A DNA stretch of 64,000 nt from the NCBI RefSeq assembly GCF_000243115.2, contig NZ_CP007035.1, forward strand, positions 4,402,001 through 4,466,000, in the 5' to 3' direction. Below, in pieces: positions 1 through 64,000 of this stretch. Position numbers and translations under genes: made by a program. The notes beneath the pieces were generated by a model. That model did no database searches and had not been told where the DNA came from. It saw only the letters and a program-made list of their open reading frames with translations. Position 1 is the stretch's first letter. Each line of letters opens with the position of its first letter. The stretch is from Niabella soli DSM 19437 (lineage in GTDB: Bacteria > Bacteroidota > Bacteroidia > Chitinophagales > Chitinophagaceae).

Positions 1-153
1 AGCCAGTTGACAGCTCTAACAAAAAACGGGTATGGAATGGAGAAGGAAGTGGTGCGTGTTGTTAAAAAACTAAAACAATTTAAACCGGCTGAATTGAATG
101 GACGTAATGTAGCGGCATATAAAGACGTTTTCTTTAGATTTAACGTTAAATAG
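1..153 (+). CDS. TonB-like C-terminal domain protein, 3' end only
   Basis: The window opens inside a reading frame that runs from base 1 to a TAG at 151-153, giving about 50 residues. The tail has the pattern of a TonB C-terminal domain: a helix with VVRVVKKLKQFKPAELNGR followed by a beta strand ending FFRFNVK. In that family the helix and strand contact the TonB box of outer-membrane receptors, passing on energy from the inner membrane; some Bacteroidota homologues are instead free-standing periplasmic proteins. The N-terminal part, including any membrane anchor, lies outside the window, so the role cannot be settled. The family assignment rests on a short stretch and is moderately secure. 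Confidence 0.55.
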   Translation, partial: SQLTALTKNGYGMEKEVVRVVKKLKQFKPAELNGRNVAAYKDVFFRFNVK

Positions 154-227
154 GCTGTAAATATTAGGAAGAAGATATGCATCGAAATGCATCGTTTACC
201 AATATAAAAGGAAGATTCACTGATTGT

Positions 228-282
228 ACAAATTTTCACAGAACGTTTTTAAAATCTGTGCAAATCTGCGGAATCTGTGAGC
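228..282. repeat. Short intergenic repeat, CTGTG family, copy 1
   Basis: The stretch carries ATCTGTGCAAATC and AATCTGTGAGC separated by a few bases, preceded by a partly complementary TTTTCACAGA. The same words in the same order recur at 27635-27703. The remaining sequence between 154 and the promoter at about 317 holds no supported gene. Confidence 0.6.
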
Positions 283-316
283 AAAAAAAAATCTCATTGA
301 GCCCGGTCCTGCTGGG

Positions 317-349
317 TTTTATCCATCTTTTATTTATTGTGTATATTTG
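317..349 (+). promoter_or_regulatory. Bacteroidota-type promoter for the radical SAM gene
   Basis: TATATTTG at 342-349 matches the Bacteroidota -7 consensus TAnnTTTG exactly. A TTTT at 317-320 sits 21 bases upstream in the place of the -33 TTTG box. The expected transcript start near 355 falls before ATG 371 and after the alternative upstream start at 347, which supports ATG 371 as the true start. Confidence 0.5.
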
Positions 350-370
350 CAGTTTCAATTACATCGCACA

Positions 371-1393
371 ATGAATTGGCCCGATTCACTTAATTTACTG
401 AGCAAACTCACCCCCCGGCGTGTCTGGAACGGACTGAAAGTATACAGCAGCTACCAGGTGGGGCGTCTTTTGAAAAAAGATATTCAGTGGGGATACCCTG
501 TTTCTGTTTCCTTTGAGCCAACAACCAGTTGTAACCTGCGTTGCCCCGAGTGCCCCAGTGGCCTGCGGGCTTTTACCCGGCCAAAGGGTATGTTGCAGAA
601 AGATTTCTTTACAAAAACGATTGATGAAATTCACAAAGAACTGCTGTACCTGATCTTTTATTTCCAGGGCGAGCCTTATTTGAACCCTGGTTTCCTGGAT
701 ATGGTCCAATATGCTTCCTCCAAAAAGATCTATACTGCCACCAGTACCAACGGGCATTATATGACCAGTGAAATGGCGAAGCGCACCGTTGAAAGCGGTC
801 TGGACCGGTTGATCATTTCTTTAGACGGAACCACGCAGGATGTATATGAACAGTACCGGGTGGGAGGGAACATCAATAAAGTGCTGGATGCTGCGCGCCA
901 TATCGTAAAATGGAAAAAGGAGCTTAAGAGTAAAACGCCCTATGTTTTCTTCCAGTTCCTGGTAGTAAAACCCAATGAGCACCAGATTGAAGACGTAAAA
1001 AAACTGGCCGAAGAGATCGGGGTCGATGATATCCGCTTTAAAACAGCGCAGGTATACGATTACCAAACCGATCCCAATCAACTGATCCCCACCATCAATA
1101 AATACCGGCGCTATAAAAAGAATGACGATGGAACCTATTCCACTAAGAAAAAAATAGCGGGCAGTTGCTGGAAAATGCACCACGCCAATGTGATCACCTG
1201 GGACGGTCTGGTAGTGCCCTGTTGTTTTGACAAAGACGCTACGTACCGGTTAGGTAATTTAAAGGAGCAATCTTTTAAGGAGATCTGGAACAGCGGCCCG
1301 TATAAAAAGTTCCGCAAGGACCTGAGCAGCGGCCGGGGAAATATCGAGATCTGTGCCAACTGCAGTGAGGGCACCCGGGTTTGGGAGGACTAA
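371..1393 (+). CDS. Radical SAM/SPASM domain protein
   Basis: A 340-residue protein of the radical SAM superfamily. The cluster-binding motif CxxxCxxC is at C54, C58 and C61 (TSCNLRCPEC). The C-terminal third has a SPASM-type cysteine set (GSCWKMHH, VPCCFD, ICANCSEG) that usually holds one or two auxiliary Fe-S clusters. SPASM proteins often modify peptides or other molecules by radical chemistry; the substrate of this one cannot be read from the sequence, and no small precursor peptide gene is visible next to it. ATG 371 is preferred over the upstream in-frame TTG at 347, because that one lies inside the -7 promoter box. The gene converges on ychF, with a shared hairpin between them. Confidence 0.9.
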   Translation: MNWPDSLNLLSKLTPRRVWNGLKVYSSYQVGRLLKKDIQWGYPVSVSFEPTTSCNLRCPECPSGLRAFTRPKGMLQKDFFTKTIDEIHKELLYLIFYFQGEPYLNPGFLDMVQYASSKKIYTATSTNGHYMTSEMAKRTVESGLDRLIISLDGTTQDVYEQYRVGGNINKVLDAARHIVKWKKELKSKTPYVFFQFLVVKPNEHQIEDVKKLAEEIGVDDIRFKTAQVYDYQTDPNQLIPTINKYRRYKKNDDGTYSTKKKIAGSCWKMHHANVITWDGLVVPCCFDKDATYRLGNLKEQSFKEIWNSGPYKKFRKDLSSGRGNIEICANCSEGTRVWED

Positions 1394-1399
1394 CGAAAA

Positions 1400-1430
1400 G
1401 ACCTGCGAGGTTTCTAAAACCTCACAGGTC
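1400..1430. terminator. Bidirectional hairpin between convergent genes
   Basis: GACCTGCGAGGTTT and AAACCTCACAGGTC form a 14-bp stem with one mismatch and a CTA loop, 7 bases after the radical SAM stop and 11 bases before the ychF stop. A related, more degenerate hairpin occurs at 35259-35285. Position and symmetry suggest a two-way terminator; there is no strong T-run. Confidence 0.6.
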
Positions 1431-1440
1431 TCCCATACGT

Positions 1441-2538
1441 TTACACGTTAAACCGGAAGTGCATAATATCCCCATCCTTCACCAGGTATTCTTTTCCTTC
1501 AATACGCAGCTTGCCGGCATCGCGGGCGCCGGCTTCCGACTTATACTTTACAAAATCGTTATAGGCGATCACCTCCGCTTTAATGAACCCTTTTTCAAAA
1601 TCGGTATGGATCACCCCCGCGCACTGTGGTGCTTTCCAGCCATTATGAAAGGTCCAGGCGCGTACTTCCTGCACGCCGGCGGTAAAATATGTGTTTAACC
1701 CCAGTAGCTGGTAAGCCGAACGGATCAGGCGGTCCAGGGCAGGTTCTTTCATTTTATATTCATCCATAAATAAAGCCTTATCGTCCGGGTCTTCCATTTC
1801 AGAGATCTGGGCTTCTATAGAATTATTCATGATGATCACTTCTGCCGCTTCGTTCTTTACCGCTTCTTTCAGGGCTTCTGAAAATTTGTTGCCGGTATGC
1901 ATGGAAGGTTCATCTACATTGGCTACATACAGCACGGGTTTGTCTGTAAGCAGGAACAGGTCAGCAACAACGGCTTTGTCTTCTTTGCTCAGCTCCAGGG
2001 AGCGGATGCTTTTACCCTGCTCCAGGTGCGCTTTGCAGCGTTGCAGTATTTCTACTTCCACTTTTATCTTGGAATCTGTTTTGGCTTGTTTTTCCTTTTT
2101 CTGCAATTGTTTTTCTACACTGTCCAGGTCTTTTAACTGCAGTTCGGTATCAATAATTTCCTTGTCTCCCACAGGATTGATCGCACCTTCATCACGCAGG
2201 ATGTTTTCATCTTCAAAACAACGGATCACGTGAATGATCGCATCCACTTCGCGAATGTTTGCCAGGAACTTGTTGCCCAGGCCTTCGCCCTTGCTGGCGC
2301 CGCGCACCAGGCCCGCAATGTCCACGATCTCAATTTGCGTGGGCACGATCCGTTCAGGCACTACCAGGGTGGTTAATACATTCAAACGTTCGTCTGGTAC
2401 ATTCACTAACCCCACGTTCGGTTCAATGGTACAAAAACGGTAATTGCTGGCCTGCGCCTTCGCACTATTGCTCACCGCGTTAAATAAAGTGGATTTGCCC
2501 ACATTTGGTAGTCCTACAATGCCTGCCTGTAATGCCAT
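1441..2538 (-). CDS. ychF: Redox-regulated ATPase YchF (Obg-like)
   Basis: A 365-residue P-loop protein of the Obg/YchF family, the usual length. The Walker A motif GLPNVGKST is at the N terminus (MALQAGIVGLPNVGKST), switch II is DIAGLVRGASKGEG, and the base-recognition motif is NVDE in place of the NKxD of GTPases, which is the YchF signature and goes with ATP preference. The last ~85 residues are the TGS domain (TYFTAGVQEVRAWTF to MHFRFNV). YchF binds ribosomes and is implicated in stress and translation control. It is transcribed alone on the minus strand from a promoter at 2646-2676. The identification is secure. Confidence 0.97.
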   Translation of the reverse strand: MALQAGIVGLPNVGKSTLFNAVSNSAKAQASNYRFCTIEPNVGLVNVPDERLNVLTTLVVPERIVPTQIEIVDIAGLVRGASKGEGLGNKFLANIREVDAIIHVIRCFEDENILRDEGAINPVGDKEIIDTELQLKDLDSVEKQLQKKEKQAKTDSKIKVEVEILQRCKAHLEQGKSIRSLELSKEDKAVVADLFLLTDKPVLYVANVDEPSMHTGNKFSEALKEAVKNEAAEVIIMNNSIEAQISEMEDPDDKALFMDEYKMKEPALDRLIRSAYQLLGLNTYFTAGVQEVRAWTFHNGWKAPQCAGVIHTDFEKGFIKAEVIAYNDFVKYKSEAGARDAGKLRIEGKEYLVKDGDIMHFRFNV

Positions 2539-2551
2539 ATGTTTGAGTTAC

Positions 2552-2632
2552 TAGTTATCAGTTAATAGTTTTCAGTCATCAGCTATTAGCTATCACAAAA
2601 CTGAAGACTGATAACTGACACCTGAAAACTGA
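2552..2632. repeat. AGTTATCAG-type inverted repeat
   Basis: The left half carries AGTTATCAGTTAATAG and TTTTCAGTCATCAG; the right half carries their approximate complements CTGAAGACTGATAACTG and CTGAAAACTGA. The whole could fold into a long imperfect hairpin in the 5' leader of ychF. Similar word-like repeats are found at 9935-9960, 10915-11030 and 60868-60938. Confidence 0.5.
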
Positions 2633-2645
2633 TTTTTAGCGCGCA

Positions 2646-2676
2646 AAGGTACAACTAATATCCCTGTTTTAAAATA
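2646..2676 (-). promoter_or_regulatory. Bacteroidota-type promoter for ychF
   Basis: Read on the minus strand, TACCTTTG (plus 2646-2653) matches TAnnTTTG, and a TTTT (plus 2673-2676) lies 19 bases upstream in the -33 position. The transcript would start roughly 100 bases before the ychF ATG and contain the inverted repeat. Confidence 0.5.
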
Positions 2677-2703
2677 ATATGCTAACTTTCGACCTGTTTT
2701 ACT

Positions 2704-2719
2704 CCCGATAGCTATCGGG
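2704..2719. repeat. Perfect 16-bp palindrome
   Basis: CCCGATAGCTATCGGG is a perfect palindrome 27 bases before the next gene. A close relative, GTCCCGAAAGCTTTCGGGAC, is at 22835-22854; both follow CCCGAnAGCTnTCGGG. Confidence 0.6.
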
Positions 2720-2745
2720 GCTACATTCAATATTTTACATTTTCA

Positions 2746-4149
2746 ATGGCATTAAGCAGAATTTGGTCGGCATTTATACTGGTGGCATTAGCGGTTACGC
2801 TGGGACGATACTTGTTTCAACCGGGGCAGGAACAGCTCTTTAGCCAATTGGTGACGGGCAGGAGTGGCGATACCACAATGGTGCGCCCCATCGATTCACT
2901 GGCCGTGCCGGTAACCGTCCGGCAGCAGCTCAGCGATGCGCACCCCGTGGCGGTGTGGGAAAATGTTAATGTCACAAAGGACAAAAGTGGCTCCTTCCGG
3001 GTGTTTAAACTACAGAACGCTAATGGCGTTTTTGAAACAACAAAGGATGCGGTAAACCTCTGCCTGGGCCTGATCGGTATTATGGCGCTCTTCCTGGGGT
3101 TTATGAATATCGCGGAAAGAGCAGGGGGTATCCGGTTCCTGTCAAGGATTATCGGCCCTTTTTTTTCAAAGATATTTCCTGATCTGCCAAAAGATCATCC
3201 CGCACTGGGGCATATGATCATGAATTATTCGGCTATTTTACTGGGATTGGATAACGCCGCTACGCCTTTTGGAATAAAATCGATGGAAAGCCTGCAGGAA
3301 CTGAACCCCAGTAAAGAAACCGCCAGTAATGCTCAGTTAATGTTTTTGTGTTTGCACGCGGCGGGCTTAACACTGATCCCCACTGCAATCATTGCCGACC
3401 GGGTTACGTTAAAATCACAATTTCCTACGCAAATATTTATTCCCTGCCTGATCGTTGGGTTCGTGGCGGCCATTTCAGCGCTGATCCTGGTTTCAGTTAA
3501 ACAAAAAATAAAGCTTTTTCAGCCGGTGATCGTCCTCTGGATTGCCGGGATCATTGCGGTGATCACGGGTTTGATCTTATACGTGCGTACTCTGGATGCC
3601 AAAGGTGTGCAGGTGTTCTCCCTTACATTAAGTAATGCGCTCATTCTCTTGCTTTTTCTTTTGATTCTTGCCGGTGCCATTTATAAAAAAACACCCATTT
3701 TTGACGCTTTTGTTGATGGCGCGAAAGACGGATTTGAAGTGGCTGTAAAAATTATTCCTTACCTGGTTGGATTATTGGTTGCCATTAGCCTGCTACGCAA
3801 CAGCGGCGTATTCGACTTTGTAATGGATGGGGTAAAATACCTGTTTCATGGGTTGGGTGGGGATCCCCGCATTGCGGATGCTTTACCCACGGCCTTACTG
3901 AAGCCATTTAGCGGCAGCGGCACCCGCGCCATGATGATCGATACCTTAAAAGTGCATCATCCGGATTCGTTTGTGGGCAACATGACCTCGGTCTTCCGGG
4001 GGGCATCGGATACAACCTTCTATATCATCGCCGTGTATTGCGGTGCCATTGGGATAAAGAACACCAGGTATGCAGTAGGGATCATGCTGCTGGTGGACCT
4101 CATTGCCGTGCTGACTTCAATAGGGGTGAGTTATATATTTTTTAGGTGA
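2746..4149 (+). CDS. Nucleoside-recognition (SpmA/SpmB-like fused) membrane protein
   Basis: A 467-residue polytopic inner-membrane protein. It begins with a hydrophobic segment and an extracytoplasmic stretch (about residues 25-105), then has two Gate/nucleoside-recognition domains: an SpmA-like one (about 105-245, with NYSAILLGLDNAATPFG) and an SpmB-like one (about 320-467, with GSGTRAMMIDTL and GASDTTFYIIAVYCGA). In spore formers SpmA and SpmB are separate proteins; the fused form is common in Bacteroidota, which do not sporulate, and its substrate is unknown. It seems to be a single-gene unit. The family call is secure, the function open. Confidence 0.88.
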   Translation: MALSRIWSAFILVALAVTLGRYLFQPGQEQLFSQLVTGRSGDTTMVRPIDSLAVPVTVRQQLSDAHPVAVWENVNVTKDKSGSFRVFKLQNANGVFETTKDAVNLCLGLIGIMALFLGFMNIAERAGGIRFLSRIIGPFFSKIFPDLPKDHPALGHMIMNYSAILLGLDNAATPFGIKSMESLQELNPSKETASNAQLMFLCLHAAGLTLIPTAIIADRVTLKSQFPTQIFIPCLIVGFVAAISALILVSVKQKIKLFQPVIVLWIAGIIAVITGLILYVRTLDAKGVQVFSLTLSNALILLLFLLILAGAIYKKTPIFDAFVDGAKDGFEVAVKIIPYLVGLLVAISLLRNSGVFDFVMDGVKYLFHGLGGDPRIADALPTALLKPFSGSGTRAMMIDTLKVHHPDSFVGNMTSVFRGASDTTFYIIAVYCGAIGIKNTRYAVGIMLLVDLIAVLTSIGVSYIFFR

Positions 4150-4546
4150 CGGTGTTGGGGTTTCACGCGGAGGCGCAGTGGGACGCCGACGCAAAGGGTT
4201 TCGCGGAAGGAAACAGGGACGCAACGAAAAATTTCCGTCATGTCGACCTTGGGGGAGACATCTCTACGAAATCTTGCTCGCGAAAGGTACACCCCTGGAT
4301 GCTCATTCCGGAACAATGTTTTTATTGAGCCCCCCTTACGCTGGTCGAAGTAACGACAAACATACGTGCTAAGGATTTCACGCAAGGACGCAGCGGTGCA
4401 ACGACGCAAAGGGGTAAACTCATTCTTCGCGGCCTTAAATACAAGGCATGCAATAAGGAGCATGCTGTTGGAGGATTTAATCGCAGTGCTAACCCCGAAG
4501 GGTAAGTCATATATTCTTTAAATAATTGCTTCTTCCGAATGCTTTT
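4150..4546. repeat. Gene-free gap with ACGCAAAG repeats and a dispersed-repeat remnant
   Basis: No supported gene lies in these 397 bases between two converging genes. Two same-orientation copies of a ~38-base repeat are present at 4161-4198 and 4376-4414: each starts TTTCACGC and ends GACGCAAAGGG, with a run of GC-rich ACGC/GCAG words between. A degraded copy of the CGTCATTTCGA dispersed repeat is at about 4236-4275 (CCGTCATGTCGACCTTG and GGGGGAGACATCT). Short reading frames here follow the repeats and look accidental. Confidence 0.55.
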
Positions 4547-5461
4547 TCAAAGTGTATATTTTTGGAAAAAACTCCATAGTAGATTATCTGCATTTATCGC
4601 AGTCGATGGCGGATCTGCATTGGGGTTGTCAGACTGGCCTCCGGGCCATGAATGACCACCATCATTAGTGAGATATAATTGAACTGTAGCCTTGCTGCTG
4701 CAGTTTACCCACTGGCGAAAAATATAAGTATTGAAATTTGTTGTTTGCGGAGGATTGCCACAGGCATTTATCGCAGCCCAGACATTCAACACAGAATCAA
4801 CGGGAGGATAATAAGCGCCTGTTATTCCAATGCCACCGCTAAAAGGAACTTTTTCATCTAATGCTGAATGCATATGCAAAACAGGAACCGGACGGGACGG
4901 ATGTATGGCCGCTGTTACAACCATTGTACAGCTATTTACTGCAATTGCCGCAATTTCATCGGATAACTCACTTGCCAAACGATAGGCAAGCATTCCGCCA
5001 TTCGAATGCCCGGTAACATAAATCCGTGCCGGATCTATTTTATAATTCGCTTTTAAAAAAGCGATCAATTGTTTTATAAATCCGACATCATCAATATTAT
5101 CGGCCTGAGCTGCTCCACAGCAGGAACCAGCATTCCATGATCTGTTTTTCGCCGGGCCGGGGAAACCATCGGGATATACTATGACAAAATGCTCGGCATT
5201 TGCTTTTTCAGTAAGCCCTGTTTTTGATTCAAATTGCAGGCCGCCGCCGCCGCCGCCATGCAATGCAATCACTAATGGAAAACTACCATTTTTGTAATAA
5301 TCCGGAGGGAGGTTTAATAAATAAGTTCGTGAAATGCCATTGCTTGCTATAGTACCATTAATACGGTAAATATTGTCTTCTGCGGAGTTCCTTTTTTTAC
5401 AATAGCCGAAGCAAAGCAACAGGAAACAGGCAACAAAAGATAAAGTAGTAAAGGGTTTCAT
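4547..5461 (-). CDS. Secreted esterase, PHB-depolymerase/feruloyl esterase-like (CE1/LpqC)
   Basis: A 304-residue alpha/beta hydrolase with an N-terminal signal sequence ending near CFGYC (C21), perhaps a lipoprotein although the lipobox is poor. The nucleophile is S153 in GHSNGG, the other triad residues are probably D202 (SALDEKVPF) and H270 (NDGGHSWPGG), and the glycine-rich HGGGGGG at 68-74 fits the oxyanion hole. This pattern is that of the LpqC/PHB depolymerase group, which overlaps CE1 feruloyl and acetyl xylan esterases. Given the pectin enzymes elsewhere in the window, removal of ester groups from plant polysaccharides is plausible, but the gene is far from the loci and may be unrelated. 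It lies 57 bases after the small membrane protein gene on the same strand. Confidence 0.85.
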   Translation of the reverse strand: MKPFTTLSFVACFLLLCFGYCKKRNSAEDNIYRINGTIASNGISRTYLLNLPPDYYKNGSFPLVIALHGGGGGGLQFESKTGLTEKANAEHFVIVYPDGFPGPAKNRSWNAGSCCGAAQADNIDDVGFIKQLIAFLKANYKIDPARIYVTGHSNGGMLAYRLASELSDEIAAIAVNSCTMVVTAAIHPSRPVPVLHMHSALDEKVPFSGGIGITGAYYPPVDSVLNVWAAINACGNPPQTTNFNTYIFRQWVNCSSKATVQLYLTNDGGHSWPGGQSDNPNADPPSTAINADNLLWSFFQKYTL

Positions 5462-5518
5462 AAATAGCGAGGCATTTCAATACGCCCCACAGCTATGACC
5501 AATTTACTGACTCAGGGT

Positions 5519-5989
5519 TTAACCCTGCCCCGGATTTTCGTTTTGCAGGGTGGCTTTATCACCTCCAGGACCCGGTTGTGTGGAACTGCCGGTTACGATG
5601 AAGTATAGCGCAATAGCACAAAATCCCAGCCAGTATAAGTAAACTCCCAAATGAAACCGTTCGCCCAGCCAGCGATGCGCAAGATCCGTTCTGAAATTGG
5701 AATAGGTAAGATACAATCCTGCAAGAAAAAGCAACAGGAAGGCGAGCAATATGCTCAAACGCTTTACCCCACTGCATTTGCGGTCGGCTATAAACAAAAT
5801 CCCCAGGACCACTAATTGTGCACCCAGGCACACCAGTCCGGATTGCCACCATACTTTGAAGAATTTATAACTGGTGTAAAAAGTGTTGACACCCGCACGC
5901 CCCACCAGCGATATGCCCGAGGTTAACACACCAGATAAAAAAGCAATAATAAGGATGATGCCAAACAGAACAGTATAATTTCTTTTCAT
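5519..5989 (-). CDS. Small four-helix membrane protein, unknown function
   Basis: A 156-residue protein with about four hydrophobic segments (roughly residues 8-28, 52-68, 78-96 and 117-135) and a short polar tail rich in G, P and Q. I do not recognise the family. It lies upstream of the esterase on the same strand, and behind a terminator that separates it from the OmpA gene. It is long enough and has consistent membrane character, so it is probably a real gene. Confidence 0.6.
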   Translation of the reverse strand: MKRNYTVLFGIILIIAFLSGVLTSGISLVGRAGVNTFYTSYKFFKVWWQSGLVCLGAQLVVLGILFIADRKCSGVKRLSILLAFLLLFLAGLYLTYSNFRTDLAHRWLGERFHLGVYLYWLGFCAIALYFIVTGSSTQPGPGGDKATLQNENPGQG

Positions 5990-6051
5990 CCGTTGATTTT
6001 TATTGTAAAATTAGGAGGACGTTATTTAAAAAGGTGTTATGACGGCATAAA

Positions 6052-6076
6052 AAAGCCGCCTGTTTAAGACGGCTTT
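6052..6076 (-). terminator. Intrinsic terminator of the OmpA-family gene
   Basis: On the minus strand AAAGCCG and CGGCTTT pair (with further pairs inside), followed directly by a run of seven T. It lies 31 bases after the OmpA-family stop codon. Confidence 0.85.
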
Positions 6077-6106
6077 CATTTATAATCTGATTGCTGATTT
6101 GGATGA

Positions 6107-6991
6107 TCATTTGGCGGGGGGCGCTGCTTGTGAGGCAGGTGCCGGTGTAGTTTCAGGCGCTTTATCGATCAGCTCCATAAATTGATCCAGCTTGGGAGTA
6201 ATGATGATCTCTGTTCTCCTGTTTCTTGTTTTGCCCGCATCCGTAGTATTATCCGCTACCGGGTTGTATTCACCACGGCCGCCAACGGTCAGGCGTTTGG
6301 GATCCACACCGTAGGTATTTTGCAACGCCTGCACCACGGAGGAGGCCCGCAGGGAGCTCAGGTCCCAGTTGTTGCGGATATTCGGACGATTGATGGGCAC
6401 ATTATCCGTATTACCCTCCACCAATACTTCATAGTTTTTGTAATCCATGATGATCTTGGCGATCTTGCTTAAAGTGGCACCGGCAGTCTCAGATATTTCG
6501 TAGCTGCCGGATTTGTACAGCATATTATCGGATAATGAAATGTATACTACCCCTTTTAACACTTTAATGTCCACATCTTTTAACTCATCCCTGCTCAGCG
6601 AACGGGTAAGGTTGTTGGTAAGCACCATCAGCAAAGAGTCGCTTTTATTCTTTTCATTTACCAGGTGCTGGATGTATTTGTTGGAGGAGTTGATCTCGTC
6701 CACCAGTTTGGAAATATTCACATTGCCCTGGGAAATACTTTTATCAAGCGATCCCTGGAGCACGGCCAGCGCCTTTTTTAACGAAGCGTTGTTGGCCCGT
6801 TCCTGTGCCAACTGCTCTTCCAGGCTTTTAACACGTTGCTGGCTGGCAGCAAGATCAACCTGACTGGTTTGATAACGCTGATTCAGGCTGGAATAATCAC
6901 TCTGCAGGGCTGTGAATTTCTTATTACTTACACAACTGGAGAAAAACAAAAGGGTGCCTGCAACGGCAGGTAAAAATAATTTAAGATTCAT
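6107..6991 (-). CDS. OmpA-family peptidoglycan-binding lipoprotein
   Basis: A 294-residue protein. The N terminus MNLKLFLPAVAGTLLFFSSC is a lipoprotein signal (lipobox FSSC, C20). Residues about 25-115 are a coiled coil (heptad-like stretches with LEEQLAQERANNASLKKAL). Residues about 150-270 are an OmpA C-terminal domain, with NWDLSSLRASSVVQAL and GRGEYNPVADN...RNRRTEI, which in this family binds diaminopimelate in peptidoglycan. The C-terminal tail is rich in P and A. It probably links the outer membrane to the wall. Its terminator is at 6052-6076, so it is likely monocistronic. Confidence 0.92.
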   Translation of the reverse strand: MNLKLFLPAVAGTLLFFSSCVSNKKFTALQSDYSSLNQRYQTSQVDLAASQQRVKSLEEQLAQERANNASLKKALAVLQGSLDKSISQGNVNISKLVDEINSSNKYIQHLVNEKNKSDSLLMVLTNNLTRSLSRDELKDVDIKVLKGVVYISLSDNMLYKSGSYEISETAGATLSKIAKIIMDYKNYEVLVEGNTDNVPINRPNIRNNWDLSSLRASSVVQALQNTYGVDPKRLTVGGRGEYNPVADNTTDAGKTRNRRTEIIITPKLDQFMELIDKAPETTPAPASQAAPPAK

Positions 6992-7305
6992 AATGGATTA
7001 TTTCTGTATTCAGATTTATTTGAATATGCCCAATACTAACAAAAGCGGTGCCTAAATTAAAAAGGCCGGGCCAGACTGGCGTACCGCTTTTGTATTTTAA
7101 GAAATCATTATATAATACGTCAAACGATTTCCGCTCTTACTAAGTTGATGCTTTTGCTAATGATTTCGTTGCAAATACTATAAAATACCGGCTGAATTCG
7201 TTGTTTTCTACTGATTGCGCTTTTTTGATTAGAATTTTTCAAAAAAAACAGGGCTCTTGCAGATAGTATTAATTTCTGTCTTATATTGCGGAAGTATTTT
7301 ACAAA
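6992..7305. other. AT-rich divergent intergenic region with candidate thr promoter
   Basis: No gene is supported here; a 70-codon minus-strand frame at 7120-7332 has no domain and looks like a by-product of AT-rich sequence. The best promoter for the thr leader is TATATTG at 7282-7288 (one base short of TAnnTTTG) with TTGC at 7257-7260, 21 bases upstream; the transcript would start near 7295. Confidence 0.35.
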
Positions 7306-7386
7306 ATGCAGCATAATTTTCAAAATATTCAAGTAAGCAGCTGTTTCGTTAACGGAACCACCACCACCATTATCACAACCCCTTGA
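7306..7386 (+). CDS. thrL: Threonine/isoleucine-rich leader peptide (thrL-like)
   Basis: A 26-codon frame from ATG 7306 to TGA 7384-7386. The last ten codons encode GTTTTIITTP: six Thr and two Ile in nine codons, a bias also seen in the thrL peptide of Escherichia coli, although the rest of the peptide is different. It lies 78 bases before thrA and runs into the first of two hairpins. In thr attenuators, a ribosome that stalls at Thr/Ile codons when charged tRNA is low prevents terminator formation. Attenuators for amino-acid operons have been predicted in Bacteroidetes by comparative genomics. The start codon is the only ATG in frame, but initiation has not been tested. Confidence 0.72.
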   Translation: MQHNFQNIQVSSCFVNGTTTTIITTP

Positions 7387-7430
7387 GGGTTGTAAACTGC
7401 TATATTACCATCGGGCCTCCGGCCGTTTTT
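7375..7430 (+). promoter_or_regulatory. Candidate thr operon attenuator (two hairpins and T-run)
   Basis: Hairpin one is ACAACCC (7375-7381) with GGGTTGT (7387-7393), a perfect 7-bp stem that contains the last Thr codons and the leader stop in its loop and arm. Hairpin two is GGCC (7414-7417) with GGCC (7421-7424), closed by C7412 and G7425 around a bulge, and followed at once by TTTTT (7426-7430), then more T-rich sequence. GAGG (7385-7388) can pair with CCTC (7416-7419), which would disrupt the second hairpin, but this competing pairing is short. Terminator strength is modest. Confidence 0.55.
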
Positions 7431-7464
7431 CAAGATTTTTTCTTTTACTTTCTAAATTAATTTC

Positions 7465-9921
7465 ATGCATGTTCTCAAATTTGGCGGCTCTTCCGTAGCC
7501 AATGCCAGCAATATAAAAAGGGTTGCTGCCATTGTAGATACTATTGCTAAAAACGATATGGCCATTGTGGTAGTATCTGCCCTGGGCGGTATCACAGATC
7601 TGCTGTTGCAGTCAGGAAAACAGGCGGCGGCCGGCAGTGAGGTATACAAGGACTATATAGCAACAATTGAACAGCGCCACTTTGAAGCGGTAAAAGAGTT
7701 GATTCCTGTTGCTTCCCAAAGCGCTTTGTTAAGCCTGGTAAAAAAAACGATCAATGAGATCGAAGATGTTTGCAGTGGTATTTTTTTATTGAGCGAAGTG
7801 ACGCCCAAAAACCTGGACCGGCTGGCGGCCTACGGCGAGTGGCTTTCCTCACAGCTTATTGCCGCTGCCTTTAAGCAGGAAGGCGTACAAACGCAGTGGA
7901 AGGATGCCCGGGAATTTATTTTCACCAACAGCGACTTCACCAATGCAGAAGTGAATATTGCCGCGACCGAAAAAGGGATCCGGAAATATTTTAAAGAAAA
8001 TAAAAGTAACGTGTTCGTTGTGCCGGGGTTCATTGCAGCAGACTCCAACGGGGTCACCACAACTCTGGGAAGAGGGGGTTCTGATTATACCGCTGCATTG
8101 ATTGCGGCGGCATTGGATGCAAATTCGCTGCAGGTTTGGAAAGACGTAAGTGGTATGATGACGGCAGACCCGCGCGTGGCGCCCAATGCAAAAGTAATTG
8201 AGCGCATCTCCTACAGCGAGGCGATGGAGCTTTCGCATTTTGGGGCGAAAGTGCTGTATCCGCCTACTATACAGCCGGTGATGGCTAAAAACATCCCCCT
8301 GCACATCAAAAACACCTTTGCTCCTGAAATGCCGGGAACCGTTGTAGGTGGTGCGATGAAAACACAGGAAACGATTCGGGAACATATTGTAAGCGGCATA
8401 TCCAGCATCAGCAATATTGCGTTGCTGAGTTTGGAAGGCAGTGGAATGATCGGTATTCCCGGATTTTCGAAACGCCTGTTTGAAGCGTTGAGCAAAGAAC
8501 GGATCAGTGTGGTATTGATCACACAGAGTTCCTCCGAACATTCAATATGTGTGGCTATTGACCAAAAATACCTGACAGTGGCGAAAAAGGCGGTGGATAA
8601 GGCCTTTGCCGATGAAATTACCTTGGGCAAAGTAGAACCGCTGAAGGAAGAAACACAGTTGTCCATTGTAGCCCTGGTTGGGGAGCAAATGAAAAGCTTG
8701 CCGGGGGTAAGCGGTAGAATGTTTGGCGCTTTGGGAAGAAACGGTATTAATATCCGCGCCATAGCACAGGGCTCCTCAGAAAAAAATATCAGCGCTGTTA
8801 TTGCCACTGATGATGTGCGCAAGGCGATCAATGTATTACATGAAGAGTTTTTTGAAACCGTTTATAAACAACTGAATCTTTTTATTGTGGGGGTGGGAAA
8901 TGTGGGCGCCAAACTAATGGAGCAATTAAAACAGCAGCACGCCTTCCTGAAGCAGCACATGAAATTAAATGTGTCTGTTATCGGGATCAGCAACAGCAAA
9001 AAGATGCTTTTTAAAGAATTCGGTATATCGCTGAGTGGCTGGAAGGAATTACTTGCGGCCGGGGAGCCCGCGTCATTGCCCGATTTTGTACAGGAAGTGC
9101 TTCATCGGAATTTGCGCAACACTATTTTTGTCGATATCACCGCCAATACCGAAGTAGCAAAAGTGTACGGAAAGCTGTTGCAGAGAAGTATATCAGTCGT
9201 TGCCTGCAATAAAATTGCCGCAGCCTCCCCTTTTCCTGAATATAAAAAACTAAAAGAGCTGGCGCATATACACAATGCCCGGCTTTTGTTTGAAACCAAT
9301 GTTGGGGCTGCATTGCCGGTGATCGGCACGCTGAACGATTTAAGAAGAAGCGGGGATGAAGTAAGAAGTATAAAGGCAGTGTTAAGTGGTACGTTGAATT
9401 TTGTTTTTAATAATTACGACGGTACAAGGAAGTTTGCAGATGTGGTAAAACAGGCGCAGGAGGAAGGATATACCGAACCGGATCCGCGTATGGACCTGGG
9501 AGGTGTGGATGTAATGCGGAAGATCCTGATCCTGGCCCGCGAAGCGGGATTTGAAATGGATATGGAAGACATCGTCAATAATTCCTTTATGCCTGCTTCC
9601 TGTATGCAGGGCTCCGTGGCTGAATTTTACAAATGTATGGAAGCAGAAGAAGCGCATTTCAAAAAATTGCTGACAGCGGCGGAAGCGGAGAACAGTAAAC
9701 TTAAATTTGTGGCGTCGTTTGAAAATGGGAAGGCATCGGTGGGTTTGCAGCATATCAAACCGGGTGATGATCTCTACCACCTCTACGGGAAGGATAATGT
9801 AGTGTTGTTTTATACCGCCCGTTATACAGAGCAGCCCTTGGTGATAAAGGGCGCCGGGGCAGGAGCTGATGTTACGGCCAGTGGTGTTTTTGCTGATATT
9901 ATGCGGGCCGCAAATGCGTGA
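7465..9921 (+). CDS. thrA: Bifunctional aspartokinase / homoserine dehydrogenase
   Basis: An 818-residue fusion, the usual length for ThrA. Residues 1 to about 290 are the aspartate kinase (KFGGSS at 5-10, GRGGSDYTAALIA), about 315-465 hold two ACT regulatory domains (SGMIGIPGFSKRLFEALS, SGRMFGALGRNGINIRAIAQGSSE), and about 470-815 are homoserine dehydrogenase with the nucleotide-binding motif VGVGNVGAKL and the LSGTLNFVFN / EPDPRMDLGGVDVMRKI catalytic region. It catalyses the first and third steps from aspartate to threonine and methionine, and ACT domains normally give feedback inhibition by threonine. It is the first structural gene of thrABC, after a Thr-rich leader. Confidence 0.97.
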   Translation: MHVLKFGGSSVANASNIKRVAAIVDTIAKNDMAIVVVSALGGITDLLLQSGKQAAAGSEVYKDYIATIEQRHFEAVKELIPVASQSALLSLVKKTINEIEDVCSGIFLLSEVTPKNLDRLAAYGEWLSSQLIAAAFKQEGVQTQWKDAREFIFTNSDFTNAEVNIAATEKGIRKYFKENKSNVFVVPGFIAADSNGVTTTLGRGGSDYTAALIAAALDANSLQVWKDVSGMMTADPRVAPNAKVIERISYSEAMELSHFGAKVLYPPTIQPVMAKNIPLHIKNTFAPEMPGTVVGGAMKTQETIREHIVSGISSISNIALLSLEGSGMIGIPGFSKRLFEALSKERISVVLITQSSSEHSICVAIDQKYLTVAKKAVDKAFADEITLGKVEPLKEETQLSIVALVGEQMKSLPGVSGRMFGALGRNGINIRAIAQGSSEKNISAVIATDDVRKAINVLHEEFFETVYKQLNLFIVGVGNVGAKLMEQLKQQHAFLKQHMKLNVSVIGISNSKKMLFKEFGISLSGWKELLAAGEPASLPDFVQEVLHRNLRNTIFVDITANTEVAKVYGKLLQRSISVVACNKIAAASPFPEYKKLKELAHIHNARLLFETNVGAALPVIGTLNDLRRSGDEVRSIKAVLSGTLNFVFNNYDGTRKFADVVKQAQEEGYTEPDPRMDLGGVDVMRKILILAREAGFEMDMEDIVNNSFMPASCMQGSVAEFYKCMEAEEAHFKKLLTAAEAENSKLKFVASFENGKASVGLQHIKPGDDLYHLYGKDNVVLFYTARYTEQPLVIKGAGAGADVTASGVFADIMRAANA

Positions 9922-9985
9922 GGGAAGGAAGTGAATAGTCAATAGTTAATAGTGAATAGTGGTTGATTGATAAATAAATTTATTA

Positions 9986-10912
9986 ATGGAATCAATAAAA
10001 ATAAAAGCTCCGGGAACTGTGGCCAACCTGGTCTGCGGATTTGATATCCTGGGCCTGGCGCTAAATGAGCCTTGTGATATTATGGAATTCCGCTTGCTGG
10101 ATGAGCCCAAAGTGATCATTCACAACCGTGATGCTTATAACCTGCCAACGGACCCCGAACAGAATGTGGCGGGAGTGGTATTGCTGGCCGCTATTGAAAA
10201 AGCGGGTGGCACTATCGGGTTTGAAGTAACGATCGAGAAACATATCAAACCCGGAAGCGGGCTGGGGTCCAGCGCGGCCAGCGCCGCAGGCGCAGCGGTT
10301 GGGGCAAATAAGTTATTAGGCAATCGCTTTTCAACGGATGAGCTGATCCAGTTGGCGATGATCGGAGAGAAACTGGCAACCGGTGTTAAACATGCGGATA
10401 ATATCACGCCCTGCATCCTGGGTGGCGTTACGCTGATCCGGTCCATCCTCCCCATCGATATCGTTCCCCTGGCTTCTCCCGACCTGTATGTAACCGTGGT
10501 GCACCCTCAAATTGAAGTGCGCACGTCGGATGCAAGGCAGATCTTAAAGCAACTGATCTATTTGAAAGATGCGATCAAACAATGGGGAAATATTGCGGGA
10601 CTGGTGGCGGGGTTTATGCGCAACGACAAGCAATTGATCGGCCGCTCGTTGGAGGATGTAATTATAGAGCCGGTCCGGAGCATTCTTATCCCCGGGTTTG
10701 ACGAAATAAAAGCGAAATGCAAACAAGCGGGCGCTTTAGGTGGCGGCATTTCAGGATCCGGTCCTTCCATATTTATGCTGAGTGAAACGGAACAAGTAGC
10801 TCGGGAAGTAGGCAGGATCATGCATGGGATTTATGAACGGATCGGGGTAGAGAATAATGTTTATGTAACAACGATCAGCAACGAAGGGGTACGGGTAGTG
10901 GAGCATGAATAG
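9986..10912 (+). CDS. thrB: Homoserine kinase
   Basis: A 308-residue GHMP kinase. The ATP-binding motif PGSGLGSSAASAAGA is at about 88-102, the N-terminal KAPGTVANLVCGFDILG is typical of ThrB, and GALGGGISGSGPSIF is the C-terminal GHMP motif. It phosphorylates homoserine to O-phosphohomoserine, the substrate of ThrC. It lies 64 bases after thrA; the gap holds AATAGT-type repeats and no terminator. Confidence 0.97.
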   Translation: MESIKIKAPGTVANLVCGFDILGLALNEPCDIMEFRLLDEPKVIIHNRDAYNLPTDPEQNVAGVVLLAAIEKAGGTIGFEVTIEKHIKPGSGLGSSAASAAGAAVGANKLLGNRFSTDELIQLAMIGEKLATGVKHADNITPCILGGVTLIRSILPIDIVPLASPDLYVTVVHPQIEVRTSDARQILKQLIYLKDAIKQWGNIAGLVAGFMRNDKQLIGRSLEDVIIEPVRSILIPGFDEIKAKCKQAGALGGGISGSGPSIFMLSETEQVAREVGRIMHGIYERIGVENNVYVTTISNEGVRVVEHE

Positions 10913-11033
10913 GCAATGGTCAATAGTGAATAGTATATAGGTAGTAGGGAATATTGGGCATTCTGCGTTTTGCATTAAGCGTTCAGCATCCAGAAACCAG
11001 TATTCAATATCCAGAAACAAGTAACCAGTAACA

Positions 11034-12329
11034 ATGAACTATTATAGTCTGAATCATAAAGCGCCGGTTGTTAATTTTAAAGAAGCGGCTATTCGCGGAC
11101 AGGCACCAGATAAGGGATTGTATTTTCCTGAGAAACTGCCGGTAGTCGGCCAGGAGCTGATAAAAAATATTGAAGCAACGGATGAGGCGGAAATCGCGTT
11201 CCGCGTAATTAAACCCTATGTAGGCGGGACCATTCCTGATGACGCGCTGTATCAGATTGTTTCGGAAACGGTAAATTTTCCCTTTCCTTTACAACAGGTT
11301 ACCGATCGTATTGCCGCGCTTGAACTGTTCCACGGACCCACACTTGCTTTTAAAGATGTGGGCGCGCGTTTTATGAGCCGCTGCCTGGGCTATTTCCTGA
11401 AAGATGAAAAAAAACATGTTACGGTTTTGGTGGCTACATCCGGAGATACCGGTGGCGCGGTTGCCAGTGGCTTTTATGGTGTGGAAGGCGTCGATGTGGT
11501 GATCCTTTACCCAAAAGGCCGGGTAAGCCCGGTGCAGGAAAAACAACTGACGGCACTTGGAAAAAACATTACGGCACTGGAAGTAAATGGCAATTTTGAC
11601 GATTGCCAGCGCCTGGTAAAACAGGCTTTTATTGATGCGGACATTAATACAAAACGTTTTCTTACTTCCGCTAATTCTATTAATGTGGCACGGTGGCTGC
11701 CGCAACAGTTCTATTATTTCTTTGCTTATAAGCAATGGCCCGACAAAAAAACAGCACCCGTAATAACCGTGCCCAGCGGCAATTTCGGGAATATATGCGC
11801 GGGCTTACTGGCAAAGATTACCGGGCTGCCGTTGGGTCATTTCATAGCCGCCTGTAACGCCAATGATGTGGTTCCGGAATTTTTGCAAACCGGAAACTGG
11901 CAACCTAAAAAAGCCGTGGCTACTTTGTCTAATGCAATGGATGTGGGGGATCCCAGCAATTTTGTACGTATCATGCAATTGTTTGACCGGCAAATGGTGA
12001 AATTAAAAGATATCCTTTCGGCTCAAAGTATCTCTGATGCAACCACAACCGATACGATCAGGGAGGTGTTTAACACAACCGGTTATATCCTGGATCCGCA
12101 TGGGGCGGTTGCCTTTAAGGCTATTGAGCACTATCTGTCGGATCATAAACAATCAAAAGGCTTTATTTTAGAAACGGCGCACCCGGTAAAATTCCCGGAT
12201 GCTGTTCAACAGGCCACCGGTAAAGAAGTCCCCGTGCCCGAAGCATTGCGATCGCTGATGCTGCAACCCAAACATGCTGTTGCTATGCAACCGGATTTTG
12301 AGGCCTTCAAAGCATATTTACTGGATTAA
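11034..12329 (+). CDS. thrC: Threonine synthase
   Basis: A 431-residue PLP enzyme. The PLP lysine is K107 in HGPTLAFKDVGARFM, and the phosphate-binding loop is probably VATSGDTGGAVASGF. The N terminus MNYYSLNHKAPVVNFKEA is typical of the Bacteroidota ThrC. It converts O-phosphohomoserine to threonine. It closes the thrABC operon, 121 bases after thrB; the gap contains only word-like repeats (TAGTGAATAGT, CCAGTATTCAATATCCAG). Confidence 0.97.
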   Translation: MNYYSLNHKAPVVNFKEAAIRGQAPDKGLYFPEKLPVVGQELIKNIEATDEAEIAFRVIKPYVGGTIPDDALYQIVSETVNFPFPLQQVTDRIAALELFHGPTLAFKDVGARFMSRCLGYFLKDEKKHVTVLVATSGDTGGAVASGFYGVEGVDVVILYPKGRVSPVQEKQLTALGKNITALEVNGNFDDCQRLVKQAFIDADINTKRFLTSANSINVARWLPQQFYYFFAYKQWPDKKTAPVITVPSGNFGNICAGLLAKITGLPLGHFIAACNANDVVPEFLQTGNWQPKKAVATLSNAMDVGDPSNFVRIMQLFDRQMVKLKDILSAQSISDATTTDTIREVFNTTGYILDPHGAVAFKAIEHYLSDHKQSKGFILETAHPVKFPDAVQQATGKEVPVPEALRSLMLQPKHAVAMQPDFEAFKAYLLD

Positions 12330-12426
12330 TGACAATTATTGAACACCAATGCACGAATGGGGTTGAACATAAATAACAGCATTTGCATTTAATAATGTTT
12401 GCCTCCGATTTGATTCGTGCATTCTG

Positions 12427-12645
12427 TACAACGAAATCGTTTAGACTGATTTTAAACCCCGTCCGAACGGAGCTCATCCGGGCGGACACATAGCCACAGT
12501 AGAAATCATAGCGTTTAAGGCGGCATAGAATCCCCGCTATGGCGGGGAACATAGCTGACGTGTTTTTATGTCCCCTGTTATCTATATATCCTATGTATCT
12601 ATCCCGCTGTGCGGGACAAGTTATGGTTTAAAAAATTTCGTTGTA
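12427..12645. repeat. MITE-like element with 17-bp terminal inverted repeats
   Basis: The ends TACAACGAAATCGTTTA (12427-12443) and TAAAAAATTTCGTTGTA (12629-12645) are inverted copies with two mismatches. Inside lie two perfect hairpins, CCCCGC/GCGGGG (12532-12547) and TCCCGC/GCGGGA (12602-12616). No coding frame or clear target duplication is seen. The flanking 12330-12426 has another inverted pair (AATGCACGAAT and ATTCGTGCATT). The whole 519-base gap 12330-12848 is otherwise without a gene. Confidence 0.45.
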
Positions 12646-12764
12646 TCCTTAAATCATCCTGCAACGCAGAACGATGGAACTGTGTCCGCCTCCGGAGGAT
12701 TCGTGGCATTGTCCATCCCCGGCGCCTGTAGTAAAATTTTCCATTACTATAGTGAATCCTAACA

Positions 12765-12795
12765 TTTTCCGGCAAGGGGATTCGATCTACTTTCG
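12765..12795 (+). promoter_or_regulatory. Candidate promoter of the CoA-transferase operon
   Basis: TACTTTCG at 12788-12795 matches TAnnTTTG with one change, and TTTT at 12765-12768 lies 19 bases upstream. An 8-base direct repeat TTCGATCT (12781-12788 and 12792-12799, 11 bases apart) straddles the -7 box and could be a regulator site. Confidence 0.35.
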
Positions 12796-12848
12796 ATCTG
12801 TTGGCTGATGAAGGTATAAATGCCATCAGCCCCTTTAAATGCTGTCAT

Positions 12849-13298
12849 ATGGCTGTGAAAATATTTTTCGAAGAATTTATAACAGGAGCGCAACGTACAA
12901 CTACCGGCAGAACCATTACGGAGGCTGATATTGTTTTACATGCCGGTCAGACAGGTGATTTTTACCCGCACCATATGGATGCGGAATGGTGTAAAACGCA
13001 GCCTTTTAAGCAGCGGATAGCACACGGAACCCTTATTTTTAGCGTAGGGGTAGGATTGACGGCGGGTGTGATCAATGATGTGGCGATGACCTATGGATAT
13101 GAACGTTTGCGTTTTTTGACTCCCGTTTTTATAAATGACACCATTACAACAACCATAACCATAAAAGAAAAGCGGGACCATAAAAAACCCGGATTCGGCA
13201 TTGTTACAGAGTTGTTGGAAGTATACAATCAGCATCGGCAGTTGGTATTGGTTTGCGAACATTTATTGTTGGTGCAAAAAAAGGAATTGCATGGATAA
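12849..13298 (+). CDS. MaoC-like hot-dog hydratase/dehydratase
   Basis: A 149-residue hot-dog fold protein of the MaoC/(R)-hydratase group. The catalytic pair is probably D37 and H42 ([10 protein letters not shown]), the Asp-x4-His spacing of (R)-specific enoyl-CoA hydratases, followed by the conserved IAHG at 57-60. Such enzymes add or remove water on CoA thioesters, which fits the two CoA-transferases downstream. ATG 12849 is chosen; an in-frame TTG at 12801 would add 16 residues with no homology to the family. The stop overlaps the next gene by 8 bases, so the two are translationally linked. It heads a seven-gene operon that ends at 19725. Confidence 0.85.
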
Positions 13299-14466
13299 GG
13301 TGGTGCTTAAAGGGATTGCGTGGGATCATACACGTGGTATTGTGCCTTTACAGGCCGCGGGGCAACGCTATAGCGAACGGCATCCGGGCGTTGAGATACG
13401 ATGGGATAAACGCAGTCTACAGGCTTTTGCCGATTATTCTATCGAAAGCCTGTCAAAAGAGTATGACCTGTTGATCATTGACCATCCCTGGGTGGGCAGC
13501 GCGGCTGTTACGGGGTGCGTAGTGGCATTGGATGATTATATTCCGAAAGATGCTCTTGCGGTACTGGAAGCGAACAGCGCCGGCGTTTCGCATAGTAGTT
13601 ATCACTATGATGGCCGGCAATGGGCGCTGGCTATTGATGCGGCAACCCCTGTAGCCAGTATGCGCACCGATCTGTTGGCAGCAAATGATCTTGCCGCGCC
13701 CGAAACATGGGAGCAGGTGATAGCCCTGGCAAAAAAAGGAAAGGTTGCGGCACCCGCTATTCCTATCGACCTGCTCATGAACTTCTATACTTTTTGTATT
13801 GCAGAGGGCGAAGAGCCGTTTGATGGTGATGTGGTTGTGTCGGAAGCAACAGGGACAAGGGCTTTAGATACAATGAAAGAATTATATACGGCGTTGGCCC
13901 CGGGCTTTTTTAATATGAACCCTATCCTTGTGGCAGAAGTCATGAGCAATACAGACGATTATTACTATTGCCCTTTTGCCTATGGCTATTCCAATTATTC
14001 AAGAAAGCAATACAGTAAAAATATATTGACATATGCTGATGTGGTTACGTTCGGTAATAAACCGTTGCGGACCACTTTGGGCGGAACCGGCATAGCGGTA
14101 GCTGCAGAAAGTTTGCATAAATCGATTGCGGCAGCCTTTGCACAATTTGTCTGCTCCCCCGGGTGGCAGGCGTCCGAATATATTTTATCTGGCGGGCAGC
14201 CGGGATATGCATTTGGCTACCAGGACCCGTTGAATAACCAGGTTTGCAACCGGTTCTTTACAAATACAAAGGCAACGCTAGACAACGCCTACCTGCGTCC
14301 CAGGTACCACGGCTACCTGCAATTCCAGGAGGAAGGCGGGTTCTATATACAGGAATTTTTAAAAGGAAGGATACAATCGGCTTCATTGGTGCTAAATAAA
14401 TTGAATCTGCTGTATACTGAAAGTTTACAAAAATCAGATAAAAACCTATGCAACAACAGCCGTTAA
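13291..14466 (+). CDS. Solute-binding-protein homologue without signal peptide
   Basis: A 391-residue protein resembling family 1 sugar solute-binding proteins: two-lobe pattern with an early [11 protein letters not shown] strand and [12 protein letters not shown], then [14 protein letters not shown] and a C-terminal helical part. It starts [16 protein letters not shown] directly at the first beta strand; there is no signal peptide or lipobox. The in-frame extension back to 13201 lies inside the MaoC gene, has no hydrophobic core and is not a credible secretion signal. No ABC permease or ATPase gene is in the window. It overlaps its neighbours on both sides (8 and 19 bases) between MaoC and CoA-transferase genes. 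It may therefore act in the cytoplasm as a binding protein, scaffold or an enzyme built on this fold. Confidence 0.75.
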
Positions 14467-15590
14467 AGGGATTAGTGGTATTGGAATTTGGCCAGTATTT
14501 ATCCGGGCCTTCCGCTGGTATGCGTTTGGCTGATCTGGGTGCCCGGGTGATAAAAATCGAACGGCCACGGGGGGGGGACCCTTGCCGGCAACTGGCAGTA
14601 AAAAATTTATGGGTGGGAGAGGATTCGCTGAATTTCCATGCGATCAATCGAAATAAAGAGAGTTTCACAGCCGATCTGAAAAATAAAGAAGATTTTGAGC
14701 TGGTTCAGAAATTGATCCGCAAGGCGGATGTACTGACGCATAATTTCAGACCGGGCGTGATGGAGAAGATCGGATTGGCTTACAAGGATGTGAAAGCGCT
14801 TAATGAAAAAATTATCTACGCGGAAATATCCGGCTTTGGTCGTAAGGGCCCCTGGGCGCAGAAACCGGGTCAGGATCTGTTGATCCAATCACTGTCGGGG
14901 CTTACTTACACCACGGGCAATTCCGGTGCAGCACCGGTTCCTTTTGGTTTGTCTGTTGTAGATACGATCAGCGGTAATCACCTGGTGCAGGCAGTACTGG
15001 GCGCGCTCATCCGCCGGCAAAAAAAAGGGGTAGGCGCTTATATCGAACTGAGTTTGTTAGAGTCTGCGATCAGCCTGCAGTTTGAATTGTTTACTACCTT
15101 CTTTCACAAACAGGAGGGTATTCGCCGCAGTAAGATAAATAATGGCAATCCCTTGCTGGGCGCGCCTTATGGCGTATATAAAACGGCCGATCATTTTCTT
15201 TCATTAGCAATGATGGACCTGCAGCAACTGGGAGAAGCTTTGGGTAGTGAAGCGTTAAAGAAATATGGCCCCGGGGATGCTTTTAAAAAACGGGATGAAA
15301 TAAAGGCATTGGTTGCTGCGAAACTTCGGACAGGTACTACGGTATATTGGCTGGAGCGGTTGCGGGAAAAGGGATTGTGGGCTTCAGAGATTTATAACTG
15401 GAATGACCTGCGGCAATCTGAGGGTTACCAGGTTGTCCGGATGGAGCAACAACTGCAGGTAGGTCAAAAAACGATTACGACAACACGATGCCCCATCCGG
15501 CTCAACGGAGAAAAAATCAATTCGTCAAAACCCGCACCCGCACTGGGGCAGCACAGGACGGCGATTATAAAAGAATTATTGGAGGATTAA
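14448..15590 (+). CDS. CaiB/BaiF family III CoA-transferase, first copy
   Basis: A 380-residue protein of the formyl-CoA transferase type, near the family's usual length of about 400. The N-terminal motif is FGQYLSGPSAGMRLADLGARVIKIERP. The probable catalytic aspartate is D172 in SVVDTISG, the position of D169 in formyl-CoA transferase, after FGLSV. Family III enzymes move CoA between carboxylic acids through aspartyl-CoA. It starts inside the end of the solute-binding-protein gene (19-base overlap) and is followed after one base by a paralogue. Substrate unknown. Confidence 0.9.
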   Translation: MQQQPLKGLVVLEFGQYLSGPSAGMRLADLGARVIKIERPRGGDPCRQLAVKNLWVGEDSLNFHAINRNKESFTADLKNKEDFELVQKLIRKADVLTHNFRPGVMEKIGLAYKDVKALNEKIIYAEISGFGRKGPWAQKPGQDLLIQSLSGLTYTTGNSGAAPVPFGLSVVDTISGNHLVQAVLGALIRRQKKGVGAYIELSLLESAISLQFELFTTFFHKQEGIRRSKINNGNPLLGAPYGVYKTADHFLSLAMMDLQQLGEALGSEALKKYGPGDAFKKRDEIKALVAAKLRTGTTVYWLERLREKGLWASEIYNWNDLRQSEGYQVVRMEQQLQVGQKTITTTRCPIRLNGEKINSSKPAPALGQHRTAIIKELLED

Positions 15591-15591
15591 G

Positions 15592-16767
15592 ATGCTTTTT
15601 TTGGAAGACATATTAGTGGTGGATTTCAGCCAGTTTTTATCGGGCCCGTCAACTTCTTTAACCTTAGCAGATATGGGTGCTCGGGTGATCAAGGTGGAGA
15701 AACCGGGTACGGGTGATATTTGCAGGGAATTATATGTGTCGGACGTAATGATCGACGGAGAGTCCTCTATTTTCCAGGCGATCAATCGCGGCAAGCAAAG
15801 CTATGTGGCCGATCTGAAAAGTGAAGCCGATCTTTTTAAAATAAAAAAACTGTTGCAGCAGGCCGATGTGGTCATTCATAATTTTCGTCCGGGCGTCATG
15901 GAACGGCTGGGGCTGGGTTATGAAACGGTAAAAGCGATCAATCCTTCGGTGGTATATGGGAGTATAAGCGGTTTTGGCGAAGAAGGGCCGTGGAAGAAGC
16001 TTCCGGGCCAGGATCTGTTGTTACAATCCATTACAGGGATCAGCTTATTGAATGGAACGGCTTACGAAAATCCTATGCCCATGGGGGTTTCTATAGTGGA
16101 CATTTTATCCGGCACACATCTGGCACAGGGGATCTTATCCCTGTTGTATCAGCGCGCGGTTTCCGGCCAGGGCGGAGCGGTAACGGTGAGCATGCTGGAA
16201 AGCGCGCTCGATTTTCAGTTCGAGGTGCTGACGTGTTATTATAATGATGGTAACGAATTGCCACTGCGTAGTGCGGTGAACGGTGGCCATCCCTATGTGG
16301 GCGCGCCGTATGGTATTTATAAAACAGCAGACGCCTGGCTGGCGCTGGCAATGACGGATATTGTAAACCTGGGGAAATTACTGGGATGTGCCGCATTAAC
16401 GGAATATGTAAATAAAAACGATTGGTTTGAAAAGCGGGATGAGATTAAAGCGATATTGGCCGCGCACTTGAAAACAGGGGCAACTAAAGAGTGGCTGGAA
16501 ATGCTAGAGCCCGCGGATGTGTGGTGCTCGGAAGTATTGAGTTACGGAGCGTTGCGGAAGCATCCGGCCTACCGCGCGCTGGATATGGAAATGACGGTTA
16601 CCAATAGTAAAGGTACCCGCATCACTACTACCCGGAGCCCGTTTAAAGTAGATGGGGCACTGCTTACAGGAACAATCGCCGCGCCTTTACTGGGAGAACA
16701 CACCCTTGCTATTGATAAAGAATTTGGGCTAAATCAATTGCAAAAACAGGATGCCGTTGTATCTTAG
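15592..16767 (+). CDS. CaiB/BaiF family III CoA-transferase, second copy
   Basis: A 391-residue paralogue of the preceding gene; many blocks are shared (FSQFLSGPST, HNFRPGVMERLGLGY, ISGFGEEGPW, LPGQDLL, GAPYGIYKTAD). The catalytic aspartate is probably D170 in SIVDILSG, so both copies look active. Family III enzymes form interlocked dimers; two adjacent, equally intact genes could give a heterodimer or two enzymes acting on successive acids. It lies one base after the first copy. Confidence 0.9.
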   Translation: MLFLEDILVVDFSQFLSGPSTSLTLADMGARVIKVEKPGTGDICRELYVSDVMIDGESSIFQAINRGKQSYVADLKSEADLFKIKKLLQQADVVIHNFRPGVMERLGLGYETVKAINPSVVYGSISGFGEEGPWKKLPGQDLLLQSITGISLLNGTAYENPMPMGVSIVDILSGTHLAQGILSLLYQRAVSGQGGAVTVSMLESALDFQFEVLTCYYNDGNELPLRSAVNGGHPYVGAPYGIYKTADAWLALAMTDIVNLGKLLGCAALTEYVNKNDWFEKRDEIKAILAAHLKTGATKEWLEMLEPADVWCSEVLSYGALRKHPAYRALDMEMTVTNSKGTRITTTRSPFKVDGALLTGTIAAPLLGEHTLAIDKEFGLNQLQKQDAVVS

Positions 16768-16782
16768 GTGATAAAAAAAATA

Positions 16783-17628
16783 ATGATGATCATTGATACA
16801 CATATACATATTTGGGATACAGGGAAATCGACCTACAGTTGGTTGTCCGGGGCACCTGAATTATTGAAACGTACCTATACGATCAAAGAGCTGGAGACGC
16901 CGAGAAAACAAGCGGGTATTGATGCAGGTATTTTTGTGCAGGCAGACGTACAACTGGAAGATTCTTTTCATATGCTGGAAGTGGCCAAAAGAACAGACTG
17001 GATCAAAGGTGTGGTAAGCTGGTTGCCCCTGGCGAATACTGAAAGAACAGATCAGTTATTAAACGATCGTCTGTTGCACGATGAATACTTCGTGGGGGTG
17101 CGCCATCTGATCCATGACGAGGCCGATCCGGAATGGCTGCTGCAGGAGCCTGTTATTGAAAGCCTGAAATTATTGGCCGCGCATAATATTCCGTATGATG
17201 TGGTGGGGATTCTACCGGCGCACCTGGAAACGATTTTGAAAGTGGCCGAAAAAGTGCCGGACCTGCGTATGGTGTTTGACCACCTGAATGCGCCGCCCAT
17301 ACAGGAGGGGTATCGGTTTGGCCGCTGGGGTGAACTGATGGGGGAAGTTGCTTCCAATAAAAATATGTATGCAAAGATTTCCGGCCTGGGCACGGTTGCC
17401 GGTAGCGACCGGTTTAACGCCGGTACACTGAAACCTTATATAGAATTTATTCTCAAAAATTTTTCAGCCGATCGTTGTTTTTGCGGAGGCGATTGGCCGG
17501 TATCCTTACTGGCGGCAGATTACGTTACCACCTGGAATATCTATAAAGAAGTACTAACAACTTTATTGGATGGTAGTGAACAGGAAAAACTGTTTTCGGG
17601 TAATGCCATTCAATTTTATAACCTCTAG
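16783..17628 (+). CDS. Amidohydrolase-family lactonase-like protein (COG3618)
   Basis: A 281-residue TIM-barrel hydrolase of the amidohydrolase_2 group that includes L-fucono-1,5-lactonase, L-rhamnono-lactonase and 2-pyrone-4,6-dicarboxylate lactonase. It has the HxH motif at the N terminus (IIDTHIHIWD, H7 and H9), and the late catalytic aspartate is D237 in CGGDWPVS. It would open a sugar lactone made by a dehydrogenase. The upstream in-frame GTG at 16768 directly abuts the preceding stop; ATG 16783 (or 16786) gives the N terminus usual for the family. One base separates its stop from the transporter gene. Confidence 0.82.
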   Translation: MMIIDTHIHIWDTGKSTYSWLSGAPELLKRTYTIKELETPRKQAGIDAGIFVQADVQLEDSFHMLEVAKRTDWIKGVVSWLPLANTERTDQLLNDRLLHDEYFVGVRHLIHDEADPEWLLQEPVIESLKLLAAHNIPYDVVGILPAHLETILKVAEKVPDLRMVFDHLNAPPIQEGYRFGRWGELMGEVASNKNMYAKISGLGTVAGSDRFNAGTLKPYIEFILKNFSADRCFCGGDWPVSLLAADYVTTWNIYKEVLTTLLDGSEQEKLFSGNAIQFYNL

Positions 17629-17629
17629 C

Positions 17630-18658
17630 ATGCAATTATTCAATGGTATATTTTTTCACGGCGTGGGCGCTTCATCAGCGGCACTATGCTATACCCCTGA
17701 GAAAAAGGTAAAGGGATGGTCCTGGCAAACCTATTGGCTGGCACAGGCATCCGTATGCTGGCTGTTATTGCCCGTAATTGTCGCCCTGCTTTCCATTCCC
17801 TCATTGACAGCAGTATTGCACGAAGCGCCCGCCACGGCCATGCGTAATTCCTTTTTATTGGGGATGGCCTATGGTGTGGGCGGAACGGCTTTTGGGGTCG
17901 CTATTAAATACATCGGGTTCTCTCTGACCTATGCAATTTCTGTGGGCCTTTCCTGTGTGCTGGGCACGCTGTTGCCGCCCGTGATGGACGGAACTATCGG
18001 GGAGGTGACGAGCGGACGCGGCGGCGGCTGGATCGTTACCGGGGTATTTCTTGGGGTAGTAGGTATTGCCTTTTGCGGGTTGGCCGGTTGGCTCAAGGAA
18101 AAAAAAAGTAATGGATTGCAACCCGGCTTCTCCTTAAAAAAAGGGCTGCCTTTATGCCTGCTGGCTGGCGTCCTTTCTGCGTTTTACGGCTTTGCGATCA
18201 ATGCCGGCAAGCCCATATCGGACATTGCCGCAAAATATGGCGCGGGTAATTTCCAGGTGAATGTTGTTTACATTTTCTCAAATACGGGCGCCTTTCTTAC
18301 CACTTTATTCTATACAGTTTATCTGCATAATAAAAATAAAACCTGGGGACAGTACACCAACAGCGTTGTGAAAAAAGGGTTGTCTTTAAATTATTTGATG
18401 GCATTGCTTACCGGGGTGCTTTGGTACGGGCAATTTTTCTTTTATGGGCTGGGACATATACAACTGGGCCGGTACCAGTTTTCAAGCTGGGCTATTCATA
18501 TGATCCTTTTGGTCTTTTTTAGTTCATTGGTAGGCCTGGTGCTAAAGGAATGGAAAGGAACTACCGGCAGCACAAAAGGAATGCTGGCAGCGGCGCTGCT
18601 GGTATTGTTGCTGGCCGTCATTGTATTAACCTACGGTAATTATTTAGGAGGAATTTAA
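17630..18658 (+). CDS. rhaT: RhaT-like L-rhamnose/proton symporter family permease
   Basis: A 342-residue membrane protein with about ten hydrophobic segments, matching the 344 residues of Escherichia coli RhaT. The N-terminal FFHGVGASSAALCYTPEKKVKGWSW and the motif with MAYGVGGTAFGVAIKYIGFSL correspond to RhaT. RhaT brings L-rhamnose (and L-lyxose) across the inner membrane with H+. ATG 17630 is preferred to an earlier start at 17570, which lies in the lactonase gene. It is the operon's only transporter, so it is the best clue to the substrate: a 6-deoxyhexose or related sugar. Confidence 0.85.
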   Translation: MQLFNGIFFHGVGASSAALCYTPEKKVKGWSWQTYWLAQASVCWLLLPVIVALLSIPSLTAVLHEAPATAMRNSFLLGMAYGVGGTAFGVAIKYIGFSLTYAISVGLSCVLGTLLPPVMDGTIGEVTSGRGGGWIVTGVFLGVVGIAFCGLAGWLKEKKSNGLQPGFSLKKGLPLCLLAGVLSAFYGFAINAGKPISDIAAKYGAGNFQVNVVYIFSNTGAFLTTLFYTVYLHNKNKTWGQYTNSVVKKGLSLNYLMALLTGVLWYGQFFFYGLGHIQLGRYQFSSWAIHMILLVFFSSLVGLVLKEWKGTTGSTKGMLAAALLVLLLAVIVLTYGNYLGGI

Positions 18659-18660
18659 TC

Positions 18661-19725
18661 ATGGCTGAAAAGCGCACACCCATATGTATTATTGGAGCAG
18701 GGGGCATTGTTAAGGATGCGCACCTTCCTGCCTATAAAATAGCGGGGTTTACCGTCGGCGGCATCGTCAACCGCAACCGGCAAAAAGCGGAGGTATTGGC
18801 AACTGAGTTTAGTATTCCCCATGTATACGACACATTAGAGGCGCTGGTGGCGGAATATGGAACAGATGTGATCTATGATTACGCCTTGCCGGCATCCGAA
18901 ACGGTGCCTGTCTTACGTCAGTTGCCTGATAAAGCAACGGTATTGATCCAAAAGCCATTGGGCGAAAGTATTGAAGAAGCCCGGGCGATCCTTGACCTGG
19001 CACATGCAAAGCAACTGAATGCGGGAGTGAATTTTCAGTTGCGTTTTGCTCCGAATGTGACCGAGGCAAAAAAAATGATACGCGAGGGGGTGATCGGAAC
19101 CCTTACAGATATTGAAGTGTATGTAAATGTTTATACGCCCTGGAACCTTTGGTCCTTTCTCTTTGGCAAACCAAGGATGGAGATCAATTACCACAGTGTA
19201 CATTATATTGACCTGATCCGGTCGTTCCTGGGAAATCCGGATACCGTGTATGCTAAGACCTTTAAGCATCCCGACTCGCCTGAGCTGGCATCTGTAAAAA
19301 GCACGATCATTATGGATTACGGAGATAGCATCCGTGCGGTTATTCATACGAATCACCATCATGATTTTGGTTATAAGCACCAGGGGGCGCATATAAAAAT
19401 TGAAGGCACCCTGGGCGTTATAAAAATGAGTTTGGGGGTATTGATCGATTATCCGCACGGCGTGCCGGATACCTTTGAATATGCTGTCGTTGATAAACAG
19501 CCGGTTCAATGGCAATCAAAACAGATAGAAGGAACCTGGTTCCCACATGCGTTTATTGGAACCATGCAGCAAATGATGGATGCGAAAGAGGGCCGCATCG
19601 AACGGCCGGAAAATAATATTGACGACGCTTTTGAAACCATGCGGTGTGTGGAGGCTGCCTACGTAAGCAGCGCACACGGAGGAATACCACTTAAGGAAGT
19701 AGGAGGCGCCCCGGAGGAGGCTTAA
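18661..19725 (+). CDS. Gfo/Idh/MocA-family oxidoreductase
   Basis: A 354-residue NAD(P)-dependent dehydrogenase of the Gfo/Idh/MocA family. The Rossmann motif is IIGAGGIVKDAH (GAGGI at 12-16); the usual EKP motif is QKP here (97-99), and the substrate domain contains INYHSVHYIDLIRSFLG with a conserved His. These enzymes oxidise or reduce sugars and cyclitols. With the lactonase two genes upstream, a natural reading is sugar to lactone to acid. It is two bases after the symporter gene and ends the operon. Confidence 0.88.
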   Translation: MAEKRTPICIIGAGGIVKDAHLPAYKIAGFTVGGIVNRNRQKAEVLATEFSIPHVYDTLEALVAEYGTDVIYDYALPASETVPVLRQLPDKATVLIQKPLGESIEEARAILDLAHAKQLNAGVNFQLRFAPNVTEAKKMIREGVIGTLTDIEVYVNVYTPWNLWSFLFGKPRMEINYHSVHYIDLIRSFLGNPDTVYAKTFKHPDSPELASVKSTIIMDYGDSIRAVIHTNHHHDFGYKHQGAHIKIEGTLGVIKMSLGVLIDYPHGVPDTFEYAVVDKQPVQWQSKQIEGTWFPHAFIGTMQQMMDAKEGRIERPENNIDDAFETMRCVEAAYVSSAHGGIPLKEVGGAPEEA

Positions 19726-19730
19726 ATGAA

Positions 19731-19792
19731 TCGTGATTTCGACGAGTCCGCCGAAGGTGGATGAGGAGAAATCTTATGCTCTTGGAATGACA
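19731..19792. repeat. Dispersed repeat (CGTCATTTCGA family)
   Basis: CGTGATTTCGACGAG, TCCGCCGAAGG, GGATGAGGAGAAATCT and GGAATGACAG follow in the family order. It begins 6 bases after the stop codon of the oxidoreductase gene. Confidence 0.75.
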
Positions 19793-19863
19793 GCGCCGTT
19801 CGCTTCGCTCCGGTTTGTCGGAGAGAAATTAACAATTCCTTTTTAATAATATTACGAGAAGAA

Positions 19864-22602
19864 ATGAGAATATTGATAATCGGGATCATCCTTTTTTTTA
19901 TTATCGCGCCGGTAAAGGCAACGGCAGTAAAAAACAAAGTAGCATTGGGAGTGGCCGCCAATGCGGCGCCCCGTGTGCAGTTTGGCGTGCAATATCTGCA
20001 GGAGGCGCTTAAAGCAACAGGCTACGAAGTCCATATTGTTGCGCCAGGAACAAAACCCGGAACCGGGCAGTTTATATTGATTCAAACGCCTGCGGATCGC
20101 GCACCTGTAAAAAAAGAAAGTTTTACGATCAATGCGGTAAAGCAATATATCACGATCAAAGGAGGCGATGCATCCGGTACCATGTACGGCTGTTTTGAGC
20201 TGGCGGATCGGATCAAACGTTCAGGGACTATTCCACAGGAGCTTACTTTCACAGATGCACCGGAAATGGTGCTGCGGGGACAGTGCATCGGCCTGCAAAA
20301 ACCTTATTACCTGCCGGGGCGCAATGTGTATGAATATCCCTACACCCCGCAAACTTTCCCCTGGTTTTATAATAAAAAATTATGGATACAGGTGCTGGAC
20401 TCCATGGCGCATAACCGGATGAATTCCCTGTATCTCTGGAACGGTCATCCTTTTGCCTCACTGGTGCGGCTCAGGGATTATCCTTACGCGGTGGAAGTAG
20501 ACGACGCTACCTTTAAACTGAATGAAGAAATGTACCGTTTCCTTACAACGGAAGCGGATAAAAGAGGCATTTGGGTGATCCAGATGTTTTACAATATTAT
20601 CGTTTCAAAACCCTTTGCAGAGAAGAATCATTTAAAAACACAGGAACGCGAACGACCGATCCTTCCCATTATTGCCGACTACACGCGAAAATCCATAGCG
20701 GCCTTTGTTGAAAAATACCCGCATGTGGGGTTGATGGTTTGCCTGGGAGAGGCGATGCAGGGCATCGGGAATGACGATATCGAGTGGTTTACGAAAACCA
20801 TTATCCCCGGGGTAAAAGATGGATTAAAGGCCCTGGGTGAAAAAGACCCCTCAGTTGCGTCAGAAGAGCCGCCGATCGTATTGCGTGCGCATGATACCGA
20901 TGCTCCTTCTGTTATGAAGGCAGCTTTACCGCTGTACAAAAATTTATATACCGAAGCCAAATTTAATGGTGAGGCATTGACAGATCCCCGTCCCAGAGGC
21001 CCATGGGCAGCGCTGCATCAAACGCTGAGCAAGCTGGGAAGCGTGCACATCGCAAACGTACATATCCTGGCGAACCTGGAACCCTTCCGGTATGGAGCGC
21101 CGGATTTTATACAGCAATGCGCTATCGGAATGAACGAAGTGTTGGGGGCGCATGGATTGCATTTGTATCCTGAAGCTTCCTACTGGGATTGGCCGTACAC
21201 TGCCGACAGTATTAAAAACGGAAAACGATTATTACAGGTAGAGCGGGATTGGGTGTGGTACAAGGCCTGGAGCCGCTATGCATGGAAATCAAAACGGCCG
21301 GGCAATGAAGAGGCTGATTACTGGAGCCGGCTGATGGGCGGACAGTTTGGAGTAAGTGAAGAAAAAGGGAAAGCTATTCTGCGCTCCTATGAAGCAATGG
21401 GGCTGATTGCGCCCAAGTTGCTGCGCCGGTTTGGTATTACAGATGGCAATCGCCAGACATTGACACTGGGCATGCTGATGACGCAACTCATCAATCCATA
21501 CCGCTACGGGCTGTTTACTTTATTGTACGAAGGCGAAAGCCCTGAAGGGGAGATGCTGACGGAGTATGCGGATAAAGAATGGAACCACCAGCCACATATC
21601 GGCGAAACTCCTGTGCAGATTGCAAAAGAAGTACGCAAACATGGTGATGATGCAGTGGCGGCGCTTCAGGGCCTGGATAAAACTATCCTGAAAAATAAAG
21701 ATGAATTTGCCCGCATTCAAAATGATGCGGCCTGCTATCGGGCGCTGGCGTATCATTATGCGGCAAAAGCAGAAGCGGCTTTATTTGTATTGCGGTATAA
21801 ATATTCCAATGACCTGAAAGATCTGGATAAAGCGGAACCATTATTAAAAGAAAGCCTGAACTGGTATGAGCAGTTGGTGCGTCTTACCAAAGGCAGCTAT
21901 CTTTATGCAAACAGCATGCAAACGCAGCAGCGTAAGATCCCGATCAGGGGCGTGAACGGAACCTTCAAAACATGGGCGGAAGTACTCGTGCCCTTTAAAC
22001 AGGAATATGCCCATTTTGAAAAAGCGCTGGATTCATTAAAGGCGTCCTCTAAGTTAGGGGCTGCTAACAGAACTGCATTAAAAAATGCGGCTGTACAATT
22101 ACAGGGCGATTATGACCGGTTTAGGATCGACAGCCTGAGCGCTGTTTTTAAAGATACAGCGTTGGCCATTCGCTCCTATGCACCGGAGCTAAAAGGGTTG
22201 ATGGGTGTCAAAATGGCCTTTAAGCAACAGGTAAAAGAGCCGGCCGCTATTTCTTTTACTAATGCTAAGCCGGTAAAAGTGCTGGTGGGCTTCTTTAAAC
22301 AGCAGAAGGCCGCGTTTACAAAAGATACGGTTTATCTGAAAGCGCCGGAACTGGAAACCAATGCGCTGGCGAATGATTACGGCCAGGCAGATACAAGGAT
22401 CGCCAATGCGTTGGTGATCCCGGGCATGCCGCCGGTAGATATTCACGTATATGAATTTAAAGCCGGTACTAATACATTAAAACTGGAACGCGGTGTCGCA
22501 TTGATTTTGGGGTTTGTTGACGGCGATAACCTTGTTCCTGTTTACGATGCCGGATTATTTGAGAGCGGCAATAAAAAGCAGGTGGACTGGTTATTTGAAT
22601 AA
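19864..22602 (+). CDS. Secreted GH67N-like putative glycosidase
   Basis: A 912-residue protein with a signal peptide (MRILIIGIILFFIIAPVKATA). Residues about 25-130 resemble the N-terminal GH67N/GH20b alpha-beta domain found before barrels of alpha-glucuronidases and hexosaminidases (FGVQYLQEALKATGYEV, GTMYGCFELADRI). About 135-480 look like a TIM barrel (MAHNRMNSLYLW, VGLMVCLGEAMQGIG, YTEAKFNGEA), with E candidates in LGEAM and in EAKF. The remainder is helical, with a final beta-rich domain. It is probably a glycosidase acting on a uronic acid or rhamnose-containing chain; I cannot place it in a numbered CAZy family with confidence. Confidence 0.7.
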   Translation: MRILIIGIILFFIIAPVKATAVKNKVALGVAANAAPRVQFGVQYLQEALKATGYEVHIVAPGTKPGTGQFILIQTPADRAPVKKESFTINAVKQYITIKGGDASGTMYGCFELADRIKRSGTIPQELTFTDAPEMVLRGQCIGLQKPYYLPGRNVYEYPYTPQTFPWFYNKKLWIQVLDSMAHNRMNSLYLWNGHPFASLVRLRDYPYAVEVDDATFKLNEEMYRFLTTEADKRGIWVIQMFYNIIVSKPFAEKNHLKTQERERPILPIIADYTRKSIAAFVEKYPHVGLMVCLGEAMQGIGNDDIEWFTKTIIPGVKDGLKALGEKDPSVASEEPPIVLRAHDTDAPSVMKAALPLYKNLYTEAKFNGEALTDPRPRGPWAALHQTLSKLGSVHIANVHILANLEPFRYGAPDFIQQCAIGMNEVLGAHGLHLYPEASYWDWPYTADSIKNGKRLLQVERDWVWYKAWSRYAWKSKRPGNEEADYWSRLMGGQFGVSEEKGKAILRSYEAMGLIAPKLLRRFGITDGNRQTLTLGMLMTQLINPYRYGLFTLLYEGESPEGEMLTEYADKEWNHQPHIGETPVQIAKEVRKHGDDAVAALQGLDKTILKNKDEFARIQNDAACYRALAYHYAAKAEAALFVLRYKYSNDLKDLDKAEPLLKESLNWYEQLVRLTKGSYLYANSMQTQQRKIPIRGVNGTFKTWAEVLVPFKQEYAHFEKALDSLKASSKLGAANRTALKNAAVQLQGDYDRFRIDSLSAVFKDTALAIRSYAPELKGLMGVKMAFKQQVKEPAAISFTNAKPVKVLVGFFKQQKAAFTKDTVYLKAPELETNALANDYGQADTRIANALVIPGMPPVDIHVYEFKAGTNTLKLERGVALILGFVDGDNLVPVYDAGLFESGNKKQVDWLFE

Positions 22603-22988
22603 GCTTCAGCAACGCGTCATTTCGATGAATCCGTCGAAGGCGGACGAAGAGAACCTTTTCACCGCAGGTAAATCTCGTTGTTCGGGGATGAGATCCCTCA
22701 CTGCGTTGCCAATGACAGATTACATTATGTATTGAAAACCAATTACACTTTTCGTCGTGCCGAGCGCAATGCAATGGAGCCGAGGCATCCCTGTGATGCC
22801 AAACTGCCCTGTAATTGAGAGACCCTTCCGCTCCGTCCCGAAAGCTTTCGGGACTGCGGTCAGGGTGACGAAAGAATATTATGTCATCGCCTTATTGTTT
22901 TTGCCCGCCTGAATGATCGCAGATCGAACAGGCAGCGCAAATAAATAACTCGGGATGACGTGGATAAAAATGAATAGAAGCAAAAAGG
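22603..22988. repeat. Gene-free gap with dispersed repeat and 20-bp palindrome
   Basis: A copy of the CGTCATTTCGA repeat fills 22615-22717, with the second half GAGATCCCTCACTGCGTTG and a closing CAATGACAG. Further on are a word GCCGAGGCATCCCTGTGATG, the perfect palindrome GTCCCGAAAGCTTTCGGGAC (22835-22854) and GGTCAGGGTGACG. No reading frame with domain content exists in these 386 bases. Confidence 0.65.
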
Positions 22989-24542
22989 ATGCATAAGATT
23001 TTTTTAATAGCGGTTGTTGGTTGTTTTGCCATAAGCGCAGGTGCGCAGTCTTATTTTGATGTTACAAAATATGGCGCAAAGAAGAATAGCAGTATCAAAG
23101 CAACAAAGGCAATCGAAAAAACAATAACGGCTGCTGCGGCGGCAGGTGGCGGAACCGTTTATTTCCCGGCAGGGAAGTACCTTACAGGCCCAATCCATTT
23201 AAAGAGCAATATCACGATCCTGATTGATGCAGGGGCAGAACTGCATTTCAGTGATGATTTTGATGATTACCTGCCGATGGTGGAGAGCCGTTATGAAGGA
23301 GTGGATGTAACCAGCTTCTCGCCTTTGTTCTATGCCAATGGTGTGGAAAATATCGCCATCACCGGAAGAGGGGTTATTGACGGGCATGGAAAAAAATGGT
23401 GGGATTTTGTAGAAGGTTATAAAGAAGGGCAGCCCCGCACTAAATGGCAGTTGGAATTTGACCGGCGGAATAAAAACATTTTATTGCCCGATGACCCGCG
23501 TCAAATGAAGCGGGGCTTTTTACGGCCGCCATTTATCCAGTTTCTGCACTCCAAAAATATCCTGATCGAAGGTATAATGATCCGCAATTCGCCCTTCTGG
23601 ACGATCAACCCGGGGTTTTGTGAAAATGTAACGGTTCATGCGGTAACCATCAATAATCCGGGCAGCAATGCGCCCAACACGGACGGCATCAATCCTGAAA
23701 GTTGTAGCAATGTGCATATCAGTGATTGTCATATCAGCGTGGGCGATGACTGCATCACCATTAAATCGGGAAAGGACATTCCCGGGCGCTCCAAAAACCG
23801 CCCGGCGGAGAATTATACGATCACCAATTGTACCATGTTGCGCGGGCACGGTGGGGTAGTGATCGGTAGTGAAATGAGCGGAGGGGTAAAAAAGATTGCC
23901 ATCAGTAATTGTATTTTTGATGGCACAGACCGGGGGATCCGCATCAAAACTGCACGGGGCCGGGGTGGCGTGGTAGAGGATATCCGTGTCAGCAATATTG
24001 TGATGAAGAATATTGCTGAGCAGGCGATTGTTTTGGATATGGAATATGCCAAAGGTGCGGAAGAACCCGTTTCCGAAAGGACGCCCACATTCCGGAATAT
24101 CCGCCTGAGCAATATTACGGCTTACACGAACCAGGCCTTATTGATAAATGGGATTAGGGAAATGCCCGTGTCGGGCATCAGTCTGAATGACGTGGTATTC
24201 GAAGCCCGTCAGGGTATCGTGTTAAAGAATGCTGCTGATATATCATTGAATAACGTAAAAATTAGAATCCCTGCAGGAACAGCGCTGAAAGCGGATCAGG
24301 TGGAACGCCTGGATGTCAATAACTTTGAAGCAACAGTGCCTGCTGGCGATGCATTTGTCCTTCAACTGAACGATGTAAAAGGAGCTCGTATACGAAACTG
24401 CTGGCTCCCTAACGATAGCGCGAAATTCGCAGCCGTTACTGGTGCTCAAACGCGGCAAATCATTTTTAAAAACAACGATGGTAAAAACGGACAGGTGTTC
24501 ATGGGCAAGGAGGTGAACGGTGCTGAGGTTGTAAAAGATTAA
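22989..24542 (+). CDS. GH28 polygalacturonase-type glycoside hydrolase
   Basis: A 517-residue secreted parallel beta-helix enzyme (signal MHKIFLIAVVGCFAISAGAQ). All four GH28 signatures are present: NTDG (230-233, D232), GDD (252-254, D253 and D254), GHGG (H287) and RIK (R318, K320). GH28 enzymes cut alpha-1,4-linked galacturonic acid, or rhamnogalacturonan, by inversion, with the three aspartates as catalytic residues. The N terminus YFDVTKYGAKKNSS and the WWDF insert resemble bacterial exo-acting members. It is the first enzyme after the GH67N-like gene, on the same strand. Confidence 0.95.
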   Translation: MHKIFLIAVVGCFAISAGAQSYFDVTKYGAKKNSSIKATKAIEKTITAAAAAGGGTVYFPAGKYLTGPIHLKSNITILIDAGAELHFSDDFDDYLPMVESRYEGVDVTSFSPLFYANGVENIAITGRGVIDGHGKKWWDFVEGYKEGQPRTKWQLEFDRRNKNILLPDDPRQMKRGFLRPPFIQFLHSKNILIEGIMIRNSPFWTINPGFCENVTVHAVTINNPGSNAPNTDGINPESCSNVHISDCHISVGDDCITIKSGKDIPGRSKNRPAENYTITNCTMLRGHGGVVIGSEMSGGVKKIAISNCIFDGTDRGIRIKTARGRGGVVEDIRVSNIVMKNIAEQAIVLDMEYAKGAEEPVSERTPTFRNIRLSNITAYTNQALLINGIREMPVSGISLNDVVFEARQGIVLKNAADISLNNVKIRIPAGTALKADQVERLDVNNFEATVPAGDAFVLQLNDVKGARIRNCWLPNDSAKFAAVTGAQTRQIIFKNNDGKNGQVFMGKEVNGAEVVKD

Positions 24543-24569
24543 ATTGAAATTGGGTTGAATGAATATCTT

Positions 24570-24687
24570 TATTTTTGACCGGTTTCATAGGGTAGTGTGA
24601 CTAAAAAGATGAACGAGAATTTGGCTCCGTGGGAGCATTGTGTTTGTAGAATGATCGTCGTTTTAGAGAACGGCTCCATAGGAGCCG
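24570..24687 (+). promoter_or_regulatory. Candidate promoter and paired GGCTCC hairpins before GH95
   Basis: TATTTTTG at 24570-24577 matches TAnnTTTG; the -33 box is unclear. The following leader contains two hairpins: GGCTCC/GGAGC around GTG (24623-24636) and the perfect CGGCTCC/GGAGCCG around ATA (24671-24687). The words around them (TTTGTAGAA, TTTTCGGTA) make them look like copies of one repeat rather than a gene-specific switch. Confidence 0.4.
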
Positions 24688-24766
24688 TGATTTTCGGTAC
24701 CCAACATGCTATAAACGCGGTGCTCCTGACGAAGCAACAGGTTGGTAACAAAATAAAAATTTACGA

Positions 24767-27607
24767 ATGAAGAATAGCAAAACGATTTTGTTTCTGGTTG
24801 CCGTTTTTGTGGCGGTGCAGTTGCCCGCGCAGGACCTGAAGCTTTGGTACCAGCACCCTGCCAAAGAATGGGTGGAGGCCTTACCCATTGGTAACGGGCG
24901 GTTAGGAGCAATGGTCTTTGGAGGTGTGCAAACAGACCGGGTGCAGTTCAATGAAGAAACCCTGTGGTCTGGCTACCCAAGAGATTATAATAAAAAAGGA
25001 GCCTACAGGTACCTTGATTCTATAAGAGGGTTGCTTTTTGCCGGTAAACAAAAAGAAGCGGAGGACCTGGCGGGGCGTGAATTTATGGGCCTGAAATCGG
25101 CCGACGGCGACCGGCAGGCGTGGATCAAAAAACAAAAAGAAGTACTGGATCAACGATCGAATCCCTCACAGACGCAATACAATGATCTGTCCTGGAAGCG
25201 TATACACCAACCCAATTATGACGGATGGGAAAAGGAAGGACTTGGAGAACTGGATGGTGCCGTATGGTTGCGAAAAACCTTTGACCTGCCTGAAGGCTGG
25301 AAAGGAAAGGACCTGGTGCTGGATATCAATAAAATTACGGATCTCGATTATACCTATGTAAACGGAGTGCTGATCGGCAGTCAGGATAATGATGCGGCAC
25401 GCAACTATAAAATCCCAGCATCAGCCTTAAAAGCAGGAAGGAACTGTATTGCGATACTGGTGCTCAACTTTGCAAACAAAGGCGGGATACTGGGGTATAA
25501 GGATGCCGGCAAACAAATTGGGATCTATCCCGTTAAGGGAAATGAAAAAGATAAATTGTCTTTAAACGGGCAATGGAAGTATTTGATTCAAACAGACCAG
25601 GTGCCCGCCGTAGGAGAGTTTCAGGCAAGGTACCAGCCTTTTGGGGATGTGGTTTTTCATGTTAATGCAGACGAAACAAAAGTTAAAGATTACCGCCGGG
25701 TACTGGACCTGGAAACAGCGGTGCTCACTACTGCCTACAATTACAATGGCGTTGATTTTAAACGAACCTATATCGCCAGTCAGCCCCAACAGGTGCTGGC
25801 CGTGAACTTTACGGCAAGTCGCCCGGGCTCGGTGAGCTTTGAAACCGAATTGACCAGCCCGCACCAACATTTTATTGTGGAGGCTGTTGACCAGCAAACA
25901 TTGGTGCTGAAGATACAGGTAAAAGACGGCGCGCTGCGGGGCGAAAGCTATGTGCAGGTTCGGGTTACCAAAGGATCTGTCGCGGTAAAGGATAATAAAC
26001 TAATTGTTAGTAAAGCCGATGAGGCCACTGTCTTTATCGCGGCAGCTACCAATTTCAAAAATTTTAAAGATGTGTCCGCGGACCCATCGGCGCGCTGTAG
26101 AGCAGCAATAAAGGGCATACAACAGCAATCGTTCGCGTCGGTGTTGAAAGCACATGTGAAGGAATACCAGCAGTATTTCAATACACTGTCCGTAAATTTT
26201 TATGGTCAGAAAAATCAGCCTTCGGCCAATGAATCCTTACCCACAGATCTGCGGCTGGAAAAATTTGCCCGTTCCGGCGACCCGGAATTCGTGGCCCTGT
26301 ACATGCAGTACGGTCGCTATCTTTTAATAAGCAGTTCCCGCCCGGGCACCTATCCTGCTAACCTTCAGGGAATTTGGAACGAATTATTATCACCCCCCTG
26401 GGGTAGTAAGTACACGACAAACATTAATGCCGAGATGAACTACTGGCCGGCGGAGCTGCTGGGCTTATCGCCCTTGCATGATGCGTTATTCAAAATGGTG
26501 GAAGAGCTGGCAGTATCAGGAAAAGAAACAGCGAAAGAATATTATAACGCGCCGGGATGGGTATTGCATCACAATACAGATCTGTGGCGGGGTACGGCCG
26601 CCATTAATGCTTCCAATCATGGTATTTGGGTAACGGGCGGCGCCTGGCTTTGTTCGCATCTATGGGAGCGCTACCTGTTTACAAAGGACGAGCGGTTTTT
26701 AAAAGATACGGCATACCCGATCATGCGGGAGGCGGCTTTGTTCTTCAATCATTTTTTAATAAAAGATCCCGTAACGGGCTACCTGATCAGCACCCCCTCC
26801 AATTCGCCCGAACACGGAGGGTTGGTTGCCGGCCCTACCATGGATCATCAGATCATCCGGGCATTATTTAAAAGCACCATCGAAGCCTCTCAGATTTTGA
26901 AAACAGATGCGGCATTACGGAAGGAGCTGGAAGAAAAATATCCGCGGATCGCTCCCAATAAAATAGGTCGCTTCGGACAGTTGCAGGAATGGATGCAGGA
27001 TGTAGACGATACCACCGATAAACACCGTCATGTATCACACCTCTGGGGTGTTTACCCGGGCAATGAGATCAATTGGGAAACGGCTCCGGAACTGATGAAG
27101 GCCGCCCGGCAATCGCTTATCTATCGGGGGGATGCGGCTACGGGATGGAGCCTGGGCTGGAAGATCAATTTATGGGCACGGTTTAAAGACGGGAATCATA
27201 CTTATAAACTGATACAAATGCTACTGACGCCTGCCGGGAGAAGCGCAGGAAGTTACCCGAATTTATTTGACGCCCATCCCCCGTTTCAGATCGATGGCAA
27301 TTTTGGCGGCGCTGCGGGTATTGGTGAAATGCTGTTGCAATCCCATACTGCATTTGTTGATATTTTACCGGCCTTGCCGGATGCGTTGCCCAATGGCCGC
27401 ATCAATGGGATCCATGCCCGCGGCGGACTGATACTGGACATCGCATGGGAACAAAAACATTTGACCCAACTGAATATAAAAGCAATCGCGGACGGATCGG
27501 CTCAACTGCGATACATGGGTAAGGTACTTCCGTTTAATTTTAAAAAAGGAAGACAATACAGTGTGAGCGCGGATTTTAAACGGGTCGTCGAAAATGAGAA
27601 ACGATAA
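24767..27607 (+). CDS. GH95 alpha-L-fucosidase/alpha-L-galactosidase with inserted domain
   Basis: A 946-residue secreted enzyme. The GH95 N-terminal domain starts LWYQHPAKEWVEALPIGNGRLGAMVFGG, and the (alpha/alpha)6 barrel carries the expected residues: N552 and N554 in TTNINAEMNYWPAE, E682 in SNSPEH and D843 in QIDGNFGG. Between about residues 140 and 285 an extra galactose-binding-like beta sandwich (GLGELDGAVWLRKTFDLPEG, YVNGVLIGSQDN) splits the N-terminal domain; similar modules occur in GH2 enzymes and sialate O-acetylesterases. GH95 removes alpha-1,2-L-fucose or L-galactose by inversion, sugars found in xyloglucan and rhamnogalacturonan II. Confidence 0.92.
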   Translation: MKNSKTILFLVAVFVAVQLPAQDLKLWYQHPAKEWVEALPIGNGRLGAMVFGGVQTDRVQFNEETLWSGYPRDYNKKGAYRYLDSIRGLLFAGKQKEAEDLAGREFMGLKSADGDRQAWIKKQKEVLDQRSNPSQTQYNDLSWKRIHQPNYDGWEKEGLGELDGAVWLRKTFDLPEGWKGKDLVLDINKITDLDYTYVNGVLIGSQDNDAARNYKIPASALKAGRNCIAILVLNFANKGGILGYKDAGKQIGIYPVKGNEKDKLSLNGQWKYLIQTDQVPAVGEFQARYQPFGDVVFHVNADETKVKDYRRVLDLETAVLTTAYNYNGVDFKRTYIASQPQQVLAVNFTASRPGSVSFETELTSPHQHFIVEAVDQQTLVLKIQVKDGALRGESYVQVRVTKGSVAVKDNKLIVSKADEATVFIAAATNFKNFKDVSADPSARCRAAIKGIQQQSFASVLKAHVKEYQQYFNTLSVNFYGQKNQPSANESLPTDLRLEKFARSGDPEFVALYMQYGRYLLISSSRPGTYPANLQGIWNELLSPPWGSKYTTNINAEMNYWPAELLGLSPLHDALFKMVEELAVSGKETAKEYYNAPGWVLHHNTDLWRGTAAINASNHGIWVTGGAWLCSHLWERYLFTKDERFLKDTAYPIMREAALFFNHFLIKDPVTGYLISTPSNSPEHGGLVAGPTMDHQIIRALFKSTIEASQILKTDAALRKELEEKYPRIAPNKIGRFGQLQEWMQDVDDTTDKHRHVSHLWGVYPGNEINWETAPELMKAARQSLIYRGDAATGWSLGWKINLWARFKDGNHTYKLIQMLLTPAGRSAGSYPNLFDAHPPFQIDGNFGGAAGIGEMLLQSHTAFVDILPALPDALPNGRINGIHARGGLILDIAWEQKHLTQLNIKAIADGSAQLRYMGKVLPFNFKKGRQYSVSADFKRVVENEKR

Positions 27608-27936
27608 ATACGACGTTGAATGCTGGCTTTGGAGTTCTCACAGATTCCTCAGATGTACACAGATTTTAAAAGCCATCTGTGCAAATCCGTGTAATCTGTG
27701 AGCCATTGACTTAGTATTTGTCGCTCACATACAAGACCAGAGAGCACAGTGCCCCACCTTTGTAATCCTCTGAGTCTTCTCTGTGGTTAAAAATTAAAAT
27801 TCCCGCTTTTCCGTCTTCCCGGCTGATAATTAGTGGACGCTATCGCTATAATAAAAAACTACATCAGGATAGTGGTTTTTTGCAGCCTGCCCTAAAAAAA
27901 ATAGACAAACTTTAAGGTTTTACAATTAAAGAATGT
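27608..27936. repeat. Gene-free gap with CTGTG repeat copy 2
   Basis: At 27635-27703, TCACAGATTCCTCAGA is followed by ATCTGTGCAAATCC and TAATCTGTGAGCC, matching the copy at 228-282. A further word TCTCTGTGGTTAAAAA is at 27779-27794. No supported gene or clear terminator is present in the remaining sequence. Confidence 0.6.
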
Positions 27937-30900
27937 ATGAAGGCGGTTGCAATGCTTTATAAGATCCGGTGGAGCGCTATTTTGATAGCGTTTCAGTTTC
28001 TTTTAAGCAATACAGCGGTCGCACAGCCCCGCGACACGATTTCGTTAAATGAAGGCTGGGTCAGTATTAAAGCGGCCACAGGATCACAAAAATATACAGG
28101 ATTTGAAAAGCCCGGTTATTCCACAACCGGCTGGAAAAAGATAACCGTCCCGCATAACTGGGATGATTACTATGGATACCGGCGGTTGCTGCACGGAAAT
28201 TTGCATGGCAATGCCTGGTATAAGAAAAAGTTTACGCTTAAGAAACAAAGCGGAAAAAGATATTTCCTTTTTTTTGAAGGAGTGGGTTCCTATGCCACCG
28301 TTTGGGTAAATGGTATAAAAATAGGGACGCATGCGGGGGGACGCACCACCTTTACACTGGATATAACGGATGCCGTGAAACAGAATGGCGTTAATGATCT
28401 TGCCGTACTGGCAAAACACCCGGCGGGCATTACCGATCTGCCCTGGGTTTGTGGTGGCTGCAGTGAGGAACGCGGTTTTTCGGAAGGATCGCAGCCAATG
28501 GGTATTTTTCGCCCTGTACATTTAATTGTTACCAACCCCGTTTATATCGCGCCTTTTGGCGTGCACGCCTGGGCGGATATAAAAAAAGAGCAGACTAAAT
28601 TATTTGTTGACCTCACGATTAAGAATACAGGCAACCCGTCTGTTGCTGCACAATTAATTACACTGGTAAAGAACCGGCAACAGCAGGTGGTTGCGGCCGA
28701 TAGTCAGCAGGTGCAGTTAAAAATGGATAATATAACCCGGCAGGTGTTGTTGGTAAAGCAACCGGAATTATGGTCGCCGGCGCATCCGTATCTGTACACA
28801 ATTGAAACGATAATAAAAACAGGTGGTGTGGAAGCTGATAAAGTAAGAACTGATTTTGGATTCAGGACCATTCAATGGAAAACTTCCACCCACCAGTTTT
28901 TATTAAACGGGCAACCCGTATTTATAAATGGTATTGCGGGGTATGAGCACCAATTGGGACAGAGCCATGCTTTTGCTGATGAAGAAATTGATGCAAGGGT
29001 GAAATGGCTGCAGGCTGCGGGTTTTAATGCTTTTCGCGACGCGCATCAACCGCACAACTTAAGATACGGCAGTTTGTTTGACCAGAAAGGGATCCTGTGG
29101 TGGCCACAGTTGTCCGCACATATCTGGTACGATACGCCTGCCTTTCGGGATCAGTTTAAGGCGTCTTTAAAAGAATGGATAGTGGAGCGCAGGAATGATC
29201 CGGCGGTGATATTATGGGGGCTGCAGAATGAAAGCAAACTGCCGGAGGATTTTGCAAAGGAATGCACCGAGCTGGTCCGGAGCTTGGACCCTACGGCATC
29301 TGTAGAGCGGCTGGTAACCACCTGTAATGGCGGAAAAGGAACGGATTGGGACGTGCCGCAGAACTGGACCGGAACCTACGGCGGGGATCCGGATACATAT
29401 GCACAGGATCTGAAGAAACAAGTGCTGGTTGGTGAATACGGTGCCTGGCGGACCATTGATCTGCACTCGGATAACAGCAAGCGGCAACCGGCTTCTTATC
29501 CGGAAGAACAAATGGTGGCCCTGATGGAAAAAAAACTGCGCTTAGGTGAACAGGCAAAGGATAGTAGTGCCGGCCATTTTTTCTGGTTGTTGAATTCGCA
29601 TGATAACCCGGGACGGGTGCAGGGCGGAGAAGGATTCAGGGGAATAGATCGTATCGGGCCGGTAAATTATAAAGGGATGTTGACGCCCTGGGAAGAACCG
29701 ACGGATGTGTATTATATGTACCGCTCTAATTATGCGCCCAAAAAAACAGACCCGATGGTGTATATCGCTTCGCATACCTGGCCCAACCGGTGGATAACAC
29801 CGGGGACCAAAGATTCGATAGTGGTGTACTCGAATTGCGATGAAGTGGAGCTGTTTAATGATATGGAAGGGTCTTCATTGGGCAAACAAAAAAATAAGAG
29901 ACGGGGCTATCATTTTCAATGGGATCAGGTTCCGGTCCGTTACAATATTTTATACGCCGTAGGTTATGTAAACGGAAGAGCCGTGGCACGCGATACCATT
30001 GTATTATATCATTTGCCAAAAGCGCCTCACTTTGATCAATTGTACAAAGGCGCACAGAATATAACAGCATCCCAAAAAGGCTATCAATATGTTTACCGGG
30101 TTAATTGCGGCGGCCCCGATTACATAGACGAAAATAAAAACACCTGGCAGGCCGACCGTTCGTTACCTTCTGAAAACGAACGTCAAACTTTAAACATCAA
30201 ACCTCAAACAAATTTCTGGGGTTCCGTTTCCTGGGCGGATCGCTTTCCGGGTATGCCGGCGGTATTCGCCAGCCAGCGACGCAGTTTTTCTCCGGTAAAG
30301 GGAACCCGCGACTGGTCGCTGTTTCAGCAGTTCCGGTATGGTAAAGCGGATTTGAATTATACCTTTCCGCTGCCCGACGGGAATTATATCGTAGAACTCT
30401 ATTTTACAGAACCCTGGCTGGGTATAGGCGGTGGTATAGATGCAACCGGAATGCGACTGTTTGATGTGGCATTTAATAATGAAGTGGTGCTGAAGGATCT
30501 TGATATCTGGAAAGAGGTAGGGACCAATACAGCCTTAAAAAAAATAGTTCCGGTAACAGTGACTGGGGGAAGACTGGTGATTTCCTTTCCGCATTCCAAA
30601 GCGGGGCAGGCGCTCATTTCCGCTATAGCAATTGCCACCCGGGCAAACAACATGCGATCCGCAGCTACTTTTGAAAATATAACCAATCTTAAAGGCGATG
30701 GAATCATGCAGCGTACATGGCTCGACATAGGAGACGCACCTTTTGCAAATGAAAAAATTCAGATCCATCAACTACCACCGGAGCTTTTTGCAGCAGACTG
30801 GATCCAAACGAACAGGAAGCAAACAAAAGAACTGTCGTTTAAGGTTCGTCTGCCATCAGACATTTATAAGGCTGTATTTCCGGAGCTGTCAGCCAGAGCT

Positions 30901-31467
30901 TCGGCCGACGGGTTTAACAACACAGGTGAATGGATAATAACGGATGAAGAAGGAGGAAAAAAATATGCAGTATATAAGAAACGGATGGCTGCCGGCGAAC
31001 AAATTTCAATAAAAGGGTCAACCGGTTTTTTAACGGCAATAACACCTGCCTCAACCATGCAGCCCGCGTTCGATCTGAAGCCGGTTACCTCATATAAAAC
31101 GGATGGGGCTGTTACAGGGCCAGGCATCACAAAAGCCGAGTTTTCAGGTGCACCCAGGCTGGCTGTTCAAACCAATGACAGTACTTCTGTAAAATGGTCC
31201 ATCAAAACAGGTGTAGCCGATATTTATAATATAACACTGAAATATTATTGGCCAAACCCCGGGGCGGGTACTGCGCTGCTAACGCTCTTTGATGCAGGAG
31301 GCAACAGGATGGTGGAGCAGGAAATCTCCCTTAAATTTACGCAGCCGGGCAAATGGATGCTGGCAACTGTTAACACCGGCACTATGATCAATGCGGGGCA
31401 TTATAGGGTGCGTGTAGCCTTAAAGAATGCAAAGGGGTTGGTGGTGTCTAATATTGAGGTCCAATAA
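27937..31467 (+). CDS. Large GH2 glycosidase with malectin domain
   Basis: A 1176-residue secreted protein. The sugar-binding, Ig-like and barrel domains of GH2 occupy about residues 30-600 (TVPHNWDDYYGYRR, LFFEGVGSYATVWVNG, FNAFRDAHQPHN); the acid/base is probably E432 in WGLQNES and the nucleophile E500 in VGEYGAW. A malectin-type domain follows at about 715-900 (VNCGGPDYIDENKNTW, YIVELYFTEPW), and the last ~130 residues form a beta-sandwich reminiscent of carbohydrate-binding modules. Specificity within GH2 (beta-galactosidase, beta-glucuronidase or alpha-L-arabinopyranosidase) cannot be read. It is 14 bases upstream of the GH78 gene. An internal start at 27952 is also possible. Confidence 0.88.
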   Translation: MKAVAMLYKIRWSAILIAFQFLLSNTAVAQPRDTISLNEGWVSIKAATGSQKYTGFEKPGYSTTGWKKITVPHNWDDYYGYRRLLHGNLHGNAWYKKKFTLKKQSGKRYFLFFEGVGSYATVWVNGIKIGTHAGGRTTFTLDITDAVKQNGVNDLAVLAKHPAGITDLPWVCGGCSEERGFSEGSQPMGIFRPVHLIVTNPVYIAPFGVHAWADIKKEQTKLFVDLTIKNTGNPSVAAQLITLVKNRQQQVVAADSQQVQLKMDNITRQVLLVKQPELWSPAHPYLYTIETIIKTGGVEADKVRTDFGFRTIQWKTSTHQFLLNGQPVFINGIAGYEHQLGQSHAFADEEIDARVKWLQAAGFNAFRDAHQPHNLRYGSLFDQKGILWWPQLSAHIWYDTPAFRDQFKASLKEWIVERRNDPAVILWGLQNESKLPEDFAKECTELVRSLDPTASVERLVTTCNGGKGTDWDVPQNWTGTYGGDPDTYAQDLKKQVLVGEYGAWRTIDLHSDNSKRQPASYPEEQMVALMEKKLRLGEQAKDSSAGHFFWLLNSHDNPGRVQGGEGFRGIDRIGPVNYKGMLTPWEEPTDVYYMYRSNYAPKKTDPMVYIASHTWPNRWITPGTKDSIVVYSNCDEVELFNDMEGSSLGKQKNKRRGYHFQWDQVPVRYNILYAVGYVNGRAVARDTIVLYHLPKAPHFDQLYKGAQNITASQKGYQYVYRVNCGGPDYIDENKNTWQADRSLPSENERQTLNIKPQTNFWGSVSWADRFPGMPAVFASQRRSFSPVKGTRDWSLFQQFRYGKADLNYTFPLPDGNYIVELYFTEPWLGIGGGIDATGMRLFDVAFNNEVVLKDLDIWKEVGTNTALKKIVPVTVTGGRLVISFPHSKAGQALISAIAIATRANNMRSAATFENITNLKGDGIMQRTWLDIGDAPFANEKIQIHQLPPELFAADWIQTNRKQTKELSFKVRLPSDIYKAVFPELSARASADGFNNTGEWIITDEEGGKKYAVYKKRMAAGEQISIKGSTGFLTAITPASTMQPAFDLKPVTSYKTDGAVTGPGITKAEFSGAPRLAVQTNDSTSVKWSIKTGVADIYNITLKYYWPNPGAGTALLTLFDAGGNRMVEQEISLKFTQPGKWMLATVNTGTMINAGHYRVRVALKNAKGLVVSNIEVQ

Positions 31468-31480
31468 AATGCTATTATAA

Positions 31481-34168
31481 ATGAAACGATTGTTGTTGGG
31501 AACTTGCTTCTTATTATTAATTATGGCAGTGCAGGCGCAATTGCAGCCGGTGCGGTTGCGTTGTGAGTTCAGAGTGGATCCCCTTGGCGTAGACGTGCAG
31601 CGCCCCGGCTTAAGCTGGGAGCTGAAAAGCGGCAAAAAAAATGTAGGTCAGTCGGCTTACCGCATACTGGTGGCAGATGCGCCGGGTTTACTTTCAAAAG
31701 AACAGGGGAATATCTGGGATTCAAGAAAAATAAATGCGGAGGCTTCTGTCCAGGTTCCATATAATGGTAAACCGTTGCAACCAGGCAAAAAATATTACTG
31801 GAAAGTAATGGTCTGGAATGAAAAGAACACGGCGTCTCCCTTTAGCAGTGTTGCCTCCTGGCAGATGGGATTATTAACAGATGCCGATTGGTCCGGCGCC
31901 CGGTGGATCGCTTATGAGGAGTTGCCGGATTCAAGCGTCATTCTTCCGTTTGCCCATGGTAATGGTAAAAAGGCCTGGGGGCAGCGTAAGGATGTGTTGC
32001 CTTTGTTTCGCAAATCATTCGGCATAAAAAAAGCAGTGACAAGCGCTACCGTTTTTATCAGCGGCCTGGGGCAATTTGAAATGAGCATCAATGGAAAAAA
32101 AGCCGGGGATCATTTCCTGGATCCCGGGTGGACGCAGTTTTCCAAAAAGGCACAATATGTAACGTTTGATGTTACCAAACAGCTCCGGCGGGGAGAAAAT
32201 GTTATTGGGGTATCATTGGGCAATGGCTTTTATTATATTCCCGGTGAGCGCTACCGGAAACTAACCGGTGCTTATGGCTATCCCAAGATGATCGCAAAAA
32301 TCCGGGTGCAATATAAAGATGGATCTGAACAGACGATCGTTTCCGATAATAGCTGGAGCACCGCGCCGTCTCCCGTTTTCTTTTCCAGTATTTATGGTGG
32401 CGAAGATTACGACGCCAGCAAAGAAAAATCGGGCTGGGACCAAAAAGGATACAACGATGCCGGTTGGAAAAGAGCCGTGGTTACTACAGGCCCGCCAAAG
32501 CTTGTTGCGCAGTCTGCCGCACCGGTTAAGGTGATGCAGGTGTTCAACCCCGTTAGTAAAAAGGAATTGTCAAAAGGAGTATGGGTATATGACCTGGGAC
32601 AAAATTTTTCCGGGATACCCTCAATAAAAGTTTCCGGGAAAAAAGGAGATACCGTCCGGTTACGACCGGCGGAACTCATCAATGCCGATGGCAGCGCCAA
32701 TCAGAAAGCCACAGGAGCGCCTCATTATTATACCTACGTTTTGAAGGGGACAGGCATAGAAGAATGGCAGCCACGTTTCACGTATTATGGGTTTCGTTAT
32801 GTACAGGTAGAAGGCGCCACGCCCCATGCCGGCAATACAGGGCTTCCCGTTATAAAAAAATTAAAAGGCCTGCATATCCGCAACAGTGCTGATGAGATTG
32901 GATCCTTCAGTTGTTCAAATGCATTGTTTAACAAGACGAATGATCTGATCCGCTGGGCCATTCGCAGTAATATGGTAAGTGTTTTTACCGATTGCCCCCA
33001 CCGGGAAAAGCTGGGCTGGCTGGAGGAAACCCACCTGATGGGCGCCTCTGTACAGTATAATTATGATATCGCCGCATTGATCAAAAAAGTAGTACATGAT
33101 ATGATCGACGCGCAAACCCCTGAGGGATTGATACCGGATATAGCCCCCGAATATGTACATTTTGACGGTGGCTTTCGTGATTCGCCCGAATGGGGAAGCG
33201 CCGGGGTGATCTTTCCCTGGTACGCGTTTCAATGGTATGGCGATACGGCTATTTTGCGGGATGCGTACCCGATGATGAAGAAATATGTGCACTATCTTAA
33301 AGGGAAAGCAAAGGGTCATATTTTATATTTTGGTTTGGGCGATTGGTTTGACCTCGGCCCTAACCGGCCGGGTGTTTCGCAATTAACACCGGAGGGCGTT
33401 ACCTCAACGGCTACCTATTATTACGATCTGACCATCCTCTCCAAAATAGCGCGTGTATTAGGGTATAAGAGTGAGGTTCCTTTTTTTGAAGATTGGGCAC
33501 AAACAGTAAAAATGGCCTTCAATAAAAAGTTCTTTAACACAATCACAAAGCAATATGCAACGGGCAGCCAGGCGGCGAACGCCATGGCCTTGTATATGGG
33601 GCTTGTGGAGCCCCGGGATCGCAATGCTGTTGTGCAGAACCTGGTTAAGGATATCCGGGCGCACAACAATGCGCTTACAGGCGGTGATGTGGGGTATCGG
33701 TATGTGTTAAGGGCCCTGGAAGATGCGGGCTATAGTGATGTGATCTATGATATGAATAACCGGAGTGATGTGCCGGGGTATGGATACCAATTAGCCCATG
33801 GGGCAACAGCGCTTACCGAATCCTGGGCTGCCCTGCCTTCTGTTTCCAATAATCATTTTATGTTAGGGCATTTAATGGAATGGTTCTATTCCGGCCTGTG
33901 CGGAATCAGGCAGGCGGAAGGATCCGTTGGGTTCAAAGCAATAGAAATAAGACCGCACCCGGTGGGTAGCATCACCCATGCGCGCGCGCAGTATCATTCG
34001 GTATATGGTCTGATTGAAGCCGGATGGAAAAAAGAAGGCAGACAGTTTACGGTTACGGTATCCATTCCTCCGAATACGACGGCTACAGTTTATTTTCCGC
34101 CCGGCTATGATCAGCAGCAAAGAAAAATTGGTTCCGGAACATACAGCTTTACAGTAAAATTAAAATAA
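31481..34168 (+). CDS. GH78 alpha-L-rhamnosidase
   Basis: An 895-residue secreted enzyme, normal for Bacteroidota GH78. It has the N-terminal fibronectin-like domain (RCEFRVDPLGVDVQRPGLSWEL), the beta-sandwich domain with ISGLGQFEMSINGKK and GNGFYY, and the (alpha/alpha)6 barrel with the signature DCPHREKLGWLEE that holds the catalytic acid, then GLGDWFDLG and the C-terminal beta domain. GH78 releases terminal alpha-L-rhamnose by inversion, which could feed the RhaT-like permease. Its stop codon overlaps the next start by one base (TAATG), so translation is coupled. Confidence 0.95.
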   Translation: MKRLLLGTCFLLLIMAVQAQLQPVRLRCEFRVDPLGVDVQRPGLSWELKSGKKNVGQSAYRILVADAPGLLSKEQGNIWDSRKINAEASVQVPYNGKPLQPGKKYYWKVMVWNEKNTASPFSSVASWQMGLLTDADWSGARWIAYEELPDSSVILPFAHGNGKKAWGQRKDVLPLFRKSFGIKKAVTSATVFISGLGQFEMSINGKKAGDHFLDPGWTQFSKKAQYVTFDVTKQLRRGENVIGVSLGNGFYYIPGERYRKLTGAYGYPKMIAKIRVQYKDGSEQTIVSDNSWSTAPSPVFFSSIYGGEDYDASKEKSGWDQKGYNDAGWKRAVVTTGPPKLVAQSAAPVKVMQVFNPVSKKELSKGVWVYDLGQNFSGIPSIKVSGKKGDTVRLRPAELINADGSANQKATGAPHYYTYVLKGTGIEEWQPRFTYYGFRYVQVEGATPHAGNTGLPVIKKLKGLHIRNSADEIGSFSCSNALFNKTNDLIRWAIRSNMVSVFTDCPHREKLGWLEETHLMGASVQYNYDIAALIKKVVHDMIDAQTPEGLIPDIAPEYVHFDGGFRDSPEWGSAGVIFPWYAFQWYGDTAILRDAYPMMKKYVHYLKGKAKGHILYFGLGDWFDLGPNRPGVSQLTPEGVTSTATYYYDLTILSKIARVLGYKSEVPFFEDWAQTVKMAFNKKFFNTITKQYATGSQAANAMALYMGLVEPRDRNAVVQNLVKDIRAHNNALTGGDVGYRYVLRALEDAGYSDVIYDMNNRSDVPGYGYQLAHGATALTESWAALPSVSNNHFMLGHLMEWFYSGLCGIRQAEGSVGFKAIEIRPHPVGSITHARAQYHSVYGLIEAGWKKEGRQFTVTVSIPPNTTATVYFPPGYDQQQRKIGSGTYSFTVKLK

Positions 34169-35265
34169 TGCGAAAGATAAGCCTGGGGCTGATAGGAATA
34201 TTTTTATTCAATATAACAATTGCGCAGCGCAAAGTGCCGCAAGTGGAAATGCAGAAAATTTATGAGGAAATAAAAACGCCTTATAAATACGGGCTGGTGG
34301 TATTGCCCCCGGATACTACGCAGAAAGTGGATTGCCCAACGGTATATAAACAGGGTAATACCTGGTATATGACCTACGTGGTTTTTAATGGACACGGTTA
34401 TGAAACCTGGCTGTCGGCCAGCAAGGACCTGTTGCATTGGAAAACATTGGGTAAACAATTAGTGTTTACCCAAACCGGTTGGGACGCCAACCAGGAAGCG
34501 GGGTACAATGCATTAGTGGATACCCGCTGGGGCGGCGATTATAACCTGGGGAAATTTGATGGAAAGTACTGGATGTCCTATATCGGTGGGGCTACTGCAG
34601 GATATGAGCCGGAACCCTTATCGATCGGAATGGCTTATACGACCCGGCCCCCCGTACAGGCATTGCCCTGGCAAAGGCTGCCGGCGCCGGTATTGAGTAC
34701 ACAGGACGCTGATGTAAGATGGTGGGAAAACCGGCATAAACTTTTTAAGAGTTATGTAATAGAAGATAAGGCCCACCATACGGGGCACCGGTTTATTATG
34801 TATTACAATGCAGTCGGCGATTCATTAAAGGATAATAAGAAAACGCGATGGTATGAACGCATCGGCATGGCTGTATCTAATGACATGGTGCATTGGAAGC
34901 GCTATCTGAAAGATCCGGTAGTGCACCATCCCGCAGGGATCACCGGTGATCCCATGCTTCAGCGCATCGGCCATCTTTGGGTAATGTTTTACTTTGGGGC
35001 CTTCTGGACAGACCGGCCGGGCGCTTTTAATCGCTTTGCCTGTTCGTATGATCTGATTCACTGGACCGACTGGACAGGGGATAACCTCATACAATCATCA
35101 GAAGACTATGATCAAAAGTATGCGCACAAATCGTTTGTATTAAAACATAACGGGGTGGTGTATCATTTTTATTGCGCGGTGGATGCCAGAGATCACCGGG
35201 GTATTGCCGTAGCTACATCGGTGGATAAGGGAAGAAGTAAAATCGGGTTTATCAACGGCCTGTGA
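34168..35265 (+). CDS. Secreted five-bladed-propeller glycosidase-like protein
   Basis: A 365-residue protein with a signal peptide (MRKISLGLIGIFLFNITIAQ). Repeated blade motifs ending in SKDLLHWK, SNDMVHWKRY and SYDLIHWTDW, and acidic residues near each blade start (KVDCPTVYKQGNTWYMTY, TGDPMLQRIGHLWVMFY), place it near the GH43/GH32/GH62 propeller clans. I cannot assign a numbered family. It probably acts with GH78, since the two are translationally coupled, perhaps on an arabinose or galactose branch. Confidence 0.7.
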   Translation: MRKISLGLIGIFLFNITIAQRKVPQVEMQKIYEEIKTPYKYGLVVLPPDTTQKVDCPTVYKQGNTWYMTYVVFNGHGYETWLSASKDLLHWKTLGKQLVFTQTGWDANQEAGYNALVDTRWGGDYNLGKFDGKYWMSYIGGATAGYEPEPLSIGMAYTTRPPVQALPWQRLPAPVLSTQDADVRWWENRHKLFKSYVIEDKAHHTGHRFIMYYNAVGDSLKDNKKTRWYERIGMAVSNDMVHWKRYLKDPVVHHPAGITGDPMLQRIGHLWVMFYFGAFWTDRPGAFNRFACSYDLIHWTDWTGDNLIQSSEDYDQKYAHKSFVLKHNGVVYHFYCAVDARDHRGIAVATSVDKGRSKIGFINGL

Positions 35266-35285
35266 GGTTTCAAAAGCTTCCCAGG
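35259..35285. terminator. Degenerate hairpin over the stop codon
   Basis: CCTGTGAGGTTT and AAGCTTCCCAGG form a 12-bp RNA stem with two G-U pairs and one mismatch around CAA. It includes the stop TGA at 35263-35265. It is related in sequence to the hairpin at 1400-1430. There is no T-run, so function as a terminator is uncertain. Confidence 0.4.
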
Positions 35286-35302
35286 TATTCACAATCAGCA
35301 TT

Positions 35303-37711
35303 ATGAAATATATAGTACAGTTAGGTATTTGTTTGTTAGGGATAATAGGTGTTGTAGCCGCGCAGCAATCGCCCCGCAAGGTGATTGATTTTAATAAGGG
35401 CTGGCGCTTTCAGATGGGCGACGAGGCCGGATGGAAAAAGGAGTCGTTTAAAGATGAAACCTGGCGTTTGCTGGACCTGCCGCATGATTGGAGCATTGAA
35501 GGGCGTTTTGCTGCAACGAACCCTGCAGGCAATGCGGGCGGTGCGTTGCCGGGAGGCATTGGCTGGTATCGTAAAACATTTACAACAAATGCAGCGCCCG
35601 GAAGTCGGGTCAGCATTGAATTTGACGGGGTATATCGCGATGCGGAAGTATGGATCAACGGGCAATACCTGGGTAAATGGCCTTATGGCTATACCTCTTT
35701 TAGTTATGACCTGACGCCCTTTGTAAAATACGGTGCTCAAAAGAATATAATTGCCGTGAGGGTAGACAATAGTCAGCAGCCTAACTCAAGATGGTATTCG
35801 GGTTCGGGTATTTACCGGGATACAAGGCTGGTTATTACAAAAAAGGCCGCATTTGAAAAATGGGGCACTTTTATTACTACCCCGCAGGTGCATGAGCAGA
35901 ATGCGTTATTCAGCGCAACAACAACGTTGTTAAATATCAGGAAAGGGGATAGATCAGTTGACCTGCGTTGTGAGATCTATGACCCATCGGGTAATAAGAT
36001 CGCAACGGCGCTTCCAACGGGAAGCTGGAAGAATGACAGTGTATGCACCCTGCAAACGGAAATAAAACAGCCCCAACTCTGGTCCGTAAAAAGTCCGCAG
36101 TTATATAAAGCGGTATTTAAAATGAGTATAGCGGGCAAACTGATGGACCAATGGCAAACCACCTTCGGTATCCGGTATTTTAATTTTGATGCAAAAAAAG
36201 GTTTTGCCTTAAATGGTGAGCCGATGAAGATCCTGGGCGTTTGTATGCACCACGACCTGGGAGCCCTGGGGGCAGCTTTTAATAAGTCGGCAGCCAAACG
36301 CCAGTTGCGCATTCTGAAGGAGATGGGCGCCAACGCGATCCGTACGGCGCACAATCCACCGGACCCGCAATTCCTGGATCTGTGCGATGAAATGGGCTTT
36401 TTGGTGATGGACGAATCCTTTGATATGTGGGCTAAAAAGAAAAACAAGTATGATTATTTCAGCGATTTTCCGGCCTGGCACCGCAAGGATCTCGAACATA
36501 TGGTAAAACGGGACCGGAATCATCCCAGTGTTTTTATGTGGAGCATAGGTAATGAAATAAGGGAACAGTTTGATTCCACCGGTATCACCCTGGCGAAGGA
36601 ACTGGTGGGTATCGTTAAAGAGCTGGATCCTACCCGGCCGGTTACCTGTGCGCTAAGCGAAAATGATCCGGCGAAGAATTTTATTTATCAATCCAAAGCA
36701 TTAGACGTTATTGGGCTGAATTATCATATTGATTCCTATGCAGCATTTCCTGTAAACTATCCCGGTGAAAAATTTATTGCCGCAGAAACGGTTTCCGGTC
36801 TGGCCACCCGCGGGCATTACGACGGTCCTGCGGATTCTTTGCGCAAATGGCCGTCATCTTCCAAATTTAAATATGTTGAAAACGGTAACCCGGATTTTAC
36901 GGTTTCTGCTTACGATAATGTAGCAGCTTACTGGGGCGCCACGCATGAACAAACCTGGCGCATTATAAAAAAGTATGATTACCTGTCTGGTGAGTTTGTG
37001 TGGTCTGGTTTTGATTTCCTTGGTGAACCCGTACCGTACCCTTACCCGGCAAGAAGTTCCTATTACGGGATCGTTGACCTGGCTGGTTTTCCAAAGGATG
37101 TATATTACATGTACCAAAGTGAATGGACGCAAAAACCGGTGCTGCACTTGCTGCCGCACTGGAACTGGAACAAAGGGCAGACGGTGGATGTAATGGCCTA
37201 TTATAACAACGCAGATGAGGTGGAACTTTTTTTAAATGGAAAAACATTGGGCCGTAAAAGAAAGGCGGACACTTCCTTTCACGTAACCTGGCACGTACCC
37301 TATACACCGGGAACGTTAAAAGTGGTGTCCTATAAAAACGGGAATACGGTACAGGAACGAACGGTGAAAACAGCCGGAACACCGGCCCGGATAGAGCTGA
37401 CGGTTGAAAATAAAAATATTCGTCTGGCGGATAATGAATTGTCTTTTGTTTCCATCCGCATAGTGGATAAAGAGGGCAATTTAGTACCAATGGCGGATAA
37501 CCTGGTTAAGGTTACTACCACGGCAAATGCAAGGGTGGTGGCGATGGATAACGGCTACCCCGCAGATCTGGAACCTTTTCAAACCAACCGGCATAAGGTG
37601 TATAACGGGCTGGGGCTGGCAATGATAAAAGGGCTGAACAAAGGGACTGCGACGATTCGTGTTACGGCGGATGGGTTAAAAGCTACATCAAGCTCAATTA
37701 TTGTAGAATAA
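35303..37711 (+). CDS. GH2 beta-galactosidase with DUF4982 and C-terminal Ig-like domain
   Basis: An 802-residue secreted enzyme. The sugar-binding domain (GWRFQMGDEAGWKKESF, LPHDWSIEG), Ig-like domain and barrel are followed by DUF4982 (VMAYYNNADEVELFLNGK) and a C-terminal domain (LSFVSIRIVDKEGNLVP). The acid/base is probably E418 (WSIGNEI) and the nucleophile E495 (AAETVSG). This architecture is common in beta-galactosidases of Bacteroidota polysaccharide loci. It would trim galactose from arabinogalactan or rhamnogalacturonan side chains. It is the last gene of region 3. Confidence 0.9.
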   Translation: MKYIVQLGICLLGIIGVVAAQQSPRKVIDFNKGWRFQMGDEAGWKKESFKDETWRLLDLPHDWSIEGRFAATNPAGNAGGALPGGIGWYRKTFTTNAAPGSRVSIEFDGVYRDAEVWINGQYLGKWPYGYTSFSYDLTPFVKYGAQKNIIAVRVDNSQQPNSRWYSGSGIYRDTRLVITKKAAFEKWGTFITTPQVHEQNALFSATTTLLNIRKGDRSVDLRCEIYDPSGNKIATALPTGSWKNDSVCTLQTEIKQPQLWSVKSPQLYKAVFKMSIAGKLMDQWQTTFGIRYFNFDAKKGFALNGEPMKILGVCMHHDLGALGAAFNKSAAKRQLRILKEMGANAIRTAHNPPDPQFLDLCDEMGFLVMDESFDMWAKKKNKYDYFSDFPAWHRKDLEHMVKRDRNHPSVFMWSIGNEIREQFDSTGITLAKELVGIVKELDPTRPVTCALSENDPAKNFIYQSKALDVIGLNYHIDSYAAFPVNYPGEKFIAAETVSGLATRGHYDGPADSLRKWPSSSKFKYVENGNPDFTVSAYDNVAAYWGATHEQTWRIIKKYDYLSGEFVWSGFDFLGEPVPYPYPARSSYYGIVDLAGFPKDVYYMYQSEWTQKPVLHLLPHWNWNKGQTVDVMAYYNNADEVELFLNGKTLGRKRKADTSFHVTWHVPYTPGTLKVVSYKNGNTVQERTVKTAGTPARIELTVENKNIRLADNELSFVSIRIVDKEGNLVPMADNLVKVTTTANARVVAMDNGYPADLEPFQTNRHKVYNGLGLAMIKGLNKGTATIRVTADGLKATSSSIIVE

Positions 37712-37747
37712 TTGCCTGATTATTGCTACGATGATACATTAAGGCAT

Positions 37748-37829
37748 CGTCATTTCGATGCGCCCGACGCAGGAGGGTGAAGAGAAATCTCAATATTAAA
37801 GAACGGGATTCCTCTGTTCACTCCTCCCG
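37748..37829. repeat. Dispersed repeat (CGTCATTTCGA family)
   Basis: CGTCATTTCGATGCGCCCG, GAAGAGAAATCTCAA and GGGATTCCTCTGTTCACTC keep the family order, with a degraded right end. Confidence 0.65.
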
Positions 37830-37903
37830 GTTTTCGTTCTGTTGTGTGGACACATGCCCTGAGTTTGTACTCAAATTGATCTTTCTGTAGTAATTACTGA
37901 AGT

Positions 37904-38050
37904 ACCCGAAGGGTGCAATGTGCATAACCTTCAGCGTTAGCTGGGGGGCAACAAATAGGCAGCGAGCGGCCCCCGGATGGGGTCGAATCCGCTACTACAT
38001 CTGCCGCCCCTGGCCGCGCCAGGGGCTATTCACATTGCGCCCTCCGGGCT
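37904..38050. repeat. 147-bp element with long imperfect inverted ends
   Basis: The left end ACCCGAAGGGTGCAATGTG, followed by CATAACC, is matched in inverse by GGGCTATTCACATTGCGCC and CTCCGGGCT at the right. The interior is GC-rich with a GCCCCTGG/CCAGGGGC hairpin (38007-38025). A similar end (GGCCTCAATGTGAATAACC) is at 51427-51445. No coding content is supported, and a GGTCGAATCC word inside is not part of a tRNA. Confidence 0.5.
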
Positions 38051-38472
38051 ATACCTGCTTTATTTCAATAAGTATTCGTTATTCAGTTGTCGTATATCCG
38101 GCGAATCTAAAGTGTCAGATTATTTATCGATCTTTCATAACTTAAAAACATATGTCATCGGCATCTGGCATATCTTTCTTTCTGATGTAGTTTTAAAATC
38201 TAGTTAGAATTAAACGTAAATCAGACAAATAATATATTACATATTAGCCGTTTCTGAAATTTCTTTCGCGCCCCCGCTAACAGCGGGGGCGCTTTAGTAA
38301 TGCGCTAAAAGGCTTTGAAAGCTTCTCGCCTACCGAACGCAAACCATTGCGTAAAATAGGAAAATATTCCATTTTCTTAGCGAAACATGACATTGCTTGT
38401 TCTTACCAGACGTTCTATTTTTAACGTCGGTTTCAGGAAATTATTTTTTTAAACTTCTACAACGGTTGTAAG
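38051..38472. other. AT-rich leader region of the first SusC locus
   Basis: No gene is supported. It holds the strong hairpin at 38268-38292, an inverted pair GACGTT/AACGTC (about 38412-38426) and a small palindrome ACAACGGTTGT just before the DUF3826 start. No convincing TAnnTTTG box was seen, and no regulator gene lies upstream of this locus. Confidence 0.4.
38268..38292. terminator. Perfect 11-bp GC-rich hairpin
   Basis: GCGCCCCCGCT and AGCGGGGGCGC pair perfectly around AAC and are followed by TTTAGT. It is 557 bases after the GH2 stop, so it may end read-through from region 3 or act in the leader of the DUF3826 gene. Confidence 0.55.
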
Positions 38473-39159
38473 ATGCTCTGGTTATTTAGAAAGGAAGGCT
38501 TGCGTTTCATTGGAAAATTTGCTTTAACAGGAATGCTGATCATTGGGGTAGCCCACGCGCAATCCGACGAGGCAGCAATCGCCTATAAAAAAAGTATAGA
38601 GGCCCGTGCGTATAAAATTGTTACACCGTTAGACTTGAAAGATTCTGTAAAATTTTATAAGGTGCGGGATGTAGTTGCCAAACAATATATAGAGCTGAGC
38701 GCCATTGATGCGCGGGATGCCGCTGCGGTAAAAACAATTAAGAACGCCGCGAAAGATAAAGCGGCAACAGATGCAGCGCTGGCCGACCAACAGAAAAAAC
38801 TAACTGCTGAAAAAACACAGCAACATAAGGTTTATTTAACGCAATTATCAAAATACCTCGATGCCGGGCAGATCGATGTCATCAAAAACGGCATGACCTA
38901 TAATGTATTGCCGCTTACTTACAAAGGGTACCTGGAAATGATCCCCCGGTTAACCACTGAAGAGAAACAATACATTATGAATGCCCTGGTAGAGGCGCGG
39001 GAGTTGGCCATAGATGCGGGGTCCTCCGAAAAGAAACATGCCTGGTTTGGAAAATACAAAGGGCGGATCAATAACTATCTGTCTTCACATGGGTATGATG
39101 TAAATAAAGAAAGCAAAGCGTGGCAGGAACGTATGAAAACACAACAGGCACATAAATAA
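38473..39159 (+). CDS. DUF3826-family secreted protein
   Basis: A 228-residue protein with a signal peptide ending at GVAHAQ. After it, the DUF3826 pattern is visible (YKIVTPLDLKDSVKFYKVRDVVAKQYIEL, DAGQIDVIKNGMTYNVLPLTYKGYLEMIP). Members are found in Bacteroidota pectin loci, and no function is known to me. The protein is mostly helical, with lysine-rich stretches. It opens the operon, 29 bases before susC. Confidence 0.82.
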   Translation: MLWLFRKEGLRFIGKFALTGMLIIGVAHAQSDEAAIAYKKSIEARAYKIVTPLDLKDSVKFYKVRDVVAKQYIELSAIDARDAAAVKTIKNAAKDKAATDAALADQQKKLTAEKTQQHKVYLTQLSKYLDAGQIDVIKNGMTYNVLPLTYKGYLEMIPRLTTEEKQYIMNALVEARELAIDAGSSEKKHAWFGKYKGRINNYLSSHGYDVNKESKAWQERMKTQQAHK

Positions 39160-39188
39160 ACAACAAAAACAAAAAACCAAAAAGCCAT

Positions 39189-42100
39189 ATGTTTTACAAA
39201 ACAATTTTAAAGGTCGCGTGCGTTGTACTGACTATCTGTTGGGGACTACAGGCGCAGGCGCAAACAAAAACGATCTCGGGCCAGACTGTAGACGATTCTA
39301 CCGGAGAGGTCATTTCCGGTGTTACCATTAAAGTGAAAAATGGTCCGCAAACTGCTGTCTCCAATAGTCAGGGGATTTTTACAATGAATATATCCGCCGC
39401 CGGCGCAACCTTACAGTATTCACACATCGGATACGAATACGGTGAGCTGCGGGTAACCCCCGGGGATTCCATCCGGATAAAAATTAAAAGACAGGAGAAC
39501 AAGCTGGATGAAATAGTGGTAATCGGGTATGGTACCCAAAACAAAAGAAATATTACAGGATCGATAGCCACTATTGACCCCGCAGCGGTTGCGGATAATC
39601 CCGTAGCCTCCATTACAGAGGCCTTGCGCGGTCAGATCCCGGGCCTTAATGTGTCGGGGGGGAGTACCCGCCCGGGTACGTTAGCAACCCTTGATATACG
39701 GCAACAGTTCAACTGGGGTAAGGATAACGGTAATAACCTCCCCCTGATCGTAATTGACGATGTAATACAGGTTGATCCTCAAACAGGTTTGAACAGCCTG
39801 GACCGGTTCAATCAGTTGGATCTGTCTGAAGTTGAAAGTATTACTGTTGTGCGTGATGCCGCAGCGGCCATTTATGGTTCACGAGCCTCTCAGGGCGCCT
39901 TGATCGTAAAAACCAAAAGAGGAAAAATAGGCGCTCCGCGGGTGACTTATAATGCAAAATTTGAAACCAACAATGCGGTAAGTCACGCTAAAGTGATGAA
40001 TGCAAGACAATTTGGCGAGTTCTCCAACCGTTTTGGAAGAGCTGCGGGCTGGAACACAAATAACCTGTATACAGACAATGAATTGGCTTCGATGGATTCT
40101 TTAAATTATGACTGGCTGGCTAATGACTGGAGAGCAGCTAATGCCATGCAACACTCTTTAGATCTTAGTGGCGGCGCTGAACGGGCTACTTATTTTACCG
40201 GGGTGTCCTATTATACCCAAAGCCCCAACCTGGGCTCACAGGATTTTAAAAGATGGACCTATAGGGGAGGTACCGATGTAAAGTTGTTAAGCGGCTTACG
40301 TTTAGGCGTAACAATTGCAGCAGCTAATACCAATCTGGAAAAGTCATTTAGTAAAATAAACTTTAGTGATGGTTTTGCGGTTGGCGGTGAACAAAATGAT
40401 TATAACGTTTTATTACACATGCCTAAGTATATTCCGTGGTCATATAATATAAATGGGATGGATCAGTATATATCACCACCCCTAAGCTCAAACAGGTTAG
40501 GTAGCGCCTCCGGAAACAATTCCTTAAGTAACTATAACTATTATGCCTTAATGAATAATGGGTCCAAGACTACTAATAAGCAGTTTAATTATAATGTTAA
40601 CTTCTCATTGCAGTATGATGTTCCGTTTATTAAAGGCTTAGCGTTTAAAGTAAACTATGGCTTGTCGCAGGCATCTGGCAACACTGAACAGAATATGTTC
40701 CCTATTTTGTTATATCAGAACAAGGACATCACGTCTGCCGGACAGCATTTATTCTCTGAAGTCGATCCTACCCATTGGGCTGCAATAACGAACAAGGCCA
40801 ATACACGCGTTACCTACGACAACACTACTTCTAAAAATGAACAATCCAACTTTTTTGTTACATATGATAGAAAATTTGGAGAGCATAGCCTTTCCGCAAT
40901 GGCTTCGGTTGAAAGAGCGACTAATAGTGGGGAAGACAGGTACCAAATATATGACACGCCTAATGCGGATATTTATAATGGTACTTCAATATCTGCGGGA
41001 ACGCTTAATACATCTAATACGATTACCTATCGTTATGAGGGAGGCTCTTTATCCTACCTGGGCCGTTTGAACTACAGCTTTAAGAACAGGTATTTGTTGC
41101 AGTTTGTTTTCAGGTCTGATGCCTCCACTGTTTTTGCTCCTGAGAATTACTGGGGATTTTTCCCGGCACTGTCTGCAGGATGGGTGATGTCTGACGAGAA
41201 ATTTATCAGAGATAATCTTCCCTGGGTCAATTTTTTAAAGATCCGTGCTAACGTTGGTCATACCGGAAATAATAACATTAAACCCTGGAAGTGGTTACAG
41301 GTTTACGGGGCACAAACAGATAAAGGTTTTGGCTTTGGCAGCAATGGCGGAATGTACGTTACAGGCCTGACCCCGGGCGTTACGCCTAACCGGGAGGTTA
41401 GATGGGATAATACCCTGCAACGAAACTTTGGACTGGATATGGCTTTTCTGAAGAATCGCCTCTCCGTCACCTTCGATCAGTATTTTAATTCTACCCGCGA
41501 TATGTTAACCGATATGTCGAAAGCACTTAATTCTCCTATCTCCGTTGGTGGTGCATTTGCCGAGCAAAATTTTGCCGCTGTAAATGCATGGGGAACGGAG
41601 CTTTCTGTTAATTGGAAGGACAATATAGGCGACTTCAACTATTCTATTGGTGTTAATACAGGCTTCAGCAATTATAAAACGGTTAAATATTTTGATCAGG
41701 CCTTTAACTATCCTTCTATAACAAGTACCGCCAGGGCTATCGGCAATTATGCCTATGCGCCGGTGTGGGGTTTCAGCACATGGAAGCAAACATCAGGCGG
41801 GGATGGTATATTACGTACGGATGCCGATATTGATAATTACTGGAACTATCTGACCCAAAATGCTGCGAATTCCGGCATTGCAGGTGCAGCGCCCAATTTT
41901 ATGGGGATTACCACAAAATCGGCTATGAAAAAGGGAATGTTAGTGTATCAAGATGAGGCTGGGGCATTGGACGCAAACGGTAAAACAATTGCAGGTCCTA
42001 ATGGTAGCGTTCAGGAAGACGAGGACTATGTTAAATTAAGAAAATCGAACAGAAGCTATGGGCTTACAACTAATATCAGTTTAGGCTGGAGGAACCTGTC

Positions 42101-42530
42101 GCTCCGTACACAAATAGCTACATCCTGGGGTGGAGACAGGATGCTGGATTATATTAAACAGGGAACTTCAAGCACTAATGCCATGTGGTCTCAGCCGATT
42201 TACCTGGTTAATATGTATGACTCTACTACCAATCCAAATGGCAGATATCCTAATCTGTATTATTATGATGCATTTGGGGGAGCAAATTCTGATTTTTTCA
42301 TGTTGCCAACATTCAGAATGGTTGTCCGGAGTTTAAGTGTTGGGTATGCCTTGCCTGTGGCCTGGGTTAAAAAAGCAGGTATTCAAAATGCAAGGGTTTA
42401 TCTTTCGGGGAATAACCTTTGGGACCTGTATAATCCTTATCCTAATAAATACCGCAATATGTACGATGATCCAAAGTCAGAGTACCCGACATTGCGAACC
42501 TGGGCTTTGGGACTTAGTGTGGGATTTTAA
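39189..42530 (+). CDS. susC: SusC-like TonB-dependent outer-membrane receptor (locus 1)
   Basis: A 1113-residue SusC/RagA-family porin. After the signal (MFYKTILKVACVVLTICWGLQAQAQ) comes a carboxypeptidase-regulatory-like domain (about 28-100, ISGQTVDDSTGEVISGVTIKV), the TonB-box region LDEIVVIGYGTQNKRNITGS, a plug domain (about 115-235) and a 22-strand-type barrel ending in an aromatic C terminus (GLSVGF). With its SusD partner downstream it imports oligosaccharides across the outer membrane. It differs clearly from the SusC at 52869, so the two loci probably take different fragments. Confidence 0.96.
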   Translation: MFYKTILKVACVVLTICWGLQAQAQTKTISGQTVDDSTGEVISGVTIKVKNGPQTAVSNSQGIFTMNISAAGATLQYSHIGYEYGELRVTPGDSIRIKIKRQENKLDEIVVIGYGTQNKRNITGSIATIDPAAVADNPVASITEALRGQIPGLNVSGGSTRPGTLATLDIRQQFNWGKDNGNNLPLIVIDDVIQVDPQTGLNSLDRFNQLDLSEVESITVVRDAAAAIYGSRASQGALIVKTKRGKIGAPRVTYNAKFETNNAVSHAKVMNARQFGEFSNRFGRAAGWNTNNLYTDNELASMDSLNYDWLANDWRAANAMQHSLDLSGGAERATYFTGVSYYTQSPNLGSQDFKRWTYRGGTDVKLLSGLRLGVTIAAANTNLEKSFSKINFSDGFAVGGEQNDYNVLLHMPKYIPWSYNINGMDQYISPPLSSNRLGSASGNNSLSNYNYYALMNNGSKTTNKQFNYNVNFSLQYDVPFIKGLAFKVNYGLSQASGNTEQNMFPILLYQNKDITSAGQHLFSEVDPTHWAAITNKANTRVTYDNTTSKNEQSNFFVTYDRKFGEHSLSAMASVERATNSGEDRYQIYDTPNADIYNGTSISAGTLNTSNTITYRYEGGSLSYLGRLNYSFKNRYLLQFVFRSDASTVFAPENYWGFFPALSAGWVMSDEKFIRDNLPWVNFLKIRANVGHTGNNNIKPWKWLQVYGAQTDKGFGFGSNGGMYVTGLTPGVTPNREVRWDNTLQRNFGLDMAFLKNRLSVTFDQYFNSTRDMLTDMSKALNSPISVGGAFAEQNFAAVNAWGTELSVNWKDNIGDFNYSIGVNTGFSNYKTVKYFDQAFNYPSITSTARAIGNYAYAPVWGFSTWKQTSGGDGILRTDADIDNYWNYLTQNAANSGIAGAAPNFMGITTKSAMKKGMLVYQDEAGALDANGKTIAGPNGSVQEDEDYVKLRKSNRSYGLTTNISLGWRNLSLRTQIATSWGGDRMLDYIKQGTSSTNAMWSQPIYLVNMYDSTTNPNGRYPNLYYYDAFGGANSDFFMLPTFRMVVRSLSVGYALPVAWVKKAGIQNARVYLSGNNLWDLYNPYPNKYRNMYDDPKSEYPTLRTWALGLSVGF

Positions 42531-42674
42531 AAATTTAGTTTAAGTTTTTAGCACTCGAATATTATTATGAAATGAGCTGTGCCGGATCTTATACACGTGA
42601 TAAAAATATATTTAGCAGGACAATACGCTGCATAGTTAATCAGGTGGGCGTGGCGAAATCAAAAAAACAGACAA

Positions 42675-44648
42675 ATGAAAAATAGAATATTATTTCTGCT
42701 GGCTTCCGTACTGCTTCTTGTCGCGGCAGGTTGCAATAAAAAATTTTTGGAAGATATGAAGCCCTATAATTCATATGGCGAAGACCAGGTTTTCTCCAAT
42801 GAAACGCTGGCCGGCTGGTATATTGACAGGGTTTATAATTATTATTTTGTAAATTACAGAAGCCCTTTGCAACAGGTAGTAGGGTCCTATACCACAGACA
42901 GGTCGCAAATGACCGAAGAGTTGGGAGGAACCGTCAACAAATACACGGACCCTGGCCGTACCCTGCAGTTGGCAAAAGATGCTGATGGCTATTACGGCAC
43001 CACTACATCCAGCATTAATAATAACCCTTATACACGTATCCGTTTTTGCAATGATATCATTGCAAAAATGGATCAGCCGGTTACGGGTAATTTATCAGCA
43101 ACCTTTCGCCAAAGAGCAAAAGGCCAGATGTTCTTTTTAAGGGCCTTGCAATACTTTGACCTGGTAAGGGTGTATGGTGGTGTACCGATTGTATTAACGG
43201 TTCAAAATGCCAGTACCAGCGATCCATCTATACAAATACCCCGTTCTAAATCATCAGAATGCTTTGTACAGATTGTAAAAGACCTGGATTCTGCGGCAGC
43301 TTTGCTGCCCATGAAATGGGAGGTGCCGGCTACAGATTATGGCAGGCTGACTGCTGCGGGAGCCCTGGCAATGAAAAGCCGGGTATTGCTGACAGCAGCA
43401 AGCCCTTTATTTAATAAGGATTGGGATAATACCGGCAGCGATAAATGGCAGGCAGCTTTGCAGGCTGGGTTAGATGCTGAAACCAAGCTGACGGCGGCTG
43501 GCTACGGTTTGTACGGCTCAACCGCCAAAGACTGGGCACAAATGACGTATGCACAAACGGCTGCATTTAATAAAGAAGCTTTGATGGTATTCCTGTTTAG
43601 TACCAGTCAGATCTCATCCTCCGGATATAATAATGGCTGGGAGAATTCAGTAAGACCTACCGACTACAAAGGCTCGGGCAATGGTATTTCGGCCACCAAG
43701 GAAATGCTGGATTTATTCCCGCTTGCCAATGGGCTGCGCCCCACAGCGGCTAATGGCTACGTGGATACGTTTTTCTTCGCAAACAGGGATCCCCGTTTCT
43801 ACCGGACCTTCGCTTTCTCTGGTTCTAAGTGGGGTATTAAAACAAATGCCAATAAATCTACCTGGTTTTACAGATGGAAACCAAGTGCAACCGGATCACC
43901 TGCCTATTATGGAAATAATCAGACCAGCAGCCCTGCAGTAGTGTATAAAATGTCGAACCCCGCCGCCGACAGCACCGGGTATACCTACTCCAATACCAGC
44001 ATATTTGAATACCGGTATGCTGAACTTTTACTGAATATAGCTGAATGCTATGCTGCTAAAGGAGATGTTGGCAATGCCCTCACTTATCTGGGAAAGATAC
44101 GGGCACGGGTAGGAATACCTTCGGCGAATAATTACGGTATTGGAACACCGGCCGATAAGTATGCTGCTATTGAAGCCTGTCTTTATGAACGCCGGATAGA
44201 ACTGGCTTATGAAGGTAAGCGCTTCTGGGATGTACAGCGCTGGATGTTATATGATAATACCGATAATAGTGGTAACTCTGTAACAAAATTGGGACTTAAG
44301 CCCATAAACGGCACATCACGTAATGGCTACTACTGGCAAGCAAAAACTTATGTTGCCAAGGATCCGCTATCCGCTACCGACAGAAATATATTAATAGATC
44401 CGGATGCCTCAAATTTTAGTACCCAAATAGAAAACCTAAAGGCAGTTTATAATAAATGGTTTGTTATGACGCCATTAGATAAACCTATGGACCAGGTAAA
44501 TAATACACCAGTGACTATATTATTCCGTCCAAACTATTATTTGTCGGGTCTTGGTACATCGCCATTGAGCAGTAACCCCTGGTTGCAGCAAACCATTGGA
44601 TGGCAGGATTATTCCGGAGGCGCGGGTAATTTTGATTATCAACAATAA
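42675..44648 (+). CDS. susD: SusD-like surface glycan-binding lipoprotein (locus 1)
   Basis: A 657-residue lipoprotein (lipobox LVAAGC, C20). It has the SusD helical frame of tetratricopeptide-like units (GQMFFLRALQYFDLVRVYGGVPIVL) and the C-terminal RagB/SusD section (LYERRIELAYEGKRFWDVQRWMLY). It caps the SusC barrel and binds glycan at the cell surface. It follows susC after 144 bases. Confidence 0.95.
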   Translation: MKNRILFLLASVLLLVAAGCNKKFLEDMKPYNSYGEDQVFSNETLAGWYIDRVYNYYFVNYRSPLQQVVGSYTTDRSQMTEELGGTVNKYTDPGRTLQLAKDADGYYGTTTSSINNNPYTRIRFCNDIIAKMDQPVTGNLSATFRQRAKGQMFFLRALQYFDLVRVYGGVPIVLTVQNASTSDPSIQIPRSKSSECFVQIVKDLDSAAALLPMKWEVPATDYGRLTAAGALAMKSRVLLTAASPLFNKDWDNTGSDKWQAALQAGLDAETKLTAAGYGLYGSTAKDWAQMTYAQTAAFNKEALMVFLFSTSQISSSGYNNGWENSVRPTDYKGSGNGISATKEMLDLFPLANGLRPTAANGYVDTFFFANRDPRFYRTFAFSGSKWGIKTNANKSTWFYRWKPSATGSPAYYGNNQTSSPAVVYKMSNPAADSTGYTYSNTSIFEYRYAELLLNIAECYAAKGDVGNALTYLGKIRARVGIPSANNYGIGTPADKYAAIEACLYERRIELAYEGKRFWDVQRWMLYDNTDNSGNSVTKLGLKPINGTSRNGYYWQAKTYVAKDPLSATDRNILIDPDASNFSTQIENLKAVYNKWFVMTPLDKPMDQVNNTPVTILFRPNYYLSGLGTSPLSSNPWLQQTIGWQDYSGGAGNFDYQQ

Positions 44649-44721
44649 TGAACAATATAATAAACTAATACTACTGGCTGATTAATTTAAATGTTTAATA
44701 AAAAAACGAACAACGTTAAAG

Positions 44722-46353
44722 ATGGATTTTAAAAAAAGTGTACTGGCCGTTATTAGTATGGGTTTATTTTTTACATCCAATGCCCAATATCCCCAGGTAT
44801 CAAAAGAAGACCAGGAGAAGGCAAAGGCGTTAATGGATGCTGCGGAAAAACATTCAGACAGTATGTGGGCCATTGCCTACCCCATTATAAAAAAAGAAGC
44901 AACAGAAGGCAGACCCTATATTCCCTGGGCTTCCCGGTATGATGAATTGCCCCATGCGGATATTCCTGCTTTTCCCGGAGCGGAAGGGGGTGGAAAAGTG
45001 GCCCGCGGCGGACGCGGCGGACGGGTGATTGTGGTAACCAACCTTAATGACGACGGGCCGGGAAGCTTTCGCTGGGCCTGTGAGCAAGGCGGAGCCCGGA
45101 TCGTCGTGTTTAACGTGGCCGGCATTATCCGCCTGAAATCTCCTGTTATGGTGCGTGCTCCCTATATCACCATAGAAGGGCAAAGCGCGCCGGGCGATGG
45201 TATTTGCATTGCGGGTGAAACCGTGTGGCTCAACACCCATGATGTGATCATCCGCTATATGCGCTTTCGCCGGGGCGAAACCTGGGTGGGACGCAGGGAT
45301 GACGCTATCGGTGGCAACCCGATCGGAAATATTATGATCGACCACGTATCGGCCACCTGGGGGCTGGATGAGAATATGAGCATGTACCGCCATATGTATA
45401 ACGACAGTACCGGGAAAATTGAAGATAAGTTTGGGACCGTAAATATCACCATCCAGAACTCCATTTTCGCAGAATCCCTGGATACCTGGAACCATGCTTT
45501 TGGCAGCACCCTGGGCGGCGAAAATTGCAGCTTTATGCGGAACCTCTGGGCGGATAATACCGGGCGTAATCCTTCTGTAGGTTGGAATGGTATTTTTAAT
45601 TTTGCAAACAACGTAGTGTTCAACTGGGTGCACCGCTCCATTGATGGCGGTGATTACCGGGCCCAGTTCAATATCATCAATAATTATTTTCAGCCGGGGC
45701 CGGCAACGCCTAAGAACAGTAATGTAGGGCACCGGATCCTGAAACCTGAAAGCGGCCGCAGTAAATTAAAATACCATGTATATGGCCGCGCTTATGTAAA
45801 TGGTAACGTTATGCAGGGTTATCCTGAAATCACAAAAGATAACTGGAATGGCGGCGTACAGGTAGAAGAGGAGAAAGATGCGGGTGAATACACGCCTTAT
45901 ATAAAGCAGTCAAAGCCGCTTATAATGCCGCAACTGACCCTGGTGGATGCACAAACTGCCAGAAGCTTTGTATTGGCAAATGCCGGTGCTACTTTACCAA
46001 GGAGAGATGCTGTGGATACGCGTATTGTAAAACAGGTGGAAACCGGGAAGATCAATAATGTACCGTCCTGCCCGCTGCCAAAAACGCAATTTGTACACCG
46101 GCGGCTGCCCATTGATTCCTACAAAATCGGCATCATTACTGATCCCTGCCAGACAGGGGGCTACCCCGAGTATAAGGGAACACCTTATAAGGACTCCGAT
46201 AATGATGGGATGCCGGACGATTATGAAAAGAAAAACGGGCTGAAGCCTAACGATGCATCCGACGCTGCTGCAATAGCAAAGAACGGGTACAGCAATATTG
46301 AAAATTATTTGAATAGTTTGGTGAACGTAAAGAATGTTGTGCCGGCAAAATAG
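44722..46353 (+). CDS. PL1 pectate lyase, first of two tandem copies
   Basis: A 543-residue secreted beta-helix lyase. The PL1 core runs from about residue 75 (IPAFPGAEGGG) to about 345 and holds the vWIDH-like NIMIDHVSATWG and the WNHAFGST and GRNPSVG segments near the catalytic arginine region. A calcium-binding thrombospondin type 3-like motif, DSDNDGMPDDYEKKNG, is near the C terminus. It cleaves polygalacturonate by beta elimination in the presence of Ca2+. The next gene is a close paralogue. A dispersed repeat lies between them. Confidence 0.93.
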   Translation: MDFKKSVLAVISMGLFFTSNAQYPQVSKEDQEKAKALMDAAEKHSDSMWAIAYPIIKKEATEGRPYIPWASRYDELPHADIPAFPGAEGGGKVARGGRGGRVIVVTNLNDDGPGSFRWACEQGGARIVVFNVAGIIRLKSPVMVRAPYITIEGQSAPGDGICIAGETVWLNTHDVIIRYMRFRRGETWVGRRDDAIGGNPIGNIMIDHVSATWGLDENMSMYRHMYNDSTGKIEDKFGTVNITIQNSIFAESLDTWNHAFGSTLGGENCSFMRNLWADNTGRNPSVGWNGIFNFANNVVFNWVHRSIDGGDYRAQFNIINNYFQPGPATPKNSNVGHRILKPESGRSKLKYHVYGRAYVNGNVMQGYPEITKDNWNGGVQVEEEKDAGEYTPYIKQSKPLIMPQLTLVDAQTARSFVLANAGATLPRRDAVDTRIVKQVETGKINNVPSCPLPKTQFVHRRLPIDSYKIGIITDPCQTGGYPEYKGTPYKDSDNDGMPDDYEKKNGLKPNDASDAAAIAKNGYSNIENYLNSLVNVKNVVPAK

Positions 46354-46361
46354 ATTAAAGC

Positions 46362-46452
46362 GCCGTCATTTCGACGAAGGTTTCTGAAAGAAACCGAGGA
46401 GAAATCTCGTTGTCGAAGCACGGGATCCCTCACTTCGTTCGGGATGACGGCG
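46362..46452. repeat. Dispersed repeat (CGTCATTTCGA family), best-preserved copy
   Basis: GCCGTCAT at the left and ATGACGGC at the right are exact inverted ends. Between them: TTTCGACGAAGG, CGAGGAGAAATCTCGTTG and CGGGATCCCTCACTTCGTTC. It starts 9 bases after the first PL1 gene. Confidence 0.8.
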
Positions 46453-46509
46453 GGGAATAATGATGGGTGATTGGTACACCATCGCAGATTACATAAATAA
46501 AAATAAATA

Positions 46510-48147
46510 ATGAACAGGAATTGGTTATACATGATTGGCTTTACAGGGATGCTGTTTTTTCAAAAGCAGGCAGCGGCTCAATATCCGGTGATCCCGAAAT
46601 CAGTGGAAGATTCAGAGGCGGCTGTTATGGCCAGATACCAGAAGCTTTCTGATCAGGCATGGGCCAAAGCGCTCCCGGTTGTTGAGGGGGGAGAGAAAGC
46701 CGGCAAACCCTACAGGCCCTGGGCCTCAAAATCGTCCGACCTTTTAAAAGCGGCGATCCCGGCCTTCCCGGGTGCACAGGGTGGCGGCGCCTATACTTCC
46801 GGCGGGCGTGGCGGAAAAGTGTTTGTGGTTACTAATCTTAATGACGACGGACCGGGAAGTTTTCGCTGGGCCTGTGAACAGGGTGGCCCCCGCATTATTG
46901 TTTTTAACGTGGCAGGCATCATTCATTTAAGCCGCCCGCTCAACATACGGGCGCCCTATATAACCATAATGGGACAAAGCGCGCCGGGCGATGGGATCTG
47001 TATCGCAGGAGAATCCGTATTGATCGATACGCATGATGTGATCATCCGCTTTATGCGTTTCAGAAGAGGACAAACGGAAGTTACCAGAAGAGATGATGGG
47101 TTGGGCGGTAACGCTGTCGGCAATATTATGATCGATCATGTTTCTGCCAGTTGGGGATTGGATGAGAATATGAGCATCTATCGCCATGTATATGAACGGC
47201 AATCCAATGGAAAGGGCGAAAAATTACCAACGGTAAATGTAACCATACAAAACTCCATTTTTTCAGAAGCGCTGGATACCTGGAATCATGCTTTTGGCAG
47301 CACCATTGGCGGCAGGAACAGTACTTTTATGCGTAACCTCTGGGCAAATAACGTGGCCAGAAACCCTTCAGTAGGGATGGACGGTGATTTTGGGTTTGCC
47401 AATAATGTGATCTTTAACTGGTGGAACCGGAGCGCTGATGGCGGTGATGATAAATCGCTTTTTAATTTTATCAACAACTATTACAAGCCGGGGCCGATCA
47501 CTCCAAAGAATCAGCCCATTGCTTATCGTATTTTAAAACCCGAATCCAGCCGGTCGAGAAAAGATACCCTGATCTTCGGAAAAGCGTATGTGAACGGAAA
47601 TATTGTAGAGGGAAATGAAAAAGTTACGAAAGACAACTGGGCCGGAGGGGTGCAGTTGGAAGATAAGGCGGATGTTGCTGCGGCGCTGAGCCGGATCAGA
47701 GTGGACAAGCCCTTTCCGATGGCGACCTTCCCCATATTGAAAGCAACACAGGCATACGATTATGTATTAAAAAATGCGGGCGCGATATTGCCTGTACGGG
47801 ATGCAGTGGATCAGCGGGTAGTGGAAGATGTACGAACCGGTAAGATCACGTATAGCAAAGATGCAAAGCCGGCCCCCGTATCCAAATACCTGAAGCGCAG
47901 GCTGCCGCTGGATTCTTATAAGGACGGGATCATTTCCGATATCCAACAGGTGGGCGGTTACCCGGCTTATAAGGGTACGCCTTACAAAGATTCCGATAAT
48001 GACGGAATGCCGGATGAATATGAAAAGAAAAATGGTCTGAATCCCCGGAACGCTTCAGATGCCCCGGCCCTTGCGGCAAATGGGTATAGTAATGTTGAAA
48101 ACTACCTGAACGGTTTAGTGAATCTTAACACAGTAACACCCCGGTAA
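46510..48147 (+). CDS. PL1 pectate lyase, second tandem copy
   Basis: A 545-residue paralogue of the preceding lyase, with long identical blocks (NLNDDGPGSFRWACEQGG, RAPYITI, GQSAPGDGICIAGE, DTWNHAFGST). It keeps the NIMIDHVSASWG motif and the DSDNDGMPDEYEKKNG calcium motif. The N-terminal 75 residues, the loop after GRGG and the post-helix region differ most, which suggests a different cleavage preference. The stop codon lies in the loop of a terminator hairpin. Confidence 0.93.
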   Translation: MNRNWLYMIGFTGMLFFQKQAAAQYPVIPKSVEDSEAAVMARYQKLSDQAWAKALPVVEGGEKAGKPYRPWASKSSDLLKAAIPAFPGAQGGGAYTSGGRGGKVFVVTNLNDDGPGSFRWACEQGGPRIIVFNVAGIIHLSRPLNIRAPYITIMGQSAPGDGICIAGESVLIDTHDVIIRFMRFRRGQTEVTRRDDGLGGNAVGNIMIDHVSASWGLDENMSIYRHVYERQSNGKGEKLPTVNVTIQNSIFSEALDTWNHAFGSTIGGRNSTFMRNLWANNVARNPSVGMDGDFGFANNVIFNWWNRSADGGDDKSLFNFINNYYKPGPITPKNQPIAYRILKPESSRSRKDTLIFGKAYVNGNIVEGNEKVTKDNWAGGVQLEDKADVAAALSRIRVDKPFPMATFPILKATQAYDYVLKNAGAILPVRDAVDQRVVEDVRTGKITYSKDAKPAPVSKYLKRRLPLDSYKDGIISDIQQVGGYPAYKGTPYKDSDNDGMPDEYEKKNGLNPRNASDAPALAANGYSNVENYLNGLVNLNTVTPR

Positions 48148-48159
48148 TCCGGGGTTTCT
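48138..48159 (+). terminator. Intrinsic terminator overlapping the PL1 stop codon
   Basis: ACCCCGG and CCGGGGT form a perfect 7-bp stem around TAAT, followed by TTCTTT. The stop TAA (48145-48147) is in the loop. Expression of the next gene would need read-through or its own promoter. Confidence 0.8.
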
Positions 48160-48248
48160 TTATTCGGAAGCATTTTTTCTGTGCTTCAGTTTTTTAGTGG
48201 CCGGCTTTTCACCATGGCGGCACTAAAAACCACGGGGAAAATATTATA

Positions 48249-51200
48249 TTGATTAAAAGTATTATTTTGAAAGCAACACTTCTTTTAATAATTGCATTAG
48301 CTATTGGGTTGACTGCTCCGGCACAAAAGCCAAAGCCGCCCAAACCAATATTGCCGGTTACGGCAGAAAAGGGAAAGCTGGTATACACGGCGGATTCCGT
48401 TACAGGCGATCGTATTCCCGATTACTCTTATTGCGGATATAAAGCTTCGGATACCCCCATTCCCTTTGTTCCGGTAAAAGCGGTTGTACCGGTTACGCAA
48501 GGCGATGCTACTGCTCTTATACAATCGGCCATTGATTATGTGTCTGCACTAACACCGGATAAGAATGGCTTTCGCGGAGCCGTATTGTTACAAAAAGGGG
48601 GCTACAGCGTATCGGGGCAGTTAGTTATAAAGCAGTCTGGAGTAGTGTTGCGGGGCGCCGGGGCAGCAGGGCAAACAACGCTTTTTGGTAAAGGCGCCGG
48701 CAGGGAAGCGCTGATCCGTGTGTTTGGAACGGATGACCGGGTAAGAAAAAAGGAAATAGATATTGCCCAGGATTATGTGCCGGTAAATGCCCATTCCTTT
48801 TCTGTAGCGGATGCCGGCACTCTTAAGGCCGGAGACGATATCACCATAAAGCGGCCTTCAACATCTGAATGGATCGACCTGCTGGGGGTGCGGAGCTTTG
48901 GCGGCGGGCTTTCGGCATTGGGTTGGAAGCCAGGTGAAGTGGACCTGAACTTTGAAAGAAGCATAACAGCGGTTGCAGGAAATAAAATAACGATTGATGC
49001 GCCGCTTACCAATTCCTTTGATAAAAAATATGGCGGCGGTACCGTGGCGGCTTTTACCTGGCCGGGGCGGATCAACACTGTTGGCATTGAAAATATTACG
49101 CTGGTATCGGATTTTGACAAACACTATCCGAAGGATGAAGACCACCGGTGGATGGCCATCACCATGGAGAATGTCCGGGACGCCTGGGTGCGCCAGGTTT
49201 CGTTTAAACATTTTGCCGGCTCCGCCGTATACCTCCTGGAAACGGCAAGCCGGGTAACCGTTGAAGATTGTATTTCCGAAGAACCGGTCTCCGAGATCGG
49301 CGGACAGAGAAGGTATACCTTTTTTACAAGAGGACAGCAAACCCTGTTCCAGCGCTGCTATGCAATTAATGGTTATCATGATTTTTCCGTTGGCCATACA
49401 GCCGCCGGTCCCAATGCTTTTGTGCAATGTTATTCGGAGCGTCCCTATAATTTTTCCGGTACCATTGATCGCTGGGCCTCGGGGGTCCTGTTTGATGTGG
49501 TAGTGATAGACGGCGATGCGATACGTTTTGGGAACAGGGGCCAGGACGGCCAGGGCGCCGGCTGGTCGGCTGCCAACAGTTTACTCTGGAACTGTAGTGC
49601 AGCGCGCATTGATTGTTATAAGCCGCCTACGGCGCAAAACTGGGCCCTGGGTTCCTGGAGCCAGTTTGCGGGCGATGGGTACTGGGGAGAATCGAACAAT
49701 ACGCTTACTCCCCGCAGTTTTTATTATACCCAATTGCGGGAACGGTTGGGCAAGCCTTCCCCGCAGCAATCATTTATCCTGGACGTGGAATCAGAGGCCT
49801 CCAGCAGCCCGTCGGTTGCGGTGGCGCAGCAATTAACAAAAGAAGCGTCAAAACCAAAAATGCAGCTAGTGGAGTGGATCCGGCAGGCTGCTGCACATAA
49901 CACGATCAGTACAGAAGCAAAGGGAGCAAAAATTATAACAAAAACCGCTAAAGACGGAGAACGGGTACATGCGCCAGCCGCATCAATGCAACTTCAGAAC
50001 GGGTGGCTGGTTGACGGAGCCGGGAAAGTGCTGACCGGGGGGGTGCAGGAAGTGCCCTGGTGGAACGGCGGCGTGGAGGCCAAAGACCTGGAGCAGGCCA
50101 AACGCAAAATGGCGATCACCCGCTTTGTGCCGGGACGCATAGGGCCCGGGCTTACCGATAACCTGCAGGATGTGGTGGATTCAATGAAGGCAAATAATAT
50201 TATAGCCCTGAACCAGCACTATGCCTTATGGTATGAAAGACGGCGGGATGACCACGAGCGCATCAGGAGAATGGATGGTGAGGTATGGCCGCCTTTTTAT
50301 GAGCTTCCTTTTAAGCGGACGGGAATAGATACAGCATGGGATGGGCTGAGCAAATATGATTTGACCCAATACAATCAATGGTTCTGGACCCGTATGCAGC
50401 AATTTGCTGCCTTAGCCGGGCAGGAGGGAAGAGTTTTGCTGTATCAGAATTATTTCCAGCATAATATTATAGAAGCCGGGGCGCACTATGCAGACTTTCC
50501 CTGGCGTACGGCCAACAATATTAATCACACCGGCTTTAATGAACCGGTAAATTTTGCGGGGGATAAGCGCATTTTTTATGCAGAACAGTTTTATGATGTA
50601 CAGCAGCCGGAGCGCCGGAAGCTGCATCAGCAGTACATCTGGAAATGCCTGGATAATTTTAAAAATAACAGCAACGTTATACAATTTACGGCAGAAGAGT
50701 TTACAGGGCCCCTGCATTTTGTACAATTCTGGCTGCAGACCATTGCTGATTGGGAACAAAAAAATAAGAAAGAATACATTGGACTGAGCACTACTAAGGA
50801 TGTACAGGATGCGGTATTAAAGGATCCGAAGTACGCGGCTATAGTAAACGTTATTGATATTAAATACTGGCATTACCAGGCAGACGGATCTGCCTATGCT
50901 CCGGAAGGAGGCAGGAACCTGGCGCCCCGCCAGTGGGCACGTTTATTAAAACCCAAGGCCAGTTCTTTTGAACAGGTGTACCGTGCGGTGCAGGAGTATC
51001 GCCTCCGGTACCCGGGCAAAGCCGTAATGTATTCTGCGGATGGCGCCGATAAACTGGGCTGGGCTGTTTTTATGGCGGGAGGTTCTCTTGCGCTGTTGCC
51101 GGAAGGAACGGATAAGAACTTTTTGACGGCGGCTACGGAAATGACACCGGTGGCCGCAAATGAGCGCGGGCATTATGTACTGCAGGGCAATAAAGGAATG

Positions 51201-51386
51201 ATTGTATATAATAACACGCCGGGTAAAAGTCTGGTCAGCGCTCCGTTACTGCAGGGAAAAGTAAAAGTGCATTATATCAGTGCTAAAACCGGAAAGCTGC
51301 TAAAAACAGAACCGGTGACCGTTGAAAATAATAGGCTCTCGCTAACCTTCCCTGATGATTCGGGCATTGCATGGATTAGTCAATAA
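48249..51386 (+). CDS. Large secreted beta-helix protein with C-terminal barrel-like domain
   Basis: A 1045-residue protein with a signal peptide (LLLIIALAIGLTAPAQ). Residues about 65-510 have the rungs of a right-handed parallel beta-helix of the pectate-lyase superfamily (GDATALIQSAIDYVSAL, VVLRGAGA, VTVEDCISEE, TLFQRCYAINGYHDFSVG). About 560-960 are another domain with barrel-like features (VPWWNGG, NIIALNQHYALWYERRRDDHERIRR, VIQFTAEEFTGP), then a C-terminal beta domain. I recall related Bacteroidota proteins carrying only DUF annotations. No ATG fits the signal peptide; TTG 48249 is used, 8 bases after GGGGAAA. A lyase or hydrolase role is likely but unproven. Confidence 0.72.
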   Translation: MIKSIILKATLLLIIALAIGLTAPAQKPKPPKPILPVTAEKGKLVYTADSVTGDRIPDYSYCGYKASDTPIPFVPVKAVVPVTQGDATALIQSAIDYVSALTPDKNGFRGAVLLQKGGYSVSGQLVIKQSGVVLRGAGAAGQTTLFGKGAGREALIRVFGTDDRVRKKEIDIAQDYVPVNAHSFSVADAGTLKAGDDITIKRPSTSEWIDLLGVRSFGGGLSALGWKPGEVDLNFERSITAVAGNKITIDAPLTNSFDKKYGGGTVAAFTWPGRINTVGIENITLVSDFDKHYPKDEDHRWMAITMENVRDAWVRQVSFKHFAGSAVYLLETASRVTVEDCISEEPVSEIGGQRRYTFFTRGQQTLFQRCYAINGYHDFSVGHTAAGPNAFVQCYSERPYNFSGTIDRWASGVLFDVVVIDGDAIRFGNRGQDGQGAGWSAANSLLWNCSAARIDCYKPPTAQNWALGSWSQFAGDGYWGESNNTLTPRSFYYTQLRERLGKPSPQQSFILDVESEASSSPSVAVAQQLTKEASKPKMQLVEWIRQAAAHNTISTEAKGAKIITKTAKDGERVHAPAASMQLQNGWLVDGAGKVLTGGVQEVPWWNGGVEAKDLEQAKRKMAITRFVPGRIGPGLTDNLQDVVDSMKANNIIALNQHYALWYERRRDDHERIRRMDGEVWPPFYELPFKRTGIDTAWDGLSKYDLTQYNQWFWTRMQQFAALAGQEGRVLLYQNYFQHNIIEAGAHYADFPWRTANNINHTGFNEPVNFAGDKRIFYAEQFYDVQQPERRKLHQQYIWKCLDNFKNNSNVIQFTAEEFTGPLHFVQFWLQTIADWEQKNKKEYIGLSTTKDVQDAVLKDPKYAAIVNVIDIKYWHYQADGSAYAPEGGRNLAPRQWARLLKPKASSFEQVYRAVQEYRLRYPGKAVMYSADGADKLGWAVFMAGGSLALLPEGTDKNFLTAATEMTPVAANERGHYVLQGNKGMIVYNNTPGKSLVSAPLLQGKVKVHYISAKTGKLLKTEPVTVENNRLSLTFPDDSGIAWISQ

Positions 51387-51420
51387 GGCATCAATGTTGT
51401 TTTTAATCTATAAAAATACC

Positions 51421-51530
51421 TGAAGGGGCCTCAATGTGAATAACCTCTAACCGCGGTCGGAGCTCAATAGAACGTAGGTTAAGGCCGGCCAAAAAGCCAG
51501 GAGCCAATGATTGGCCGGGAAATCGAAAAG
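51421..51530. repeat. Structured intergenic repeat related to the 37904 element
   Basis: TGAAGGGGCCTCAATGTGAA followed by TAACCTC resembles the ends of the element at 37904-38050. Farther on GGCCGGCC and GGCCGG pair around a short loop. No gene is seen between 51387 and 51597. Confidence 0.4.
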
Positions 51531-51597
51531 GTCGTATTTTTCAATTGGTATAATTTACCGTCTTGCCGCCTTACCGGCAAAGTAAATGAATGAAAAG

Positions 51598-51640
51598 TTG
51601 GAAAAGTCAAAAAGACTTTTTAAATTTGAAAACGTTTACA
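51598..51640 (+). promoter_or_regulatory. lacI promoter with overlapping cre-like operator
   Basis: TTG at 51598-51600, a 20-base spacer and TAAATTTG at 51621-51628 give a full Bacteroidota promoter. TGAAAACGTTTACA at 51627-51640 fits the LacI/CcpA-type operator TGnAAnCGnTTnCA and overlaps the end of the -7 box and the expected transcript start, which is the arrangement for autorepression. Confidence 0.7.
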
Positions 51641-51659
51641 TTTTAACGAATGCTTTTTA

Positions 51660-52682
51660 ATGGCCGCTAATATCAAGTCAGGTTTAAAAGAAGTGGCGCG
51701 TAGCGCAGGCGTTTCTATCGCAACGGTTTCCCGGGTGATTAACGGGGAAACGGTTGTAAAGGAAGCAACCCGCCTTGCGGTGAACAGCGCCATCAAAAAA
51801 CTGGGCTACCGGCCGAACCGGGCTGCGCAACGACTCCGCAGTACACACCGGTCCCGGAAGCTCATTGGCCTGCTGATACCGGATATTCAGAACCCTTATT
51901 ATATCGATATTATCAGCGGGATCGAGTCCTATGCATCGGCCCATGGGGCCACCATTATTATCGGAAACTTTTCCCAGGATGCCCAAAGAGAAAGGATCTA
52001 TATAGATACTTTAAGAAGTGAATCGGTGGACGGCTGCATCGTGGCAACCACACCCCGCACAGAAAAATATGTTGAAGGCCTGATCCGGGATGGGTTTCCC
52101 GTTGTCTGTATCGATCGCGGGTTAAAAAATCTCAAAAGCGATGTAGTCAAATCTGATAATGAAACGGGCGCTTTTGCCGCAACCGAGCATCTTATTAAAC
52201 TGGGACATAAGCGGATTGCCCATATTGCCGGGGACCTGCAGATCCCTACTTCGCATGAGCGCATTGCAGGATATAAGGCCGCGCATCAGCAATATAAATT
52301 GCGGGTAGATGAAGGGCTGATCATCAGCAAACATTCCAATTACGAAAGCGGCGTGGAACTGGCGCTCCAGGTATTAAAAATGAAAAAAAGACCCACCGCC
52401 ATTTTTACGGGGAACAATCTCCTTACACTTGGGGTGCTGGAGGTATTGCATGGCCATGCCATTAAAATACCGCAAGAGATTGCAATGGTAGGTTTTGATG
52501 ACGTGTATTGGGCCAATTCCTTAAACCCCGCCGTTACTGCTGTTAAACAGTTCGGATATGAAATTGGCCACCAGGCCATTGAATTATTGTTTAAAAGAAT
52601 TGAGGAGCCACAGCGTCCGCCGGTGAGTCATATTGTAAATACACAGTTAATGGTTCGCAAATCCTGCGGAACGGGAAGTTGA
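51660..52682 (+). CDS. LacI-family transcriptional regulator
   Basis: A 340-residue repressor-type protein. The helix-turn-helix is LKEVARSAGVSIATVSRVING and the hinge region is YRPNRAAQRLR; residues about 65-335 are the periplasmic-binding-like effector domain (LIGLLIPDIQNPYY, HKRIAHIAGD, MVGFDDVYWANSLNP). It is upstream of a SusC/SusD operon, and matching operators stand before its own gene and before susC, so it probably controls both. The effector is likely a sugar released by this locus. Use of a LacI protein is less common for Bacteroidota polysaccharide loci than hybrid two-component systems; none is present here. Confidence 0.95.
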   Translation: MAANIKSGLKEVARSAGVSIATVSRVINGETVVKEATRLAVNSAIKKLGYRPNRAAQRLRSTHRSRKLIGLLIPDIQNPYYIDIISGIESYASAHGATIIIGNFSQDAQRERIYIDTLRSESVDGCIVATTPRTEKYVEGLIRDGFPVVCIDRGLKNLKSDVVKSDNETGAFAATEHLIKLGHKRIAHIAGDLQIPTSHERIAGYKAAHQQYKLRVDEGLIISKHSNYESGVELALQVLKMKKRPTAIFTGNNLLTLGVLEVLHGHAIKIPQEIAMVGFDDVYWANSLNPAVTAVKQFGYEIGHQAIELLFKRIEEPQRPPVSHIVNTQLMVRKSCGTGS

Positions 52683-52700
52683 TTTTTTTTTGAAATAAAA

Positions 52701-52714
52701 TGTAAACGTTTTCA
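52701..52714. promoter_or_regulatory. cre-like operator before susC (locus 2)
   Basis: TGTAAACGTTTTCA fits TGnAAnCGnTTnCA. With its flanks (AAAATGTAAACGTTTTC, 52698-52714) it is the exact reverse complement of 51628-51644 upstream of lacI. It lies 155 bases before the susC start, near a TTTG at 52689-52692 that could be a -33 box. Confidence 0.75.
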
Positions 52715-52868
52715 TAGTAACTGCCAGTCTGTAAAACTGGTATCCTGATCGTTCGGAATAGAAAGAGCGATTGTCATCATAAAGTATTTAGAAAAGGTCT
52801 GGGTCGGTTATCCCTGATAATGAACCCAAAAAGGCCAATTGCCATAATAGTATAAAAATAACAAGCAC

Positions 52869-55800
52869 ATGAATCCAAAACTCATTTTCAGACTTGCTTT
52901 ACTTGCAGTGTTTTGTACCTGGTGCACAACTGCCGTTTATGCGCAAACACGCGTTATTAACGGTACTGTCACAGATAAAGCTACCGGGCTGCCACTAGCA
53001 AATGCAACAGTCGTGATCAAAGGGACCAACCGCGCCCTGCTGGTAGGGGCGGATGGAAGTTTTACCATCAACGAAGCACGGCCCGGAATGGTCGTGACGG
53101 TCAGCTATTCAGGGTATGCTTCGCAGGACGTTACCATAAAAGATCAGACCGAACTCTCTATCGCGTTAAGCAGTGTTGCCAGTAACCTCGACGATGTGGT
53201 GGTGATCGGCTACGGGACAGTAAAAAAACGCGACCTGACGGGTGCCGTGGTGTCGGTAAAAAGCGCGGAGATTACTGCCCGGCCCGGCCCCAATCCCATG
53301 GAGTCATTGCAGGGAAGGGTAGCGGGTCTGGATATCACCCGCTCCTCAGGTCAGGCCGGAGCGGGAGTGAACATGCAGTTGCGGGGTAACCGGTCCTTTA
53401 CCGCCAGTGGTACCCCCCTGTTTATAATCGATGGCTTACCGGGCGACTATGCTACCTTAAACTCCTATGATATTGAATCCATAGAAATATTGAAAGATGC
53501 CTCATCAACTGCGGTGTATGGTTCTGCCGGATCAAATGGGGTGATTATCATCACAACAAAAAAAGGTAAGGCCGGAAAAATAAATGTTGATTTCAATACC
53601 TATTATGGTTATAATGGCTGGTCGGTTACACCAAAAATGCGTACGGGCGATGCCTATCTGCAAACCAAACGGGATGCTTATAAATATGTATGGGATGCAA
53701 CTAATAACAAGTGGACCACCACCGGGGCGCTCTGGCAATCGCCGGCAGATGATGAAAAGATCTTTGGCACCGACCGGTATGCTATTTTTAAGACGGGCAA
53801 TTTTGTAAACTGGGCGGATGAATTTCTGCAAAAAAATGCAGCCACTCAAAATTATAGCTTGAGCGTTTCCGGAGGAACGGAGAAAACCAAAGCTTACGCT
53901 TCTTTTAACTATACGGATGAAAAAGGCCAGTACAGGGGCGATGAATATAAGCTCTTCTCCACAAGCATGCGGATCGATCATAAGGTAAGAGACTGGATCA
54001 CGATCGGAAGCACGGTTCAGGCGTCTTATGTAGACAGGGATAAAGCCCAGGACAAACTGGAAAACGCCCTGGTAACCGATCCTCTTGTAAAACCTTACAA
54101 TGACGACGGTACCTTAAATACAAACCTTGGGAATAACGTATACAATCTTTTACTCAACTATCAACCGGGGGTATATGCCAACGTGGACAACAACCTGAAG
54201 CTTTTTGTAAATCCCTACCTGGAGATCAGGCCCATAAAAGGCTTAAGCTTTATCTCTCGTGTGGGTACCTGGCTTACGTATTCCAATAACTACCAGTTCG
54301 ACGGTATTGGTTCGGTAAATTATACCTACGGGAATGCCGGCATCGCTAAGGCACAGATTACCCAGAACCGGTCATTGGGCTATCAATGGGAAAATATCCT
54401 GACTTATAATTTCAAAGTAGCAAACGATCATGATTTTACCCTTACCGGAGTAAGCTCCTGGTATGATAACAAAAACACGTTTACTATAATGAATCAGAGT
54501 AATATACTGTCCAATAATTTTAAGTGGTACAATTTCAGAGGCGATGTCAATACAACATCCTGGTCTTCTTACAATATGTCAAAAACCCTTGGTTTTGTTG
54601 GCCGTATCAATTATTCTTATTTAGGAAAATATCTTTTATCAGCTTCCGTTCGTCGCGACGGGGCTTCAGCTTTGTATGTAACCAATCAGTGGGATAATTT
54701 TCCTGCAGCGGCTGCGGGCTGGAGGATCTCCGAAGAGCCGTTTATGGAAGGTACGAAGGATTGGCTGGACAATCTTAAATTACGGGTAGGCTGGGGCGTT
54801 ACGGGAACGGCTAAGATCGATGCATATAGTTCTGTCAATACCCTTGAGAGCAGCAATATGTCATTAGGCGGTGTAGCGCAACCCATTTATCGCAGTTCAC
54901 CATTTATTACCAACCCTAATTTAGGATGGGAAAAATCGTACAACACCAATATTGGTGTGGATGCTACGCTTTTGAAGAATCGTATTGATCTGGCACTGGA
55001 TCTTTATAACACAAAAACCAACGGCGTTATCTGGAATGTTCCTTCTCCCATAATCTACGGAACGTATAAGCCCGGTACCCAATACCAGACCTATCTTAAT
55101 ATATGCCAGACCCTGAACCAAGGCCTGGAGCTGTCCGTGAATACCCGGAACATCGTTAAAAAGAATTTTGAATGGACCTCTTCTGCAGCATTTGCCTATA
55201 ATAAAGAAAAAATCCTTAAGCTGATCGGTGGCGTTGCCAATAACATCACCAATGATGTATACGCCCTTACAATTGGCCAGCCGGTGAATTCCTTCCGGAA
55301 TTATAAGCTGGATGGCGTTTGGCAGATAGGAGAAGAAAGCGATGCCGCCGTGTTTGGAAAGCGCCCGGGCGATCTCAAAGTAGACGTTCCCGGCATGACG
55401 CGCCTGGATAATGGAGTATACATGAAAACGGCTGCTGATGGCACAAAAAACTATTACTATACTGATCTTACAGCGGCGCAGCAATACAGTTCCGGTCTTA
55501 CCGCCGCCAGCTCAAAGTATACTTACAGTGCCAATGATTACCAGGTGCTGGGCCACAACTCGCCAGATTGGTCGCTTGGGTTTCAAAACGGGTTCAAATA
55601 CAAGAATATTGATCTGACCGTGTATGCTTATTTCCGCTGGGGACAGATGATCAACTACAATATGCTCGGATGGTATCAACCCAATGGCTTTGCCACCAAT
55701 GCAAGCCCTTCAAGAACCATTCCGGAATATTTTAACTACTGGACACCGGAAAATCCATCCAATGATTTCCCGGTTATGAATTATTTATCGACGAGTTCTA

Positions 55801-56057
55801 CGATGACAGGTTTTTCAGGCCTCACTTATGTTGATGGTTCTTTCTTTAAAATTAAGAACATCACCGTGGGGTATACCCTGCCGGCAAATCTGGTGAAAAA
55901 ATTCGCGCTTCAGAAGTTTCGTTTATATGGCACGATCACCAATCCGCTGGTCCTGGCAAAAAGCCCTTTATTGAAGCAATATGACCCTGAAATGAACGGG
56001 GCGCTCAGCTATCCGCTGACTAAGCAGGTGGTAGTAGGATTGAACGTGACATTTTAA
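52869..56057 (+). CDS. susC: SusC-like TonB-dependent outer-membrane receptor (locus 2)
   Basis: A 1062-residue SusC/RagA-family receptor. The signal peptide ends at TAVYAQ; then a carboxypeptidase-regulatory-like domain (INGTVTDKATGLPLANATVVI), TonB-box region LDDVVVIGYGTVKKRDLTGAV, plug with GRVAGLDITRSSGQAGAG and NPMESLQG, and a barrel with C terminus VVVGLNVTF. It takes up oligosaccharide with the adjacent SusD. It is probably repressed by the LacI protein through the operator at 52701. Confidence 0.96.
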   Translation: MNPKLIFRLALLAVFCTWCTTAVYAQTRVINGTVTDKATGLPLANATVVIKGTNRALLVGADGSFTINEARPGMVVTVSYSGYASQDVTIKDQTELSIALSSVASNLDDVVVIGYGTVKKRDLTGAVVSVKSAEITARPGPNPMESLQGRVAGLDITRSSGQAGAGVNMQLRGNRSFTASGTPLFIIDGLPGDYATLNSYDIESIEILKDASSTAVYGSAGSNGVIIITTKKGKAGKINVDFNTYYGYNGWSVTPKMRTGDAYLQTKRDAYKYVWDATNNKWTTTGALWQSPADDEKIFGTDRYAIFKTGNFVNWADEFLQKNAATQNYSLSVSGGTEKTKAYASFNYTDEKGQYRGDEYKLFSTSMRIDHKVRDWITIGSTVQASYVDRDKAQDKLENALVTDPLVKPYNDDGTLNTNLGNNVYNLLLNYQPGVYANVDNNLKLFVNPYLEIRPIKGLSFISRVGTWLTYSNNYQFDGIGSVNYTYGNAGIAKAQITQNRSLGYQWENILTYNFKVANDHDFTLTGVSSWYDNKNTFTIMNQSNILSNNFKWYNFRGDVNTTSWSSYNMSKTLGFVGRINYSYLGKYLLSASVRRDGASALYVTNQWDNFPAAAAGWRISEEPFMEGTKDWLDNLKLRVGWGVTGTAKIDAYSSVNTLESSNMSLGGVAQPIYRSSPFITNPNLGWEKSYNTNIGVDATLLKNRIDLALDLYNTKTNGVIWNVPSPIIYGTYKPGTQYQTYLNICQTLNQGLELSVNTRNIVKKNFEWTSSAAFAYNKEKILKLIGGVANNITNDVYALTIGQPVNSFRNYKLDGVWQIGEESDAAVFGKRPGDLKVDVPGMTRLDNGVYMKTAADGTKNYYYTDLTAAQQYSSGLTAASSKYTYSANDYQVLGHNSPDWSLGFQNGFKYKNIDLTVYAYFRWGQMINYNMLGWYQPNGFATNASPSRTIPEYFNYWTPENPSNDFPVMNYLSTSSTMTGFSGLTYVDGSFFKIKNITVGYTLPANLVKKFALQKFRLYGTITNPLVLAKSPLLKQYDPEMNGALSYPLTKQVVVGLNVTF

Positions 56058-56081
56058 TCGTTGAATTATTAAAAAAAACAC

Positions 56082-58145
56082 ATGAAAACTAATTTTATAA
56101 AAAGAGTAAGCTATAAATACGGGTGGGTACTGCTTTTAGCAGTGTATACGTCCTCATGCAGTTTAAAGGAATACAACCCTTCTGCTTTATCTGAAGATAA
56201 TGTACTGCGCAACTTCGATGGCTGGAAAGCCTATCAGTCGAACTGTTATACCGGCCTCTGGGGATCGCTGATCGGCATGCCTTACGGTATCGTATCTGAA
56301 GCCGGTACCGATCTGTGGACCTTTCCTTACGGAAACCATAATCAGTACAAGGATCTGTTGGCTTACGAAGAATTTACAACCAATTCCGGTATCGTAAGGA
56401 ATGTATGGGATTATGCCTGGGGATCCATAAAAGACTGCAATAAAACAATTCAGCTCGTACCGCAATTGACAGATGGAAATGCTGAGGATATTAAAGTGTT
56501 GACGGCAGAGGCGAAACTTTTAAGGGCCTATTATTATTCTGTACTGGTCGCGCAATTCGGAAAGGTTCCTTTAATCCTGGTTGATAGTCCTGTTAAAGAT
56601 CCCAACCCCAAACGGAATGATATCGCTGAAATTTATGCCCAGATCGTTTCCGATTTGAGAACCGCTTTTCAGGATCTTCCGGTAACCCCTTATGGAGGCA
56701 ATGCAGCGCGGGTTACCAAAAAAGCGGCATTCGGTCTTTTGGCCCGTGTATATGCGCAAGGAGCCGGTGAGGGGTTGAATGAAAATGGAAAATCGTATTG
56801 GGTGCGCGCCAAAGAAGTGGCCGACAGCCTCATCAATAACGCCGGCGCTTACAACGCTACTTTATACAATGATTTTTCAATGGTGTTTGCGGCAGCCAAC
56901 AACCGGAAAAATGCAGAGGCTTTGTTTACCGCCTATGGGTTGGATCCGTATGACGCCTCTTATGATTATTTTACAGGCAACTCCAAACCCAATATTTACC
57001 TCCATTATTATCCCAAGCTGGATGATGCATTTGGAACTTCCGACGTTTTTAAAAGAAGCGTAAACTCCAATACCTCAAACGCCTACTACGGGCGCCTGAA
57101 CCAGCAATTCATCGCTCCCACGAAATACCTGGTAGACTGTTTTAATGCTCAATATGATAAAAGATGGGAGAATACATTTGTTACGGCATTTGCTAATTAT
57201 TCCGGTGTACAGGCCATTACAAGTTTGGGTACCGGCGTTCCTTCTCCGGCAAATGTGACCTACAATGCCGCCACGGTTACGCTTACCGCTGCCATGTGTA
57301 CAAAGTATGGCATTGATGCGGCACATGTAGGAGAAAAGATCTATCCCTATGCGGACGTAAATACCCGTAATGCATCCAAAAATGCCACCTGGCAATACAT
57401 CCCGATGATCTGGAATAAAGGAGCGCATGCCGGCGCCACTTCAGATCTGTCTACCATCCCAAATGCCAATGTGCATCCTTATCCGCTGGCTCCTGACGAA
57501 GACCGGTTTTTCGCTTATTTGAGCAAAGACCCGCTGACGGCTGCCGACAAAAAGACCCGCAGGTATGTTACCGTGAATATTAATGACCTGTTTGACCTGT
57601 CCGCAGATCCAACAGGGAGTACTTATAAAAGTGTTACCACCACTAACGGATTCCCTTCAGCAAGCCTGGCCAACCTGTTCCCTGCTATGATGAAGTTTAA
57701 CCACAATTTCGACGGCGGATGGCTGGGGGGTAATTTTCAGCAAAAGCTGGGAAACATCATGATTATGCGGATGGCCGAAGTATACCTCATTGCTGCCGAA
57801 GCAACCTTGCACGTAAATAATGACGGGGCCGCTGCCGCCAACTATCTGAATGTATTGCGTAAACGCGCCTGCCGGAACGCTGCAGACTTCAACACCGGCA
57901 CCGGTATGCAACTGGCAACAGCAACCATGAACGATGTTTTTGATGAATATGCCCGTGAACTCTGCGGTGAATATAACCGTTGGGCACTTTTAAAACGCAA
58001 TAAAGCATTTGAGACCCGGCTGCAGAATTACAACAGGACCGCTTTTGCAAATTTTGTTGCCGCCAAGCATTATAACCGCCCCATTCCATTTGCTTTCCTG
58101 AACCAGATCAACAATGCAGATCAGTTTGGGAACAATGGATATTAA
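56082..58145 (+). CDS. susD: SusD-like surface glycan-binding lipoprotein (locus 2)
   Basis: A 687-residue lipoprotein, probable lipidated cysteine C26 (YTSSC). The SusD helical core is seen at AEAKLLRAYYYSVLVAQFGKVPLIL and the C-terminal part at VFDEYARELCGEYNRWALLKRNKAFE. It lies 24 bases after susC, so the pair is co-transcribed. Confidence 0.95.
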   Translation: MKTNFIKRVSYKYGWVLLLAVYTSSCSLKEYNPSALSEDNVLRNFDGWKAYQSNCYTGLWGSLIGMPYGIVSEAGTDLWTFPYGNHNQYKDLLAYEEFTTNSGIVRNVWDYAWGSIKDCNKTIQLVPQLTDGNAEDIKVLTAEAKLLRAYYYSVLVAQFGKVPLILVDSPVKDPNPKRNDIAEIYAQIVSDLRTAFQDLPVTPYGGNAARVTKKAAFGLLARVYAQGAGEGLNENGKSYWVRAKEVADSLINNAGAYNATLYNDFSMVFAAANNRKNAEALFTAYGLDPYDASYDYFTGNSKPNIYLHYYPKLDDAFGTSDVFKRSVNSNTSNAYYGRLNQQFIAPTKYLVDCFNAQYDKRWENTFVTAFANYSGVQAITSLGTGVPSPANVTYNAATVTLTAAMCTKYGIDAAHVGEKIYPYADVNTRNASKNATWQYIPMIWNKGAHAGATSDLSTIPNANVHPYPLAPDEDRFFAYLSKDPLTAADKKTRRYVTVNINDLFDLSADPTGSTYKSVTTTNGFPSASLANLFPAMMKFNHNFDGGWLGGNFQQKLGNIMIMRMAEVYLIAAEATLHVNNDGAAAANYLNVLRKRACRNAADFNTGTGMQLATATMNDVFDEYARELCGEYNRWALLKRNKAFETRLQNYNRTAFANFVAAKHYNRPIPFAFLNQINNADQFGNNGY

Positions 58146-58222
58146 ACAGTAGACAAGCTGTCCGTGCCCGTGCAATTTGAACGGAGTGCGGATAGCTTTT
58201 TTGGAGTGATAAGCAGGATGGA

Positions 58223-58236
58223 GAAAACGGTTAAAT
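58223..58236. promoter_or_regulatory. Weak cre-like site before the GH140-like gene
   Basis: GAAAACGGTTAAAT differs at two of 14 positions from GAAAACGTTTACAT at the lacI operator. It is 159 bases before the GH140-like start and may be a lower-affinity site or chance. Confidence 0.3.
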
Positions 58237-58394
58237 TAATGGAAATAATTGTTGATACGGCTGTTTTCCCTGGCTTTCGTTTTATCTTAGGCAAGCGCCC
58301 ATAGGCCGGCATTGGTTTGTCCCATACAAACTATCCGGAAGTATTCATATTACTGATATTTAAAATAAACAGAACCTTCGATTTTACTACTATT

Positions 58395-59783
58395 ATGAAA
58401 CGATCCCTTGCGATAGTCTTTTTATGTTTCTTTTTTTCGGTTGCGGTTCGGGCGCAGCAAGGGCTGCCGGTGCAGGTAGCAGCCAACCGGCATTATTTTC
58501 AGACGGCCGACGGCAAACCCTTTTTTTGGCTGGGCGATACCGGTTGGCTCCTGTTTGTAAAATGCAACCGCCAGGAAGCGCTGCATTATCTGGATATACG
58601 GAAACAACAGGGGTTTAATGTGATCCAGGTAATGGTGCTGCATACGGTAACCGCTAAAAATGTTTACAGCGATTTTGCCGTGGCAAACGGTGATGTTTCA
58701 AAACCGGTAGTAACCAATGGTGCAGACTTCGGGGATAGCACGCAATACGACTTCTGGGATCATGTTGAATTTATTATCAGCGAAGCCTCAAAAAGAGGGA
58801 TCTATATGGCATTGGTTCCGGTATGGGGCAGCGACGTAAAAGGCGGAAAAGTAAGCGTGGAGCAGGCAAAAGCGTATGCCCGGTTCCTGGCAGGCCGCTT
58901 TAAGAAATATACTAATATCATCTGGATGAATGGGGGCGATATACCGGGGGATGAACATATGGAGGTATGGAATGCCATCGGAACAACCTTAAAGAAATAC
59001 GACCCGGCGCATCTGGTTACATTTCATCCACGCGGACGCTATACATCATCAGACTGGTTTCAAAAGCAACCCTGGCTTGATTTTAATATGGCGCAAAGCG
59101 GCCACCGGACCTATGCCCAGGATACCAGCTTGCAGGAAAAACACCGGTTTGGTGAAGATAACTGGAGATATATAAAACTCGATTGGTCGTTGGCGCCCAC
59201 CAAACCTGTTTTGGATGGAGAGCCTTCTTATGAACATATTCCCTATGGACTGCATGACAGTCTGCAACCCAGATGGGACGCGGCAGCCATAAGACGCTAT
59301 GCTTACTGGAGTGTATTTGCCGGCGCGGCTGGTTTCACCTACGGCGATAATGCCGTAATGCAGTTTCATACTATTAAAGAGGGTGCCGGCAGTTTCGGGG
59401 TAAGAGAAAACTGGCAGGATGAATTGACCGCCGCAGGCGCCACACAGATGCGGTTTGTAAAGGAGCTGCTGTTATCCCATGATTACTTCAGCCGCGTGCC
59501 CGCCCAGGAGTTGATCGTAAATAATAATCAAACAAAATACGATTATATACTGGCCACAAAAGGTAAAGGATATGCAATGGCCTATTCGTATACGGGGAAG
59601 CCGTTCAGGATGGATCTGGCGAAGCTCGGATTTAAACCCGCGAAAGCGAAATGGTATATTCCTGCGAGCGGAAAATATATACCGGCGCAACTGAACCGGA
59701 CAAAGGGGGTCGTGCAATTTGACCCCCCTGCGGCGAAAGAGAATGTGGATGGAACAGACCGGGTTTTGGTGTTGGAAAAATAA
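58395..59783 (+). CDS. GH140-like apiosidase (DUF4038 barrel)
   Basis: A 462-residue secreted barrel enzyme of the apiosidase-like DUF4038 type with a C-terminal beta domain (about 375-462, KGYAMAYSYTGKPFRMDLA) of the collagen-binding-like kind. The N-terminal part is RHYFQTADGKPFFWLGDTGWLLF. Likely catalytic residues are D182 in WMNGGD and E276 in DGEPSYEH, positions that fit characterised GH140 D-apiosidases. GH140 cuts the apiose-galacturonate link of rhamnogalacturonan II. ATG 58395 starts a normal signal peptide (MKRSLAIVFLCFFFS); an upstream in-frame start at 58317 adds 26 residues with no such feature. Exact specificity is inferred. Confidence 0.82.
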   Translation: MKRSLAIVFLCFFFSVAVRAQQGLPVQVAANRHYFQTADGKPFFWLGDTGWLLFVKCNRQEALHYLDIRKQQGFNVIQVMVLHTVTAKNVYSDFAVANGDVSKPVVTNGADFGDSTQYDFWDHVEFIISEASKRGIYMALVPVWGSDVKGGKVSVEQAKAYARFLAGRFKKYTNIIWMNGGDIPGDEHMEVWNAIGTTLKKYDPAHLVTFHPRGRYTSSDWFQKQPWLDFNMAQSGHRTYAQDTSLQEKHRFGEDNWRYIKLDWSLAPTKPVLDGEPSYEHIPYGLHDSLQPRWDAAAIRRYAYWSVFAGAAGFTYGDNAVMQFHTIKEGAGSFGVRENWQDELTAAGATQMRFVKELLLSHDYFSRVPAQELIVNNNQTKYDYILATKGKGYAMAYSYTGKPFRMDLAKLGFKPAKAKWYIPASGKYIPAQLNRTKGVVQFDPPAAKENVDGTDRVLVLEK

Positions 59784-59801
59784 TCATTGTTTAGAACCCG
59801 C

Positions 59802-59858
59802 CGTCGTTTCGATGAGTCCGCCGAAGGAGGATGAAGAGAAATTTCGTTTTTTAATGAC
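59802..59858. repeat. Dispersed repeat (CGTCATTTCGA family)
   Basis: CGTCGTTTCGATGAG, TCCGCCGAAGG and GGATGAAGAGAAATTTCGT are in the family order; the right end is truncated to TTAATGAC. Confidence 0.7.
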
Positions 59859-59942
59859 TTTAAAAGATATGTCATTAGCAGCGGGCGGAGAAATGGCTGA
59901 TTGTCACAATTGTTTAACTCAATACAAATACAAAAGAATAAA

Positions 59943-60869
59943 TTGAAAAAGATTCTGGCTATACTTTTAATAACCATTGTCATGAGCTCCTGTTCCAGCA
60001 GGGCTTATTTATTCACCTCCTTTCATGAGCCGGCAGATGCCGGATTAAGGATGTTGTACAGTTATGACGGCTACCGCTGGGAAGATTTTAATACCGTTTT
60101 CCTGAAACCCGGAGTGGGTAATCAAAAAGTAATGCGCGATCCTTCAATGGTTCAGGGACCAGATGGAACCTTTCATCTGGTATGGACCAGCAGTTGGCGC
60201 GATGATAAGGGGTTTGGATACGCTTCTTCAAAAGACCTGATACATTGGAGCGAAGAGAAATTTATACCGGTAATGGAGCATGAACCGACAACGGTAAACG
60301 TTTGGGCTCCTGAACTATTTTATGATGCGCCCCGCAAACAATATATTATCATATGGGCCAGCACGATACCTGGCCGCTTTGAACGGGGACTGGAAGAGGA
60401 GCGCAATAACCACCGGATGTATGTGACCACTACCAAAGACTTTGAAACCTTTACGCCGGCAAGATTATTCCTGGATCCGAAATTCAGTGTCATTGATGCC
60501 GAAATTGTCCGGAGGGCTAAGAATGATTATATTCTGGTTTTAAAAGATAATACGCGGAACGAACTGGATATTAAAGTGGCATTTAGTAACAGCCCGCTGG
60601 GCCCCTGGCGGAATATATCAAAAGCCTTTACGGAAAAATATACAGAAGGACCCACAACGGTTAAAGCAAAAGATCAATGGCTGATCTATTATGATGCGTA
60701 CCGGAAAAAGACCTATGAAGCATCCGGCACCAAAGATTTTATTCATTTTGAAAATGCCAACAGCAGGATCAGCGTGCCCCAGGGCCATAAGCACGGAACG
60801 ATCGTTCCCGTGAAGAAGCAGGTGGTGAAGCGATTAATAAAACAATTAAAAACAGCAAATAGGTCATAG
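59943..60869 (+). CDS. GH43-family beta-propeller lipoprotein
   Basis: A 308-residue lipoprotein starting at TTG 59943 (signal ILAILLITIVMSSC, lipidated C17). The GH43-type catalytic set is visible: base D66 in MRDPSM, D185 in IDAEIV and acid E235 in TEGPT. Blade ends with SSKDLIHWSE and TTKDFETF repeat. GH43 enzymes are mainly alpha-L-arabinofuranosidases, beta-xylosidases and galactanases acting on pectic side chains. No ATG gives a sensible signal sequence, and a further TTG at 59901 adds 14 polar residues. A surface or periplasmic location is expected. Confidence 0.85.
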   Translation: MKKILAILLITIVMSSCSSRAYLFTSFHEPADAGLRMLYSYDGYRWEDFNTVFLKPGVGNQKVMRDPSMVQGPDGTFHLVWTSSWRDDKGFGYASSKDLIHWSEEKFIPVMEHEPTTVNVWAPELFYDAPRKQYIIIWASTIPGRFERGLEEERNNHRMYVTTTKDFETFTPARLFLDPKFSVIDAEIVRRAKNDYILVLKDNTRNELDIKVAFSNSPLGPWRNISKAFTEKYTEGPTTVKAKDQWLIYYDAYRKKTYEASGTKDFIHFENANSRISVPQGHKHGTIVPVKKQVVKRLIKQLKTANRS

Positions 60870-60938
60870 CTAATGGTTCATAGGTCATGGTATCTTTCAA
60901 ATGAAAATCGCCCATGAACTATAAGCTATGAACCATGA
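60868..60938. repeat. Word-like inverted repeat between GH43 and propeller gene
   Basis: CATAGCTAATGGTTCATAGG and TCATGG on the left pair with CCCATGAACTATAAGCTATG and AACCATG on the right. It overlaps the GH43 stop and ends 16 bases before ATG 60955. Confidence 0.5.
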
Positions 60939-60954
60939 TCTGAAACACAGTAAG

Positions 60955-62793
60955 ATGAAAAGAACATTGAGTATAGTATGCGGCTTGTTTTTTTATACAG
61001 GTGTGCTGCACGCCCAGCAGGATACAGTGCGCTACACTGGCGAAACTTTATCCAACGTCGATTATCACCACGGGCAATTGACGCCCGCCGTCGGGGTGCA
61101 TAATATACAGGTGTTCCGGGCCAACCGGGAGCATCCGGAATGGGCGGGTGGCCTCAACTGGACCTATAATCACCAGCCCATGCTGGTATACTGGAACAAC
61201 AACTTTTATCTTCATTTCCTGAGCGATCCCATAGGGGAGCATATAGCGCCGGGGGCTACTTTCCTGGTAACTTCCAAAGACGGATATCAATGGTCGGATC
61301 CTGTAGCCCTTTTTCCGGAATATAAATTGCCGGACGGCTTTACAAAGGAAGGACGCAGTGAGGTAACGCATAACAGCTACGCCGTAATGCACCAGCGGAT
61401 CGGGTTTTATATTTCAAAAGAAAAGCGCTTGTTTGCATTGGGGTTTTATGGAATTGCCCTGGGCCCGCATGATGATCCGAATGATGGCAACGGCGTGGGC
61501 CGGGTGATCCGTGAAATAAAAAAAGACGGCAGCTTTGGCCCCATCTATTTTTTAAGATACAACCACCGGTTCAGTGAACAGAATACAAATTACCCGTTTT
61601 ATAAACACGCAAAAGATAAAGGCCTACAGGCAGCCTGCGAGGAAATTCTATCTAACCCCTTATTAATGCAGCAGATGGTAGAAGAAGCGGACCGGAATGA
61701 TCCGTTGATACCACTGAAGAGAGAACTGAAAGCATTTTCCTATTATCATTTGCCCGACGGGCGGGTGGTAGGACTCTGGAAAAATGCATTGACCAGTATT
61801 TCGGGTGATAATGGGAAAACCTGGAAATATAATCCGCTGAGAGCGCCAGGCTTTGTGAATTCGAACGCAAAAATATGGGGACAAAAAACCAGCGACAACA
61901 AGTATGTAACAGTATATAATCCCTCGGAATTCCGGTGGCCGCTCGCATTGTCTGTAAGCAATAACGGGCTGGAGTATAAAAACCTGCTCTTGGTAAACGG
62001 GGAAATCACCTCGATGCGGTACGGTGGCGCTTATAAAAGTTATGGTCCGCAGTATGTGAGAGGGATACAGGAGATCAACGGCCAGGGGCCCGATGGAAAG
62101 ATCTGGGTAGGATATAGTATGAACAAGGAAGATATTTGGGTGGCCTCCATTCCGGTTCCCGTGCGAAGTGAAGTATCCGGTAATGTGAATGACGATTTTT
62201 CACAACTGAAACCGGATACTGAATTAATCAACTGGAATACCTACAGTCCGCTTTGGGCGCCCGTTGCCATAAAAACCGTGAACGGGAAAAAAGTACTGAA
62301 TCTTAGGGATTGGGATCCGTTCGACTATGCAAAAGCGGAGCGGGTGGTTCCGGAATCACCGGCAATGAAAATTGCATTTGATATAACTCCGGCGCAGACA
62401 GCAAATGGCCGGCTGGATATTGAGCTGCAGGATGCCCGCAATACGCCCTGCGTGCGGATTTCATTTGATTCAACAGGGTCAATTATTACGAAAGCAGGAT
62501 ACCGGGACCGCTCGATCACAAAATACGAAGCAGGAAAAAATTACAGGTTTGTTATCGAGGTTGATGCAGCAAAAAGATTCTATACCATATCGGTCAATGA
62601 TTCCAAACCCCTGAACGGTATTTTCTTTGCCCCGGTACACAAAATTCATCATGTAACGTTCCGGACCGGTAGTGTGCGCAGGTTTCCTGATGCAGATACG
62701 CCTACCGATCAGGATTATGACCTGCAAAATGCCGGGGCAAAAGCCAAAGAGGCAGGCTATAGCCTGCGTTATTTCAGTGCCGAAGCAAAATAA
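60955..62793 (+). CDS. Secreted sialidase-like propeller protein with C-terminal beta-sandwich
   Basis: A 612-residue protein with a signal peptide ending GVLHAQ. Residues about 45-400 show repeats of sialidase/BNR type (TSKDGYQWSDPVALFP, TSISGDNGKTWKYNPL, ALSVSNNGLEYKNLLL), suggesting a six-bladed propeller; about 415-600 form a concanavalin-like sandwich (FDITPAQTANGRLDIELQDA). Comparable propellers include exo-sialidases and ketosidic-acid hydrolases acting on rhamnogalacturonan II. I cannot name a CAZy family. ATG 60955 is chosen over 60928 because it directly begins the signal peptide. Confidence 0.68.
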   Translation: MKRTLSIVCGLFFYTGVLHAQQDTVRYTGETLSNVDYHHGQLTPAVGVHNIQVFRANREHPEWAGGLNWTYNHQPMLVYWNNNFYLHFLSDPIGEHIAPGATFLVTSKDGYQWSDPVALFPEYKLPDGFTKEGRSEVTHNSYAVMHQRIGFYISKEKRLFALGFYGIALGPHDDPNDGNGVGRVIREIKKDGSFGPIYFLRYNHRFSEQNTNYPFYKHAKDKGLQAACEEILSNPLLMQQMVEEADRNDPLIPLKRELKAFSYYHLPDGRVVGLWKNALTSISGDNGKTWKYNPLRAPGFVNSNAKIWGQKTSDNKYVTVYNPSEFRWPLALSVSNNGLEYKNLLLVNGEITSMRYGGAYKSYGPQYVRGIQEINGQGPDGKIWVGYSMNKEDIWVASIPVPVRSEVSGNVNDDFSQLKPDTELINWNTYSPLWAPVAIKTVNGKKVLNLRDWDPFDYAKAERVVPESPAMKIAFDITPAQTANGRLDIELQDARNTPCVRISFDSTGSIITKAGYRDRSITKYEAGKNYRFVIEVDAAKRFYTISVNDSKPLNGIFFAPVHKIHHVTFRTGSVRRFPDADTPTDQDYDLQNAGAKAKEAGYSLRYFSAEAK

Positions 62794-63179
62794 AAAAAGA
62801 CGGTTATTTCGTCATTTCGATGAGCCCTTCGCAGAAGGACGAGGAGAAATCTCGTGCTCTGGTAAAGTGATTTTTCCCGTTTCCCGGTTGTCGCATATTG
62901 TTAAAACTTGCAATTGATTTTTATGAGGGTGGAGGTGGCTTGTAATGCGCCGCATACGTTTGCATAAAAAAGTAATATACTCCATCAGCTTAATTATATA
63001 GTACAACCAATGCTGTAATAAGTAGAATAATTTTATTCGGATATAAAAAGACAAACAAATAACAAAAGCCGCGATTGCTTTTTTAGATAAGATCTTCTTA
63101 CAGTCATTATGGATCGAACGATGTTTTAATGCCTTCAGATCAGTATAAAGTGCTCGCATCGCATAAAATAAATAATAAA
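62794..63179. other. Intergenic region with dispersed repeat and candidate promoter
   Basis: A CGTCATTTCGA-family repeat is at 62810-62869 (TCGTCATTTCGATGAGCC, GGACGAGGAGAAATCTCGTG). TACGTTTG at 62955-62962 matches TAnnTTTG and lies inside GCATACGTTTGCAT, which has 11 of 14 bases of the lacI operator. The -33 box is unclear. No gene is supported in these 386 bases. Confidence 0.45.
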
Positions 63180-64000
63180 ATGGCAGATACTCCTGTTTCC
63201 ACGCTTGGCGTCATCATTGGCAACCGCGATTTTTTTCCTGATAAACTGGTGGCGGAAGCACGTACTGAATTGATCGGATTATTCAAACAGCTAAACATTC
63301 GCGGTATATTTTTAGCCGATGCGGATACCAAGCTCGGTGGAGTGGAAACCTTTGCAGATGCACAGAAATGCGCTGCCCTGTTCCGTCAGCACCGGGAAAC
63401 AATAGAAGGTGTTTTGGTAGTGCTTCCCAATTTCGGAGATGAAAAAGGCGTGGCCGAAACGCTAAAACTGGCAGGACTCGATGTTCCGGTGCTGGTGCAG
63501 GCCTATCCGGATGATCTGAATAAACTCGATGTGGTGAACCGGCGGGACGCCTGGTGTGGTAAAATATCCGTATGTAATAATTTATACCAGTACGGGATCA
63601 AATATACCCTTACCTCCAAACATGTGATCCGGTTAAATGATCCGGTATTTCAAAAAGATCTTTTGGATTTTACATCGGTATGTAAAGTGGTAGGGGGATT
63701 AAAAAAGGTGCGCATCGGGGCCGTAGGAGCCAGACCCACTGCATTTAACACCGTTCGGTACAGCGAAAAAATTTTACAGCGTAATGGTATCTCCGTAACA
63801 ACGGTTGATCTTTCCGAGATCCTGGGTAATGCCAATAAATTAACGGCGAATGATCAGGTGGTGAAGGATAAGTTGGAACAGATCCATGCGTATACTTCCG
63901 TAGGGAAAACACCCAGCGAAAAATTAGTCCAGATCGCGAAGCTGGACGTAGTGCTGCGGGCCTTTATGCAGGAAAATGCACTGGACTGTACAGCGATCCA
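63180..64000 (+). CDS. L-fucose/L-arabinose isomerase-family protein, 5' part
   Basis: The frame from ATG 63180 runs open to the window end (273 residues visible). The N terminus STLGVIIGNRDFFPDKLVAEARTELIGLF and the later VLVVLPNFGDEKGVAETLKLAGLDVPVLVQAYPD are characteristic of the isomerase superfamily that includes L-fucose and L-arabinose isomerases; no signal peptide, so it is cytoplasmic. It would channel a monosaccharide freed by locus 2, possibly L-fucose or L-arabinose. Substrate and C-terminal metal-binding half are outside the window. Confidence 0.85.
   Translation, partial: MADTPVSTLGVIIGNRDFFPDKLVAEARTELIGLFKQLNIRGIFLADADTKLGGVETFADAQKCAALFRQHRETIEGVLVVLPNFGDEKGVAETLKLAGLDVPVLVQAYPDDLNKLDVVNRRDAWCGKISVCNNLYQYGIKYTLTSKHVIRLNDPVFQKDLLDFTSVCKVVGGLKKVRIGAVGARPTAFNTVRYSEKILQRNGISVTTVDLSEILGNANKLTANDQVVKDKLEQIHAYTSVGKTPSEKLVQIAKLDVVLRAFMQENALDCTAI

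Follow-up and report, generated by a model that had tools for sequence, protein, structure and literature searches.

The oxidative (non-phosphorylating) pathway for L-fucose and L-rhamnose proceeds through a sugar dehydrogenase, a lactonase, an aldonate dehydratase, an SDR and an FAH-type hydrolase, and the itaconate/mesaconate CoA modules combine a family III CoA-transferase with a MaoC-type hydratase. In the deoxyribonate catabolism of Klebsiella michiganensis a sugar acid is oxidised as CoA-bound intermediates, which are cleaved to glyceryl-CoA and acetyl-CoA; the cluster includes a CoA-transferase, and the available text of the report does not mention MaoC or Gfo proteins (PMC6365646). The breakdown of rhamnogalacturonan II (RG-II), the most complex pectin of plants, is known largely enzyme by enzyme. 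The GH139 enzyme BT0984 was reported to act on 4NP-2-O-methyl-fucoside and not on 4NP-fucoside, with one GH139 homologue inactive in the same paper, with which PDB entry 9hyq was deposited. Among the papers listed, titles and abstract openings revealed no CoA-linked use of RG-II sugars and no account of the cellular fate of its methylated sugars.

The window analysed here, a 64,000-nucleotide stretch of the Niabella soli DSM 19437 genome, carries seven genes (Table 1) that probably allow this soil bacterium to grow on a hard-to-digest sugar by attaching CoA to the sugar acid. All seven reading frames were open with zero internal stops, and every protein matched a Pfam family above the cut-off. 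With starts at 16783 and 17630, overlaps of 8 and 19 bases and gaps of 1, 15, 1 and 2 bases were obtained, confirming the seven intact, tightly packed genes described in the initial annotation. The GDxxPxH motif was present in the MaoC protein, as in 63 of 70 members of its family. Both CoA-transferases kept the Asp of PFGLSVVD or PMGVSIVD, which we take to be the catalytic residue of family III enzymes, and CaiB1 belonged to a clade of its own (20 rows, support 100/100, three phyla) in a tree of 54 hand-picked rows, comprising 2 from the window, 9 from plasmids and 43 from 24 loci. The amidohydrolase kept DTHIH, and its sole NCBIfam match, to NF052480 (L-fucono-1,5-lactonase), scored 141.8 bits, below the cut-off of 400. 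PDB matches of the Gfo/Idh/MocA enzyme were weak (best 53.6 bits) and did not name its sugar.

Table 1. Features of the operon and of the surrounding locus, in window positions.
Feature	Position	Strand	Evidence
MaoC-type hydratase/dehydratase	12849..13298	+	PF01575 83.9 bits
SBP1, full sugar-binding-protein fold without signal peptide	13291..14466	+	PF01547/PF13416
CaiB1, family III CoA-transferase	14448..15590	+	PF02515 315 bits, Asp motif
CaiB2, family III CoA-transferase	15592..16767	+	PF02515 319 bits, Asp motif
Amidohydrolase nearest L-fuconolactonase (sugar lactonase)	16768 (GTG) or 16783 (ATG)..17628	+	PF04909; NF052480 141.8 bits
RhaT-family sugar:proton symporter	17630..18658, alternative start 17603	+	PF06379 200.6 bits
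Gfo/Idh/MocA dehydrogenase	18661..19725	+	PF01408/PF22725
Alpha-D-galacturonidase, RG-II type, next gene after the operon	19864..22602	+	NF049878 1386.6 bits, cut-off 1300
GH28-like pectin hydrolase, named by eye	22989..24542	+	homologues in flank of 19/99 loci
GH95 alpha-L-fucosidase/galactosidase type	24767..27607	+	PF22124 570 bits
GH2 half of NF049877 (beta-D-glucuronidase/beta-L-arabinofuranosidase)	27937..31467	+	1355 bits, model residues 364-1400
Alpha-L-rhamnosidase, GH78 type	31481..34168	+	PF17389, PF08531
Arabinofuranosidase half of NF049877	34168..35265	+	490.7 bits, model residues 6-358
Apiosidase-like enzyme	58392..59783	+	PF13204 371.5 bits
BT_1020-like protein	60928..62793	+	PF24067 398.4 bits

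With the oxidative L-fucose/L-rhamnose pathway (NF052480, NF053535) the system shares a sugar dehydrogenase, a putative lactonase of amidohydrolase type and, elsewhere in the genome, an SDR and an FAH-type hydrolase, whereas two CoA-transferases, MaoC and SBP1 stand here in place of its aldonate dehydratase; by Pfam, no L-fuconate dehydratase was detected among the seven genes. With the itaconate/mesaconate modules the operon has a family III CoA-transferase and a MaoC-type hydratase in common, but a sugar carrier, a lactonase and a sugar dehydrogenase are found instead of a CitE/HpcH-type lyase, and the NCBIfam equivalog cut-offs were not reached. Carnitine, oxalate and mesaconate were rejected as substrates on such cut-offs.

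Judged by its predicted enzymes, the window looks like an RG-II locus. NF049878, matched by the gene following the operon, is a family that we take to be an RG-II enzyme, labelled GH138. Two separate genes matched the halves of NF049877, each scoring below the cut-off of 1800, which was set for the fused protein. A PDB sequence search with the region 48249-51383 gave no match. Naming by eye applies to agarase (c22), to GH28 and to several of the names in operons, and most of the B. thetaiotaomicron gene functions used for comparison are those we assume. The likeness to RG-II degradation in that species, as covered in the available text of PMC12282258, extends over GH139, GH95, alpha-galacturonidase, apiosidase, rhamnosidase and BT_1020-like types. 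An RG-II link, offered as speculation in the initial annotation, is thus well supported by the enzymes of the locus, together with the co-occurrence with galacturonidase and GH139 described below. RG-II depolymerisation does not need the seven-gene module, since three genomes (G232, G272 and G304) had GH139 and galacturonidase and no SBP1.

The gene set is conserved in Bacteroidota and occurs in an altered form in Pseudomonadota, Bacillota and Actinomycetota. Among 59 genomes of relatives, SBP1 was found in 20, the window's own included, with G254 (E 7e-4) not counted as positive. The gene set does stay together, a point left for checking in the initial annotation, as CoA-transferase genes adjoined SBP1 in 19 of the 20; in G013 a divergent SBP1 copy lay at a contig end without adjoining CoA-transferases. 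Across the 99 anchored loci, of which three are repeats (L042, L043 and L049 come from the genomes of L023, L028 and L032), CaiB was present in 89, Gfo in 71, MaoC and the amidohydrolase in 64 each, RhaT in 52 and a FucP-like carrier in 14. The blast spans of L004, L017 and L022 held a stop and were omitted, as was L109 from alignment A2 for the same reason. Carriers, oxidoreductases and hydratases differed between phyla, with FucP-like carriers standing in for RhaT at other loci, and at five Sediminibacterium-type loci SBP1 occurred without CoA-transferases nearby.

SBP1 is probably a cytosolic protein, because there is no room for a signal peptide: the first strand begins already at residue 4, and the start of the gene overlaps the MaoC stop. 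The missing signal peptide had not been noticed in the earlier reading. Of the 99 SBP1-family members, 91 had the conserved KGITWxH motif, and in 71 of these it lay at a distance of 4-9 residues from the start of the ORF. The AlphaFold model (pLDDT 93.1) had the two-lobe sugar-binding fold, superposing on the solved sugar-binding protein 5iai with Z 38.4 and rmsd 2.7 over 369 residues; the structural look-ups returned the fold only and no ligand, and Pfam revealed no ABC permease partner among the seven genes. At 81 of 99 loci CaiB was the next gene after SBP1, at most 300 bases away. The genes still overlapped where their order was reversed, as in S. meliloti, Shinella, Thalassospira and Labrenzia, which argues for a shared function. 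SBP1 may represent an enzyme-partner role for a solute-binding fold in the cytosol.

A DUF5703 neighbour of the set matched PDB 9hyq at 824 bits. The genome of the window has GH139 (PF18961, 382 bits; G000:C1:4518189) 103 kb from the operon, and in this protein and in that of a Rufibacter plasmid 11 of 11 checked BT0984 residues were kept, including the Trp triad for chain-B 2-O-methyl-L-fucose (MeFuc). In L039 and on the Rufibacter plasmid (L163) no glycosidase other than GH139 was seen close to the set; in L036 the GH139 gene immediately precedes MaoC, and in L089, L093 and L094 it is part of the operon. These in-operon enzymes kept the core -1 subsite and differed from BT0984 at Q461, E472, W490, N729 and W162; because of these differences and the inactive homologue mentioned above, they may act on another substrate.

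Counts on Pfam's own cut-off are given first, as the limits E<1e-95 and E<1e-100 were chosen after the lists had been viewed; this cut-off adds the GH139-positive, SBP1-negative genomes G014 and G018 among relatives and G082 and G192 in the phylum sample. On it, GH139 was present in 19 of 20 SBP1-positive relatives versus 4 of 39 negative ones (p 1e-10), and within the same family in 19/20 versus 4/16 (p 2e-5). Across 296 Bacteroidota genomes the SBP1 marker was found in 11 of 14 galacturonidase genomes and in 12 of 17 GH139 genomes (p 1e-14), mostly at one locus, and GH139 was absent from 4 of the 16 SBP1-positive genomes. The flanks of the 99 loci contained galacturonidase in 36 cases and GH139 in 10 (one weak; L083, 26% over 266 residues, was not taken as GH139). 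Since galacturonidase occurs in more flanks and both enzymes track SBP1 about equally, these statistics point to RG-II and not to MeFuc in particular.

In Labrenzia and S. meliloti, orthologues of the set lie beside an SDR, an FAH, a mutarotase and a gene named L-fuconate dehydratase, forming an oxidative L-fucose-type operon; the MaoC and Gfo of the window are 58% and 41% identical to those of the Labrenzia operon. The best NCBIfam model for the named dehydratase was L-talarate/galactarate dehydratase at 124 of 500 bits, which did not confirm the name. At 4.20 Mb the genome of the window encodes an enolase 39% identical to the Labrenzia protein of that name, next to genes for an SDR and for a FucP-like carrier. 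At 1.658 Mb it has an adjacent SDR and FAH, with 40% and 53% identity to their Labrenzia counterparts, the FAH reaching 352 of 500 bits to NF053535, a family named after rhamnonate. A strong FAH of the Labrenzia-type class was present in 20 of 20 SBP1-positive relatives versus 9 of 39 negatives; enolase-superfamily counts were uninformative, with 55 of 59 genomes positive. An L-fucose isomerase scored above the cut-off, and a separate RhaT/aldolase/isomerase/kinase set was recognised by eye at 4.58 Mb. The rhamnose isomerase matched TIGR02629 at 497.6 bits, below the cut-off; all 17 genomes sampled from the genus, that of the window among them, had such a match, none of which exceeded it, and no E. 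coli-type RhaA was matched in the window's genome.

The seven genes are best read as an intracellular catabolic module of an RG-II locus with MeFuc or a close L-6-deoxyhexose as the most likely substrate, at a probability of roughly 0.48. A blocked sugar such as MeFuc is favoured because the isomerase-type fucose and rhamnose genes and the L-fuconate-dehydratase-like gene lie elsewhere, and L-rhamnose or L-fucose as a simple answer is weakened by these separate sets in the same genome. The reactions, the substrate, the part played by SBP1 and which protein would release methanol are all inferred from families and conserved context, which also support the import, oxidation, opening, CoA activation and dehydration suggested by the initial annotation. 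The RhaT-type symporter would import the sugar, the Gfo/Idh/MocA enzyme would oxidise C1 to a lactone and the amidohydrolase would open it to the aldonate, onto which CaiB1 and CaiB2, with cytosolic SBP1 as a partner, would move CoA. MaoC would then beta-eliminate the 3-hydroxyl, and from a 2-O-methyl aldonate the product would be 2-methoxy-enoyl-CoA, an enol ether, whose hydrolysis, with no enzyme assigned to it, would give methanol and 2-keto-3-deoxy-L-fuconyl-CoA. A further aldonate would take over the CoA, and the keto acid would enter the ordinary lower L-fucose route, in which an SDR and then an FAH-type hydrolase would yield pyruvate and L-lactate. The need for CoA would arise from the O-2 methyl group, which would block L-fucose isomerase and lead the normal dehydration of L-fuconate to an enol ether, a dead end. 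The gene set offers a concrete, testable pathway for a methylated sugar and, in CoA, a way round a blocked carbon 2.

The same CoA chemistry might serve L-galactose or unmodified L-fucose from RG-II, with CoA-linked aldonate dehydration running beside an enolase-type dehydratase. GH95 in 17 and GH29 in 5 of the 99 loci, a FucP above the cut-off in L111, the lactonase nearest to L-fucono-1,5-lactonase and the named dehydratase of Labrenzia are consistent with this, but it is unlikely: a second, CoA-spending route for one sugar would be odd in a genome that already has an L-fucose isomerase and an L-fuconate-dehydratase-like enolase, the latter next to an SDR and to a FucP-like carrier, and in G031 a better-scoring fuconolactonase (278 bits) lies with an FAH in an operon of their own. 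An oxidative CoA-linked branch for L-rhamnose would fit the RhaT-type carrier, the GH78 types at 8 and the GH106 types at 7 of the 99 loci, the L-rhamnose mutarotase of alphaproteobacterial operons and the rhamnonate-named FAH family; with the separate set at 4.58 Mb, the TIGR02629 matches throughout the genus and the replacement of RhaT by FucP-like carriers, this substrate is less supported and very unlikely.

Family III CoA-transferases often act on dicarboxylates (NCBIfam matches to succinate-glutarate and mesaconate enzymes were far below the cut-off), and 34 of 99 loci have a member of the alpha-galacturonidase family no more than 9 kb away, so that the enzymes could be imagined to act on a pectin sugar acid (D-galacturonate/galactarate, aceric acid, Kdo or Dha). 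This is quite unlikely, as the carriers are of RhaT and FucP types and the lactonase and lower-route genes are of L-fucose type. Orthologues moreover occur in oxidative L-fucose-type operons of alphaproteobacteria and in agar degraders, where no pectin enzymes were seen, and aceric acid, Kdo and Dha, named as speculative substrates in the initial annotation, look less likely than an L-fucose-type sugar. Aceric acid is 3-C-carboxy-5-deoxy-L-xylose according to the available text of PMC5698469; its carboxylate-bearing carbon would carry no hydrogen, which makes it less likely. The variation of carriers, oxidoreductases and hydratases between phyla and the five loci with SBP1 away from CoA-transferases could also reflect a loose sugar-oxidation toolbox with no single substrate, in which SBP1 is a mere cytosolic sensor; set against the close succession of SBP1 and CaiB, and their overlap even in reversed order, such an arrangement is very improbable.

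2-O-Methyl-3,6-anhydro-L-galactose is a component of agar, and MaoC would serve 3R substrates, crotonase 3S substrates. In agar degraders, SBP1-CaiB-CaiB is accompanied by a crotonase and an aldehyde dehydrogenase, and the flank lacks GH139; MeFuc therefore cannot be the substrate in every case. It is possible, although somewhat doubtful, that the sets form a cross-phylum strategy for 2-O-methylated sugars, in which SBP1-partnered CoA-transferases would load the aldonate and MaoC (MeFuc of pectin) or crotonase (agar, possibly 2-O-methyl-3,6-anhydro-L-galactose) would carry out the beta-elimination, with loss of methanol. SBP1 with CaiB provides a genomic marker of soil and marine bacteria that may complete the breakdown of RG-II, and perhaps of methylated agar. 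Replacement of 3,6-anhydro-L-galactonate cycloisomerase by the CoA-transferase and crotonase was rejected, as a cycloisomerase homologue was found in 11 of 11 genomes searched; the 2-O-methyl strategy would explain why these agar-type genomes keep it. Each encodes one enzyme of the same enolase cluster, with 46-90% identity to that of G059, and the cluster representative matched the solved cycloisomerase 5xd7 at 510 bits.

All seven genes were intact in the reading frames of the window, lay on one strand and overlapped or nearly did so, which bore out the extents originally assigned to them. Each product scored above the cut-off of a Pfam family (MaoC, solute-binding protein, CoA-transferase family III for two of the proteins, Amidohydro_2, RhaT and GFO_IDH_MocA), and none of the seven matched any NCBIfam model above its cut-off. 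The nearest NCBIfam model for the amidohydrolase was L-fucono-1,5-lactonase (141.8, cut-off 400), and the RhaT-like symporter scored 298 against RhaT (cut-off 468). Motifs were retained in MaoC, both CoA-transferases (CaiB1 and CaiB2) and the amidohydrolase. The thrA, thrB and thrC genes (named by eye) were located upstream of the set, and an alpha-D-galacturonidase gene above its cut-off lay 138 bases downstream.

Positions of the features discussed (window coordinates unless a locus, L, is named; G000 is the window's genome)
Feature	Position	Strand
Seven-gene set, MaoC to Gfo/Idh/MocA dehydrogenase (Gfo)	12849-19725	+
SBP1, solute-binding homologue	13291-14466	+
CaiB1, family III CoA-transferase	14448-15590	+
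CaiB2, family III CoA-transferase	15592-16767	+
Genes matching the two halves of NF049877	27937-31467 and 34168-35265	
DUF6298 protein	48249-51386	
Stretch resembling a D-apiose operon	63129-64000 and L179:1-8302 (G000:C1:4466001-4474302)	
L-lactate-dehydrogenase-like and AP_endonuc_2 genes	L180:838-5915 (G000)	

The surroundings of the set look like a rhamnogalacturonan-II (RG-II) locus. The window also encodes GH95, a rhamnosidase, a second GH2, an apiosidase-like enzyme and a BT_1020-like protein, and two further genes, one for a GH2 and one for a small protein, correspond to the halves of family NF049877. These are families that attack RG-II. Beyond the window, up to 4.52 Mb and about 100 kb from the operon, a rhamnosidase, GH106, a LacZ-type GH2 and GH139 were found. 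NF049877 is a family of fused enzymes, but its halves are separate genes here, in reversed order and with the rhamnosidase gene between them. The DUF6298 protein of the locus, for which a PDB sequence search returned no relative, is possibly an undescribed RG-II enzyme. The apiosidase-like and BT_1020-like genes are followed by an isomerase-like protein (by eye; no Pfam match), a two-gene transketolase, an ABC importer with binding protein (by eye) and an FGGY kinase, and this stretch looks like a D-apiose catabolic operon within the RG-II locus.

Twenty of 59 genomes had SBP1, that of the window among them. The initial annotation had asked whether the set stays together in other genomes, and it does, as CaiB1 and CaiB2 follow SBP1 in 19 of the 20 positive genomes, and MaoC immediately precedes SBP1 in 17 of the 19; in the other two (L034 and L039) it comes later in the operon. 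A scan of named genomes gave at least 574 relatives, of which the best 80 were retained; these came chiefly from Chitinophagaceae and Sphingobacteriaceae, and also from Gilvimarinus, Vibrio, Microbulbifer, Hirschia, Paenibacillus, Cohnella, Ammoniphilus and Demequina. At 99 loci (L023-L121), the neighbors no more than 9 kb from SBP1 were CaiB (89), Gfo (71), MaoC (64), amidohydrolase (64), RhaT (52), FucP-like carriers (14), crotonase (14, outside the operon in L027 and L029), IclR (11), aldehyde dehydrogenase (10) and a second solute-binding fold (8). CaiB directly followed SBP1, within 300 bases, in 81 loci, and in six of the remaining 18 (L081, L088, L089, L093, L094 and L098) the CaiB pair was upstream of SBP1. 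A tree was built from 54 CoA-transferases picked for it, and CaiB1 formed one clade (20 rows, 100/100) spanning Bacteroidota, Pseudomonadota and Actinomycetota, with the rows from alphaproteobacterial plasmids and from Bacillota falling outside. This shows that the pair is old. The gene set is both real and conserved, as a module of RG-II loci.

At five loci (L052, L055, L060, L061 and L075), SBP1 had no CoA-transferases nearby. Where the contig reaches, the neighbors encode an enolase-type dehydratase, an aldo/keto reductase and an SSS carrier, and also mannonate-dehydratase-like, RraA-like and phytanoyl-CoA-dioxygenase-like proteins (several names by eye), as in a different sugar-acid route retaining the solute-binding fold.

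The chemistry of the set is, judging by homology, indicated by alphaproteobacterial operons. In Labrenzia, SBP1 is accompanied by only one CaiB, and these two are located beside, or about 10 kb from, genes for an ABC sugar importer, an enolase-family enzyme, L-rhamnose mutarotase, Gfo, MaoC, a dehydrogenase (SDR), an FAH-type hydrolase (FAH), IclR and the amidohydrolase; homology indicates a like arrangement in S. meliloti 2011. One Labrenzia gene is named L-fuconate dehydratase, a name that NCBIfam did not back (the score of 124 of 500 bits belonged to a different model); Ponticoccus has the same neighborhood with two UxaA-type proteins replacing this gene, and Shinella and Thalassospira have parts of it within the stretches read. 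Identities between the window and Labrenzia were 58% for MaoC, 49% for CaiB2, 43% for CaiB1, 41% for Gfo, 37% for SBP1 and 30% for the amidohydrolase. The nearest model for the FAH was 2,4-didehydro-3-deoxy-L-rhamnonate hydrolase (416 of 500 bits), a step common to oxidative L-fucose and L-rhamnose use. At 1.658 Mb the window's genome has an SDR and a FAH side by side, with 40% and 53% identity to the Labrenzia proteins, and a strong FAH match (E<1e-68) was detected in 20/20 SBP1-positive versus 9/39 negative genomes, all nine of which belong to the 16 same-family negatives.

In L025, L026 and L028 the operon is preceded by genes for an AP_endonuc_2 protein and for an FMN-dependent enzyme resembling L-lactate dehydrogenase, and in some relatives also by one for a DHDPS-family aldolase. 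In the window's genome, the former two are located 70 kb from the operon. L-lactate would be one product of the FAH step.

CoA-linked catabolism of a sugar acid is the likely function of the set, and 2-O-methyl-L-fucose is the favored substrate, at about even odds. We infer a scheme in which the methyl group on O-2 would block the isomerase, and enolase-type dehydration would end in an enol ether. Loading of the aldonate on CoA would make the C2 hydrogen acidic enough for MaoC to eliminate the 3-hydroxyl, and if the product then lost methanol, the normal 2-keto-3-deoxy acid would be left as its thioester, from which the transferases could pass CoA onward. Methanol might be released by SBP1, by MaoC acting twice or by spontaneous hydrolysis. 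Deoxyribonate use (PMC6365646) gives a precedent for sugar acids as CoA-bound intermediates.

Plain L-fucose and L-rhamnose are less likely substrates. The window's genome has separate genes for both: an L-fucose isomerase above its cut-off, a set of rhamnose-isomerase type that includes a RhaT and, near a fucosidase-like gene, an SDR, a FucP-like carrier and an enolase with 39% identity to the L-fuconate dehydratase of Labrenzia. A CoA-spending route therefore seems unnecessary for either sugar. The strongest pointer to the substrate is the DUF5703/GH139 neighbors. DUF5703 proteins flank 10 of the 99 loci (one weak), and one of them matched PDB entries 9hyq (824 bits) and 9hmb (264 bits), both deposited with the GH139 paper PMC12282258. 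According to that paper, BT0984 (GH139) takes 2-O-methyl-L-fucose off RG-II chain B and is active on the 2-O-methyl-fucoside and inactive on the plain fucoside, and a second GH139 is inactive. We took 9hyq as BT0984 because the residue numbers given there fit it with an offset of one. All eleven positions named there, the Trp triad included, were identical to BT0984 in GH139 of the window's genome and of a Rufibacter plasmid (L163). W162 was the sole difference in L036, L037, L039, L069 and L092, and in L089, L093 and L094 W403, Q411, N412, E561, W683 and D723 were kept and five positions differed.

GH139 is located inside the operon in L089, L093 and L094 and immediately before MaoC in L036. 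No other glycosidase was seen close to the set in L039 or on the Rufibacter plasmid, whose island comprises SusC, SusD, GH139, SBP1, two CaiB, a second solute-binding fold, Gfo, MaoC and RhaT. Among the 59 relatives, GH139 above the Pfam cut-off occurred in 19/20 SBP1-positive versus 4/39 negative genomes (p 1e-10), or 4/16 within the same family (p 2e-5); at E<1e-95, a limit chosen afterwards, the negatives fell to 2/39 and 2/16. The sole positive lacking GH139 (G013) combines a divergent SBP1 with a genome that is 74% complete. Both genes shared a contig within 131 kb in 14 of the 19, eight of them within 20 kb; they were 578 kb apart in G004 and on different contigs in four.

In a phylum sample of 296 genomes, SBP1 (E<1e-100) was found in 16, and GH139 above its cut-off in 17. 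Twelve genomes had both (p 1e-14), and in 11 of these the two were no more than 110 kb apart. Galacturonidase above its cut-off was found in 14, 11 of them with SBP1 (p 5e-14) and always within 90 kb. GH139 was nearer to SBP1 in eight of these eleven (15-38 kb versus 64-86 kb), and galacturonidase in the window's genome, G008 and G216 (7-8 kb versus 70-104 kb). These figures show the RG-II link and cannot alone pick 2-O-methyl-L-fucose; since the genomes are related, the p-values for both samples are indicative.

An agar-type variant, SBP1-CaiB1-CaiB2-crotonase, is carried by Gilvimarinus, Microbulbifer, Vibrio and Hirschia, among others. Most of these sets also include an aldehyde dehydrogenase that comes close to AldA (the L096 copy scored 491 of 500 bits), and at seven loci a neighbor was taken by eye for an agarase. 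An anhydrogalactonate cycloisomerase homologue was encoded in all 11 genomes searched, among them Demequina, which has no crotonase nearby; this ruled out that the agar CoA set does the job of the cycloisomerase, and it must therefore serve something else. The relevant passage of the agar paper PMC7326809 mentions only the methylated galactose of agaropectin. In L096, L097, L101 and L103 (Gilvimarinus-type), a DUF6786 protein and an SDR are divergent from the SBP1 operon.

The predicted structure of SBP1 (pLDDT 93.1) is a complete two-lobe sugar-binding fold, with Z-scores of 38.4 against both 5iai and 6dtq and of 38.3 against SmoF. The chain starts at the first strand and the gene start overlaps the MaoC stop, which are not the features of a transport protein. 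The motif KGITWxH was located 4-9 residues from the reading-frame start in 71 of 91 motif-bearing family members and was absent from 8 of 99; longer frames may reflect upstream start codons. The partnership with CaiB suggests a substrate-holding or regulatory role for SBP1. A second solute-binding-like protein (SBP2) without an obvious signal peptide, for which the L109 copy gave no NCBIfam match, shares the operon with SBP1 in L039, L099, L105, L109, L111, L113, L118, L119 and L163.
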